A stretch of 40,997 nucleotides of DNA from a virus (IMGVR_UViG_3300030109_004304:1-40997); one strand, 5' to 3'; positions 1 to 40,997 are shown, counted from the first letter of the stretch. A program made the numbers and translations. The notes: a model not told the origin generated them from the letters alone.

Positions 1-124
1 CACAACCTGCAATGGTGACAAGAACAGGCGGTTGCCCCTCTTGTCCCGTGACTCTATATACATCTTCAAAACCTTCCCACTCATCTTCTTCGCCACAAGC
101 AGCACATACTATTATTCTATTCAT
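1..124 (-). CDS. Partial small zinc-ribbon-like protein (C-terminus beyond the window)
   Basis: The reading frame starts with ATG at 124 and runs off the left edge, giving 41 residues beginning MNRIIVCAACGEEDEW. A CxxC pair at residues 7-10 and a further Cys at 41 suggest a zinc ribbon whose second knuckle may be outside the window. The start overlaps the nuclease stop codon as ATGA, so it is translationally coupled and last in the visible operon. Function unknown. Confidence 0.7.
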   Translation of the reverse strand, partial: MNRIIVCAACGEEDEWEGFEDVYRVTGQEGQPPVLVTIAGC

Positions 125-948
125 AAATATTCACCTTCTCCTATATCGCCAGTCAATTCGGCCTCACATGACAAAACGAAATCACACCAAAGAGGACAGA
201 AATACTCGTTCCAATTCATGGGCCATTGTTGGAGTGCTAAGTCTGCTATAGTGCTACTTAAAGATTCCTCAAAAGCATTTATACTTCGCTTGCCTATTGG
301 CTCTAAAATGGCTATTCCTGCCTCCGGTCCCAACCACAATCTCTTACCTCTCTTGTTACCCTCTAGTAGTAGTTTATCATCGGGATTGTGTTCGTAGTCA
401 GGTGAGATGTACAGGAAGTGCGTAGGCTCTTCGTATCCATCCATCATACCCAACATTCTTTTATAGTAAAGTAATTCTTTGCGAGTCCGCGCTAACTTAC
501 CTGTGTTCATTTTTCCAGTCTTCAATTCAACTAAGACTACCTCACCCGTGTCAAACTTGACCACTCCGTCAATCAGACCTACCCACACGACCTCATGTCC
601 GTGGAAAGACTCAGGAACCAAGTGCTTTACCTCGGCTTCTATGACCTCAAAGCCACCCACATCGTGCGCTATCTGATGTATCATCAAAGATAGAGCATCA
701 ACCGCAGGGTCGCCGGAAACACCCAACTCTTCTGCTTTGACTGTAGCAGACTCCGGCCCTTCAAGCAACCCGTACTCCATGACCTCATGTATCTGTCCAC
801 CACGTATGGCTTCTTCTGTAGGGGGCGCACGGGGAATGTCAGCGACATATCGCCAATAGAATTGTCTAGGACACATCATGTATGTCATCAAAGACGACTT
901 ACTGACTCTGAGAGCGTCGGCTTGGCCGGGAATATACGAAGACTCCAT
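121..948 (-). CDS. Cas4/RecB-like PD-(D/E)XK nuclease with probable Fe-S cluster
   Basis: This 275-residue protein has the layout of the Cas4/AddB-type RecB nuclease family. An N-terminal Cys26 lies in YMMCPRQFYW, His54 in GGQIHEVME, Asp127 in GLIDG, and Glu141-Leu-Lys143 in VELKTG. An aromatic helix follows (LLYYKRML), and then a C-terminal cysteine cluster C251, C255, C261. Four cysteines spread this way usually hold a 4Fe-4S cluster. The family processes DNA ends as a 5'-3' exonuclease or flap nuclease; a role in virus recombination or end processing is inferred. It starts directly after a 22-codon ORF that supplies a strong AGGAGG ribosome site, and lies downstream of the polymerase operon. 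Confidence 0.85.
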   Translation of the reverse strand: MESSYIPGQADALRVSKSSLMTYMMCPRQFYWRYVADIPRAPPTEEAIRGGQIHEVMEYGLLEGPESATVKAEELGVSGDPAVDALSLMIHQIAHDVGGFEVIEAEVKHLVPESFHGHEVVWVGLIDGVVKFDTGEVVLVELKTGKMNTGKLARTRKELLYYKRMLGMMDGYEEPTHFLYISPDYEHNPDDKLLLEGNKRGKRLWLGPEAGIAILEPIGKRSINAFEESLSSTIADLALQQWPMNWNEYFCPLWCDFVLSCEAELTGDIGEGEYL

Positions 949-1017
949 TCACTCTTCCTCCTGCTTTTTATCACGGATGCGCATGGCTTCTAACAAGCCA
1001 CCCCAATAACCGCCCAT
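949..1017 (-). CDS. 22-residue micro-ORF coupled to the nuclease
   Basis: The ORF encodes MGGYWGGLLEAMRIRDKKQE plus two Glu. Its ATG abuts the stop of the preceding gene and its TGA abuts the ATG of the nuclease. The ribosome site of the nuclease (AGGAGGAAGAG) lies inside its 3' end. The perfect packing suggests either a real micropeptide or a translational relay. No homolog recognised. Confidence 0.5.
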   Translation of the reverse strand: MGGYWGGLLEAMRIRDKKQEEE

Positions 1018-1329
1018 TTACTCTTCCTCTAGTATATCATCTAGAGATGTCTGCTCCGTGCCAAACAGGTTCTTACCGCAAGAAGGGCAGTCATCGTTCT
1101 GTTCTAACTCAGATAGTGTAGGTCGGGCGACCTCTTCCTTGCAATGTACGCAAGTTATCTTCTCCATCTTACCCATCTCTTCTAGTAGGGCATATATTAG
1201 AGCGCTATGCTTCATTACTTCTGGTATTATAGCATTTACGAACGACCTAAACTCATTGGTAGTCGTGTCTAATTCAGCCTGTAATTGCTTTGTTGTTAGT
1301 TTGCCACTCATCTTTCTACTTCTTGTCAT
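1018..1329 (-). CDS. Coiled-coil zinc-ribbon protein
   Basis: The protein has 103 residues. The first 55 look helical. A zinc ribbon follows with CVHC and CPSC knuckles 20 residues apart, then an acidic tail ending DDILEEE. The ATG at 1329 lies 21 nt after a TATA box at 1351-1359, so it heads the operon that continues into the Cas4-like nuclease; an AGGAG element also precedes it. The ribbon suggests a nucleic-acid or protein adaptor. Exact role unknown. Confidence 0.75.
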   Translation of the reverse strand: MTRSRKMSGKLTTKQLQAELDTTTNEFRSFVNAIIPEVMKHSALIYALLEEMGKMEKITCVHCKEEVARPTLSELEQNDDCPSCGKNLFGTEQTSLDDILEEE

Positions 1330-1350
1330 ATATCTCAGTCTCCTTTCATA

Positions 1351-1359
1351 CTTATAAAC
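1351..1359 (-). promoter_or_regulatory. TATA box, leaderless layout, for the gene at 1329
   Basis: GTTTATAAG on the minus strand ends 21 nt before the ATG at 1329. It abuts the polymerase stop codon, so the new transcript begins immediately after polB. Confidence 0.65.
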
Positions 1360-3627
1360 CTACAACCACACCAGATTACCCTTGCCTTCTAGCATGTTAA
1401 ATAAAGGTTGTGTCGGCCACCCCATCATTTCCCAATATGGTTGAATTTTCTTTACGATAAACCTATCAGCCATCTCCTTGTAGTTTATCTTGTACAGACC
1501 CTTGAGTTCTTCTGGGTCATCGAATGCCATGTACTTACCATCTTCTCCTATGGTTGTTAGGAAGAAGTCACCGCCCCTGTATCTCTTACCTAGATACTCA
1601 TTGGCCCACGCCGCACCCGCGCTTGGGCCGGATAAGACCTTGTAGTCGCTGATGTTCTTAGTCAGTTTCCCCTTCATGCAGAGAGACTTCGGTTCTGCGT
1701 CACCAGATATTACTTTTAGTACAATGTTATTGATGTTATCTTGGACATAATCTTTCCCTCTATTGGCAAGTATTCCTTCGATGACCATCTGCATCGCATC
1801 TTTCATCACAGGCGGCATACGAGATTGCTTCATCTCGATGCCCTTGACATAGAGTATTGGGTTGTGCCATTCGTCATCTGTCCACACCACACTACCCGCA
1901 TAGCGGTTCTTTGCCATGAGAATCATAGACCTACAGAATCTCTCAAACTGCACTTCGATAGGATACATCTGCTCGTTGATAGTTTCGATTTTGCGGAAGG
2001 TGCCGCCTATATAGTTTGTGTCTCCATCCATTTCCACACCCTCTACGAAGATACTGTCCGTGTGACCATAGACGGTGTTCCAACCGACTTCTCTTGCACA
2101 GTCCTGCAACTTCTTTAGAGTCTGCCGCGAAGTGAATGTGATTGCATCTGCGACTTGCGGGTGATACATTCCGTACTTGGAGTCACCACACACGCCATAC
2201 ATGGAAGCAACGAGAGACTTACACGCATACTGCATGGCATCCCACCTAGCCCTATTGTCATAGTCTTCTTGCTTCAACTTCTTGTATTTGTCACGCAACT
2301 CAGTCATCAAGTCCATCTGTCGCACAAGAAGTCCTTTGCCTCCCTGTGCAAACCTGACTCCATTACCACAATCTTTTCCGTCTGGGTGCAGGGTTTCCCA
2401 TGAGATATTATGTAGTGCGGCGTTGCTATGGTACATAGCCTTGACATCTAAGATACCTATCTTCTTGTACAGGCCGGGTAAAACCTCCATGACATCTGCG
2501 CCTTGGTAATCCACCCTCTCAAACTGCGGTTTGGTAGGAATGCGCTTCAAAAACTTTTGGTCTCGCAACACAAGGCTTGTGAACATACGGGTGATGTAAG
2601 GTGTCGCTCGGATGTCACACTGCACCAAGTGTTGTAATCCGGTATAGTATCCTATGACATTTACTTTGGCATCTAATTTAGGTAGCAAGTCAACGTCTTG
2701 TATAGCGTAGTCTAAGTACAAATCCAAATCCGTATGATAGGTATTGTGTCCATCGGGCAGGACTACTTTCTTTTCCCCTAATGCTATCTCAGCAACGTCA
2801 TCTAGTTTGTAGCCCGGTAGTTTACCGTTCTTCAACTCCCATAGTTTGGAGAATCCAATCATAAGGTCTATGCAGTTTATGCCGGCGATAGGTTGTGACC
2901 AATCGCCAAACTGATACCTAAATCTTTTCATGGGTGAAAGACCGTTGGGTGAAAGACCAACTGCCGCCAACCTCTCTGCTATAGTCTTGATGTCAGCACC
3001 GACCACATACCACCCCGTGATGACATCTGGGTCAGCCTCATTCAAGCGCGTTAGGAAATTGCGTAGCATGGATTCCTCATTGGGAAACTCAAGCCTACCT
3101 TTAGAGTCACGACGACCCGGTGTTCTGTTGCTTGCGTAAGCCATAGGCATATTCTCCTTGACTTCGGTAGCATCGTAGTTAGGATTAACATAAAGACATA
3201 CGGTCTCACCTATGAAACTGTCATGGAATACCATCACGCGCAAGGCGCTTGTCTCTGGATTCCACTCACAATCAAGATACCATATCCTGTGGTCGTAGTT
3301 TGGAATGGGGTCATCTGGGTTTGTTCTGTCAGCGAGTACCCTGTTGACGTAGGGGATGTTCGCCTCCCATGTCTTTACACCGTAGGTGTCTGCTCTCTCC
3401 TGTATCTCCATTATCTGTTGTGGGTCGTTGACTACTAGTTTAGTCAGTTTCTCTCCGTACAGACCTATGAAGCCATCCTCCTTGTATACGGCATCAAAGA
3501 TGTCTTGGTCTGCCGTTTCGACAAAGCAGTAGGGATAGTAGTCCCTCTCCACAAGCGTCTGTCGCTTGCCGTCTTGGTCGCGGTATCTGATGTGAACCGC
3601 TCTGCCTCTTCCTCGCTCGACTATCAT
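1360..3627 (-). CDS. polB: Family B DNA polymerase
   Basis: This is the replicative DNA polymerase with proofreading, 755 residues, about the usual length for archaeal and viral enzymes. Exo I is D119-C-E121 (YLDCEW), exo II carries D212 (GWYVVGADI), and exo III is Y307-D311 (YAIQD). Polymerase motif A is D394 (DVKAMYHSN), motif B K470-G478 (KSLVASMYG), and motif C YGHTDS with the catalytic D524. A KKRY-like segment reads VKGIEMKQ. All metal-binding acids are kept. However, motif A lacks the SLYPS signature, motif B has Ala where Asn is usual, and motif C begins YGH rather than YGD. Last gene of the replisome operon; its ATG overlaps the clamp-like stop as ATGA. Confidence 0.95.
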   Translation of the reverse strand: MIVERGRGRAVHIRYRDQDGKRQTLVERDYYPYCFVETADQDIFDAVYKEDGFIGLYGEKLTKLVVNDPQQIMEIQERADTYGVKTWEANIPYVNRVLADRTNPDDPIPNYDHRIWYLDCEWNPETSALRVMVFHDSFIGETVCLYVNPNYDATEVKENMPMAYASNRTPGRRDSKGRLEFPNEESMLRNFLTRLNEADPDVITGWYVVGADIKTIAERLAAVGLSPNGLSPMKRFRYQFGDWSQPIAGINCIDLMIGFSKLWELKNGKLPGYKLDDVAEIALGEKKVVLPDGHNTYHTDLDLYLDYAIQDVDLLPKLDAKVNVIGYYTGLQHLVQCDIRATPYITRMFTSLVLRDQKFLKRIPTKPQFERVDYQGADVMEVLPGLYKKIGILDVKAMYHSNAALHNISWETLHPDGKDCGNGVRFAQGGKGLLVRQMDLMTELRDKYKKLKQEDYDNRARWDAMQYACKSLVASMYGVCGDSKYGMYHPQVADAITFTSRQTLKKLQDCAREVGWNTVYGHTDSIFVEGVEMDGDTNYIGGTFRKIETINEQMYPIEVQFERFCRSMILMAKNRYAGSVVWTDDEWHNPILYVKGIEMKQSRMPPVMKDAMQMVIEGILANRGKDYVQDNINNIVLKVISGDAEPKSLCMKGKLTKNISDYKVLSGPSAGAAWANEYLGKRYRGGDFFLTTIGEDGKYMAFDDPEELKGLYKINYKEMADRFIVKKIQPYWEMMGWPTQPLFNMLEGKGNLVWL

Positions 3628-4436
3628 TCTATCACCGACGTTTGGAATACAAAATCATCGTCTATCTTTACTATTAAACCCCACTCGCCGGCACTGCCCT
3701 TGCGTGTGCGGAATTGAACAAAGCCCAGAGTTATATCACCTACTATCTGTTTTGTCAGGTCTTCCAATGCGCCCTCAAAGTACATTGTGTGTGTACCAAC
3801 GTCATACTCATTGATTGTAGTCCTAGTTAGACCTTTCAATTCCGTGCCTGTCTCTATATGAAAGCCATTAGCATCGAAGATAAACTTGTACTTGCCGGTC
3901 TTCTTGCCGTTCATACCATCGCAGCGGAAAGCCTCAAACAAATCTGTGGAGTCTGCTACTATTACAAAGTAGGATGCTATCGGTCCATCTACGCTCTCAT
4001 ATGACATTGTTTCTAGGTTTATCTTCTTTGCAATCTGGGCGGACTTCATGTGCCATTGAAGCAAAGTATCGGGCGAGGAAGGATAGGCCAACGCTTGCGG
4101 GCTTGCCGTAAGTGTGGTTGTTTTACTACCCGAATGCACCTTTATCTGGGAATTCCACTCTCGTTGCCCTGTGAGTTTTACTGTCCTGCCGTGGTATTTC
4201 AACACTTTGAGAAGGTTGTCAATACTTGGCACCGGCCAAATCTGCGGGTGTTCGCAAATTACTTTTAGACTAAACTTTGCTACACTTGAAACGCCGTCTT
4301 TCACAAGCGACGTTATGCTGAGTGTTTCTTCGCCGTCGTGTTCTATGATGCACGACTCGACAAGACAACCATCAACGCCCTTGCGTTGCGTCTTCTTCAA
4401 TAGACCTTCTAAATCACTCTTTGGTATCTCTATCAT
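3624..4436 (-). CDS. Putative PCNA-like sliding clamp (divergent)
   Basis: The 270-residue protein sits between a RadA-like ATPase and DNA polymerase B, next door but two to an RFC clamp loader. Its size matches an archaeal PCNA (about 250 residues). It alternates short helices and long beta strands over two similar halves, e.g. VLKYHGRTVKLTG and KFIFDANGFHIETG. No clear PIP-interaction loop or textbook PCNA motif can be read by eye, so the call rests on size, pattern and neighbours. The start is placed at the internal ATG 4436, which follows GGAGTGAT, rather than the first ATG at 4466. Confidence 0.6.
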   Translation of the reverse strand: MIEIPKSDLEGLLKKTQRKGVDGCLVESCIIEHDGEETLSITSLVKDGVSSVAKFSLKVICEHPQIWPVPSIDNLLKVLKYHGRTVKLTGQREWNSQIKVHSGSKTTTLTASPQALAYPSSPDTLLQWHMKSAQIAKKINLETMSYESVDGPIASYFVIVADSTDLFEAFRCDGMNGKKTGKYKFIFDANGFHIETGTELKGLTRTTINEYDVGTHTMYFEGALEDLTKQIVGDITLGFVQFRTRKGSAGEWGLIVKIDDDFVFQTSVIE

Positions 4437-5391
4437 CCAAATCACTCCGCAAGAACGGAAGACCAAACCATGTAGCCTTACCGTCTTTCACTGTTAGAAT
4501 CGTATGTGTCTGTCCTACAAACTGTATGAACTTGCCCTTCATCTCTTCGATGGTAGCCTTGACGCACCACTCGCCTTCGTTGAGTGTTCTGTCGCCCTTT
4601 ACGCCTGCGGCCATGTCAGCCTTCTTCATAAAGCGGGAGAGGAATATCTGCTGAGAGAATCGGCGCATAGTCCCCTTCTCCCAATCCGGCCTCTCGCCTA
4701 CGGTCATTAGAACCTTCTTACCTGAGCCGTCATCCATGTACTGCTGAATAGCCTTCAAGTGGAAGGTGTTGAATATCTTGTTCACAGGTAGCGCGTGTAG
4801 TCTGTCGAGAACATCTCGGTTCAACTTGTTGCGCTCTCTCCACTCCTTCTGATTGAAGGTGTCAGACTCTTCGTCAATCACGCCCTTTCGTAGTAGTGCC
4901 GCTCGCATAGCAAACTCGCACCACTTTAGGAAAGTAGAGCCGCCATCAAAGATGACTCCACCTACATCCTCACCGTTCTTGATGTTGTCAGCGATGACGT
5001 TGATGAAGTACTTGGTCTTCTCAATCAGTTGCAGATAGTTAACGCTGTTGTCCTCGTTAAAGATAGACTCATCCATCTCATCAAGAAGAGGCAGAACATT
5101 GATGTTGTCTGCGTCTGGGTAGAGGTCTGATAGTGTGGACATAGCAGAGTTGTCTACATCGAAGACGTAGATGTTCTTACCTGCTATAATCTCAGGCTCT
5201 AGCAGGTACGCCGCTAGTCCGGTCTTGCAGGTGTTCTCATGTCCTACTAGAGCATAGCGACCCTCATTGTGAGCCGCTCTTTGGCTGTTGAATAGGTTAG
5301 AATAGTAAGCCCTATCGTAGACAATCTTAGGCACTGCTGGCGCAGTTTCTTTTGCCTTAGTTGTATTCGCTTGCGCTCCCCAACTCGACAT
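4414..5391 (-). CDS. RecA/RadA-superfamily ATPase (Sak4-like recombinase)
   Basis: The protein has 325 residues with a RecA-fold ATPase core. The P-loop at 50-57 reads GHENTCKT, with Cys where the classical motif has Gly before Lys-Thr. VFDVDNS at 77-82 and the Walker B strand GGVIFDGG ending at D149 fit the AAA_24/Sak4 group of phage RecA-like annealing proteins. It would drive single-strand annealing or strand exchange during replication. It lies between the putative ssDNA-binding protein and the clamp in the replisome operon. Confidence 0.7.
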   Translation of the reverse strand: MSSWGAQANTTKAKETAPAVPKIVYDRAYYSNLFNSQRAAHNEGRYALVGHENTCKTGLAAYLLEPEIIAGKNIYVFDVDNSAMSTLSDLYPDADNINVLPLLDEMDESIFNEDNSVNYLQLIEKTKYFINVIADNIKNGEDVGGVIFDGGSTFLKWCEFAMRAALLRKGVIDEESDTFNQKEWRERNKLNRDVLDRLHALPVNKIFNTFHLKAIQQYMDDGSGKKVLMTVGERPDWEKGTMRRFSQQIFLSRFMKKADMAAGVKGDRTLNEGEWCVKATIEEMKGKFIQFVGQTHTILTVKDGKATWFGLPFLRSDLDDRDTKE

Positions 5392-6584
5392 CAGTACATT
5401 CCTCCGTATTCCTCTTCAACAGTCATGTCGTCATCGAACAGAGGCGTCTGCTCTGTCGTCGGCATTACCTCGATGGTATCGTAGGCGTACCAACCGGACA
5501 CACTCATTCTCTGCTCGTCATCCTGAGTCCTCCAAGTCTGACCGACGACTATGCACTTACTTCCTACTGCGAAGTCTACTAGGTTGGCATGTTCTGCACC
5601 AACGTAAACGTCAATGGTAGGAGCAGTCGAAGTCATGTCTAGGTCTGCACAGACTAGGACCATACCGCCGTTGTCCCTTGGGTCAATGTGAATGACCTCA
5701 GTAGGTACAGCGAGTATCGTATCCCACCACTCCTTTGTGTCCTTGTTGTCATCGTAGTAAGCCCTAAGAGCATCAACGCTGTCAATCATAGCAAAGGGTA
5801 TGTCTCCGCTCTGCATCATAGCCATGGGGTCTGAGGCGTACTTCTCAGTAAGAGAAGGGTCGGCAGTAAAGACTGATACGTTCGGCTTGCAATAAGCAGT
5901 AGTACCGTTCTTTCCCATCCTCACAGGAATAGTACCCGTAACGAAGGTAGGATGCTGAATATCGGCGGCTGCTCCCTGTGCCTTGATAGTGAATATCTTG
6001 TTGTCAGTAGTCAAGAATGTGGAAGTGCGCTCTCGCTCATCCTGCGGTCTTGGCTTACCGTACTTGAAGTTGGTATCACCGGATGGGAAAGTCGGGTTGT
6101 TCTTGTCCCACACTACATAGAAGTGTGTGTTCTCGTCTATCCTCATACTGTGACGAGGCAACTCTGATACTGTCCCATCGCCACCAAACTCTTCCATAGC
6201 CATCCTAGAGTATGTACCATCGTGGTTGTCCTCAAACACAACGATAGCACCACTGTTGACTAGAGCGTGGACTGCGTTGCCGTCTGCACCCTTTAGTTGG
6301 TTAGCCATCTTGTTGTATAGAATCTTGCCCCACTCTTTAGGTCTTGGGCATGAAACGAACATACCCTCTACGTTCTCCGCACCTGCTCTTCGTAGCGCAG
6401 CATTCTCAGTGTTGATTTGCCTAGCGGCAACCCTAAGTGCTAGGATACCGCAGTCGTCCTCAGACTTGCCTGCGTTTGTCCATGCTGGCCCTTGTAGAGT
6501 AAGTACCTCTTGTGCCTTGTCCTTGAGTGCGTCTGCACCTACATTAAGCGTCTTTGCCATATTGTTTACCATTGTGTCATCCAT
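5391..6584 (-). CDS. Putative ssDNA-binding protein (RPA-like)
   Basis: The protein has 397 residues from the ATG at 6584, which follows GGTGAC; the frame is open further up to 6629. The C-terminal half alternates beta strands, and one segment (VGSKCIVVGQTWRT, then VSGWYAYDTIEV) looks like an OB fold. It ends in an acidic tail with an aromatic tip (PLFDDDMTVEEEYGGMY), a feature of SSB and RPA partner-binding tails. It sits between clamp loader and RadA-like genes, where an SSB belongs. No diagnostic signature was recognised, so the function is inferred from tail and context. Alternative: another replisome accessory factor. Confidence 0.5.
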   Translation of the reverse strand: MDDTMVNNMAKTLNVGADALKDKAQEVLTLQGPAWTNAGKSEDDCGILALRVAARQINTENAALRRAGAENVEGMFVSCPRPKEWGKILYNKMANQLKGADGNAVHALVNSGAIVVFEDNHDGTYSRMAMEEFGGDGTVSELPRHSMRIDENTHFYVVWDKNNPTFPSGDTNFKYGKPRPQDERERTSTFLTTDNKIFTIKAQGAAADIQHPTFVTGTIPVRMGKNGTTAYCKPNVSVFTADPSLTEKYASDPMAMMQSGDIPFAMIDSVDALRAYYDDNKDTKEWWDTILAVPTEVIHIDPRDNGGMVLVCADLDMTSTAPTIDVYVGAEHANLVDFAVGSKCIVVGQTWRTQDDEQRMSVSGWYAYDTIEVMPTTEQTPLFDDDMTVEEEYGGMY

Positions 6585-6621
6585 TTTTGTCACCTGTCTG
6601 TTACTAACTTCCCCTACAACA

Positions 6622-7527
6622 TTACACATATAAAGGTGCCGATAACACCATATTTCGGCAGAAACCGGCTCTTACTATAGGTTCAGGCATACCGAATTGC
6701 AAGTCACGATATGCCGTAACGATGTGGGAAACTACATTTAGATTAGCGCCTTTAGTCATATTATGCGCCATAATTATATTTAGGGTATTTCTAATGTCGT
6801 CAGACTTTTCCAACAACTTCAACGAGGCAGTAAAGTCCTTGTCATTTATGTGTTGAATAAACTTTTCGGTAGAGAATGCGCCGGCCATGTTTTCGATGAA
6901 TGCTAGAGCCGCTTGCTCTCCCGACGACCGGAACGTAGTTACATACGCCTGTAACGCATTAACCATAGAACGAAGGTCACCCCTGTTTGTGCTGATGATG
7001 GTGTCAAGAACGCCGACAGATGAAGCATAGACATCTTCGTCGTCTATAATTTTTAGTAAAGCAACTTTGCTGGCAGCATCGGTAATAGGTTCAAACGCGA
7101 AGGCTTGACATCTAGAAACCAAGGGGTCTATCAAACCCGCCATATTATTGCAAGTCAGAATGAAGATACAAGCGCAGTTTTCTAACACTCCTTTGAGTGC
7201 CATCTGTGCCGGCTTTGTTATCTGGTCTGCCTCATCCAATAAGATGATACAGTCAATTCCACTTCGCGCAAGGGGGGATACATCAGTCTCAATAAATTCT
7301 ATTCCCCTTGTCGCCTTACTACTAGCATTGAATATGTGAATGGGTCTTTCGGTGTACTCGGCAAACGCATGAGCCATGCTTGTCTTGCCTACCCCGGCAG
7401 GTCCGTGGAACAGAAGATGTGGGAACGAAGCGCGGCTGTCGGAAGAAGACAGAAAACCTACCACGTCGGAATGACCAACGATGTCACCCAATGAAGGGCG
7501 ATGTTTTACAGCCCACACTTCGCTCAC
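6622..7527 (-). CDS. rfcS: Clamp loader small subunit (RFC-S-like AAA+ ATPase)
   Basis: The 301-residue AAA+ protein loads the sliding clamp. Walker A is GPAGVGKTS at 42-50, Walker B ILLDEAD with D98-E99, the RFC-specific SRC motif is at 138-140, and a sensor 2 region reads NRGDLRSMVNALQ. It is slightly shorter than cellular RFC-S, with a reduced C-terminal collar. The start is GTG at 7527, 21 nt after a TATA box; the ATG two bases upstream is out of frame and is followed at once by a stop. It is the first gene of the replisome operon. No large subunit is seen in the window. Confidence 0.92.
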   Translation of the reverse strand: MSEVWAVKHRPSLGDIVGHSDVVGFLSSSDSRASFPHLLFHGPAGVGKTSMAHAFAEYTERPIHIFNASSKATRGIEFIETDVSPLARSGIDCIILLDEADQITKPAQMALKGVLENCACIFILTCNNMAGLIDPLVSRCQAFAFEPITDAASKVALLKIIDDEDVYASSVGVLDTIISTNRGDLRSMVNALQAYVTTFRSSGEQAALAFIENMAGAFSTEKFIQHINDKDFTASLKLLEKSDDIRNTLNIIMAHNMTKGANLNVVSHIVTAYRDLQFGMPEPIVRAGFCRNMVLSAPLYV

Positions 7528-7548
7528 ATTTTACCCTACGCTTTCACG

Positions 7549-7556
7549 CTTATAAG
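7549..7556 (-). promoter_or_regulatory. TATA box of the replisome operon
   Basis: CTTATAAG on the minus strand ends 21 nt before the GTG start of the clamp loader. There is no room for a transcribed Shine-Dalgarno site, which indicates a leaderless message. Confidence 0.7.
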
Positions 7557-7561
7557 GGTAC

Positions 7562-7915
7562 CTATTCGCTAATACTGTTCTCCAAAACGAGGGCTTGCGC
7601 GGCCTCGTAGAGTTTAGCGAGTATGATGTGGTTGGGGTTGTTGACATAGAAGGGTCGCTCTGCGCTTAGTATCATAATGATACCACACATAAGCCCTTGC
7701 AAGAAACGGTTATCTAATTCGTGGTTAGCGATAACCTCATCTAATTTTTCATCAACACCCTCTTGATAGTGTGGGTCGGTCGAGACCCATAGGAGATTCT
7801 TCACGAAGTTAGCATCTCTGATGTTACCTTCGGTCAAGATTCGCTCTATCTCCTCTGACCTATCTGAATTAAGCACCATTTCTATGATTGTCGAAACTTC
7901 AACTCCCGGCAGCAT
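7562..7915 (-). CDS. Helical protein of unknown function
   Basis: The 117-residue protein is predicted mostly helical, with a hydrophobic helix at FLQGLMCGIIMIL near residue 75 too polar at its ends for a sure membrane span. It is the last gene of the operon from 8545. Its ATG overlaps the previous stop as TAATG and follows GAGGGA. No family recognised. Confidence 0.7.
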   Translation of the reverse strand: MLPGVEVSTIIEMVLNSDRSEEIERILTEGNIRDANFVKNLLWVSTDPHYQEGVDEKLDEVIANHELDNRFLQGLMCGIIMILSAERPFYVNNPNHIILAKLYEAAQALVLENSISE

Positions 7916-8193
7916 TATGTTTCCCTCAATTTACTAAATGAATATAGTGTCTTATAACCCTTGTCTTGTGTAGGTGTCTTCACGCTTTCTTTTTTTTCTG
8001 GTCTAGTTTTTGTTTCTTTTACAGTATTTTTTTCTACTTCTTTGGCTTTACGGGCCTGCGCGCGTAGAGTTTTAGCACTAAACATGGCGCGGCGACAATC
8101 AGAACATGTCACAAGGACGATGTTGCTTTGAAGTAGTTGGTTTTTTTCTTTTTTCCCACACAACTTACATTTTATCGTGCGGGGAAACCGCAT
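7915..8193 (-). CDS. Small zinc-finger protein with basic tail
   Basis: A zinc finger (CKLC, then CSDC about 20 residues later) occupies the first 35 residues of 92. A long Lys/Arg/Glu-rich low-complexity segment follows, consistent with nucleic-acid binding. Two adjacent ATGs exist (8196 and 8193). The second is chosen because it overlaps the previous stop as TGATG and sits better after GAGGTGAT. Role unknown; perhaps a regulator. Confidence 0.7.
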   Translation of the reverse strand: MRFPRTIKCKLCGKKEKNQLLQSNIVLVTCSDCRRAMFSAKTLRAQARKAKEVEKNTVKETKTRPEKKESVKTPTQDKGYKTLYSFSKLRET

Positions 8194-8312
8194 CATATCA
8201 CCTCAAATACTTTTAATGCAATCAAACCTGCTATTCCTATGTTAACCAAACCCATAACCGTACGCCAAAAAGCCATGACCCCCATGTGGTCAAGGTACCA
8301 CCGTTCACTCAT
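8193..8312 (-). CDS. 39-residue single-span membrane peptide
   Basis: The peptide begins MSERWYLDHMGVMAFWRT and continues into a hydrophobic stretch (MGLVNIGIAGLIAL) long enough for one membrane span. It fills the space between two genes exactly, overlapping the upstream stop as ATGA and the downstream start as TGATG. It belongs to a group of similar micropeptides in this genome. Function unknown. Confidence 0.65.
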   Translation of the reverse strand: MSERWYLDHMGVMAFWRTVMGLVNIGIAGLIALKVFEVI

Positions 8313-8545
8313 TCATCCTTACCCCTGTAGTCTGGGTGATTCTTTGGTAGTTTGTGCAGTCTTCGCTCGGCCATGTTCTCAAGATACTTGCAGATATTTT
8401 CTGCGCCCTTCCTAAACCTCTTAGCGGCTACGTCATCATCTTGAGGTATCATTTGACCCATTAGGTCATCAATGTAGATATGTCTACCTATGTACTGCAA
8501 TAGTTCATACTCAACATGAGTTGTACTTGCCGCTCTGCTTACCAT
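8309..8545 (-). CDS. Small protein of unknown function
   Basis: The protein has 78 residues, mostly helical, with a basic C-terminus. It heads a four-gene operon; its ATG lies 21 nt after a TATA box with no Shine-Dalgarno site. No family recognised. Confidence 0.7.
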   Translation of the reverse strand: MVSRAASTTHVEYELLQYIGRHIYIDDLMGQMIPQDDDVAAKRFRKGAENICKYLENMAERRLHKLPKNHPDYRGKDE

Positions 8546-8566
8546 ACTATATCGTAGTATTTCACA

Positions 8567-8574
8567 CTTATAAT
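8567..8574 (-). promoter_or_regulatory. TATA box for the operon from 8545
   Basis: ATTATAAG on the minus strand, followed by TGTGAA as at the promoter for 13446, ends 21 nt before the ATG. Leaderless layout. Confidence 0.65.
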
Positions 8575-8581
8575 ACTGTCG

Positions 8582-8980
8582 TTACATCTCTCGCACACAA
8601 TGCAAGCACTCATCATGTCCCTCTGGGAACACCCTGTGTCTACCACAGTGACACTTTCTAGCAAGTTGTTTTTGCTGCGGTGTCATTATGGTCGGCGTTC
8701 TTGTGAGCGTAATGTCTTCCTTGGTTTGTATCAAGTTCCTGTTAATGTCATAGATTAGATGCTTGGCCTTTATGCCTACAATGTTTTCAACTTCTTCCTT
8801 ACCGACTGCTATTATCTGTGGGTTTTTAGATAGGAGAGCGGACAGAGTGTGAGGAGAAGGTATTGACCTTACATTTTTCTTTTGTTGTAATAACTCAGCC
8901 ATTCTTTCTTTAGTCGCTGGCCCAAACTCAAAAAGCAAATCAACTATAACTCTTCTAATTCTTTTATTATTCGCACTCAT
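8582..8980 (-). CDS. Winged-helix protein with C-terminal zinc ribbon
   Basis: The 132-residue protein has an N-terminal winged-helix pattern at about 5-60 (VIVDLLFEFGPATKERMAELL, then a recognition-helix candidate SPHTLSALLSKNPQI). A C-terminal zinc ribbon has CHCGRH and CLHC. A frame is open up to 9013, but the TATA box at 9001-9008 lies inside that extension and 20 nt before the ATG at 8980, so the shorter start is preferred. Likely a viral transcription regulator, one of several winged-helix proteins in the window. Confidence 0.75.
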   Translation of the reverse strand: MSANNKRIRRVIVDLLFEFGPATKERMAELLQQKKNVRSIPSPHTLSALLSKNPQIIAVGKEEVENIVGIKAKHLIYDINRNLIQTKEDITLTRTPTIMTPQQKQLARKCHCGRHRVFPEGHDECLHCVREM

Positions 8981-9000
8981 GTTATCAAGATAACGCAAGT

Positions 9001-9008
9001 GTTTATAA
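9001..9008 (-). promoter_or_regulatory. TATA box that sets the start at 8980
   Basis: CTTATAAAC on the minus strand lies 20 nt before the ATG at 8980, overlapping the stop region of the preceding gene. It moves the likely start of the winged-helix gene 11 codons inward. Confidence 0.65.
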
Positions 9009-9009
9009 G

Positions 9010-9198
9010 TCATTCGTTCCCGCCCATAGACAGATACATAGAAGCATACACAAAGGAGTCATCACCATCGGCAGATGCATACCGCTCTTCTTCTTGTCTT
9101 ACAGACCTCCAATACTCAAGTGCTTTGTTATCAAAATACATACACGCCCACACAAATAAGACTGCATACAGAGTCCAAAATATGCTGACTACTCCCAT
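9010..9198 (-). CDS. Small single-span membrane protein
   Basis: The protein has 62 residues. Residues 3-21 (VVSIFWTLYAVLFVWACMYF) form a clear membrane span, followed by a charged cytoplasmic or outside domain. It overlaps the previous gene by 10 nt and ends at the promoter of the next unit. Function unknown; lysis, envelope contact or host membrane modification are all possible. Confidence 0.65.
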   Translation of the reverse strand: MGVVSIFWTLYAVLFVWACMYFDNKALEYWRSVRQEEERYASADGDDSFVYASMYLSMGGNE

Positions 9199-9608
9199 GG
9201 CCCCTTCTCCATCTTCTTTTTTATAAATTTGGGAAGTAGTGAACCTTCGTTAAGAAGTCTGACTTCGTTTCTCACCCGCCAATCATGCTTAAGAATGTGT
9301 TGCCAATAGTTATCGTCATGCTGAAACGGCAAAGGAACAATCGGCGCTTGCGACTTTTTTTTAGGCCAATTTATTCTTTGTCTTTTTGGTTCAACAACCG
9401 AAGATAAAATAGCATAAGCAATTTCACCCGGTAAATCTAAAATCCCATTTAACTTACGCCAACGCTTTGCCGGCATACCCCCTCTGTTTTCGCAAACAAA
9501 GGAGATTAGTAAAGGTATAGATGGTTTAGTATTGCATAGGTGTTCATACACTGCCCCTCTATCTTGCCACATAAATAGAGGCGTGATGTCTTTGAATGTA
9601 TTACTCAT
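9189..9608 (-). CDS. Protein of unknown function
   Basis: The 139-residue basic protein has a Trp/Lys-rich middle and an RxRINWPKKK segment. It overlaps its upstream neighbour by 8 nt in the MCM-TerS operon. No family recognised. Its place after the TerS-like gene could hint at DNA packaging or replication. Confidence 0.65.
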   Translation of the reverse strand: MSNTFKDITPLFMWQDRGAVYEHLCNTKPSIPLLISFVCENRGGMPAKRWRKLNGILDLPGEIAYAILSSVVEPKRQRINWPKKKSQAPIVPLPFQHDDNYWQHILKHDWRVRNEVRLLNEGSLLPKFIKKKMEKGPWE

Positions 9609-9873
9609 CTGCTAACACCTTTGAAAACGGGTCATGCACATAGATGTAATTGTTAAGCCTTGTTAGTTGGTTACTACTCATACCCCACACGTCACGTACT
9701 GATGAGGGTTTGACCTCGTATCCGCCCGCATACCAGATGATACCACCGGGAGTTATGCAAGCCAGCAATCCGTCTACTCGCATAGCGAGGATTAATTTAG
9801 GCCAATCTTTCTCATAGATGGGCCGAGCATGAAGATAACGTCTAGGTCCACTGCGCCATGTTCTATCTTTCAT
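9601..9873 (-). CDS. Protein of unknown function
   Basis: The 90-residue basic protein starts MKDRTWRSGPRRYLH. The start overlaps the previous stop as ATGA and follows GGTGGA. No motif recognised. Confidence 0.65.
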   Translation of the reverse strand: MKDRTWRSGPRRYLHARPIYEKDWPKLILAMRVDGLLACITPGGIIWYAGGYEVKPSSVRDVWGMSSNQLTRLNNYIYVHDPFSKVLADE

Positions 9874-10505
9874 AAATGTTCCACCGCCGTAAAGTCAGCA
9901 TCTTGAATTAGGATTGGTTCTTTCAACGCAGCCATTCTCAATTCCACTTGGTCTAACAGTTCTGGGTGTTGTCCAAGGACATCTACCAACAGTCTGCTCA
10001 TGTCGTTCATCTGCGCCTGTGCTAAAAGCAACTGAGAATCCACCCCTATTTCTTTCTTTAGATGACCAATTAGTTTTAGACTATTATTAGCCTGACCAAT
10101 CAGTTTAGCCGCGTCCGCAACAAACTCAGAATTCATTCCTACGATTTCTTTCTGTTCTTCTAACTCATCAAGATAACCACGGATTCTATTCACGATGTCC
10201 TCCGCCGCGTCTAGAGTATCAATAGATTGAGAGCGCGCAGTCTCAATGTGAGTCGCTTCTTCTATGTCGTAGTTGATGTGGTTGTCCATGTGGTTCATCA
10301 CTGTGCCTTCGGGCCAATTATATTTAACCTCAAGATAACCAGCACCGTACTCTTGATTGTGTATCGCTAACTCAAACTCTCTTTTCTTCGGGTGCGCGCA
10401 CATCATGCAATCGCTGTCTAGAACCCAACGAAGAGTTTCTATGACAAACGCATCGCTCGTAGAAGCGAGCCTCTCTTGTATCTCTCGCTCACTCTTCATC
10501 TTCAT
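9870..10505 (-). CDS. Putative terminase small subunit-like DNA-binding protein
   Basis: The protein has 211 residues. Residues 30-75 carry a CxxC (CMMC), then a helix-turn-helix-like run (FELAIHNQEYGAGYLEVKYN, then GTVMNHMDNH) ending in a histidine-rich HMDNH. This arrangement is seen in phage small-terminase or packaging-associated HTH proteins. The rest is long helices suitable for oligomerisation. It sits in the MCM operon, far from TerL at 30 kb, so TerS is an inference. An alternative start 6 nt downstream has better Shine-Dalgarno spacing. Confidence 0.45.
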   Translation of the reverse strand: MKMKSEREIQERLASTSDAFVIETLRWVLDSDCMMCAHPKKREFELAIHNQEYGAGYLEVKYNWPEGTVMNHMDNHINYDIEEATHIETARSQSIDTLDAAEDIVNRIRGYLDELEEQKEIVGMNSEFVADAAKLIGQANNSLKLIGHLKKEIGVDSQLLLAQAQMNDMSRLLVDVLGQHPELLDQVELRMAALKEPILIQDADFTAVEHL

Positions 10506-10794
10506 ACTTCCAAAAGTATTCCATCAGCGGTGGTCCTCTATATTGATTGCGTAATATTCTACCTATTTTCTTGTGACCTCTAAGACCCTGTGATAATTGC
10601 ATAGTGGTCGGACACATTTTGTTAGTAAGTAGTTTCTCATGTGTTCTGTCTTGCCTACTTGTCTTAGTGACTAACGTAGCATTTTGAATTATTTCTTTTG
10701 CCGTAAAGGCAAAGCCCAAATTTTTTTCCAAAAATTTTTCAACAGACTTCATCCATATCTTCTTGCCGCCACTTAGTGTTCTTGCTCTAACCAT
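10489..10794 (-). CDS. Winged-helix-like basic protein
   Basis: The 101-residue basic protein has a helix pattern reminiscent of the other winged-helix proteins here (KSVEKFLEKNLGFAFTAKEI, then PTTMQLSQGLRGHKKIGRIL). Start ATG 10794 follows AGGTG; an in-frame GTG at 10800 is the alternative. It lies between MCM and the TerS-like gene. Probably DNA-binding; target unknown. Confidence 0.6.
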   Translation of the reverse strand: MVRARTLSGGKKIWMKSVEKFLEKNLGFAFTAKEIIQNATLVTKTSRQDRTHEKLLTNKMCPTTMQLSQGLRGHKKIGRILRNQYRGPPLMEYFWKYEDEE

Positions 10795-10888
10795 TTTCAC
10801 ACCTACATCTTTCTACGAAGACGACTGCACCACGTTCGTAAGAGGACAATTCCTTCTGACATTCAAAACAAAGAATCACGTAACTCAT
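10787..10888 (-). CDS. 33-residue zinc-knuckle micropeptide
   Basis: The peptide reads MSYVILCFECQKELSSYERG and then a second knuckle, CRC. CFEC plus CRC gives four metal ligands in a very small protein. The ATG overlaps the MCM stop as ATGA and the TAG overlaps the next start, leaving no spacer. Function unknown. Confidence 0.6.
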   Translation of the reverse strand: MSYVILCFECQKELSSYERGAVVFVERCRCENG

Positions 10889-12195
10889 ATATCGTCACCC
10901 GCATCCGGTCCAAATCTGCACAAAACTCCTTTCCTACCTCGCCTACTTGTGTTTGGCTCGTACTCATAATACCACGACTGTCCTTCAAGGTTTTCCATAA
11001 TCCACCGCTTGGCGGACTGATAATCGCCGTTTGTTATCATGCGAGAGACTTCCTTGACTACCTGCGACTTAGGTAGGTCCTGCTTCCAGAAAGTACTACG
11101 AATCAACTCCATGTCTTGGTCCATGACCGTTCTTCGCATAGCGAGAGAGTCATTTAAAAGTTGCTTCAAGCGGTCGTCCAATGTCACAAGCAGAGGCATG
11201 CCTCCGTGATAATCAGGCTGCATCATGTGATAACCGATAGCAAGACGGCGGAACAAGTCGCTCTCAAACGACCGAACAGTAGGATGGTCTAACCACTCAC
11301 CTATGTCATCATCAAAGATAACTCCGGTGGGTGGGTTGGCAATCGCTGTCTCCATGCGGTTGCGAATCCAATTCTTCAACTCTATGCCTAGATTAGCCAA
11401 CTCTACTCTCTCTTCGACATTCATGTTAGAAGCCCTGTGTTGCGCCTTCTTGTACTGTCGCTCTTTCTGCGGTGTCATATCAATGTCAATGATGAAGAAC
11501 CTGCGGTCTAGACCTGAATCCAACTCGAACCTTGCGGGCTGAGTACCGGCCCATACTGTGTAGCGTGTGGTGTACTGCACCCAACCTGCTCTCATTGACT
11601 TCTGTACTCTACCGTTGTCTAGAGATGTAAGCAACTGGTTCTTCATGTCCATACTGTGGTCTTTCTTGGAAGCATCGGACATTGAGGAAAATTCCTCAAA
11701 GCCAAGAAAGCCACCGCACAATTCTCTAGCGAGGGGGCGACCCATGATATTGCCCTCTTCGTCTACGCTACCAAACATACCTGCCTCAGTCACAGAGTTA
11801 GGACCCATCATAGTACGGAAGCCCATACCCATATCTTGGTTAGGACTGTCTAGAAGACCGGCTCCTTCTGCTAGGAACATTAGTATTAGTATAGATTTAC
11901 CGCTACCTTTTGGTCCTCTCAACATGATGTGAATGCGTGTATCTGCGAGGCGTGAGTGTGGTGTATATATCGGCAGATTGCCGTGTCTCAAAGGACAGTT
12001 GATGATTGTAAAGTCGTTCTCCTCATCAACCAACGGGCTGTCAGGGTCGAAGTCGCACCTACTGCACTTGTTGATAGCATTGAAGATGTGACCGCCGATA
12101 CTGCATAGGAACACAGGTAGTTTGTCTGCGATGTCAATGTAGTAGTTGCGCTCTGCAAACTCTAGCGTCTTGTCGAATACATCAAATCCACTCAT
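10885..12195 (-). CDS. mcm: MCM-like AAA+ replicative helicase
   Basis: The 436-residue AAA+ protein has Walker A GPKGSGKS at 94-101, a Walker B-like strand GFLGFEEF with E167-E168, sensor 1-like VWAGTQPARF, and an arginine finger LDRRF at 229-233, as in MCM. A Cys pair (C44, C47) and a C-terminal winged-helix-like stretch (LPKSQVVKEVSRMI) fit MCM too. It is much shorter than cellular MCM (650-700 residues), with a reduced N-terminal domain. It would unwind DNA at the fork. Second or third gene of the operon from 13446. Confidence 0.85.
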   Translation of the reverse strand: MSGFDVFDKTLEFAERNYYIDIADKLPVFLCSIGGHIFNAINKCSRCDFDPDSPLVDEENDFTIINCPLRHGNLPIYTPHSRLADTRIHIMLRGPKGSGKSILILMFLAEGAGLLDSPNQDMGMGFRTMMGPNSVTEAGMFGSVDEEGNIMGRPLARELCGGFLGFEEFSSMSDASKKDHSMDMKNQLLTSLDNGRVQKSMRAGWVQYTTRYTVWAGTQPARFELDSGLDRRFFIIDIDMTPQKERQYKKAQHRASNMNVEERVELANLGIELKNWIRNRMETAIANPPTGVIFDDDIGEWLDHPTVRSFESDLFRRLAIGYHMMQPDYHGGMPLLVTLDDRLKQLLNDSLAMRRTVMDQDMELIRSTFWKQDLPKSQVVKEVSRMITNGDYQSAKRWIMENLEGQSWYYEYEPNTSRRGRKGVLCRFGPDAGDDI

Positions 12196-13036
12196 CCATG
12201 TATCCCCCTTGTAAATTGTCTAACACTCTCGCTTCCGTCAGTGTTTCTATGTCATGCAAAAGACTTTGAATCTTTTGTATTTGCTCCTTGCCATCATAAC
12301 TAAACCAGATGTCATGCTCGTCCTGTAAATATGCTGACAGAGTGGCAGAAGACTTTTCATCAACAAAATTCTTCTTGTCTATACCACAATGAACAAGCAA
12401 GTTGCTCTTATTATTACCACAAAAAGAAGAGAACAAACTACAGAAGTGCCACGCGGGAACAACGGTAACTAAGTCTAGTTGATATTCGTCACCATATTGG
12501 TTCACAGCAAATGCATCATCATCATCTGCGTTGTTGTAATCCATGATAGCCAAGTCACTCGTATCTAAATTGATATAGGTCGCTCTGTCGTAACCCATAG
12601 ATGCTTGTACTTGGTTTGCTGTCATGTAGATTAACTCGTTGACTCCAAACCCGGTCAAATGCTTGATAACATCTCTTACTACAGGATAGGTGTAAAGCCA
12701 AGTGTGGTCTGCCATATTGTTCTTGGGTGGGTTGTGGATGTGAGTTAGACGCAAGACCCAAACTCTCTTACCGGACTTGGTGAAAGTCTCGTACATTCTC
12801 CACTCTGGAAATGATGGCTCTGGGATGCTATTGTAAGCAGCCACATCAAACAACTTACTGAAAATACCAAGTACGGGTTTGCGAGAGCCGATGAGACCCA
12901 TGCCTGTCTGAAACGAGGCAAAGCCCTTCTCGTTCTGATGGAAGACGATTAACTTGGTGTCTTCTACTACCGGCTCTGTATCGGTGTGCCACACGAAGTC
13001 CGTGTCAGTCTCTTGTCTGATGTTGTCCCAATTCAT
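12182..13036 (-). CDS. PAC2-like protein (tentative)
   Basis: The 284-residue protein has a segment (LIVFHQNEKGFASFQTGMGL, then SKLFDVAAYNSIPEPSFPEW) that resembles the PAC2 fold of proteasome assembly chaperones and archaeal relatives. A later strand-helix reads GVNELIYMTANQVQ. It immediately precedes mcm and overlaps it by 14 nt. If PAC2, it could touch the host proteasome; alternatively it is a replication accessory factor. The match is by pattern only. Confidence 0.4.
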   Translation of the reverse strand: MNWDNIRQETDTDFVWHTDTEPVVEDTKLIVFHQNEKGFASFQTGMGLIGSRKPVLGIFSKLFDVAAYNSIPEPSFPEWRMYETFTKSGKRVWVLRLTHIHNPPKNNMADHTWLYTYPVVRDVIKHLTGFGVNELIYMTANQVQASMGYDRATYINLDTSDLAIMDYNNADDDDAFAVNQYGDEYQLDLVTVVPAWHFCSLFSSFCGNNKSNLLVHCGIDKKNFVDEKSSATLSAYLQDEHDIWFSYDGKEQIQKIQSLLHDIETLTEARVLDNLQGGYMDEWI

Positions 13037-13446
13037 ATCTCTAGCCCCCTGCTCTTTATCTCCTCGCGTATTATAGAAGGCACCCTCTTTCTGAGTCTGT
13101 GAGTCCTTAACTGCCCAGTATCGTCTAGCATATTATCTACTACGGTTGCCACTGGGACAGTATCGTATAGTTTCGCTCTATATGGGCTTCTAGTTTGACC
13201 TTGAACTTTTTCCTCACCGATGCACTCAAACAACGGGCTACATCTCATCAGCCCAGAAATCTGTTCGCTAGTCACAGTGAACTTAAATTTGTTACTTGCG
13301 TTGCCTTCGCTTGTAGGTCGGAAGTCATTATTGAGCCAATCCTTTATCTGTGCTGTGGTCTTTGGTCCTTCTTCTACTAGATGATTGTAGACCCTTGTAG
13401 CCATCTTTAAGTTAGAATTTCTTGGTTGTTTACGGTAGCCTGTCAT
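13033..13446 (-). CDS. Winged-helix DNA-binding protein
   Basis: The protein has 137 residues with a winged-helix pattern at 15-75 (MATRVYNHLVEEGPKTTAQI, KDWLNND, then TSEQISGLMRCSPLFECIGE). It is the first gene of the operon that encodes mcm, a usual place for an autoregulator. The start lies 21 nt after a TATA box and also follows GGTGAT. Confidence 0.75.
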   Translation of the reverse strand: MTGYRKQPRNSNLKMATRVYNHLVEEGPKTTAQIKDWLNNDFRPTSEGNASNKFKFTVTSEQISGLMRCSPLFECIGEEKVQGQTRSPYRAKLYDTVPVATVVDNMLDDTGQLRTHRLRKRVPSIIREEIKSRGLEI

Positions 13447-13668
13447 ATAATCACCTTATCATTCACACTTATAATGGTATCTATTTTTCTATTCCTTTTG
13501 TCACTCTCAGAATTAATGTTTCGGGGTACTGCTCTAATGTTTCCTATTTATTTTATTTCTTCATAGACATTTTTAGATTAGTTACTATCATAAACACTAA
13601 TGAATCAAATAAAGAATTCACAAAAACGTGATACTGCACCCCATTAATTTATTTTGTATTGTTCTGAA
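13447..13668. other. AT-rich spacer between two leftward operons
   Basis: This 222-bp stretch is very AT-rich and holds no supported gene. Its left end has the promoter for 13446, preceded on the minus strand by a purine-rich run that could be a BRE. The rest may contain the end of the operon from 16421. No convincing hairpin was seen. Confidence 0.5.
13468..13475 (-). promoter_or_regulatory. TATA box of the MCM operon
   Basis: ATTATAAG on the minus strand, followed by TGTGAA, ends 21 nt before the ATG at 13446. Confidence 0.65.
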
Positions 13669-14526
13669 TCAATAAACTATTTTATCACTCGGTGGTCTGG
13701 TGTAGTTAATGAGGTTAAACATCCTCTCTTGTTCTAGTAGGTTGCGGTCAGAAAAAGACAGCGTGTTTGTCGGATGCTGCTGAGTGGCGCTGATAAGAAC
13801 TGAGTCATATATGTCAATGGTTTTTTCTGAATTCATCTCACACAGTTTCCAGAACGATTCGTTGAACGCGCTAAAGTCAACTTTATTAATGTGTCGGTCA
13901 AATGTGAGTGGTTTATTTAGCATGAAAGTATATCCGGTGACGCTTTGATACCTGTGGCACACTGTGGTGCGATTTTTCTCTATTATTATCTCAAAAATAG
14001 CATTGTCTTTGCAAAAACACGCAATTTTGCACGGTGTGTCGCCCTTTACTTTATAAGTAGACTTCGCGTAGCCCATTTTTGTCAAATTTTCTTCTATTGG
14101 ATTTAGTTTTACCCTATTTATTTCTGCTTCCGACCAAACATCAGGCATATCTACGACTGACCAATGGATTCCGTCTTCATCTCCACGAATTTTGACGCAA
14201 TCTATGAAGGCATTTGGGTTATATTGGATAATTTTCGCTATCACATCACGAAATCGGAACGTTCCAACCGAGTCTTTCCACCACTTAGTGTAAGTTTTAT
14301 AAGTCCAATCGCAAACGCCAGCGGCTCGCCACTGAGCCACGCCGCCTAGACTTTTTATTAGGTTGAAAATATGCTTATGTTTTCTAAAAACTATCAAATC
14401 TGAGGTGCTATGTAGGGCCAAAACTACCTCTGGTTGCATCACGACGTTGTTATGGTCGCTACGACTCACGGTCATAGCGTATTTTAACTCTAAGTCCTTA
14501 GCAAAAAACGATACAACCCTAGTCAT
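13669..14526 (-). CDS. Protein of unknown function
   Basis: The 285-residue protein is mixed alpha/beta with scattered Cys (CKIACFCKD). It is the last gene of the operon from 16421 and overlaps its upstream neighbour by 8 nt. The AT-rich codon use is higher than in the replisome genes. No family recognised; a primase subunit is missing from the window, but nothing here shows primase motifs. Confidence 0.65.
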   Translation of the reverse strand: MTRVVSFFAKDLELKYAMTVSRSDHNNVVMQPEVVLALHSTSDLIVFRKHKHIFNLIKSLGGVAQWRAAGVCDWTYKTYTKWWKDSVGTFRFRDVIAKIIQYNPNAFIDCVKIRGDEDGIHWSVVDMPDVWSEAEINRVKLNPIEENLTKMGYAKSTYKVKGDTPCKIACFCKDNAIFEIIIEKNRTTVCHRYQSVTGYTFMLNKPLTFDRHINKVDFSAFNESFWKLCEMNSEKTIDIYDSVLISATQQHPTNTLSFSDRNLLEQERMFNLINYTRPPSDKIVY

Positions 14527-14872
14527 CTTTCCTCTCCGCCTTGTTCTGTCTCACAACCGCACTCACATCAGCCATAGTCTGCTTAAAATCTAATAATGTC
14601 TCCCTCGGCACCTTCTGCTTAAACGTGTTTAGTGTCATGTACTTATAACTGTTTTCAACGAGCGCTCGCAAGCGATTTACTTTTACCTCATAACTAGGGT
14701 CATATACGCCGAAGTGCTTGATTCTTTCATGTACCGTTTCAAAATACCCGGTATATTTGGGGCTTACCTCAAACTTAGCAAAAAATTCGTCCAAATCCTC
14801 AAACATTTCATCTAATTCTTCGGTAGTCACAGCCCCTTCGTCTGCGTTTCTATACTCAACGTAGTCACTCAT
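14519..14872 (-). CDS. Acidic helical protein of unknown function
   Basis: The 117-residue protein starts at ATG 14872 (MSDYVEYRNADEGAV), which follows AGGTGG and overlaps the MazG-like stop as ATGA; the frame is open further up. It is acidic at the N-terminus (ELDEMFEDLDEFFAKFE) and basic at the C-terminus. No family recognised. Confidence 0.7.
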   Translation of the reverse strand: MSDYVEYRNADEGAVTTEELDEMFEDLDEFFAKFEVSPKYTGYFETVHERIKHFGVYDPSYEVKVNRLRALVENSYKYMTLNTFKQKVPRETLLDFKQTMADVSAVVRQNKAERKDD

Positions 14873-15111
14873 GGAAACCACCTGTCTAGAACGTTGAATG
14901 GGTCTAGAAGATTCGCCCTGTTTACATTGATGGCGTTCAGCGACATCAACTTTTCCAGATAGACGCAAGCGTCAAGTAACTCTTCCTGCAAATGCTGTAG
15001 CCATTCATCGTATGTTAGGTCAGTCCTCTCCATCGTGGTGTTGTATTTCTTCTCACCGACTTCGGCCCTCTGTCTTATTTTTACGATAACTCTTTCTTCT
15101 ATCTCACTCAT
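14869..15111 (-). CDS. MazG-like all-alpha NTP pyrophosphohydrolase
   Basis: The 80-residue protein has the phage MazG-like pattern: KIRQRAEVGEKKYNTTMER, then DEWLQHLQEELLDACVYLEK with E43, E44 and D47 as the metal-binding EExxD. Such enzymes hydrolyse (d)NTPs to monophosphates, cleaning nucleotide pools or blunting host stress signals. Start 15111 is chosen for its GGAGTG at 5 nt; ATGs at 15114 and 15141 are alternatives. Confidence 0.7.
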   Translation of the reverse strand: MSEIEERVIVKIRQRAEVGEKKYNTTMERTDLTYDEWLQHLQEELLDACVYLEKLMSLNAINVNRANLLDPFNVLDRWFP

Positions 15112-15325
15112 CATTCCACTCCACATCATAGCCATTACCATTTAGTTTTATCGAACCTTCAATATATCCTATCGTACCACAGTCACGACATCTTACCTCA
15201 AAGACTATAGTAGCCTCATCGTAGTCGTGTACACCGAGAATGTCATAGTCCACGTGTTCACACTCTTCTTCATAGTCTAACTCTGGTTGCGGTAAATCAA
15301 CCATGTGATTGCCTTGCTTCCTCAT
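15104..15325 (-). CDS. Small zinc-binding acidic protein
   Basis: The 73-residue protein carries CEH near residue 22 and CRDC near 46, a zinc-ribbon arrangement. ATG overlaps the upstream stop as ATGA and follows GGTGAATG. Function unknown. Confidence 0.65.
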   Translation of the reverse strand: MRKQGNHMVDLPQPELDYEEECEHVDYDILGVHDYDEATIVFEVRCRDCGTIGYIEGSIKLNGNGYDVEWNDE

Positions 15326-15552
15326 ATGTCATTCACCTCTCCTAGAACGTCTGCTATTCTATCTCTCGCTTCCTCTGCTTCAGCGAGGCACTCTTCTACC
15401 TCCGAAGCACATGGGATTGTAATGCCTGTGTTTGGGTGATGCGACTGAGCCTCATGTATAGCGTCTTGCGCTCTTTCCAGATAATCGCAGTATGCTTCTA
15501 ATTCCTCTAATTGTGCCTCTAACTGCATTACTTTATCTGATAATGCACTCAT
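15322..15552 (-). CDS. Small coiled-coil protein
   Basis: The 76-residue protein is almost all helix with heptad leucines (MQLEAQLEELEAYCDYLERA) and a second acidic helix. Probably an oligomerisation or adaptor protein. ATGA coupling on both sides. Confidence 0.65.
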   Translation of the reverse strand: MSALSDKVMQLEAQLEELEAYCDYLERAQDAIHEAQSHHPNTGITIPCASEVEECLAEAEEARDRIADVLGEVNDI

Positions 15553-15698
15553 ATTAACAACCCCAAATCAAAGTGATGCTTCCAGAACATGATTGCTTCT
15601 TTCTTACACTGAGGGCAGATTAGAACCCCCTCGATGCCTGTGGATTCTAACATGACCCCCCCTTCTTGGCCGGTAGTATCGCAGAAGTAGCACTTCAT
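15549..15698 (-). CDS. 49-residue zinc-ribbon protein
   Basis: The protein begins MKCYFCDTTGQEGGVMLEST and has a second knuckle CPQC at 28-31, giving a full four-Cys zinc ribbon. Both ends overlap neighbours as ATGA. Confidence 0.7.
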   Translation of the reverse strand: MKCYFCDTTGQEGGVMLESTGIEGVLICPQCKKEAIMFWKHHFDLGLLI

Positions 15699-15859
15699 TC
15701 TATAAGACCCCCAAGCGATTCTATCACGCCTTGTAGAGCCTCGATGTGTTCTGCTTGCGCTTGTATGATTGCATCCTTTTCTTTTAGCATATTAGTTATG
15801 TTGTCTAAGGCATTCGTTGATAGGTAATGTACTCTCATTTTTTCTGTCATTTCATTCAT
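15695..15859 (-). CDS. 54-residue coiled-coil protein
   Basis: The protein begins MNEMTEKMRVHYLSTNALDN and continues as an amphipathic helix (MLKEKDAIIQAQAEHIEALQ). ATGA overlaps on both sides support translation. Function unknown. Confidence 0.65.
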   Translation of the reverse strand: MNEMTEKMRVHYLSTNALDNITNMLKEKDAIIQAQAEHIEALQGVIESLGGLIE

Positions 15860-16134
15860 AGTATGTTCCCCCACTTCTTCAGCGCGTCCGTGTCTGTGAC
15901 AGTGTATGATGCTACCTTGTAGGTAATGTCATTGTACGTCTTGACCTTGACTGCATAGGAATCTTTCTCTACGCCCTTCGCTCCGCGTAGCAGAACGCTG
16001 ACGTGTCGCGCGTCAATGATGGAATTCTTAGTGATGTTCTTGTCTAACAGGGGTATAATCTGTTCCGCAATAATACCGTCTGGGTTGGCGAGAAGAACTT
16101 TGGCTATCGCTCTGCGTGCTGCTACTCGCCTCAT
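15856..16134 (-). CDS. Winged-helix-like protein
   Basis: The 92-residue protein has a winged-helix pattern (ARRAIAKVLLANPDGIIAEQ, IIPLLDKN, then DARHVSVLLRGAKGVEK) followed by beta wings. It belongs to the same loose group as the proteins at 13033, 8582 and 16747. Possible transcription factor or replication adaptor. Confidence 0.65.
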   Translation of the reverse strand: MRRVAARRAIAKVLLANPDGIIAEQIIPLLDKNITKNSIIDARHVSVLLRGAKGVEKDSYAVKVKTYNDITYKVASYTVTDTDALKKWGNIL

Positions 16135-16421
16135 TCTTCCTCATCCTCCACTTTCTTCTTAGGGTTTACCCAAGATGACAGGTGCGGCGGGTAGTTGCCC
16201 GAATAACCGGGGTACTTGAAGTCCTCCTGCTCCTGTATCCTCTCCATCAGTTTGGCATACTCTTCGTGGTACACACTGAAAATGGTACCCGAAGTCATGT
16301 GCAAATCGTAATAGACTTGGCCTAGTTGGTCGTGCATCTTCGTCATGGCAATGATTGAATCAATGTCCAATTTCGACAGCCCATGAGCCGTTTTTAGTAG
16401 TATCCAATTCTTCTTTTTCAT
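16131..16421 (-). CDS. Protein of unknown function
   Basis: The 96-residue protein is alpha/beta with a basic start (MKKKNW) and a tail rich in Pro, Tyr and acidic residues. It heads the operon 16421 to 13669 behind an operator-TATA promoter and a 46-nt gap, with a G-rich ribosome site before the ATG. Confidence 0.65.
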   Translation of the reverse strand: MKKKNWILLKTAHGLSKLDIDSIIAMTKMHDQLGQVYYDLHMTSGTIFSVYHEEYAKLMERIQEQEDFKYPGYSGNYPPHLSSWVNPKKKVEDEEE

Positions 16422-16465
16422 GTTATCTTTTCCCCCCTGACGGGTAAACTAGCGTGTTGTTAGTA

Positions 16466-16501
16466 GTATTTAAGGATGTCGGTTGCGCGTTCGCAAGCGT
16501 C
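16466..16501 (-). promoter_or_regulatory. Operator copy 1 and TATA box for the operon from 16421
   Basis: GACGCTTGCGAACG at 16488-16501 lies 13 nt upstream of CTTAAATAC at 16466-16474 on the minus strand. The copy lies after the stop codon of the upstream gene, so it is a DNA signal and not coding. Confidence 0.75.
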
Positions 16502-16505
16502 ATAA

Positions 16506-16661
16506 TCACTCTTCCGCCTCCATGATTTGCGCGAACCAATCCTGTATGAAGTGAATGTCATCCATCACTTCGTTGTACCATTCGGGATTCCAATCTGGGC
16601 CTCGCACGATGTAATCTCTGATACCATGTAGTGACTTCTTGATTCGCTCTATGTCACTCAT
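16506..16661 (-). CDS. 51-residue acidic protein
   Basis: The protein begins MSDIERIKKSLHGIRDYIVR and is rich in Trp and acidic residues. It is coupled to the micropeptide before it as ATGA and ends just before operator copy 1. Function unknown. Confidence 0.6.
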   Translation of the reverse strand: MSDIERIKKSLHGIRDYIVRGPDWNPEWYNEVMDDIHFIQDWFAQIMEAEE

Positions 16662-16747
16662 GCCATCACCGCCGCACCTATCATTACTATTGCGCTAATA
16701 ATACACACGATAGTTATTTTTATCATATTCTTAGTAGGCTCGCGCAT
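16658..16747 (-). CDS. 29-residue membrane micropeptide
   Basis: MREPTKNMIK is followed by a hydrophobic span (ITIVCIISAIVMIGAAV). The ATG overlaps the preceding stop as TGATG after GGAGGG, and its stop overlaps the next ATG. This strong coupling supports translation. Function unknown. Confidence 0.65.
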   Translation of the reverse strand: MREPTKNMIKITIVCIISAIVMIGAAVMA

Positions 16748-17112
16748 CAGAATCCCTCCGACTTTTTCTTGTTAGTTTTAGCGTCATAGTATTCGGATGG
16801 GAATGCTTGTCCCTCACCGAGAAGATAGGTCTCCTTGTCCGTCAAAAACCAGTGGGCCATTAGCCTTCCGTCCACTTTGTCTTTGTAATTCGCAAAATGA
16901 GGATGGCACTTCAACACGCTAGTCAATGCTCTAACACCTTTCAGATAATGAAAAATCGGTCTGCCGTTTCTCATGGTCGCCTCGTACATCAACTCGTTCG
17001 TAGGTGCGCTTTCTTTGAGTATTAGATGTCTCGCTACCGCCGCCAAAACGCGATGGTGTTTTACCTTGATGTTAGTACCGGGTACCTTGACCCTCCTATC
17101 AGTCACTCCCAT
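16747..17112 (-). CDS. Winged-helix-like basic protein
   Basis: The 121-residue protein has a pattern VLAAVARHLILKESAPTNEL followed by a helix LKGVRALTSVLKCHPHF, as in the other winged-helix proteins of the window, and a basic C-terminus (KTNKKKSEGF). Likely DNA-binding. It overlaps the upstream gene by 10 nt. Confidence 0.6.
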   Translation of the reverse strand: MGVTDRRVKVPGTNIKVKHHRVLAAVARHLILKESAPTNELMYEATMRNGRPIFHYLKGVRALTSVLKCHPHFANYKDKVDGRLMAHWFLTDKETYLLGEGQAFPSEYYDAKTNKKKSEGF

Positions 17113-17312
17113 CTGGTAATCACCCCGTCTTGGACCAGTGCGTTATAATTCTCCATCCATGAGGCTAGTACGGTTGCCGCGCTTACGTTGATGTCGTCCT
17201 CTTCCATGTATCTTTCTAGGTAAGGTCTTGCACCATACATATTTACCGCGCCCGATTGTCTCAGGTTCTCTAGGTACTGGTAATACTCAGTCCACTCGGA
17301 GTTATAACTCAT
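17103..17312 (-). CDS. Small acidic protein
   Basis: The 69-residue Tyr-rich acidic protein begins MSYNSEWTEYYQYLENLRQS. Start 17312 is chosen because it follows GGGAGAGG and overlaps the upstream stop as ATGA; the frame is open to 17327. Function unknown. Confidence 0.65.
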   Translation of the reverse strand: MSYNSEWTEYYQYLENLRQSGAVNMYGARPYLERYMEEDDINVSAATVLASWMENYNALVQDGVITRWE

Positions 17313-17458
17313 GCTATCCTCTCCCACCTAGAGAATCCACCTACGAATCCTCTGAAAACATACATGTGGTTAGGGTAACCCCACTCGTTCAAGTGTTCGG
17401 TAGGGATTTCGTGCTTCGTTGGCAGTTTCATCCTCTGTGCTTGTGTTAAATCTGACAT
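17309..17458 (-). CDS. 49-residue HLNEWGYP protein
   Basis: The protein begins MSDLTQAQRMKLPTKHEIPT and has HLNEWGYP followed by YVFRGFVGGF. It shares HLNE(W/F)GYP and the following aromatic strand with the rightward gene at 28242, so the two are probable paralogs. Directly follows the TGA of its upstream neighbour. Function unknown. Confidence 0.65.
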   Translation of the reverse strand: MSDLTQAQRMKLPTKHEIPTEHLNEWGYPNHMYVFRGFVGGFSRWERIA

Positions 17459-17785
17459 TCACTCTTCCTCCTCGTTGCTTGCCTTCTGCTCGTTCTTTGC
17501 CTTTATCTGATGATACCGGCTGAGTCCCCCTTCTGTGTAGAAATCCTCTTTCCAACCCTTGTATGTGACTACATTCTCAGAATCCATAAGGTCGTCTTCT
17601 TCCTCTATCAATACCCAATGCTCACACATGTCGCGCTCAGTCATTGTAACCACATCGTACTGACCGTCGTTCCCGCGTAGCGTCCAAGTGTAAATACCAA
17701 AGTCTGATATTGCCACGTCCGTACATAGGACCTCTCGGTCATTATGCTTATTTCTGTACATTTTGTTAAGTCTTTCTCTTACCAT
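17459..17785 (-). CDS. Protein of unknown function
   Basis: The 108-residue protein has a basic N-terminus, then a beta-rich middle (GIYTWTLRGNDGQYDVVTMT) and a highly acidic tail (ASNEEEE). It is first in its operon, 21 nt after the TATA box, with GGTGAT as well. Confidence 0.65.
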   Translation of the reverse strand: MVRERLNKMYRNKHNDREVLCTDVAISDFGIYTWTLRGNDGQYDVVTMTERDMCEHWVLIEEEDDLMDSENVVTYKGWKEDFYTEGGLSRYHQIKAKNEQKASNEEEE

Positions 17786-17806
17786 ATTATCACCTAATAG
17801 TCGCTT

Positions 17807-17842
17807 CTATTTAAACCCTGCTATCGTTCGTTCGCAAGCGTC
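17807..17842 (-). promoter_or_regulatory. Operator copy 2 and TATA box for the operon from 17785
   Basis: GACGCTTGCGAACG at 17829-17842 lies 13 nt upstream of TTTAAATAG at 17807-17815. The operator's first GA belongs to the TGA stop of the micropeptide upstream. Confidence 0.75.
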
Positions 17843-17921
17843 AATATTGTCTTGCCCACATATCCTCCAACATTACCCATACGCCAAACAGAATTATTAT
17901 TGCGACAAAAGTATCAACCAT
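17841..17921 (-). CDS. 26-residue membrane micropeptide
   Basis: The peptide MVDTFVAIIILFGVWVMLED continues as MWARQY; nearly all of it is one membrane span. It overlaps the upstream gene by 8 nt, and its stop codon merges with operator copy 2. Translation is plausible but unproved. Confidence 0.55.
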   Translation of the reverse strand: MVDTFVAIIILFGVWVMLEDMWARQY

Positions 17922-18336
17922 TGTGCTGCCACCATTCGTCGTTCGGGTCGAAGATAGGATTACTTCTCAACTTTACAAGCGCCTCTTCAAATCCACCCAT
18001 ACCAAAATACTCATAGATTGCTTTAAGTAATCCGGCGGACTGTCTATACATTCGTGCGGCGGCGTAAGGTGACTCCGGCATATCAACCAATTCTCCTTCT
18101 GCCACCGATTCAATAAAAGGAGTGAAGCCGAAGGCACATCGAATAACATCATCGTCACTCATCAAATTCTCATAGAAGTTTTGCCAATACTTGATAGGGT
18201 GATTAGTCCTCTCCCTTCTTTCGGCTTGGCTCATATTCTGATGTGGCTTTCGGCACTTCTCGCAATAGCCATTCAATTCCCACATCTCTCTAGTTTTACG
18301 GGGAAGTAAACCCATTTCGTCACGCCAATCACTCAT
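17914..18336 (-). CDS. Protein of unknown function with CxxC
   Basis: The 140-residue protein has CEKC at 25-28 near a phage-like N-terminus (WRDEMGLLPRKTREMWELNG) and a helical C-terminal half. Possibly metal-binding. Abuts the zinc-ribbon gene upstream. Confidence 0.65.
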   Translation of the reverse strand: MSDWRDEMGLLPRKTREMWELNGYCEKCRKPHQNMSQAERRERTNHPIKYWQNFYENLMSDDDVIRCAFGFTPFIESVAEGELVDMPESPYAAARMYRQSAGLLKAIYEYFGMGGFEEALVKLRSNPIFDPNDEWWQHNG

Positions 18337-18537
18337 CTATTCTTCCTCCGTAGCGTATATGTCGTCGTGCCGCAGGTATTCCCATCGAGCAGGGAGTACG
18401 TGACGCACGTTGCATCTGTCGCAACACACACCGTAAGCCATGCTAACGAGGGGGGCAGGGTTGTTGCCCCATTGATTCTCACATTTTACTCCACAGAGTA
18501 CACAGGTTGGTTTTTCTTTTGTGCTAATATTACACAC
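18337..18537 (-). CDS. Zinc-ribbon protein, GTG start
   Basis: The 66-residue product has CVLC, GVKC and CCDRC, enough for a treble-clef or zinc-ribbon. The start is taken as GTG 18537, which follows GGGGGG and overlaps the previous gene's stop by 8 nt; the upstream extension would run deep into that gene. Function unknown. Confidence 0.6.
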   Translation of the reverse strand: MCNISTKEKPTCVLCGVKCENQWGNNPAPLVSMAYGVCCDRCNVRHVLPARWEYLRHDDIYATEEE

Positions 18538-19063
18538 CCCCCATCCACCAATCAGGTGCAGGTGTGCCCTTGTTCCACTGAGCAAACTCTTTGCTGTGGT
18601 AGTAGCGCCTGTAAGCCTGTACTGCGTCATCGCCTGTAGCATGAGAAGCAAAGGCTAACTCAAAGGTGAATTCGTCGGGCATGCACAGAGCGTAAGGAGT
18701 TTGCGGGCCGTCCTCTATCATCTCTGAAAAGAAGGGGTCACATAGTTGTCTGATACCTGTCTCACAGAAGTGAACCTTACCGAACCTCTTGGTGTACTCT
18801 TTGCACAGAGCAAGAGCGTGAAGCATAGTCCAATGGTAGTTATCTTTGGATTGACCTACCCAGCGGGTCGCGGGATGGTTGTGGTAACCTCCCTTAAGTG
18901 GCGTACCCTTCTTAGTGAGTGGCATAACGTCAGGCGTAGCACCGTGGCGTATGACGGCAGAGCCTAATTGTTGATACAATTCGACTACCATTTTGGGTAC
19001 GTGCTTGTCGCAGTACATTTGTGCTGCTACTTCTGGGTTTTCGTCTAGTACAAATATGTTCAT
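18530..19063 (-). CDS. Conserved tailed-virus protein (CDKHV..KM family)
   Basis: The protein has 177 residues. The N-terminus MNIFVLDENPEVAAQMYCDK followed by HVPKMVVE is a pattern I recognise from many bacteriophage proteins. The later NHPATRWVGQSKDNYHW, EYTKRFGK, AYRRYYHSK and PAPDWW blocks belong to the same family. Function is not established to my knowledge; conserved His, Cys and Asp suggest an enzyme. Directly behind an operator-TATA promoter with start 21 nt from the TATA. Confidence 0.8.
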   Translation of the reverse strand: MNIFVLDENPEVAAQMYCDKHVPKMVVELYQQLGSAVIRHGATPDVMPLTKKGTPLKGGYHNHPATRWVGQSKDNYHWTMLHALALCKEYTKRFGKVHFCETGIRQLCDPFFSEMIEDGPQTPYALCMPDEFTFELAFASHATGDDAVQAYRRYYHSKEFAQWNKGTPAPDWWMGGV

Positions 19064-19084
19064 ATTACCACCTGCTATTACCTA

Positions 19085-19120
19085 GTATATAATTACTCCT
19101 ATTCCTCGTTCACAAGCGTC
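19085..19120 (-). promoter_or_regulatory. Operator copy 3 and TATA box for the operon from 19063
   Basis: GACGCTTGTGAACG at 19107-19120 lies 14 nt upstream of TTATATAC at 19085-19092. The operator is inside the 3' end of the upstream reading frame. The TATA is part of an ACCTAGTATATA box also repeated at 27-29 kb. Confidence 0.75.
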
Positions 19121-19272
19121 GATTCTTCCTCCGCGTAGCATTGCGCGTATTGTCCCTTCCACTTGTTATTCACTGCGCTCATGCATCGCCTCATAGTATC
19201 GTCATTCGGGTCATCGAGATAAAGGGCGGTATCGCTTCCACAATTCGAGCAAGTTACTTTTGGTGTTATAAT
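19099..19272 (-). CDS. Small zinc-ribbon ORF with unclear start
   Basis: An open frame ends TLVNEE-stop at 19099 and encodes TPKVTCSNCGSDTALYLDDP followed by two more Cys (RRCMS and AQCYA). Four Cys form a credible zinc ribbon. No ATG, GTG or TTG precedes the first Cys pair in this frame; an ATT at 19272 just after GGGGTGG is the only candidate, and an internal ATG would cut the ribbon. A non-standard start or a small sequence error is possible. Confidence 0.4.
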   Translation of the reverse strand: MITPKVTCSNCGSDTALYLDDPNDDTMRRCMSAVNNKWKGQYAQCYAEEESTLVNEE

Positions 19273-19568
19273 TCCACCCCGTATTCTTTTGCTAACTCGC
19301 CGGTCATTATCAAGCGTATTGCTTCGCCCACATCTTGCAAGTCACGGCACATCACGACATCCATCTCCATCGGGATGTCGCCATCATAGAAGGGACAAAC
19401 CTCGTACTTGATGGTGTCGCACCACGTTCTATTGACTACGCTGTAACCCCATCCGGTTTCGGGAACGTACCTCTCCAATCCTAGATTTCCAAACTCCATC
19501 TCCCACAGTGCCTTTACGCTCTCCTGCCTGTCTTTGATTTTATCTTTACTGTTAAAGTTGCTGTTCAT
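19266..19568 (-). CDS. Protein of unknown function
   Basis: The 100-residue alpha/beta protein has a basic N-terminus and a middle rich in aromatic residues (GWGYSVVNRTWCDTIKYEVC). The start follows GGGGTGATTG. No family recognised. Confidence 0.65.
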   Translation of the reverse strand: MNSNFNSKDKIKDRQESVKALWEMEFGNLGLERYVPETGWGYSVVNRTWCDTIKYEVCPFYDGDIPMEMDVVMCRDLQDVGEAIRLIMTGELAKEYGVEL

Positions 19569-19572
19569 TCAA

Positions 19573-19836
19573 TCACCCCTCGTCCGGTTCGTATGTGCCA
19601 TAATTAGGGTCAAGTCTTCGCTCTTCTCGCTCATCCTCATCACGCCACTCTTGCCATACAGAAGCCACCGCTAGAGCCAATTCGTCAAGCGGTACGGGTA
19701 TTTCATGCTCGTCCCAAAATTCGTACCAGCCCTCACGCTCTAATTGGTCTATGGCTTCGTTCCACATGGTGCGGAATTCGGTCCCGGCCTTTATCGTTTC
19801 ATTCGCTATTTTTCTTAGATTATCATTCATTTTCAT
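19573..19836 (-). CDS. Acidic helical protein
   Basis: The 87-residue protein begins MKMNDNLRKIANETIKAGTE. Start 19836 follows GGAGAGGAAAG; the frame is open to 19872. The C-terminus is Glu/Asp/Arg-rich. First gene of a short operon. Function unknown. Confidence 0.65.
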   Translation of the reverse strand: MKMNDNLRKIANETIKAGTEFRTMWNEAIDQLEREGWYEFWDEHEIPVPLDELALAVASVWQEWRDEDEREERRLDPNYGTYEPDEG

Positions 19837-19879
19837 GCTTTCCTCTCCTTCTATGAAGTGCCACGGTGACAAAGTTGTG

Positions 19880-19909
19880 TTCGAAACTCACTCTTGCGGA
19901 TTCGAAACT
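19880..19909. repeat. TTCGAAACT direct repeat, 21-bp period
   Basis: TTCGAAACT occurs at 19880-19888 and 19901-19909, exactly 21 bp apart (two helical turns), upstream of the gene at 19836. This operon lacks the GACGCTTGC operator and may use this pair instead. Confidence 0.5.
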
Positions 19910-19990
19910 ATGTTAGTATTTTTGCCATAAAATAAACTAGATTGATTGTAAAGAATCTCGTAGTCGCAAGTCGCGAAGAAGACATTCACC

Positions 19991-20182
19991 TCACCACTCT
20001 CCTCTGTTTGTGAGGAGTAGTGAAGTCGGGAAATCCTCGGTCGTTACGAATTCCAACACCGCAGTAGCCAAGCCGCTGTCTATGTTTTCCTTACCGAAGC
20101 CTCTGTTCTCTACGTTGGCGATGATTTCCTTCAACGTCTTGAGGTTGAGGACACAGGAGAATTCTTTTAGTTTCATATTCAT
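19991..20182 (-). CDS. Small protein of unknown function
   Basis: The 63-residue protein follows the DUF932 gene with an ATGA overlap; a second ATG 6 nt downstream has better spacing from GGTGG. Contains LKTLKEIIANVENRGFGKEN. Function unknown. Confidence 0.6.
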   Translation of the reverse strand: MNMKLKEFSCVLNLKTLKEIIANVENRGFGKENIDSGLATAVLEFVTTEDFPTSLLLTNRGEW

Positions 20183-21198
20183 GCCACCAGTATCTTCTCG
20201 TATGCCTGTGCCTTCATCCTTGCGCCGGGTCCCATGACCGCAGACTCTACCCTCTTCTCGTTAGGGACTAGGAGTTTGCCTTCCTTGTCCATAGTCCAGC
20301 GGTGGTCTAGGTACTCGGTGACTGCGCTGTAGGCTTGGAATTTTGTACCTCCCATGTTGCCGACTGTGTTAGTGGTTGAGTTTTCTAACTCCATGAGTAC
20401 GTCTATAGTGTTGTTAGCGCGAGTACCAAGCCCGAAGGGGTTGTTTGGGTCGTAGTCCTTGCCGCCCTTTAGCATGGTCTCGTTCTGTGATAGTCCGAGA
20501 ACGTCTATGTAGTACTCTACACGGTCGCCCATGTCCATGCTTTGATTGATTAGCATTGCTTGCTCTTCTACGAATGCGTGTGACAGGTCGTTGATGATAC
20601 CTAGGTTCATCTTCAAGTCCTCTAGTCGCAAGTCCATGAGCGCCGAGTGGCGGATGGATAGTTTGCGGGGGTTGATGCCGTTTCGCACTAGGAATGAGTG
20701 GAGCATGGCACCCTGATTCGCGCAGAATAGTCTGACCGGAGAGGGGAACAACTTGAGACCCATCGAACCGTCGTGGCTAGATAGTAGGTACCAATAGATG
20801 TCGTACTCTTCCTGCTCGCTACCGTTAGCGAATGATAGACCCTCCGGGTTGCGGAAGGACATGAATATCTGTCTGCCGTTGTCTACTGCTCCTATGCGGT
20901 CAATCTGTGCGCCGGTGTCTTTGCACAACTCTTCAAACAGGTTAATCACTTGAATATTCTGGAAAGTCTCGTACTTCTTAGACACTACACCTAGTGGTTG
21001 GTTTGTGTCTGTCCTAGTCACGACTCTGTGTCCGCCGGGAAGTTTGTTACCCGTGTGGTCGTACAGGTGCCTCTTCTCGACTGTGAAGTCTAGCCCTGCG
21101 TTTTTGAGAATCTCCCTTCCGGTGGTTCCCTCTGCTTCCTGCCCTATGCGGTTGAAAGCGCTGATTATTGTTTGGTTCAGTCCAACTGTTTCTGCCAT
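20179..21198 (-). CDS. DUF932 (phage/plasmid-like TIGR03299) protein
   Basis: The 339-residue protein matches the DUF932 pattern: HRVVTRTDTNQPLGVVSKKY, FEELCKDTGAQIDRIGAVDN, SSHDGSMGLKLFPSPVRLFC and IRHSALMDLRLEDL. The family is common on phages and plasmids; it is often linked to DNA metabolism but has no proven activity. Start 21198 follows AGGTGATAAT; an ATG at 21216 is too close to the TATA box. First gene behind operator copy 4. Confidence 0.85.
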   Translation of the reverse strand: MAETVGLNQTIISAFNRIGQEAEGTTGREILKNAGLDFTVEKRHLYDHTGNKLPGGHRVVTRTDTNQPLGVVSKKYETFQNIQVINLFEELCKDTGAQIDRIGAVDNGRQIFMSFRNPEGLSFANGSEQEEYDIYWYLLSSHDGSMGLKLFPSPVRLFCANQGAMLHSFLVRNGINPRKLSIRHSALMDLRLEDLKMNLGIINDLSHAFVEEQAMLINQSMDMGDRVEYYIDVLGLSQNETMLKGGKDYDPNNPFGLGTRANNTIDVLMELENSTTNTVGNMGGTKFQAYSAVTEYLDHRWTMDKEGKLLVPNEKRVESAVMGPGARMKAQAYEKILVA

Positions 21199-21221
21199 AT
21201 TATCACCTTGTTTCATCTAGT

Positions 21222-21255
21222 ACTTATATCTTTTCATCACTCGTTCGCAAGCGTC
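21222..21255 (-). promoter_or_regulatory. Operator copy 4 and TATA box for the DUF932 operon
   Basis: GACGCTTGCGAACG at 21242-21255 lies 12 nt upstream of ATATAAGT at 21222-21229. The operator encodes TLANE at the end of the upstream gene. Confidence 0.75.
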
Positions 21256-21797
21256 GCTTTCGCTCTTGCCATGTTCGCCTTCTCCTTGTGGTTGATGAAA
21301 TCGTATTGGTCTTCAAAGTCTCCCTCTGCTTCTTTGAATGCCTCCTCAAACCGCTCCATAGACTCTTTTCTAGGGTCTATTTCTAGCGGCGCCTCTAAGA
21401 GGCCGCCGTGGTGGAGAGCATCGGTTGCGTCATCTATGAACGGTTGCCTCTCAAAGTACATCCACATGTCAACGAGAGCCTCGGTAATCATTATCTCGCC
21501 TGTCTCGTAATCGTAAGTCGCATACTGCACCTCGTCCCAATGCTGGACGTGGGTGAGATTAAGTTTGCTGTTGCCAATCTTAGTCTTCTTCTCGTATCTT
21601 GCGGCACAGCAGTGGCATATCCCGGCACCGTTGGCGCTGAGTACTGCCACCTTCTTCGACCTGTCGTGAGTTATGAAAACCGCCGGCTTGATGAGTTTGG
21701 TAACTCCATTCTCTGGGTCTGCCTCTCTGACAACGGAGGCATAGTGTACCCACCCATCGTCACACTGGTCGCATCGGTGCGCTCTTGTTTTCGACAT
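21237..21797 (-). CDS. Zinc-binding protein of unknown function
   Basis: The protein has 186 residues from ATG 21797 (MSKTRAHRCDQCDDGWVHYA), which follows GGAGAG. Two knuckles, CDQC at 9-12 and CHCC about 50 residues later, make a zinc ribbon; the C-terminal half is acidic and helical. The last codons (ATLANE) are the operator sequence of the next promoter. The upstream frame extension to 21899 overlaps the neighbouring gene and is rejected. Confidence 0.7.
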   Translation of the reverse strand: MSKTRAHRCDQCDDGWVHYASVVREADPENGVTKLIKPAVFITHDRSKKVAVLSANGAGICHCCAARYEKKTKIGNSKLNLTHVQHWDEVQYATYDYETGEIMITEALVDMWMYFERQPFIDDATDALHHGGLLEAPLEIDPRKESMERFEEAFKEAEGDFEDQYDFINHKEKANMARAKATLANE

Positions 21798-21799
21798 GT

Positions 21800-21994
21800 T
21801 CAAAGACTCTCCTCTATGTTCTTCCTTCTCTTCTTCTCTATCAACGCGCATAGTAAATGCTCTATCTCGTAAGAGGCCCCGGTGTTTATGGTAACCCACA
21901 TTTCTTCGGGTATGTGTGGCCTCGCAAACTCTAGCGCTTCGTGCGCTGTTCGTATCAACTTTATCGCCTTGTCTAAATCTTGTACCGTTGTCAT
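21800..21994 (-). CDS. Small helical protein
   Basis: The 64-residue helical protein has a basic C-terminus (LIEKKRRKN). First gene of its operon, after GGAGAT. Function unknown. Confidence 0.6.
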   Translation of the reverse strand: MTTVQDLDKAIKLIRTAHEALEFARPHIPEEMWVTINTGASYEIEHLLCALIEKKRRKNIEESL

Positions 21995-22031
21995 CTTCTC
22001 TATCTCCTATAATATTGCTATATTTGCTGAC

Positions 22032-22067
22032 CTATATTAACTGTTCTATCACACCTTCGCAAGCGTC
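22032..22067 (-). promoter_or_regulatory. Operator copy 5 and TATA box for the operon from 21994
   Basis: GACGCTTGCGAAGG at 22054-22067 lies 13 nt upstream of TTAATATAG at 22032-22040. It overlaps the last codons of the upstream gene (MTLAKV). Confidence 0.75.
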
Positions 22068-22453
22068 ATCTTGACTTCCCCATTCTCGTCAATTTGTACA
22101 CCTGTCCAAACCATGTCATTCTTGATACCCTCTAGGCTCATCTCATGCATCTTCTTTTCAAAGCAGTGGGGGCACTCAATCTTGATGCGCTCTTCTGCCA
22201 CCGAGTCATAGATGTAGTGCCTGAATTGCCCGTCGTTGCAGGTGCATTTCTTGAAAAATCCGTAGAAGTCGCGGGTTACGTCGTACTTCTCAAAGTACCC
22301 TCCGGTATCAATGTACTCCGACCATACCCATATGTCTTTATCCATGATGTACTTGAAGGTGATGGACTCCATTAGCCAGTCTTGCCACCAAGATTGGCTT
22401 GCCCTCTCTCCGTATTCCTCTTGGAAATCCTCGTAGGTTAGGAAATTCTTCAC
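22049..22453 (-). CDS. Zinc-binding protein of unknown function
   Basis: The 134-residue protein is rich in Trp, Tyr and Phe in its first half, with a CTC at about 87 and CPHC at about 112 making a probable zinc site. ATG overlaps the previous stop as ATGA. Function unknown. Confidence 0.65.
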   Translation of the reverse strand: MKNFLTYEDFQEEYGERASQSWWQDWLMESITFKYIMDKDIWVWSEYIDTGGYFEKYDVTRDFYGFFKKCTCNDGQFRHYIYDSVAEERIKIECPHCFEKKMHEMSLEGIKNDMVWTGVQIDENGEVKMTLAKV

Positions 22454-22830
22454 TCAATCACCTCTAGGTTCATGTATCGGAAACCGTGAATACCATCGGT
22501 GAAGGGGTCGGAATTCCAATCCCCGCCAAACCTCTCATGGTCGGGTTCTACCCACTCGTTACCCCACTTGTTAAGCGTTCTTTCTCCGCCCTCAAGGAAT
22601 TCTGCACGGGGGCAAATGTGCGCCTTCTCGTCATATCTTGGGTTGGGTGGGGAATAGTGGATAACTCCCTTCTCTTTAAGGGTCGTAATTAGAGCGCGTA
22701 CCTGTCTCATGGGGAGGCTCTCATATCCTACGCCGACCCACATTGTGAAGCCGTAGCCGTCGCTTGAATGGTCGCTGTGCGCAATGTCCGTTAGGAGTTG
22801 CTTTTCTAGTTTGGTTATTTTTACTACCAT
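22450..22830 (-). CDS. Winged-helix-like protein
   Basis: The 126-residue protein has an N-terminal helix pattern (ITKLEKQLLTDIAHSD), then LPMRQVRALITTLKEKGVIH as a likely recognition helix and wing. The C-terminal FGGDWNSDPFTDG resembles FHGGNWKGNPRVW of the protein at 29772, suggesting related C-terminal domains. Its start lies 20 nt after a TATA box under operator copy 6. Candidate regulator of the operator family. Confidence 0.65.
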   Translation of the reverse strand: MVVKITKLEKQLLTDIAHSDHSSDGYGFTMWVGVGYESLPMRQVRALITTLKEKGVIHYSPPNPRYDEKAHICPRAEFLEGGERTLNKWGNEWVEPDHERFGGDWNSDPFTDGIHGFRYMNLEVIE

Positions 22831-22850
22831 GATTCACCCTATACTCACTA

Positions 22851-22886
22851 CTATATTAAATGTACTATCACGCGCTCGCAAGCGTC
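22851..22886 (-). promoter_or_regulatory. Operator copy 6 and TATA box for the operon from 22830
   Basis: GACGCTTGCGAGCG at 22873-22886 lies 12 nt upstream of TTTAATATAG at 22851-22860. This copy has a perfect CGCT/AGCG dyad. Confidence 0.75.
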
Positions 22887-22948
22887 AAAACCGTAAGACT
22901 TATATATGGATTGTTCGCGTTATTTTTGTCCTAATCATAAGGGCTGTC

Positions 22949-22985
22949 AGTATATAGTCATTTCGATTTTACTTTTGCAAGCGTC
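22949..22985 (-). promoter_or_regulatory. Operator copy 7 and TATA box with no obvious gene
   Basis: GACGCTTGCAAAAG at 22972-22985 lies 14 nt upstream of CTATATACT at 22949-22957 on the minus strand. Only a 12-codon frame follows before copy 6, so it may drive a small RNA or give a second start site for the operon from 22830. Confidence 0.65.
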
Positions 22986-23044
22986 AAAAAAACCTTATGC
23001 AAATTTCAGCAGCAAAATTTTACTTTTGCCACAAAAAAATGTCA

Positions 23045-23076
23045 ATAAAAAATAACATGGCGTTAGGCGTCCATGT
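23045..23076 (-). terminator. Hairpin plus T tract (minus strand)
   Basis: ACATGG(A)CG pairs with CGCCATGT over a 5-nt loop at 23055-23076 and is followed on the minus strand by ATTTTTTATTG. The 5' arm carries a three-codon ORF (ATG GAC GCC TAA) preceded by a perfect GGAGGTGAT, so the element could be an attenuator rather than a plain terminator. Confidence 0.45.
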
Positions 23077-23111
23077 CATCACCTCCATTTATTTTTAAGT
23101 TAGAAAAAGTT

Positions 23112-23176
23112 GGGGTGAGTCAAGCCCCGGAAGTGATGCAAGAACGGAAACCGGCGGTGACTCAAGCCGCCGGTTT
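23112..23176 (-). ncRNA. Candidate structured RNA: two hairpins with the same loop
   Basis: GGGG/CCCC at 23112-23128 and a perfect 10-bp stem (AAACCGGCGG at 23148-23157 with its complement at 23167-23176) enclose loops that differ by one base (plus strand TGAGTCAAG and TGACTCAAG). The region is much more GC-rich than its surroundings and not coding. The strand is uncertain; minus fits the flanking promoters. Confidence 0.45.
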
Positions 23177-23222
23177 TGAGTTGGGTGGGGTGCGGGTAAG
23201 GCAAAGAAAACAACGAACTAAG

Positions 23223-23282
23223 AAAAAAAACAATACCTGTCCCGCTAAACGTCCTTAACATGCTATGCCTGATTAAGGAACG
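23223..23282 (-). terminator. Hairpin and T8 tract after the operon from 23927
   Basis: A 9-bp stem with one bulge (TCCTTAA at 23252-23258 with TTAAGGA at 23273-23279, extended by CG) lies just past the stop at 23299. An eight-T run on the minus strand follows at 23223-23230. Likely transcription end. Confidence 0.5.
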
Positions 23283-23298
23283 ACCCCCATTTCCCACT

Positions 23299-23448
23299 CT
23301 AGTTATTCACCTCCTCGTAAACCTCATCAAATTGTGTATGATTGTTCAACTCAAAAAGGAGCCAATCACAGTACTCTCTTAGGGTGTTGAATTCTGTGTA
23401 CTCCCACTCTTCAAAGTGTGGCGACCATCGGCGGATTATCTTCTTCAT
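23299..23448 (-). CDS. 49-residue protein
   Basis: The protein begins MKKIIRRWSPHFEEWEYTEF and is rich in aromatic and acidic residues. The start overlaps the previous stop as ATGA and follows GGGGAGG. Function unknown. Confidence 0.6.
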   Translation of the reverse strand: MKKIIRRWSPHFEEWEYTEFNTLREYCDWLLFELNNHTQFDEVYEEVNN

Positions 23449-23612
23449 TCGACAACCTCCCCGTTATTTTTTAGGTACCTGAAATTGAATTTGGGCTTCT
23501 TCTTGACCTTCTTTGTTGATAGCACGAATTCCCAGAAATCATCGAACATTTCATGCGAGGAGTCCATGAGGTCACCGTGAACGGTGATTGTTATTTGCGT
23601 TTCTTTTACCAT
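23445..23612 (-). CDS. 55-residue protein
   Basis: The protein begins MVKETQITITVHGDLMDSSH, followed by a helix and a basic stretch (KKVKKKPK). It is separated by 6 nt from its upstream neighbour, whose tail provides GGTGATT. Function unknown. Confidence 0.6.
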   Translation of the reverse strand: MVKETQITITVHGDLMDSSHEMFDDFWEFVLSTKKVKKKPKFNFRYLKNNGEVVE

Positions 23613-23618
23613 AATTAA

Positions 23619-23927
23619 TCACCAATCCATCACGATTATTCTGTGGTTTGACCATCCTACTTCGTCAACCTGTATGACTGTCGTGTAAAATTCTAGGTTC
23701 TCGTCTTCGTCAAGCCCGTATGCCTCGCGGCACTCTGCTTCGTTTGCGTACTCTGTCCACTCACAGCAAATCCCGATTACATCGAGTTCCAATTCTTTGC
23801 CGGTGTCTCTCTCCCAATCGGTCAGGTGTCTAAAGAGTGCCCTTCGCCCGTTGAAGGTGAAATTGTCCTCTCTACCCCTGCGTTCAAAGGCTTCTATAAA
23901 TTCGTTCTCCGTTACTGTCTGCTTCAT
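23619..23927 (-). CDS. Conserved phage-type protein of unknown function
   Basis: The 102-residue protein follows a pattern familiar from many phage and bacterial proteins: FIEAFERRGREDNFTFNGRR, ALFRHLTDWERDTGKELELD, VIGICCEWTEY. Activity is unknown. Start 23927 follows GGAGAGG and lies 20 nt after the TATA box; the longer frame to 23978 would run through the promoter and is rejected. Confidence 0.75.
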   Translation of the reverse strand: MKQTVTENEFIEAFERRGREDNFTFNGRRALFRHLTDWERDTGKELELDVIGICCEWTEYANEAECREAYGLDEDENLEFYTTVIQVDEVGWSNHRIIVMDW

Positions 23928-23947
23928 ATCTTGTCCTCTCCTTGCTA

Positions 23948-23983
23948 CTATATTAAATGTTTCATCGCTCGTTTGCAAGCGTC
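23948..23983 (-). promoter_or_regulatory. Operator copy 8 and TATA box for the operon from 23927
   Basis: GACGCTTGCAAACG at 23970-23983 lies 12 nt upstream of TTTAATATAG at 23948-23957, in non-coding DNA between two operons. Confidence 0.75.
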
Positions 23984-24000
23984 GTTTTCTCCTTCCGCGT

Positions 24001-24255
24001 TCACTTTACGCGGTATTCTCCCGACTTGACTTTCTCGCGCACGTCTTTGATTGAATACTCGTTTAGGAATTGGAGTAAATATCGGTTAGTGGTGGCCGAG
24101 TACATATCCCAATAGGGGTCAAAAAGCGTAACCTCTCCGTCAAAAGTGACGTGGGCAATGCTTGACCCGTAGGACTTGAACAGTCTGCCGTTGTCCTGAA
24201 AGAAAACCCATTGGTCTCTTGCCGCGTTCCCGCCGGGGGTTATTAGCGCTCTCAT
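24001..24255 (-). CDS. Protein of unknown function
   Basis: The 84-residue protein begins MRALITPGGNAARDQWVFFQ and is beta-rich (SIAHVTFDGEVTLFDP) then helical. Start 24255 overlaps the previous stop as ATGA; the longer frame is rejected because it overlaps the previous gene. Function unknown. Confidence 0.65.
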   Translation of the reverse strand: MRALITPGGNAARDQWVFFQDNGRLFKSYGSSIAHVTFDGEVTLFDPYWDMYSATTNRYLLQFLNEYSIKDVREKVKSGEYRVK

Positions 24256-24524
24256 TCTGAGACCCCCGCATTGACTGCCTCCACCCATCGGAGAGTTTCG
24301 CGGTTCGTCAGCATGTAGGAGATGGTTAAAGTCCACTCCGCGAGCGTGTCACTGAAACCGGACAACTGTTGAGTCTCTATCGCTTCGGCCATCTCTCTGC
24401 GGCTCATCCGGCCGCGGTGGTGGTCTTCGGCCTCGGTCTCGCAGAGGAAGTTAAGCGCGGCAACCTTAGACGCGAACACAACTTCTCCCCACGCCCCGGA
24501 GGATAGGACGAACACCTTTTTCAT
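24252..24524 (-). CDS. Protein of unknown function
   Basis: The 90-residue protein begins MKKVFVLSSGAWGEVVFASK and has a helical rest with RRGRMSRREMAEAIE. Start 24524 overlaps the previous stop as ATGA after GGAGGCGAG. The first strand-turn pattern is typical of small phage proteins, function unknown. Confidence 0.65.
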   Translation of the reverse strand: MKKVFVLSSGAWGEVVFASKVAALNFLCETEAEDHHRGRMSRREMAEAIETQQLSGFSDTLAEWTLTISYMLTNRETLRWVEAVNAGVSE

Positions 24525-24805
24525 TCGCTCGCCTCCTTTGCCTTGAGGTCTCTGAGTTGTCTTCTGAAACTGCCCATCGTGCCGGGGCCGTTGGTGAGCC
24601 AACCGGTGATTTGGTAGCCTCTCCACACTTCGTATGCGTCGGGGTTGTCGTCCTGCTCAAATAGCGCCGCGTTCTTCTCTGCGGCTGTCCTTAGCAGTAA
24701 CTTGATTGCCGTCCTTCTGTTGTCCGCAATCAGGTTAATGAGGTTTATCGCCTCGGCTATTTGGTTACCTTGTATGTTCAAAATATCTTCTAGGTTCGCT
24801 TTCAT
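24521..24805 (-). CDS. Helical protein of unknown function
   Basis: The 94-residue protein is mostly helical (IAEAINLINLIADNRRTAIK) with a basic C-terminus. First gene behind operator copy 9, about 43 nt after the TATA box, with AAGGAGAAC as ribosome site. Confidence 0.65.
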   Translation of the reverse strand: MKANLEDILNIQGNQIAEAINLINLIADNRRTAIKLLLRTAAEKNAALFEQDDNPDAYEVWRGYQITGWLTNGPGTMGSFRRQLRDLKAKEASE

Positions 24806-24825
24806 GTTTTCGTTCTCCTTTGGTT

Positions 24826-24984
24826 CTAAACTGTCCTGTTTGTCCTAGTTATTAAGGGTTGTGATTCCGCGTTTGCAAGCGTCGCGTTCATCTTTGCGAC
24901 CTCTTCATTTCGGCGGTCAAGAATTCTCCTCCAATCGGCGCGCGCCTCTTGCATTTCTTTTATCACAATAGCAACTTCACCCAT
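24826..24984 (-). CDS. 52-residue coiled-coil protein containing the next promoter
   Basis: The protein begins MGEVAIVIKEMQEARADWRR and continues as a basic helix. Operator copy 9 and its TATA box lie within the 3' half of the frame (encoding MNATLANAESQ). The end of the frame is therefore under double selection, or the true end differs. Confidence 0.5.
   Translation of the reverse strand: MGEVAIVIKEMQEARADWRRILDRRNEEVAKMNATLANAESQPLITRTNRTV
24849..24883 (-). promoter_or_regulatory. Operator copy 9 and TATA box for the operon from 24805
   Basis: GACGCTTGCAAACG at 24870-24883 lies 13 nt upstream of CTTAATAA at 24849-24856. Confidence 0.75.
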
Positions 24985-25983
24985 TCAAGCGCACCCCCCG
25001 CATATTAGCCGGGCGTCCTGCTTGTCTTGGACTAGGTCGGCCCGGTGGATTCGGACGGCCTCGCGGGCTGGCATCTCTTTGGAGCAACCGCCGCACTTGC
25101 CGCGAATGCTTCTTAGAATCGCCTTGCCCATGATGCCCGGAGGTACTGCGAACCCGGCCCATGAAATTTCAGGCTTCTTTATGGCCTCCTTGTGAATCTT
25201 GCGAATTTTGATATTCTGGGCATCCTTGCGGAGTGTGGGCTTTGCCTTCTTGCAGGTGAGCGCGTGAGGGCTTCTGTACATGGTGCCGCAGCACTTGCGG
25301 CGCTTGGTGCGTCCGTTCTTGTCTCCGGTGCGGGCCTTGCTGTCACCCTTGCCGGCCTTGCCTCCCTTCTTGCCTAGTGCCGCCATCGTCGGGCACTTCT
25401 CGCCGGGCAGGTGAATGGCGCCGTTGCACGCCTTCATTCTGCATTTCTTGCCGCCGCTCTCTTTGATAAGCCTCTTTTCCATCTGGGCCGCTCGCCTCTT
25501 GAGTCGGTGTTGAAGTTTCTTGCGTATCCTGTCGCGGTCTGAGATGCCGTTTTTGAATGGGCTGAGTGACTTGAAATCGAAGCACCACGCGGACGGCTCG
25601 CCCCAGCCCTTATCTTTGGCCTCTTCTGCGGGGTCGTAATATGGTTGGTCAAGGATTATTTTTAACTCGTCTAGGGTGATTGATTGCCAGCGCCCGAACT
25701 CGTCATATCCGCCAATGGCACGCACTCGGCCCCAGACTTGATGATTATTGTTCGCGCAGGTGTAACAAAATTCTTTCTCTTTGCAACCGTAATGCGGATG
25801 CTCACATGAGGCCGGGTCGCTGTTCTCAAAGACTCGCTCTCTTGCCTCTATTATTTCCGCTTCCGGCATGTCTCCGCACATACAACCGAGGCTCTCGGCG
25901 TGGGTCAATTTGGACCGGGCCTCTCTGAATTCGGCCCACACCTTAGCGTGTTCTGTGGTTATCGGCTGTCTGCCTATCATCAA
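24985..25983 (-). CDS. Cys- and Lys-rich multi-zinc-finger protein
   Basis: The 332-residue protein has at least five Cys clusters: CMCGDM, CEHPHYGCKEKEFCYTC, CRMKAC, KCCGTM, and a final ribbon CGGC/CGGC. A long Lys/Arg/Gly-rich centre (KKGGKAGKGDSKARTGDKNG) points to nucleic-acid binding. I do not recognise a family; a viral chromatin-like or RNA-binding protein is possible. It heads the first leftward operon after the strand switch. The higher GC of this gene, with many CGG/GCC codons, differs from the replisome genes. Confidence 0.65.
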   Translation of the reverse strand: MMIGRQPITTEHAKVWAEFREARSKLTHAESLGCMCGDMPEAEIIEARERVFENSDPASCEHPHYGCKEKEFCYTCANNNHQVWGRVRAIGGYDEFGRWQSITLDELKIILDQPYYDPAEEAKDKGWGEPSAWCFDFKSLSPFKNGISDRDRIRKKLQHRLKRRAAQMEKRLIKESGGKKCRMKACNGAIHLPGEKCPTMAALGKKGGKAGKGDSKARTGDKNGRTKRRKCCGTMYRSPHALTCKKAKPTLRKDAQNIKIRKIHKEAIKKPEISWAGFAVPPGIMGKAILRSIRGKCGGCSKEMPAREAVRIHRADLVQDKQDARLICGGCA

Positions 25984-26142
25984 ATTGAGCAGGGCCGGGT
26001 TTGCTTATGAACCTGCCGGTTAGAGGCAAAATTCACAACCATTATATACTTGGTTGCGCTCTCGTTTGGGATTTGTGCGGGGCGGGCCAAACCGAAACGG
26101 TTATAAGGGTGCATGGGATTTTTTTGACCCCAAATGTTATAT

Positions 26143-26163
26143 ACTCGGTGTAAAATTTACATC
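26143..26163. promoter_or_regulatory. Palindromic operator, copy a
   Basis: ACTCGGTGTAAAATTTACAT includes a perfect TGTAAA-A-TTTACA palindrome beside a TATATAC box. It is one of six related GGTGYA-A-rich elements in 26.1-27.9 kb. Confidence 0.55.
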
Positions 26164-26324
26164 GCCGCAGTACAACGTTTTTCACAAAACGCCGATTTCA
26201 CCCTTTGAGGCCGGCCTAGAAGCGAATTTAGGGCGACTTGCTCGCAGTACAACGGTTTTTGTCTCGGAAAACTTTATCTCTAGAAATCTCATGCACGCCT
26301 TATAATGTTTACTGTCACTCTCGC

Positions 26325-26346
26325 ACTAGGTGCAAAAAGTAAACTT
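26325..26346. promoter_or_regulatory. Palindromic operator, copy b
   Basis: ACTAGGTGCAAAAAGTAAAC shows the same left arm (ACTAGGTG) and A tract with a weaker right arm. Confidence 0.45.
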
Positions 26347-26390
26347 GCCGGCCAAGGGCGGTCGGTCTATAAAGGTTATGTTAGTATATA

Positions 26391-26415
26391 TAGTGGTGTA
26401 AAAAATGCACTTAGT
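26391..26415. promoter_or_regulatory. Palindromic operator, copy c
   Basis: GGTGTA-AAAAA-TGCACTTAGT lies 10 nt upstream of the TATA box for the gene at 26455, where a bound regulator could act directly. Confidence 0.6.
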
Positions 26416-26425
26416 GAAAGATAGG

Positions 26426-26433
26426 TTTAAGTG
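26426..26433 (+). promoter_or_regulatory. TATA box for the gene at 26455
   Basis: TTTAAGTG ends 21 nt before the ATG. The spacer contains a CCCCCC run followed by TCAAGGG, nearly shared with the promoter at 27485. Confidence 0.6.
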
Positions 26434-26454
26434 CATAGGCCCCCCTCAAGGGAT

Positions 26455-26853
26455 ATGAACACAGACGCGCAACACCGCCGACTTACTAGGATAGCCCTAG
26501 AGGCCGCGAGGATGGACGGTAGCCCCACCGGGTCAAATTTCCGTGATTACCTCGGCAACTTCGACCACATCGAATTCAAGAAGAGCGAGGCCGGCGATTA
26601 TCGAGCCGTGATTCTAGGGGCTGAAATATCACTAGGTAATGTGATTATTGAGGACGCCGTGAGAGTCCACAAGCGCCCCCGATGGACAATTTACGTCCGC
26701 CCGGAAACCTGCAAGAACCGAATAAACCATTTCGACCCCATCCGAACGGAGGCCGGCGGCATGCCGCCCATCAGCAAGACGCTAAGAGAGGCGAAGGAGT
26801 ATCTTTTCGACTACCTCAGAAATTCGGACGGCTCAGAAATTTGGTATTGGTGA
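26455..26853 (+). CDS. Protein of unknown function
   Basis: The 132-residue protein begins MNTDAQHRRLTRIALEAARM, with beta strands in the middle (RAVILGAEISLGNVIIEDAV) and a helical end. Start 26455 matches the 21-nt TATA spacing; an upstream in-frame GTG at 26431 lies in the TATA box. Its leader resembles that of the gene at 27514. First rightward gene after the strand switch. Function unknown. Confidence 0.65.
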   Translation: MNTDAQHRRLTRIALEAARMDGSPTGSNFRDYLGNFDHIEFKKSEAGDYRAVILGAEISLGNVIIEDAVRVHKRPRWTIYVRPETCKNRINHFDPIRTEAGGMPPISKTLREAKEYLFDYLRNSDGSEIWYW

Positions 26854-26919
26854 GACTTTCAGAGGCCAAAGTATATAAGGGGGTTAGTTTCGGGTAGGAT
26901 TTCACGGGGGCGGCGACTT

Positions 26920-26936
26920 GGTGTTTTTTCTGCACC
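26920..26936. promoter_or_regulatory. Palindromic operator, copy d
   Basis: GGTGTTTTTTCTGCACC is the element in opposite orientation, with GGTG/CACC arms and a T tract, just after the gene ending at 26853. Confidence 0.5.
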
Positions 26937-26952
26937 TATGGGGATGTTGGAT

Positions 26953-26977
26953 ACTAGGTGTAAAAAATACACTTAGT
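26953..26977. promoter_or_regulatory. Palindromic operator, copy e (best dyad)
   Basis: ACTAGGTGTA, five A, then TACACTTAGT: 10-bp arms matching at 9 positions. A TATAAATAA stretch follows directly. Confidence 0.65.
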
Positions 26978-27077
26978 ATATAAATAATTAATACCTTATA
27001 GTCTTTTCGCAAAGATTATATACCCCCCAAAATACTTGGCGCCTATGTCCGGCCCTGTCTATCTATTGACAACCTAG

Positions 27078-27102
27078 TATATAATCTTTCCTCGCAAGCG
27101 TC
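27078..27102 (-). promoter_or_regulatory. Operator copy 10 with close TATA box
   Basis: GACGCTTGCGAGGA at 27089-27102 (minus strand) is followed after only 2 nt by ATTATATAC. It is the only copy in the 26-29 kb region and the only one with altered spacing. It points leftward and has no obvious gene. Confidence 0.6.
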
Positions 27103-27223
27103 TGATTATCCTTAAGCCCGTCCGCCCCGCATGCCCGATGCGAAACCTAGTATATATACTTTGCTCGCACATGTACCCGAAAAGTATATAAGCCCCCTAA
27201 CCTCGAAAACATAGTATATAACC

Positions 27224-27387
27224 TTATCGAAAGACTTATAACCTAAAAAAAGGGGTATATAAACTTATCGAAAACCTTATATATGCTTAAAAAACCTTAT
27301 AAACCTTGCGAAAACCTTATATACCCTAAAAAAACCATATATAAACTTATCGAAAAGACTATATACTCTCTCTCTCTTATATAACGC
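27224..27387. repeat. Four tandem 41-bp iterons
   Basis: Copies of CTTATCGAAAACCTTATATA begin at 27224, 27265, 27306 and 27347, a constant 41-bp period. The rest of each unit is A-rich, ending CCATATATAAA or similar. Within each unit a half-period of about 20 bp repeats a TATA element. The fourth copy grades into a CT tract. Confidence 0.75.
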
Positions 27388-27392
27388 TTTTG

Positions 27393-27404
27393 GCGCGCGC
27401 GCCG
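27393..27404. repeat. GGCGCGCGCGCC palindrome
   Basis: A perfect 12-bp alternating CG palindrome sits just after the iterons in otherwise AT-rich DNA. Confidence 0.7.
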
Positions 27405-27484
27405 CGCGTCCGGCCCGCTTATACATATGGCTGACAGCCTATAAAGGTTCCGAAATCGGCTTTCAGGATTCAAAAATCGGAAGC

Positions 27485-27492
27485 CTTAAGTA
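27485..27492 (+). promoter_or_regulatory. TATA-like box for the gene at 27514
   Basis: CTTAAGTA ends 21 nt before the ATG. The spacer again has a C7 run and TAAGAGGG. Confidence 0.55.
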
Positions 27493-27513
27493 GTGACCCC
27501 CCCTAAGAGGGCC

Positions 27514-27822
27514 ATGAACAACCACGCGAGAACCATACTGACGAGCCTACACATCTGCGACGAGATAGACGGGGTGCCTCACTTCATACCCTGCATGGTG
27601 ACGGAGAACGTCGCCGGGTACACCCCTATGGGGAAGCCACAGAACGGCATGATGGGACCGAGGACCATTGATGACCCTATGCCGTGGTACTGGGGCAACA
27701 CCGACGCCGAGTGCCAAGCGTTATGCGACTCCTACAACCGCGAACACTTCGGGATTGAGCCGAAAGAGGCCATGCTCATCGTCGCCTCTAGCATGAGGGC
27801 GCAGAACCTCGGCTGGAACTAG
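27514..27822 (+). CDS. Conserved phage-type protein of unknown function
   Basis: The 102-residue protein has a pattern that recurs in phage proteins: GVPHFIPCMVTENVAGYTPM, then PWYWGNTDAECQALCDSYN and IVASSM near the end. No activity is known to me. Start 27514 is set by the 21-nt spacing from the TATA-like box; a GTG at 27493 would lie next to that box. Confidence 0.7.
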   Translation: MNNHARTILTSLHICDEIDGVPHFIPCMVTENVAGYTPMGKPQNGMMGPRTIDDPMPWYWGNTDAECQALCDSYNREHFGIEPKEAMLIVASSMRAQNLGWN

Positions 27823-27831
27823 CCGAGTTCA

Positions 27832-27854
27832 CACCTAGTGCAGTTTTTACACCG
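27832..27854. promoter_or_regulatory. Palindromic operator, copy f
   Basis: CACCTAGTGCAGTTTTTACA with CCG following reads GGTGTAAAAACTGCACTAGG on the other strand. It lies just after the stop of the gene at 27514. Confidence 0.55.
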
Positions 27855-27866
27855 ATTCACAACCCG

Positions 27867-27891
27867 CCGGGGGTGTCATGCCAGCCCCCGG
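27867..27891 (+). terminator. GC-rich hairpin after the gene at 27514
   Basis: CCGGGGG pairs with CCCCCGG over the loop TGTCATGCCAG. A CT-rich tract begins about 20 nt later. The loop shares ATGCCA with the hairpin at 28497. Confidence 0.5.
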
Positions 27892-28241
27892 TGAGGCACA
27901 CCTAGTATATAGTCTTTCTCTCTCTCTTTTCTCTCTCTCTCTAAAAAAGGGGGGCCTATACTATACAGCACCGCACCGCACCCGTTTATCCATCACACAG
28001 ACAGTATATAGTCTTTCCCAAGTGCTATCCTCGCTCGGCTTCGCCTCGCTCGGCGCCCATGTACCTACGGGCTGTAGGCTTATAATCATTACGAATTTTT
28101 CGCTTTAGCGACAACCTTAAGTAGGTACCCCCCCTACCATCATTTGTAAGAAGCAGAGGGGAGCCGACCCCCCCTATGACGCGGACTGAACCGCCGTGAG
28201 CGGGGTAAGCGTGGAAACCGTGTTGGCGGAGGCAACAAACA

Positions 28242-28436
28242 ATGGACAATGGAACACACTACACAGAAAGACTAACAGCAAAGCAGATTGAGAATATCAG
28301 AACCACAGACAGCCTACAGGCAAGACACCTCAACGAATTCGGATACCCATCCAAGGATTCCGGTTACTCGTTCGTAGGTTACTTCACCCACAACGGCATC
28401 AAGGCTTCGTGGTACCTATTCAAGCACTGGCTGTGA
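28242..28436 (+). CDS. 64-residue HLNEFGYP protein
   Basis: The protein begins MDNGTHYTERLTAKQIENIR and has HLNEFGYP followed by GYSFVGYFTHNG, matching the 49-residue leftward protein at 17309. ATG 28242 follows GGAGGC. Its long leader has repeated ACCCCCCCTA and several short stems. Two copies in differently controlled regions suggest separate roles. Function unknown. Confidence 0.65.
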   Translation: MDNGTHYTERLTAKQIENIRTTDSLQARHLNEFGYPSKDSGYSFVGYFTHNGIKASWYLFKHWL

Positions 28437-28899
28437 CCGATTAGCAATCGCTCGATATTGACTTAACCTAGACTGCGGGACTCGGAGTCCCGTCCGGCCC
28501 CCCTGAGATGCCATAGGGGGGGCTGGGCTATCCTCTTTTTCTCTCTCTTTTTTTCTCTCTCTCTCTTTTTTAGGTCAATTATCCTAGATTTTCGCCGGGT
28601 GCCGGCCCGTGTCTGAGACTGCATGTCAGCCTATAAACATTATTATTGGGGGGCCGCCGGTCGCCGCCGCGCAAACCCATGATGAGATGGGATGCAGGCT
28701 TATAGTCTTGACTATACGTCATTCACGAATAGGGGCCGCCGGCCTACGGCTGGGACGCGAGTGCAGCCTATAATACTTCCGCGTCCGCTACCCCCCCAAA
28801 ATGGGCAAAAAACAGGAAAAAACACCATTCGGCGGGGGTCAGGCCCCTGCGCCGGCAAGAGACCTAGTATATAGTCTTGCGGTGCCCCTGAGCGGGAAT
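28437..28899. other. Non-coding region: terminator array and tandem promoter boxes
   Basis: The 463 bp begin with two hairpins and a long pyrimidine tract. Three CAG(C/G)CTATA-type boxes at 28627, 28695 and 28764 follow, 68-69 bp apart, interleaved with GGGGCCGCCGG repeats at 28650 and 28732. An ACCTAGTATATAG box lies at 28862. Small RNAs from these boxes are possible; no gene is supported. Confidence 0.55.
28476..28571 (+). terminator. Double hairpin and polypyrimidine terminator
   Basis: CGGGACT-CGG-AGTCCCG at 28476-28492 and GCCCCCCT with AGGGGGG at 28497-28523 are followed by a C/T-only tract at 28531-28571 with T5, T7 and T6 runs. It ends transcription after the gene at 28242. Confidence 0.6.
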
Positions 28900-28908
28900 C
28901 ATTATAGG
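28900..28908 (+). promoter_or_regulatory. TATA box for the operon from 28931
   Basis: CATTATAGG ends 22 nt before the ATG at 28931. An ACCTAGTATATAG box lies about 40 nt further upstream. Confidence 0.55.
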
Positions 28909-28930
28909 CTGAGGCTACAGTCGGGAAATT

Positions 28931-29035
28931 ATGGATAGCGATGTAGCGAACCCAAGAAACAACGACGAAAGCGACGACGACTGCACTTGGTTCTGTGCCG
29001 GATGCGACGAGTGCGGAAACCCAGAGGTGGCATGA
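28931..29035 (+). CDS. 34-residue Cys-rich micropeptide
   Basis: MDSDVANPRNNDESDDDCTW is followed by FCAGCDECGNPEVA. Four Cys close together (C-X3-C-X2-C-X2-C) suggest a metal site. The stop is followed at once by the next ATG. Function unknown. Confidence 0.55.
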   Translation: MDSDVANPRNNDESDDDCTWFCAGCDECGNPEVA

Positions 29036-29308
29036 ATGCCAAGAATGCCTAGATTGGTGTTCACCCACGTTCAGAGCGGTGGCAGCGAGATATTCTTCGC
29101 CAAGCCAATCGGCTCCCTCGATAACTACGGCCACGAAATCCTGAGACTATGCCCTACGGTCATGGTCGGAATAGGGGCTAGGGTAGTCAATTGGGCTACC
29201 AGAACGAGGAGTGCCCCCTGCCTTGCCTTGAAGGTCAAGGCGGGAGGATTCGTGGGGAACACATGGACACTGGCCTTTGAGGTCGATTGGGAGGAGGTGA
29301 TTGCGTGA
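29036..29308 (+). CDS. Small beta-rich protein
   Basis: The 90-residue protein has strands such as RLVFTHVQSGGSEIFFAKP and TWTLAFEVDWEEV. It is coupled to its neighbours: its ATG directly follows a TGA, and its own stop overlaps the next GTG. Function unknown. Confidence 0.6.
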   Translation: MPRMPRLVFTHVQSGGSEIFFAKPIGSLDNYGHEILRLCPTVMVGIGARVVNWATRTRSAPCLALKVKAGGFVGNTWTLAFEVDWEEVIA

Positions 29309-29631
29309 ACGCCTTCGGCAAGATTATCGTCGCTGTGGTGTCAGTATTCGCCAAGCCTACCCCTGAGAACGGCCTAGAGGTGTCCTTCGTGGGGTCGGAG
29401 GTCAACCTGTTCTCACATGGTCGAATAGGCCACGACGCCACCTATAGAGCGGCAGTAGATTGGGCCTCTAGGGTAGCCAAGATGAAGGAAGACAGATACG
29501 GAGGTTCAGAGGTCTGTCAGGTATCCTACTCAGTCGAAACATTCGGCTCCCTTGAGGACATCGAAATCGGAACCGAGGAGTACATGATAGAGGCATCAGA
29601 GAGGGCTACAGAGGGGGGTGATTCTGCCTGA
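29305..29631 (+). CDS. Protein of unknown function, GTG start
   Basis: The 108-residue protein starts with GTG 29305, which lies 5 nt after a perfect GGAGGTGAT and overlaps the previous stop as GTGA. An N-terminal hydrophobic strand (KIIVAVVSVFA) is too short for a sure membrane span; the C-terminus is acidic. Function unknown. Confidence 0.65.
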   Translation: MNAFGKIIVAVVSVFAKPTPENGLEVSFVGSEVNLFSHGRIGHDATYRAAVDWASRVAKMKEDRYGGSEVCQVSYSVETFGSLEDIEIGTEEYMIEASERATEGGDSA

Positions 29632-29690
29632 ACCCCCTCGACCACCTAGAATCAAAAAGCGTCGATTCTACAGCACTTAGAGGGGTCAGA
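29632..29690 (+). terminator. Nested hairpin and T tracts between convergent genes
   Basis: ACCCCCTC pairs with GAGGGGT around an inner stem TAGAATC/GATTCTA (29647-29670). Plus-strand T tracts at 29792-29816 (T5, T7, T5) follow but lie inside the 3' end of the convergent gene. Likely terminator of the rightward operon. Confidence 0.5.
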
Positions 29691-29771
29691 AATACCCTTT
29701 CCGTTGATGGGTCGGCCTAAAAATTCCACAACTTTCGCCAAAAACCACCTCTTATGGGGGTGGCAACACCG

Positions 29772-30263
29772 CTAACCATCACGCTTAATTTTTGAAATTT
29801 TTTTCAAATTTTTATTTGTGGCTGTAGCACTCTTTCTTTTGCCACTTATGGGGTCGGTGTACCAAACCCTAGGGTTACCCTTCCAATTGCCGCCGTGAAA
29901 CTCATACTCGCTTTCCAGCGGGACATTCCAGTTGCGTTCCCACGTCTTCAAGCCCTTGCCCTGTTCGTACTTTTTGCCACTAGTCACAACCCCGTCCTTC
30001 TCGTACTTCCTAAGAATAGCACCGGCACTATAGCCATTCAACTGCGTCCAATGCTTGCTGATATGATGATTAGCCAAATCTGCAATCTCTATGCTAGTTA
30101 GGGGCTGTTCGGCCCAATGGCTACACAAGACTTTCTCGATTGCCAATGCATAGACCTTTCTTCTTGGCATGGGTCCGTGCCTACGCCCATCCGGGTTTTG
30201 GCGCTTAAACTTTTTTCCTGTCACTTTGCTTCTATCTTTTGTTGGGTCATTTCTCGCTTTCAC
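29772..30263 (-). CDS. Winged-helix-like protein next to terminase
   Basis: The 163-residue basic protein has a helix pattern (RRKVYALAIEKVLCSHWAEQ, LTSIEIADLANHHISKHWTQ, then NGYSAGAILRKYEKDGVV) of a winged helix. A C-terminal domain has YEFHGGNWKGNPRVW. GTG start follows AAGGAGAGGAT at the end of TerL. It could be the small terminase or a regulator of packaging genes; the gene order (downstream of TerL) is unusual for TerS. The Lys/Asn-rich tail is encoded by A-rich DNA that serves as T tract on the other strand. Confidence 0.6.
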   Translation of the reverse strand: MKARNDPTKDRSKVTGKKFKRQNPDGRRHGPMPRRKVYALAIEKVLCSHWAEQPLTSIEIADLANHHISKHWTQLNGYSAGAILRKYEKDGVVTSGKKYEQGKGLKTWERNWNVPLESEYEFHGGNWKGNPRVWYTDPISGKRKSATATNKNLKKISKIKRDG

Positions 30264-30264
30264 T

Positions 30265-31770
30265 TTATCCTCTCCTTATCACTCTTCCTCCTAAGCCGGT
30301 TGTATCTGTTCTCTGAATACCCGTCCTAGAAGCACCTCCTGTCCACTCACTCTTTTTCATTGTACCCATAACTACGGGATAGTCAGGAGTACGATGTGTA
30401 AATTGGTCTAATGCGTGGGCCAGCGCCATAGCACAGTCGTTGTGACGACCCAAATCCACTATATCACCCTCCCTCCACGCATGACTCTCTAGTTCTTCTA
30501 ATACTATATTAACTTGTTGCCTTGTTGCATCATCACCATAGGGAAAGCAGACTAACTCGCGCTCAAACCACACTCTCATTCTATTGAGAAGACCTTGCTT
30601 TAGCGTTTTGTTGCTTACCTTACTTTGCTTGTAATCTATCACAGCGCCCTTCTGTGCCAACAAACTCTCGTACATTTGCTGAAACCCTACAGCCTCAACC
30701 GCAAACGCAGGTGTACCATACCTCTTGCTCCACTCTATCATCATATCTGCTTGCTTCGCAGGAGGAAAGTCATTCCTACGCCAAACGTCAACGAGATGTA
30801 TATACCCGTCACTATCTTGTTTAAGACATATCATAACAGAGTAGTCCTGCCCCAACCCATGTGCTGGGTCAAAACCAATCACGTATTTACAGTCATCAAA
30901 CTTTTCCTTAGTTAATAGTGAATCCATATCTAGATTCTTTCGTGTAAGTGCGCGCGGATACACGCTGGCCTCGTCATCAATCACCTTACACAAATACTCC
31001 TGTATAAAAGACAACTCTCCCATGGCCTCTTTCTGCTCTAACAAGAACTCAAGAGGGCGAAACTCAGGCCACAACTCCTGCGGCGCTATAGTCGGGTCGG
31101 CCTTGTACTCCTCCCAATTCGGGATGCTAGACCAAATACCAGACTTCCAAGCATCGTTGTGTAACATTTCGGTGTGATATAGGTCAGTCATGGACAGCGG
31201 CGTACCTACGCAGTATATCGAAGTACCCGGACTCAACATAGGGGTTACCTTCTTTCTAAACCAATTTCTAAGATTCGTCCAATCCATTTCACCAGAATCG
31301 TCAATCACGTCATCAAAGGCAATACAAGCAGGATGCTCGCCACGAATAGCAGCCCCCACGCTAGTAGCCCTTATCCATGCTCCGTTAGTAAAGTGCAACT
31401 CTAACTTGTTGCCCTTCTTTTTACTTAAGAACCTAGACAATTGCGGGTGCCTCTTCATATCCTCTCTTATCTCTTCAAGCCTCCGAGTAGCCAAATCCTT
31501 GCTTGCAGAAAACAGCCAGCAGGTAAACGGCTTGTCACGCCACTTCTCAAACAACGCGCAGTGCAATAGTTTTACCCTAAGAGTAGTTGACTTACTATGG
31601 TCTCTAGGCGCAATCACACACACTCTATGAACCTGAGCGCCATCGCGCTCGCCATACATATCCATCCACTCGCCAATATGCTCTCCCCAAGTGTAGCCTA
31701 ACCAACGGTAGAAATAGGACACATCGTTGCGTGACCTTTCCATCGAGAAGTCAAGATTAAAACTACTCAT
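30265..31770 (-). CDS. terL: Terminase large subunit
   Basis: The 501-residue packaging motor begins with an ATPase domain: a non-canonical Walker A APRDHSKST at 54-62 and Walker B ACIAFDDV with D153-D154. An RNase H-fold nuclease follows, with D301 (VIGFDPAHG), E359 (FAVEA) and D445 (GRHNDCAMAL) as metal ligands. Length and motif order are typical. Start 31770 follows GGTGAG and overlaps the micropeptide stop as TAATG; the frame is open to 31791. It is transcribed opposite to the head genes. Confidence 0.95.
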   Translation of the reverse strand: MSSFNLDFSMERSRNDVSYFYRWLGYTWGEHIGEWMDMYGERDGAQVHRVCVIAPRDHSKSTTLRVKLLHCALFEKWRDKPFTCWLFSASKDLATRRLEEIREDMKRHPQLSRFLSKKKGNKLELHFTNGAWIRATSVGAAIRGEHPACIAFDDVIDDSGEMDWTNLRNWFRKKVTPMLSPGTSIYCVGTPLSMTDLYHTEMLHNDAWKSGIWSSIPNWEEYKADPTIAPQELWPEFRPLEFLLEQKEAMGELSFIQEYLCKVIDDEASVYPRALTRKNLDMDSLLTKEKFDDCKYVIGFDPAHGLGQDYSVMICLKQDSDGYIHLVDVWRRNDFPPAKQADMMIEWSKRYGTPAFAVEAVGFQQMYESLLAQKGAVIDYKQSKVSNKTLKQGLLNRMRVWFERELVCFPYGDDATRQQVNIVLEELESHAWREGDIVDLGRHNDCAMALAHALDQFTHRTPDYPVVMGTMKKSEWTGGASRTGIQRTDTTGLGGRVIRRG

Positions 31771-31835
31771 TATCTCACCGAGGTTTTCCAAAGAATGAGA
31801 AAGCCTATAATATATATAACAATACCTTCAACCAT
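31770..31835 (-). CDS. 21-residue membrane micropeptide between phosphoesterase and terminase
   Basis: The peptide reads MVEGIVIYIIGFLILWKTSV plus Arg. It is almost entirely one membrane span. Start and stop overlap the neighbouring genes as TAATG on both sides, leaving no unused base. Translation is likely; function unknown. Confidence 0.65.
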   Translation of the reverse strand: MVEGIVIYIIGFLILWKTSVR

Positions 31836-33364
31836 TATATCACCGGAGCAAACAGGTTTCCAACCAGCCCTAACTTCTCATCAATCATATGAGCGCATAA
31901 ACCGGGTCTAGACAGGACATAACCCTTCCTGTAGTGCCATCTGTCGTCACCTGCTAAAGAAGGCAACTGCACAACCATAGCCCCGCCCTTTTCTATTACA
32001 GACTGATGGTGCAGATGACCGTGGAACCATATCTTGTTCTCACAGGAACCCCACTCTTGCCATGCCTCCTTAGCCATAAGAGAGGGTAAATCCATACCCT
32101 TTACACCATCGCCGTGAGTAAACCCAAACAGCGTGTTGCCGTAGGAGACATACTGACGTAGTTTAGGGTCAACAACTACATTTACATCGTCAACCTCTTC
32201 GTAGATGGCTTTTAGATACATCATCAAAGCAAGAGCAAGATGCCTGTCGTGATTACCGCGCATGAAAATAACCTCTACAGGAGAAACCATACGCAGTAAC
32301 TCTATATGCTCGCGCGCCAACTCACAACCGTCCATAAAGATTTGACTAGGGCTTGTAGACATATCCTGTGGAGTACCGCTGGTAGTCATACCTTGTTCAT
32401 TGTCAATGTGAAACCAATCAGACCCCGTAGCCAAGAATATCTTGTCAGGACGACCCGGCATACGAGATATGAGGTTTTCAGTCCTGTCCATCAAACGCCC
32501 TTTGGCCTCTTCTGTATCGTACTTGTTACCTGTTTCGTCAACCCAGCAAGAAGAGCCATAGTGCAAGTCAGTAGGAGAAAGAACAATTGCATATGGGTTA
32601 GTTTCACCCATTTTAATCTTAGGTGCCTTTTTTCTCGGTAAACAACCTTCGCCAAGAGAATCTTTGAAATCCTTGTAGAATGCCTCGTCAAGATTACGCC
32701 ACTTATGAGCGGCTTTAGCCATAGCATTGTAATGCGCTCTTTGTGACCTCTTGATAGCCGAGTTTCTCTTTAACTCTAGATAGTCTACTACTAACTCATC
32801 CTCAGTCTTGTTTATAATTTCCTCATCAGTATAAGGACTCATAGGATGTCGCCAATTATGGGCTTTGACGTAATCCTGCATCCACAGTATAGGAAATTCA
32901 TACTCGGTTGCCATATCAGCAACAGTAAGCCTTCCGCCTTCATTAGAGTAGTGCTTTTTCATCTTACGATGTGTGTTGCCATCTACTTCGATAATTTGAT
33001 TAGCCTGCGGTATAAACGTAAGGTATATATCCTTCTCATCATCATAATAAGTCTTCATCCCCTTTGGTGGCTCTATAGCATACTCACTCTTAATCTCGTC
33101 TGGTACATGCGTAGCAAAAGTCGGGTCGTTTTTCTTACTCTTTTTTCCGTTAAACACAGTGTAGGTTATCTGCCCACCCTTTTTCTTCCATCTAAAGATT
33201 GCATTGCGCCACCCGTCAACGCTTCGTGTAGGTTCAAGTTCATGTAGGAATCTAGCAAAATGACTCTCGCTTTCAAATTCCATTTCCTTAGCATACTTCG
33301 TAATTAGGTCTTCTCCGCCGAGCATCTTAACTCGACCGGAATAGTTTCGCCCCCCTGCGGCCAT
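31835..33364 (-). CDS. Metallophosphoesterase with N-terminal HTH-like region
   Basis: The 509-residue protein has a calcineurin-type phosphoesterase domain in its second half: D266-x-H268 (SPTDLHYG), D316 (GSDWFH), N371-H372-D373 (RGNHDRH), H417 (THGDG) and H448-x-H450 (FHGHLH). All metal ligands are present. The first 240 residues are basic and helical, with HTH-like stretches (LTVADMATEYEFPILWMQDY). The fold includes Mre11/SbcD nucleases, and similar proteins sit beside terminase in phages, so DNA processing in packaging or repair is inferred. Leaderless start 22 nt after a TATA box. Confidence 0.85.
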   Translation of the reverse strand: MAAGGRNYSGRVKMLGGEDLITKYAKEMEFESESHFARFLHELEPTRSVDGWRNAIFRWKKKGGQITYTVFNGKKSKKNDPTFATHVPDEIKSEYAIEPPKGMKTYYDDEKDIYLTFIPQANQIIEVDGNTHRKMKKHYSNEGGRLTVADMATEYEFPILWMQDYVKAHNWRHPMSPYTDEEIINKTEDELVVDYLELKRNSAIKRSQRAHYNAMAKAAHKWRNLDEAFYKDFKDSLGEGCLPRKKAPKIKMGETNPYAIVLSPTDLHYGSSCWVDETGNKYDTEEAKGRLMDRTENLISRMPGRPDKIFLATGSDWFHIDNEQGMTTSGTPQDMSTSPSQIFMDGCELAREHIELLRMVSPVEVIFMRGNHDRHLALALMMYLKAIYEEVDDVNVVVDPKLRQYVSYGNTLFGFTHGDGVKGMDLPSLMAKEAWQEWGSCENKIWFHGHLHHQSVIEKGGAMVVQLPSLAGDDRWHYRKGYVLSRPGLCAHMIDEKLGLVGNLFAPVI

Positions 33365-33386
33365 TAAACTAATCGAAGAGTGGGGG

Positions 33387-33394
33387 ATATATAA
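33387..33394 (-). promoter_or_regulatory. TATA box for the phosphoesterase-terminase operon
   Basis: TTATATAT on the minus strand ends 22 nt before the ATG at 33364. Confidence 0.65.
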
Positions 33395-33565
33395 CCGTTG
33401 CGGTGAGCAGTATTAGTTTTATTCATTTTGCTGATTACCAAAAAAATAAACCGCTATACTGCAAGCATACTTTCTAATTCTTTTTTTGTTTCAATAGTGT
33501 TTTTAGATGGGGGCCGGCTCTTCCCACTACTTGTTAAGATAACTTATAGAGAAGTAATAGTAATT

Positions 33566-33664
33566 ATGAAACATGTTATAGAAAGAATTAAACAAATAGA
33601 AATAAATAGCGCAGTAGCACGTTTTATTTTTTCAGTAAATAACGGAAAAAAAAGAAAAATATAG
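33566..33664 (+). CDS. 32-residue basic peptide
   Basis: The peptide MKHVIERIKQIEINSAVARF ends FSVNNGKKRKI. A CTTATAG box lies about 17-20 nt before the ATG. The longer frame from 33428 has a codon pattern unlike its neighbours and no promoter. The DNA here is very AT-rich. Low certainty. Confidence 0.4.
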   Translation: MKHVIERIKQIEINSAVARFIFSVNNGKKRKI

Positions 33665-33672
33665 GGAAAAGG

Positions 33673-33681
33673 TTAATAAAC
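33673..33681 (+). promoter_or_regulatory. TATA box of the head gene operon
   Basis: TTAATAAAC ends 20 nt before the portal ATG at 33702. No Shine-Dalgarno site; leaderless layout. Confidence 0.65.
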
Positions 33682-33701
33682 AGTCGTATTTAGGTATAAA
33701 C

Positions 33702-35105
33702 ATGGCCGAGCGTAAGTGGTATCAGTTTTGGGCCTCGACAAACGAGGAAACTCCACAACTAAATAAGAGAGTAGGTATGAAAAAAGAAGGATTTAAGGCA
33801 GTGGCAGGCATTCCAGACCTTGTAAGAGACACGGAGAGGCTCAACAAGGACAGTAATTATGACAACGAGTTTGACATGTATGACCTTATGCTCAAACTAG
33901 ACCCCGAACTAAACGGTGCAGTTCGCGCAGTCAGCCTCACGGCCAACAATTACGAGATAAACTACAACAAGGGAAAAAACGCTACTATCAGAAACGCTAT
34001 ACGTGAGTTGGTCGAGGACACGCTAGACTTCGATGACATTCTGATTACCGCTCTCAGAAACTTGATGGTCTACGGAAACGACATCAACAAGATAGTAGGA
34101 AAGCAGGCAGAAGGAATTACCGCTCTACAAAGCCTACCCGTCAAGCAAATCACCATCGTTGATGAACGAGGCGGGCTTGATAGCACTTTTGATGCTACCG
34201 AAGACAACCCAATCACTAGAGCAACTAAGTATCTATTACGCGAAATGAAACTTAATACGCGCGAGATACCTGCCAGCGAAATTCTACACATCCGCGTAGA
34301 CTATCGAAGCAATTGGTTTGTGGACAACAAGGGTAGAAAGACCTACGGCGTCTGGGGCGCATCCCGATTTTCCGCGCTCAAGCAAGCAATCCGCATGAAG
34401 TACAACAGTCTAAACAACCGCCTATCTTTAGAAGACAGCATGACCAAGCAGTACATCACTATTGACAAGTCTGCTATAGAACACATTCAAGACCCCGCCG
34501 AGCAAAGTGAAAGATTAAATCACATTATGGGTGAAGTTATCAAACTATTCGAGGGACTACGAGGCGACCAAATACCTGTGCTGCCACACTACGTTGACTT
34601 GCACCACGTAAATCTAGAGAACAGCCTACCTAACAGTGGCGACTTCTTGGATGCTATAAACGCAGATATAGCAGCCGTGCTACAGGTGCCTAGAGTGGCC
34701 GCAGGGCAGGAAAGGGGTAGCACATTCGCCGCAACTTTCAACGCTAACCTATGGGCCGTACAAGCCATCAGCCGAATGCACAGTATCTTAGCCGCGCATT
34801 GTATGGATTTATTTTCTATACACTTGAATCTTTTGGGGATAGAGCATAAAAAGGCAGACTTGCCTACAATTCGCTTTGACGCTATGGATAGTGAAACCCC
34901 ACTTAACGTCATGCAAAGAGTCACTATGGGATACGACGCAGGCATTCTAACACTCAATCAAGCACTTGATATTCTAAACCTTCCAGACGCACCAGAGGGA
35001 AATGAAAGAAAAGATGAAACTCCGACCAATACTACTCCCGAAGGAGTAGATACTGAGTTGCCGCGCGAAAACTCACAACCGGGCGCAGAAGAAAATATTG
35101 AATAA
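33702..35105 (+). CDS. Portal protein
   Basis: The 467-residue protein forms the dodecameric portal at the capsid vertex through which DNA is packaged. It shows the T4 gp20/SPP1-like order: a variable N-terminus, a mixed core (ALRNLMVYGNDINKIVGKQA; LPVKQITIVDERGG), an ASEILHIRVDYRSN strand, then long stem helices and an ANLWAVQAISRMHSILAAHC wing region. The C-terminus is Pro/Glu-rich. Size and position ahead of the protease and capsid genes agree. Confidence 0.88.
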   Translation: MAERKWYQFWASTNEETPQLNKRVGMKKEGFKAVAGIPDLVRDTERLNKDSNYDNEFDMYDLMLKLDPELNGAVRAVSLTANNYEINYNKGKNATIRNAIRELVEDTLDFDDILITALRNLMVYGNDINKIVGKQAEGITALQSLPVKQITIVDERGGLDSTFDATEDNPITRATKYLLREMKLNTREIPASEILHIRVDYRSNWFVDNKGRKTYGVWGASRFSALKQAIRMKYNSLNNRLSLEDSMTKQYITIDKSAIEHIQDPAEQSERLNHIMGEVIKLFEGLRGDQIPVLPHYVDLHHVNLENSLPNSGDFLDAINADIAAVLQVPRVAAGQERGSTFAATFNANLWAVQAISRMHSILAAHCMDLFSIHLNLLGIEHKKADLPTIRFDAMDSETPLNVMQRVTMGYDAGILTLNQALDILNLPDAPEGNERKDETPTNTTPEGVDTELPRENSQPGAEENIE

Positions 35106-35127
35106 TCACTTCTTTTATGACAATAGT

Positions 35128-36051
35128 ATGAGCGGAGATGAGGAACAGAACATCATTCAGGAATTAAATGCGCGATTTCAAGAATTGCGAGCCTTGATGA
35201 TTACGATAGGCTCAGTCATAGCCATGCTCCTAGCAGGTCTTAACGAAGTCGGTTTTATCTCCTTCGCGGTAGATTCGCTTGTTGATTGGGTTGGCGATGA
35301 CCCAGACCGCAACCCTTACCTTCCTGACTGTGAAGAAGATTGGTTGATTGTAGCAGACCACTATATTGTTGATGGTGATTTGTACGTCACAGTGGATATT
35401 CTAGATGATGCATGGTGCAACAACGTCCACACTGTCTTCTATAATGTGACCTTTGAGGGAGAAGAGTATATTGAAGAAAGTACGCCATTTAGAAATACCG
35501 ATACTGGATTATTTACTTTTGAAAATATTTCAGAAGGCACACACAGAGTAAATATTTTAGTAGAAAATGGTAGTATATTCCTTTACGCTTTGGAGTTAAT
35601 AGACTTTGAGTACGACATAGCAGAAGAGGAAAATGCAATCTATGGTTGCACTGACCCTGCGGCAATAAACTACAACGAAACTGCTACGCACGAAGATGGC
35701 TCTTGTGAATATCCCGAAGAAGAGGAAGAGATAACAGAAGACTGTTACGCATACATATATGATGCAATTTCATATTGGGCCGAAAACAACACTTCGGTCT
35801 ACAACGAGTTTGATGTTGATTTTTCCTGTCAAGCCAACGTAACCTTTACAATGCAAGTAGAATTATTGGATAGTCGTAACAACACCCTGATATACACTGA
35901 GGATAATTTTACTACATATCATATGGAGTGGGATACTAAATACTTAGATTTCTATGACATAGCAGAAAGGTATGAAGAATCTTATGGCGTAAATTTTAAT
36001 CTGTACTATGATGGGGAGTTGTCGGATACACTATGGACTCAAATCATATAG
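35128..36051 (+). CDS. Membrane-anchored, sequon-rich surface protein with GCTDP...DGSC motif
   Basis: The 307-residue protein has a membrane span at about 23-47 (LMITIGSVIAMLLAGLNEVG) preceded by a charged stretch, suggesting an anchored protein with the C-terminal bulk outside. The bulk is very acidic, beta-rich, and holds many N-x-S/T sequons. It also holds GCTDPAAINYNE...DGSC, a motif frequent in secreted proteins of marine Bacteroidetes and Marine Group II archaea. It sits between portal and protease, an odd place for such a protein. Virion spike, host surface mimic or lysis factor are possible. The frame is open upstream to 35098 (TTG). Confidence 0.65.
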   Translation: MSGDEEQNIIQELNARFQELRALMITIGSVIAMLLAGLNEVGFISFAVDSLVDWVGDDPDRNPYLPDCEEDWLIVADHYIVDGDLYVTVDILDDAWCNNVHTVFYNVTFEGEEYIEESTPFRNTDTGLFTFENISEGTHRVNILVENGSIFLYALELIDFEYDIAEEENAIYGCTDPAAINYNETATHEDGSCEYPEEEEEITEDCYAYIYDAISYWAENNTSVYNEFDVDFSCQANVTFTMQVELLDSRNNTLIYTEDNFTTYHMEWDTKYLDFYDIAERYEESYGVNFNLYYDGELSDTLWTQII

Positions 36052-36143
36052 TTCCTTTAGGTATAGTATTGATAGGCGCAATGAATTGGGGATTTTCCAT
36101 TTGGTGGGCCAAGCGTTCTTATAGAAGAAGAAAGAAGCATTAA
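36033..36143 (+). CDS. 36-residue membrane peptide with basic tail
   Basis: MDSNHIVPLGIVLIGAMNWG then FSIWWAKRSYRRRKKH: one hydrophobic span followed by a strongly basic tail, as in small holin-like or tail-anchored peptides. It overlaps the previous gene by 19 nt. Paired with the anchored protein before it, a lysis or envelope role is possible but unproved. Confidence 0.6.
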   Translation: MDSNHIVPLGIVLIGAMNWGFSIWWAKRSYRRRKKH

Positions 36144-36148
36144 TAAAT
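36139..36148 (+). promoter_or_regulatory. TATA box for the protease-capsid genes
   Basis: ATTAATAAAT ends 21 nt before the ATG at 36170, overlapping the stop of the upstream peptide. Confidence 0.6.
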
Positions 36149-36169
36149 CACATAAGGCGTCGGGCTACC

Positions 36170-38107
36170 ATGTCGTGCGGATGTGGTTGTGGTGGAGAGG
36201 TTGTAGCCTACGAAAATTGGAATGAACATGTGGTTGATGAAAGTCAAAATGCAATAGCAGCAGAGTATCAAGGTCGAAAGGTTACTCTTAACAAGCCTTT
36301 CCGTACACCCGGAGCAAACAAGAAGTTCGGCGTTTACACCAAGAATGGTAGTGGCACCGTGGTTATCGTAAGGTTTGGCGACCCCAACATGGAAATCAAG
36401 AGAGATGACCCCGAAAGAAGAAAGAACTTCCGAAGCCGACACAACTGCGATTCTCCCGGCCCAAAGTGGAAGGCGCGTTATTGGTCTTGCAGGCAGTGGC
36501 GAGGCGGTACAAAGGTCGAAGCCTCCGCTCCTTGTGGTTGTGGATGCAATGATGATGACGATGATGAAGAAGGCCCAGAAGAAATCGAGAGTCTAGCAAA
36601 GAGGAAGAATGACCCCTGCACCGAAGGCTATGAGCAATACGGGATGAAGATGAAGAACGGGCGAAAAGTTCCTAATTGTGTGCCTATTAAAAAGGCGGCA
36701 GAAGCAGATTACAAAGTTTGCGCTGATTGCATGACACAGGCAAAGTGCGCTGAAATGGGTGATTGTATGAATGTATCCAAGGAAGCAGCACTTCCCTCTC
36801 CCAAAGATGGTGAAAGTCACGAAGCGTTTATGTCAAGGTGTCAGGCGATGGGTAACAGCCGAGAAGAGTGCATGAAAGCGCATGAAGGCCATGAGTTTGA
36901 CGTAGAAGGCTACAAAGAAGAAGAGGAAGAGGCAGGTATGTACAAAAAGAAATATGCTTCTGAGTGCGGTATAGACGAAGAATTTGTTGACGGTGAGTGC
37001 AGAAAGGTTGCCGTGACGCTTGACCTTTCAATAGATGCCACTAACGCCTTTGTAGAAGCATCCACAGGAAATACTGTTATCGAAATTATGGGCATTGCTT
37101 TCCATGATGGTATGAATAAGAACAAGTGGGCTTTGACAAAAGAGGGTGCGAGACAAGTTGCGCGACAAATGGAGGGCGCAGACCTCACATTAGACCATCC
37201 TGACCCGATTGAGGGAGAGGGGGGCTTTGGTCGCAACACAGATGGAGGTATAGTCAAGGCAAATGTTGGGGTAATTACTTCTGCTACTTTCTTACCTACT
37301 ATAGCGGGTGGGTATGAAGTTAGATATGTCGCACACGTAACCGAACCACAGTTGTTTGAAACTTTAGAGTCCGGCATGTACCTGAAAGAAGATTACGGTG
37401 TTAGCATCGGCGGGTCGGGCATTCCTGTCTCCGCTGACGAAAACGGTATTATGTTTGGAGAAGACTTTACCTTTGACCATTTGGCTATCGTTTACCGTCC
37501 AGCCTACGAACGAGCCAATATAGAAAGTATAAAGAGAATGGAAAAGGAGGCAACAACGAAGGCAACCTTTATATCACACTCAAAGTCTGCGGGAGTTAGT
37601 AAGGATTTGGTGAATGACATGTCAGAAGAAATTGTAACCCCAGAAATAGACTACGAGGCTCAGATTGAGTCCCTTAAGGCAGACCTAGTGCTTGCTTCTT
37701 CCCGCGTTGCGGAGTTTGAGGCTATGGACGAGGCCCGCGCTGAGGAGGCTCGCGCTTCTCTAGTAGAGAAGGCAACTGAGATAGGAATGTCCGGTCACGA
37801 AGACCTACAGTCAGAGACTCTTGAGAATCTGATTGCTTCGTGGGAGGCTTCCCACCCAGAGCCAGTCGCAGTCGAAATGAAGCCTATAGATGATAGCCCT
37901 GCCGAGATGGAGACACCAGTTGTCGCATCCGATGAAGAAGAGAAGCCAGTTGTGGCTAACTTCCTAAACGGCAGGCTTGTAGAGTCCGATGAGGAAATCT
38001 ACGGACGCGCATACAACGCTTGGGCAAGCGCATGGAACGGAACACTCGCAGGGGATGAAGGCAACATGAGAGCCAAAACCTACGAAGAAATAAAGGAGAT
38101 GAGATAA
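36170..38107 (+). CDS. Fused head maturation protease and scaffold with N-terminal Cys-rich domains
   Basis: The 645-residue protein has four parts. Residues 1-125 start CGCGCGG and contain KPFRTPGANKKFGVYTKNG, FGDPNMEIKRDD and RSRHNCDSPGPKWKARYWSC, a domain I know from phage prohead proteins. Residues 121-280 repeat CGCGC and hold several Cys pairs. Residues 295-455 form a prohead protease domain with H343 (LTLDHPDP) and S412 (YGVSIGGS), the His-Ser pair of HK97-type proteases. The C-terminal 180 residues are acidic and coiled coil, as in scaffolds. It cleaves itself and the capsid protein during maturation. Confidence 0.82.
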   Translation: MSCGCGCGGEVVAYENWNEHVVDESQNAIAAEYQGRKVTLNKPFRTPGANKKFGVYTKNGSGTVVIVRFGDPNMEIKRDDPERRKNFRSRHNCDSPGPKWKARYWSCRQWRGGTKVEASAPCGCGCNDDDDDEEGPEEIESLAKRKNDPCTEGYEQYGMKMKNGRKVPNCVPIKKAAEADYKVCADCMTQAKCAEMGDCMNVSKEAALPSPKDGESHEAFMSRCQAMGNSREECMKAHEGHEFDVEGYKEEEEEAGMYKKKYASECGIDEEFVDGECRKVAVTLDLSIDATNAFVEASTGNTVIEIMGIAFHDGMNKNKWALTKEGARQVARQMEGADLTLDHPDPIEGEGGFGRNTDGGIVKANVGVITSATFLPTIAGGYEVRYVAHVTEPQLFETLESGMYLKEDYGVSIGGSGIPVSADENGIMFGEDFTFDHLAIVYRPAYERANIESIKRMEKEATTKATFISHSKSAGVSKDLVNDMSEEIVTPEIDYEAQIESLKADLVLASSRVAEFEAMDEARAEEARASLVEKATEIGMSGHEDLQSETLENLIASWEASHPEPVAVEMKPIDDSPAEMETPVVASDEEEKPVVANFLNGRLVESDEEIYGRAYNAWASAWNGTLAGDEGNMRAKTYEEIKEMR

Positions 38108-38108
38108 A

Positions 38109-38576
38109 ATGGTATATGGACAAGGAATGGACCCGGTTCACGGGGTAATGTATGCAGGTCAGACGGTTAAGGGTCCCGGTAAGATTCTTTACGCAGACCA
38201 ATCAGATAACGCACTGTACTTGGGAGCCGATGCAAAGTTTGCACTCGGTATCTCAGCAGGTGAGAGCAGCAGGACAGACGGTACTCTGGATGCTGCGGGA
38301 GCAACAGTCTCCTACTACCCACTAGGCGGAGTTCTAATGGTGCAGGCTTTGAACAATCAGACCTTCAAGCCCGGTATGATAGTTTATGCCGGCGCAAACG
38401 GTCTTGCGCTTGATTCGCAGGACAACTCAGAAAAGAAACTCGGTATCTACGTCGGAAAGGTAATGACCAGCGCAACTGCTGCTCTTGCACTAAACGGCGC
38501 AGGTGATTCGGGAGCAACCGAGGGGCAGATGGTTCTAGTAAACACTGCTTTCGCGGAAGCGGGACAGAACACATAG
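38109..38576 (+). CDS. Putative head decoration/fibre-like protein
   Basis: The 155-residue protein is Gly/Ala-rich and beta-rich (GKILYADQSDNALYLGADAK, GVLMVQALNNQTFKPGMIVY). It lies directly before the major capsid gene, as decoration proteins (DUF2190 or gpD-like) do. Identification is by position and composition. Confidence 0.6.
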   Translation: MVYGQGMDPVHGVMYAGQTVKGPGKILYADQSDNALYLGADAKFALGISAGESSRTDGTLDAAGATVSYYPLGGVLMVQALNNQTFKPGMIVYAGANGLALDSQDNSEKKLGIYVGKVMTSATAALALNGAGDSGATEGQMVLVNTAFAEAGQNT

Positions 38577-38590
38577 GATGGTGATTAAGA

Positions 38591-39487
38591 ATGGCAAAAG
38601 ATACTTTAGAACAAATACTTAACGTGGAAGCAGCAACAGGACCCTTTTCAACGGGCGATGCAGTCTTGGAGCAGACTCTAAGAGACTTCATTCAACTGCA
38701 ATCCACTACAATCGCAGTAGGAACAAAGGTTGTCGGAGTGCGCTCCGTACCTTGGATGGACTTCAAGTGGTACACTGGTGTCACCGGGTCCTTCGACTTC
38801 CCACTAGACGACAACGCAGTCACCGAGCCAAGCAAGATTGGAACGGCCAACTACTCGACCAAGTTGGAGAAGGGACAGGGGCGATGCACCTTCCTAGACT
38901 CAGTAAGGCTACGAGGCGAGTCCTTTGAGAACATCGACAGGCAGCAACTCGGAATTGTCCGCGCCCGCGCAGACAAGATTGACGCTACTATCCTAGCCGC
39001 TCTAGCAGCAGGCGCAGGACAGACCGCAGCCGCAGCCGCAACCTTCGGGTCAGCCGGTGCAGATGAGGAAGGCGACCTTCTCGGAGCAATGGACCTAATC
39101 TTCGCTAACGCAAGGGTTTCCGGTGACGAGCCTATGGCTCTAATCCTCCCTGCAAGCAAGAGAAGCGCTATGCTGAACACTCAACTCTTCGGAAACGTGG
39201 TTGAGTCCCTACAGGACCACATGGGCCGCATTGCTAACATGACTGTTTACTACTCAAGGGACAGTTCAGTGGCAAACGACGCTCTGCTTCTAATCCCCGG
39301 TGCCGAGACAGCCGAGTTCTTCCAGTACAGCGGAGATGGCTACACCGAGACCGAGTTGACTAGACTACCCGGTGTCGGGTTCGATTGGCTACTAACCTCC
39401 TACATGGGAACGGTTATCCACGAACACCAAGACGGAGCAGCAGCCGGTAAGAACAACAGAATCTTTAAGATAACTGGTGTCGCTTGA
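38591..39487 (+). CDS. Major capsid protein (HK97 fold)
   Basis: The 298-residue protein has the HK97-type layout: an N-terminal arm, an E-loop-like strand region (WYTGVTGSFDFPLDDNAV), a spine helix with GIVRARADKIDATILAALAA, and an A-domain LLGAMDLIFANARVSGDEPM followed by ILPASKRSAMLN. The C-terminus reads MGTVIHEHQDG. The position after the protease and the even codon use fit an abundant structural protein. GTGATT precedes the ATG. Confidence 0.85.
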   Translation: MAKDTLEQILNVEAATGPFSTGDAVLEQTLRDFIQLQSTTIAVGTKVVGVRSVPWMDFKWYTGVTGSFDFPLDDNAVTEPSKIGTANYSTKLEKGQGRCTFLDSVRLRGESFENIDRQQLGIVRARADKIDATILAALAAGAGQTAAAAATFGSAGADEEGDLLGAMDLIFANARVSGDEPMALILPASKRSAMLNTQLFGNVVESLQDHMGRIANMTVYYSRDSSVANDALLLIPGAETAEFFQYSGDGYTETELTRLPGVGFDWLLTSYMGTVIHEHQDGAAAGKNNRIFKITGVA

Positions 39488-39501
39488 GGTTGGTGATTTA
39501 G

Positions 39502-39918
39502 GTGCCAAAGAACCGTAAACTACAGGACATAATGGATGGGCGTCTTGTACGCGCTATGGATGACGGCGAGGACTTCGGATTTATCCCCGTAATGCTTAGA
39601 GTTGACACAGCAGGTGGTGCAACCGCTACCACAAGCCTAACGATGGAGAGAAAATTCACCGTTATAGATGCACACGCAATCCTAAAGGCCGATGGTGGAG
39701 ACAACAGCAACAAGGTTGAACTTCTTAACGCAAGCACGACTATTACCGGAGACATGATAGTAGGAACCGCAGGAGACAAAGACATCGTAAGAGCATCTGA
39801 AATTGATGACGCTCAGATGGAGATTGCAGCCGGCGGTACTCTTGGAGTCAAGGTTACTGCCGCAGCAAGCGACCTACCTGCTCTTGTAGTCTATGTCCTA
39901 GGATACTACCATCTCTAG
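39502..39918 (+). CDS. Small head protein
   Basis: The 138-residue protein starts with GTG after GGTGATTTAG. Composition is beta-rich with Thr/Ala/Val repeats (TAGGATATTSLTMERKFTVI) and an aromatic end. Directly downstream of the capsid gene, it may be a second decoration or minor capsid protein. Confidence 0.6.
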   Translation: MPKNRKLQDIMDGRLVRAMDDGEDFGFIPVMLRVDTAGGATATTSLTMERKFTVIDAHAILKADGGDNSNKVELLNASTTITGDMIVGTAGDKDIVRASEIDDAQMEIAAGGTLGVKVTAAASDLPALVVYVLGYYHL

Positions 39919-39926
39919 GTGATTAA

Positions 39927-40064
39927 ATGGAAACATTTACTGACGACGATGGTGTCTGGGAAGTCTCGATGGTAGGCAAGAGACAGGTTATGAAACTTGT
40001 CGAACCCGCCAAGAAAAAGGCCGCTCCTAAGAAGAAAGCAGCCAAGAAGAAGAAGAGCGAGTAA
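39927..40064 (+). CDS. 45-residue protein with histone-like Lys tail
   Basis: The protein begins METFTDDDGVWEVSMVGKRQ and ends in a Lys/Ala tail (KKKAAPKKKAAKKKKSE), similar in composition to histone H1 tails. GTGATT precedes the ATG. A DNA-binding role inside the head is possible. Confidence 0.6.
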   Translation: METFTDDDGVWEVSMVGKRQVMKLVEPAKKKAAPKKKAAKKKKSE

Positions 40065-40066
40065 GC

Positions 40067-40441
40067 ATGGCTAAAAAGTTGACAAAGGCACAGTTAGTGT
40101 CTAGACTTAAGAAAGCAGACATCCCTGTCCCAAAAACCGCCAAGGTTGAGGACATGGAACACAGGCTTGCTCATTGGCACGGAGGCGGAGGCTTCATGGT
40201 AAGACTTCTAAAGAATCCCGCTAATTCTAAGTGGGAAGGACATCCTGTAAAATTACTTAAGGATAAAAGTATTCTATACTGGATACCAAAGAGTGACATG
40301 GCTACTGAGATACTAGAATCTAGGATAGTGATGAATTTAGGTCTTGTGGCGGAACCTTCAAATGACGCTCAAGTTATTGACGTACCATTGGACTACCGGA
40401 TGGTGACAGAAGATGGCAGTAACGACAGCGCAGATTCGTGA
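40067..40441 (+). CDS. SAP/HeH-like head protein
   Basis: The 124-residue protein begins with a short helix-extension-helix motif (TKAQLVSRLKKADIPVPKTA, VEDMEHRL) of the SAP/HeH type found in phage head proteins and Rho N-termini. A beta-rich domain (FMVRLLKNPANSKWEGHPVK) follows. Likely a virion assembly protein. Confidence 0.6.
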   Translation: MAKKLTKAQLVSRLKKADIPVPKTAKVEDMEHRLAHWHGGGGFMVRLLKNPANSKWEGHPVKLLKDKSILYWIPKSDMATEILESRIVMNLGLVAEPSNDAQVIDVPLDYRMVTEDGSNDSADS

Positions 40442-40850
40442 TTTACTTAACAGACCTAGAGGACTGAATGAGGGTACCATAACGGAGTACATTACAATTC
40501 GCACCGCAGAAATCAACAAGAAGGCAAGAGCGGTAGACTACTTTGGTGGCACCGCAGACAACGTACCTACTACTACACTAAAAGAATCTGCAATCAAAAT
40601 GATGGTATGCGTGGACTGTCTGCGTGTGCTTGTTGATACTGTTCCTACATTTGTTCCAGAGAAGGAACAAGGAACACAAGATATACGATTCAGTCAGCAA
40701 CTTCGGTCCTTTGAGAAGCAAGCACTAGAAGCAATGCGAGCAATAGAAGAGAAGGGTGGTGCAGCCTTTAAGGTTGATGCTACCACAACGAGAGTAGGTG
40801 GCACAACAGCAGCGCAACTGAGCGGAAGCATTCATCCTACTAACAGATAG
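40413..40850 (+). CDS. Head-tail connector (gp6-like) protein
   Basis: The 145-residue helical protein follows the connector pattern: an N-terminal helix TTAQIRDLLNRPRGLNEGTI, EYITIRTAEINKKARAVDYF, then KESAIKMMVCVDCLRVLVDT and a C-terminal helix. It overlaps the upstream gene by 29 nt. Position after the head genes supports a head-completion role. Confidence 0.65.
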   Translation: MAVTTAQIRDLLNRPRGLNEGTITEYITIRTAEINKKARAVDYFGGTADNVPTTTLKESAIKMMVCVDCLRVLVDTVPTFVPEKEQGTQDIRFSQQLRSFEKQALEAMRAIEEKGGAAFKVDATTTRVGGTTAAQLSGSIHPTNR

Positions 40851-40861
40851 TAGGTGATGTT

Positions 40862-40997
40862 ATGCCGGATACAAGGACATGGATTGGTGATACTTCTACC
40901 GCCTTTGAAACTCCGGCTAATTGGAGTGACAATACGCTTCCCGTAGACGGAGATAGCATTGTCTTTAATAGTAGCGCAGATGCGGCGTGTGTTCTTA
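40862..40997 (+). CDS. Partial tail/fibre-like protein
   Basis: The frame starts MPDTRTWIGDTSTAFETPAN and continues WSDNTLPVDGDSIVFNSS to the window end. The NW..N.LPVDGDSIVFN pattern is typical of beta-helix adhesin or fibre proteins. AGGTGATGTT precedes the ATG. Confidence 0.6.
   Translation, partial: MPDTRTWIGDTSTAFETPANWSDNTLPVDGDSIVFNSSADAACVL

Follow-up and report, generated by a model that had tools for sequence, protein, structure and literature searches.

A TATA-linked upstream element as a probable shared control site in a putative marine archaeal virus and its relatives

The leftward operons of the viral record IMGVR_UViG_3300030109_004304 repeatedly begin behind the same short sequence, set just upstream of a TATA box, which raises the question of whether these operons are controlled through one site and, if so, what reads it. 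A preliminary description had counted ten copies with an invariant 9-base core and seen in them the operator of one regulon. The window, i.e., the whole stretch of DNA that was analyzed, is the whole virus record (40,997 bp). The virus is most likely a marine tailed virus with an archaeal host; the host is suggested by the nearest named PolBs, which belong to haloarchaeal tailed viruses (23% identity), and by the promoter geometry described below. Family models recognized PolB, an AAA clamp-loader-like protein, a terminase, and a PD-(D/E)XK nuclease, and a portal match fell just under the cut-off of Pfam. From gene order and pattern, 10885-12195 is presumably an MCM-like ATPase, 4414-5391 a RecA-like protein, and 3624-4466 a PCNA-like protein, all three without a database match. 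No close named relatives of the virus were found in the phage collection, and neither PolB relatives nor a provirus were found in the species genomes.

Copies of the element in the window

The window contains 10 exact copies of the core GACGCTTGC, every one on the minus strand, where 0.22 would be expected by shuffling, and none of 100 dinucleotide shuffles attained this count. The sites are as follows, with positions relative to the element numbered from its first base.

16488-16501, minus strand: element GACGCTTGCGAACG, TATA box CTTAAATAC; start codon of 16131-16421 at +80 (leadered)
17829-17842, minus strand: element GACGCTTGCGAACG, TATA box TTTAAATA; ATG of 17459-17785 at +57
19107-19120, minus strand: variant element GACGCTTGTGAACG, TATA box TTATATA; ATG of 18530-19063 at +57
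21242-21255, minus strand: element GACGCTTGCGAACG, TATA box GATATAAG; ATG of the DUF932 gene (20179-21216) at +57
22054-22067, minus strand: element GACGCTTGCGAAGG, TATA box TTAATATA; a leader, then 21800-21994 / 21237-21899
22873-22886, minus strand: element GACGCTTGCGAGCG, TATA box TTAATATA; ATG of 22450-22830 at +56
22972-22985, minus strand: second, upstream element GACGCTTGCAAAAG of 22450-22830, with its own TATA box CTATATAC
23970-23983, minus strand: element GACGCTTGCAAACG, TATA box TTTAATATA; ATG at +56, gene ending at 23619
24870-24883, minus strand: element GACGCTTGCAAACG, TATA box CTTAATAA; start codon of 24521-24805 at +78 (leadered)
27089-27102, minus strand: element GACGCTTGCGAGGA, short spacing with the TATA box at about +18/19; no ORF directly downstream
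14965-14973, minus strand: exact core match in coding sequence (peptide EELLDACVYLEKL), no TATA box; outside the regulon

The ten promoter copies listed earlier are real, but only nine carry the exact core; the copy at 19107-19120 reads GACGCTTGT, and the tenth exact match, at 14965-14973, had been overlooked. The coding stretch around this match is conserved in relatives. We also considered the core as a coding repeat, but this fits only 14965 and a GACGCTTGT in PolB at 3551, whereas the other matches keep the promoter geometry. All copies indeed lie in the same orientation, and their direction relative to the TATA box is constant. The CGCT...AGCG dyad that had been described is present in one copy only (22873-22886); the one dyad common to most copies is CGC-TT-GCG, inside an asymmetric 14-bp site. 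At 27089-27102, about 4-5 bp separate the 14-bp element from the TATA box and not 2 bp as reported before, and this copy is kept in two relatives (G001 and G002). Some elements share their DNA with reading frames: 21242-21255 and 22054-22067 overlap the 3' ends of ORFs 21237-21899 and 22049-22453, respectively, and 24870-24883 sits within the 3' part of ORF 24826-24984.

Geometry and conservation in related viruses

Relatives were collected from IMG/VR via DUF932, the clamp loader, PolB, and a DNA pattern. G001 is nearly identical to the window across the accessory and head half, G002 shares 91% identity in PolB and 67% in DUF932, and G006 and G007 have about 75% identity in PolB. The PolBs of G009, G005, G022, and G042 are 54-56% identical to that of the window, and those of other relatives are less so. 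In G001, G002, G006, and G007, every noncoding copy is linked to a TATA box in one orientation. The two observations that the preliminary description had named as refuting its view were looked for and not found: the core is not scattered apart from TATA boxes, and related viruses do conserve it.

When 30 distinct promoter sites were combined into a matrix without gaps, this linkage, already proposed in the preliminary description, proved to be exact. Columns +1 to +7 are invariant and 0 and +8 to +10 nearly so, with about 2 bits per column across the core, and columns +11 to +13 are partly conserved (0.8-1.0 bit). The spacer is mostly near background, conservation returns in the TATA columns (+30 to +34), and past about +41 the columns stay close to background or lean weakly toward A/G. 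For position counts, the 30 sites were thinned to 22 independent sites of the window's clade. The TATA box ends at +34, with A in 20 of the 22, and an all-purine tetrad at -11 to -8, a second sub-element, is found in 21 of the 22. The tetrad had escaped the earlier description. It is not evident in lineages other than the window's clade, whose full form reads purine tetrad at -11 to -8, GACGCTTGC[G/A]AAC[A/G], 13 bp, and TATA box. An ATG lies at +55 to +57 in 12 of the 22 sites (binomial P, ~1e-9); in most of the others, the start codon follows at +73 to +82, or an untranslated leader intervenes. With ~22 bp from the end of the TATA box to the ATG, promoters of the +56 class would have the geometry of leaderless archaeal transcripts. 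Departures from the rule are a shorter spacing at 27102 and at G006 12230 and a first base that differs at G006 20143 and G007 6143. At junctions compared between the window and G002, the element is 86-100% identical, whereas identity in the spacer drops to 56-68% at most sites.

In more distant viruses, the core GCTTGCG and the spacing are kept and the flanks differ (GACGCTTGCGAAC, GACGCTTGCGAT, TGCTTGCGTGGTCG). G009 uses the form GACGCTTGCGAT in the geometry of the window's clade; five of its sites read [GA]ACGCTTG[CT]GAT, with the TATA box at +26 to +28 and the ATG at +55 or +56. In the sister clade of G005, G042, and G022, GACGCTTGC promoters are absent, and TGCTTGCGTGGTCG or close forms occupy the equivalent position, for example, before DUF932 in all three. 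This sister-clade form was revealed by a listing anchored on start codons; a test of k-mers (k = 8) for TATA linkage did not show it. When seven genomes were pooled, the distance between GCTTGCG and a leaderless ATG was 52-54 bp for 20 of 23 cases, and permuted heptamers occurred at that distance at most twice, CGTGGTC excepted. CGTGGTC itself belongs to the sister-clade element. Beyond the element-bearing lineages, a scan with the matrix found few sites, and in several hundred kilobases of Markov-sampled sequence the top score was 14.4, compared to ~25-38 for the training sites. When viral sequences were scanned for ACGCTTGCGAT...TATAAG, the matches outside G009 all lacked promoter geometry and lay on contigs that are not known relatives.

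In a PolB tree, all element-bearing viruses fall into one group (12 rows; support, 93/90). Four members of the group (G015, G017, G004, and G011) are fragmentary records, apparently without the accessory region, and a single origin of the element is therefore likely. Chance, or a spread of copies by recent duplication, might be considered for so short a word, but it is contradicted by the shuffle tests and by a core that stays invariant in viruses whose spacers and genes have diverged and whose PolBs are only 50-60% identical; we regard it as practically negligible. The element is in all likelihood functional, and it is very probably a control site through which a set of viral genes is switched together. 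Core, orientation, and spacing are conserved across lineages, which lends good support to the earlier view of the leftward operons as one regulon.

Genes behind the element and candidate binding proteins

Downstream of the element, DUF932 (TIGR03299) was found in every lineage examined, and further genes behind it include 22450-22830, 17459-17785, and 16131-16421. Family scans of the set returned DUF932/TIGR03299, one PHROG DNA-binding protein, and otherwise unknowns. The regulon had been thought to comprise the accessory block only and to spare replisome and head promoters. The replisome promoters of the window do carry a different motif, and no head gene was found behind the element in the window or the relatives examined; in some relatives, however, the set extends to replication genes. 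G009 has the element before the homologues of the MCM-like ATPase (10885-12195) and of 8309-8545, and G006 and G007 have it before the homologue of 1018-1329. Both 8309-8545 and 1018-1329 have a second motif in the window, and genes thus appear to switch promoter class between lineages.

The operons have also moved. On the upstream side, G002 site 9913 matches window site 19120 (88%), but the downstream genes differ, with DUF932 following in G002; on the downstream side, the same G002 site matches window site 21255 (68%), with no match upstream (47%). Operons that carry their own promoter have accordingly swapped places, with the join inside the promoter. A signal for module exchange between gene cassettes, with a secondary link to promoters, would explain this junction as well as the upstream neighbors of DUF932, which vary among genomes. 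However, such a site has no reason to keep an exact spacing to the TATA box and the start codon, the comparison with G002 gave only one clear swapped junction, and swaps are already allowed by a shared promoter sequence. We consider this explanation very unlikely and read the swapping as a result of the shared promoter sequence, not as the purpose of the element.

Which protein could bind the element? The following candidates were considered.

24985-25983, minus strand: cysteine-rich basic protein, inferred candidate regulator; first gene of the leftward block, behind a TATA promoter free of the element
15856-16134, minus strand: winged-helix protein, candidate regulator (AlphaFold2 pLDDT, 88); family widespread in the group
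22450-22830, minus strand: candidate regulator restricted to the window's clade; directly behind two elements in the window

The cysteine-rich protein occurs in the same genomes as the element, and among genomes that have the region, both it and DUF932 match the distribution of the element. This co-occurrence is not a proof because the clade itself matches too, and the assignment of a single protein by perfect distribution was therefore rejected as confounded by descent. For 15856-16134, the best PDB matches of the model include replication terminator protein, TFIIE, and PadR, all with weak E-values, and its profile also matches the 13033 and 8582 families. Of the winged-helix proteins named in the preliminary description, those at 8582 and 13033 are thus upheld by family links to 15856, that at 16747 by resemblance only, and that at 22450 is unproven, its model being poor (pLDDT, 53) with no winged helix confirmed. 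The predicted winged-helix family (15856-16134 and the related 8582-9013, 13033-13446, and 16747-17112) accordingly supplies candidates for the reader. As the sole reader, 22450-22830 was rejected, since G009 and the sister clade carry the element but not this protein.

That the reader is encoded by the virus may be inferred, if more weakly, because the flanking bases shifted together at many sites per lineage. Could the virus instead have borrowed the site of a host transcription factor? This is conceivable while the cognate viral protein is a candidate only, but the extended pattern had zero exact matches in 84,980 species genomes, a collection outside which the true host may lie, and a change of flanks in step at many sites per viral lineage is easier with a viral reader. 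A host factor is therefore improbable.

Proposed function and comparison with known systems

The element lies at about -56 to -43 from the predicted transcription start, with the core GCTTGCG at about -53 to -47, beside the BRE/TATA core promoter. The position locked to the base pair next to BRE/TATA, the single orientation, and the asymmetric sequence point to a bound protein that contacts the initiation complex. We therefore read the site as an upstream promoter element whose binding protein, probably encoded by the virus and probably an activator, contacts the adjacent TBP/TFB/RNA polymerase complex, and give this reading a probability of roughly 60%. A sequence-specific protein would bind the element, touch the TBP/TFB/RNA polymerase complex on the neighboring core promoter, and thereby turn on early or middle nonstructural operons in one step. 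The rigid spacing directly upstream of the core promoter favors an activator over a repressor, although sequence alone cannot decide between them.

Since the promoter cores have a fairly good BRE and TATA box, an activator may be unneeded and repression is conceivable. In this alternative, which is possible but clearly the weaker one, strong early promoters fire on infection and a viral, Aca-like protein then shuts the set down, as has been proposed for the early genes of SIRV2 and Aca8 (PMC11065993). The BRE and TATA box look strong, two elements immediately precede 22450-22830 and one precedes its homologues in G006 and G007, and in G022 the 24985-25983 homologue has an exact 13-base element of that lineage between its TATA box and start codon, a position typical of autorepression. 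On the other hand, the usual site (-56 to -43) is clear of BRE, TATA box, and start site, and a simple steric repressor does not need spacing to the single base pair.

Returning to the upstream promoter element with an activator, we tentatively suggest as the specific activator either the cysteine-rich protein 24985-25983, with its element-free promoter, or one of the winged-helix paralogues; this protein would read GCTTGCG with lineage-specific flanks, site and protein would have codiverged, and the genes would follow a two-step program. If this doubtful but attractive proposal were true, the transcription program of a marine archaeal virus lineage would be legible as promoter classes. Experimental data on gene regulation in uncultured marine archaeal viruses are almost nil, and a transcription program becomes predictable here because sequence, position, and targets of the site can be read directly from metagenomes. 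Moreover, the element names coregulated genes of unknown function, and the diverged site specificities offer a natural series for testing virus-encoded archaeal regulators.

Like Magrovirales, the window virus is a tailed double-stranded DNA virus with its own replisome (PolB, clamp-loader-like ATPase, terminase, and portal were found) and, judging from gene directions, oppositely transcribed head and replication modules. Magrovirales genomes have 90-110 kb and a primase and ligase; the records analyzed here are fragments of at most 72 kb. In T4-like phages, promoter cassettes are linked to modular shuffling, with repeated regulatory units at the borders of gene modules as here; unlike the element, these cassettes are built on a bacterial sigma-70 promoter, to which a stem-loop is joined.

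The earlier statement that no description was known holds in part: the element, its exact geometry, and a shared core with switched flanks appear to be undescribed in the limited set of literature searched, but virus-specific promoter motifs common to many small genes of an archaeal virus are of a known kind (PMC11065993, PMC8707807). The cellular UV-box of Sulfolobus acidocaldarius (ANTTTC, at -39 to -44 upstream of BRE) is nonpalindromic and essential for promoter activity (Le et al. 2017, PMC5817253). It is likewise an upstream motif at a fixed distance, adjoining BRE and used regulon-wide, but it differs in sequence, has 6 bp, and lies nearer than GCTTGCG. The intergenic repeat promoters of halovirus HF2 (Russ et al. 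2021, PMC8707807) are also repeated promoter sequences of a tailed archaeal virus, in positions conserved within the genus. The class I repeats of HF2 span 58 bp and include a start-site (gamma) motif that is conserved, and mutation of the upstream alpha block left activity unaffected; here, conservation resides in the upstream element, and no conserved start-site block is seen. In the early regulatory sequences of Sulfolobales viruses with Aca8 (Bhoobalan-Chitty et al. 2024, PMC11065993), many small genes share sequence around BRE/TATA, the flanks vary among viruses while the core promoter stays, as is the case here, and a small DNA-binding protein of the virus has been proposed to act on them, where we propose a candidate protein. 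What sets the present element apart is a conserved word upstream of the core promoter, held at a base-pair-exact distance and common, with altered flanks, to divergent marine tailed viruses.

A second promoter class on the replisome side

Genes on the replisome side of the window carry promoters of a second class, with the motif TTATAAG[TC][GA]TGAA, and the start codon lies 28 bp downstream of the start of the TATA sequence. The following copies were found:

about 13474, upstream of 13033-13446
about 8573, upstream of 8309-8545
about 1357, upstream of 1018-1329

The sister clade has its own version of this motif, TTATA[TG]GCGGATAG. The small proteins encoded at 8582-9013, 13033-13446, 15856-16134 and 16747-17112 look like one expanded winged-helix family; in a profile search, the profile of 15856 matched the families of 13033 and 8582 in relatives.

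Rightwards from about 16.5-16.7 kb, the window is ~99.7% identical to its relative G001, but leftwards the identity is only about 72-84%. This would be either a recombinant or a chimeric assembly. The change-over is located at about 16460-16750, at most a few hundred bases from the element at 16488.

The element at 27089-27102 and the adjoining TATA boxes

The promoter with the element at 27089-27102 is followed by ~1.1 kb without an ORF that it could drive. Since the surrounding sequence is also 91-93% identical to that of the relative G002, a conserved untranslated RNA may possibly be made from this promoter. The predicted transcript would run antisense to the plus-strand ORF 26431-26853.

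The same element adjoins a non-coding array (27140-27390) of ~10 or more TATA boxes, which are spaced by ~20 bp, linked by GGTTTTCG[AC][TA]AAG-like units and stop just before the element. The array is kept in relatives (G002, about 3960-4260; G006, about 11130-11480). Could it be an origin or a transcription hub?

Repeated motifs in distant relatives

Large sets of a third motif were seen in the sister clade (G005, G042 and G022) as GCTACAAAT(TTGTAGC) and in the element-bearing relative G009 as GTTACAAA (88 copies):

L027 (G005), 1-4200
L124 (G042), 3800-11800
L131 (G009), 6200-13700

Some of these copies sit close upstream of TATA boxes that belong to another gene block. G009 (L130-L132) also has TAAAAGTAA, with 23 copies on the minus strand and 1 on the plus strand, several of them within coding sequence.
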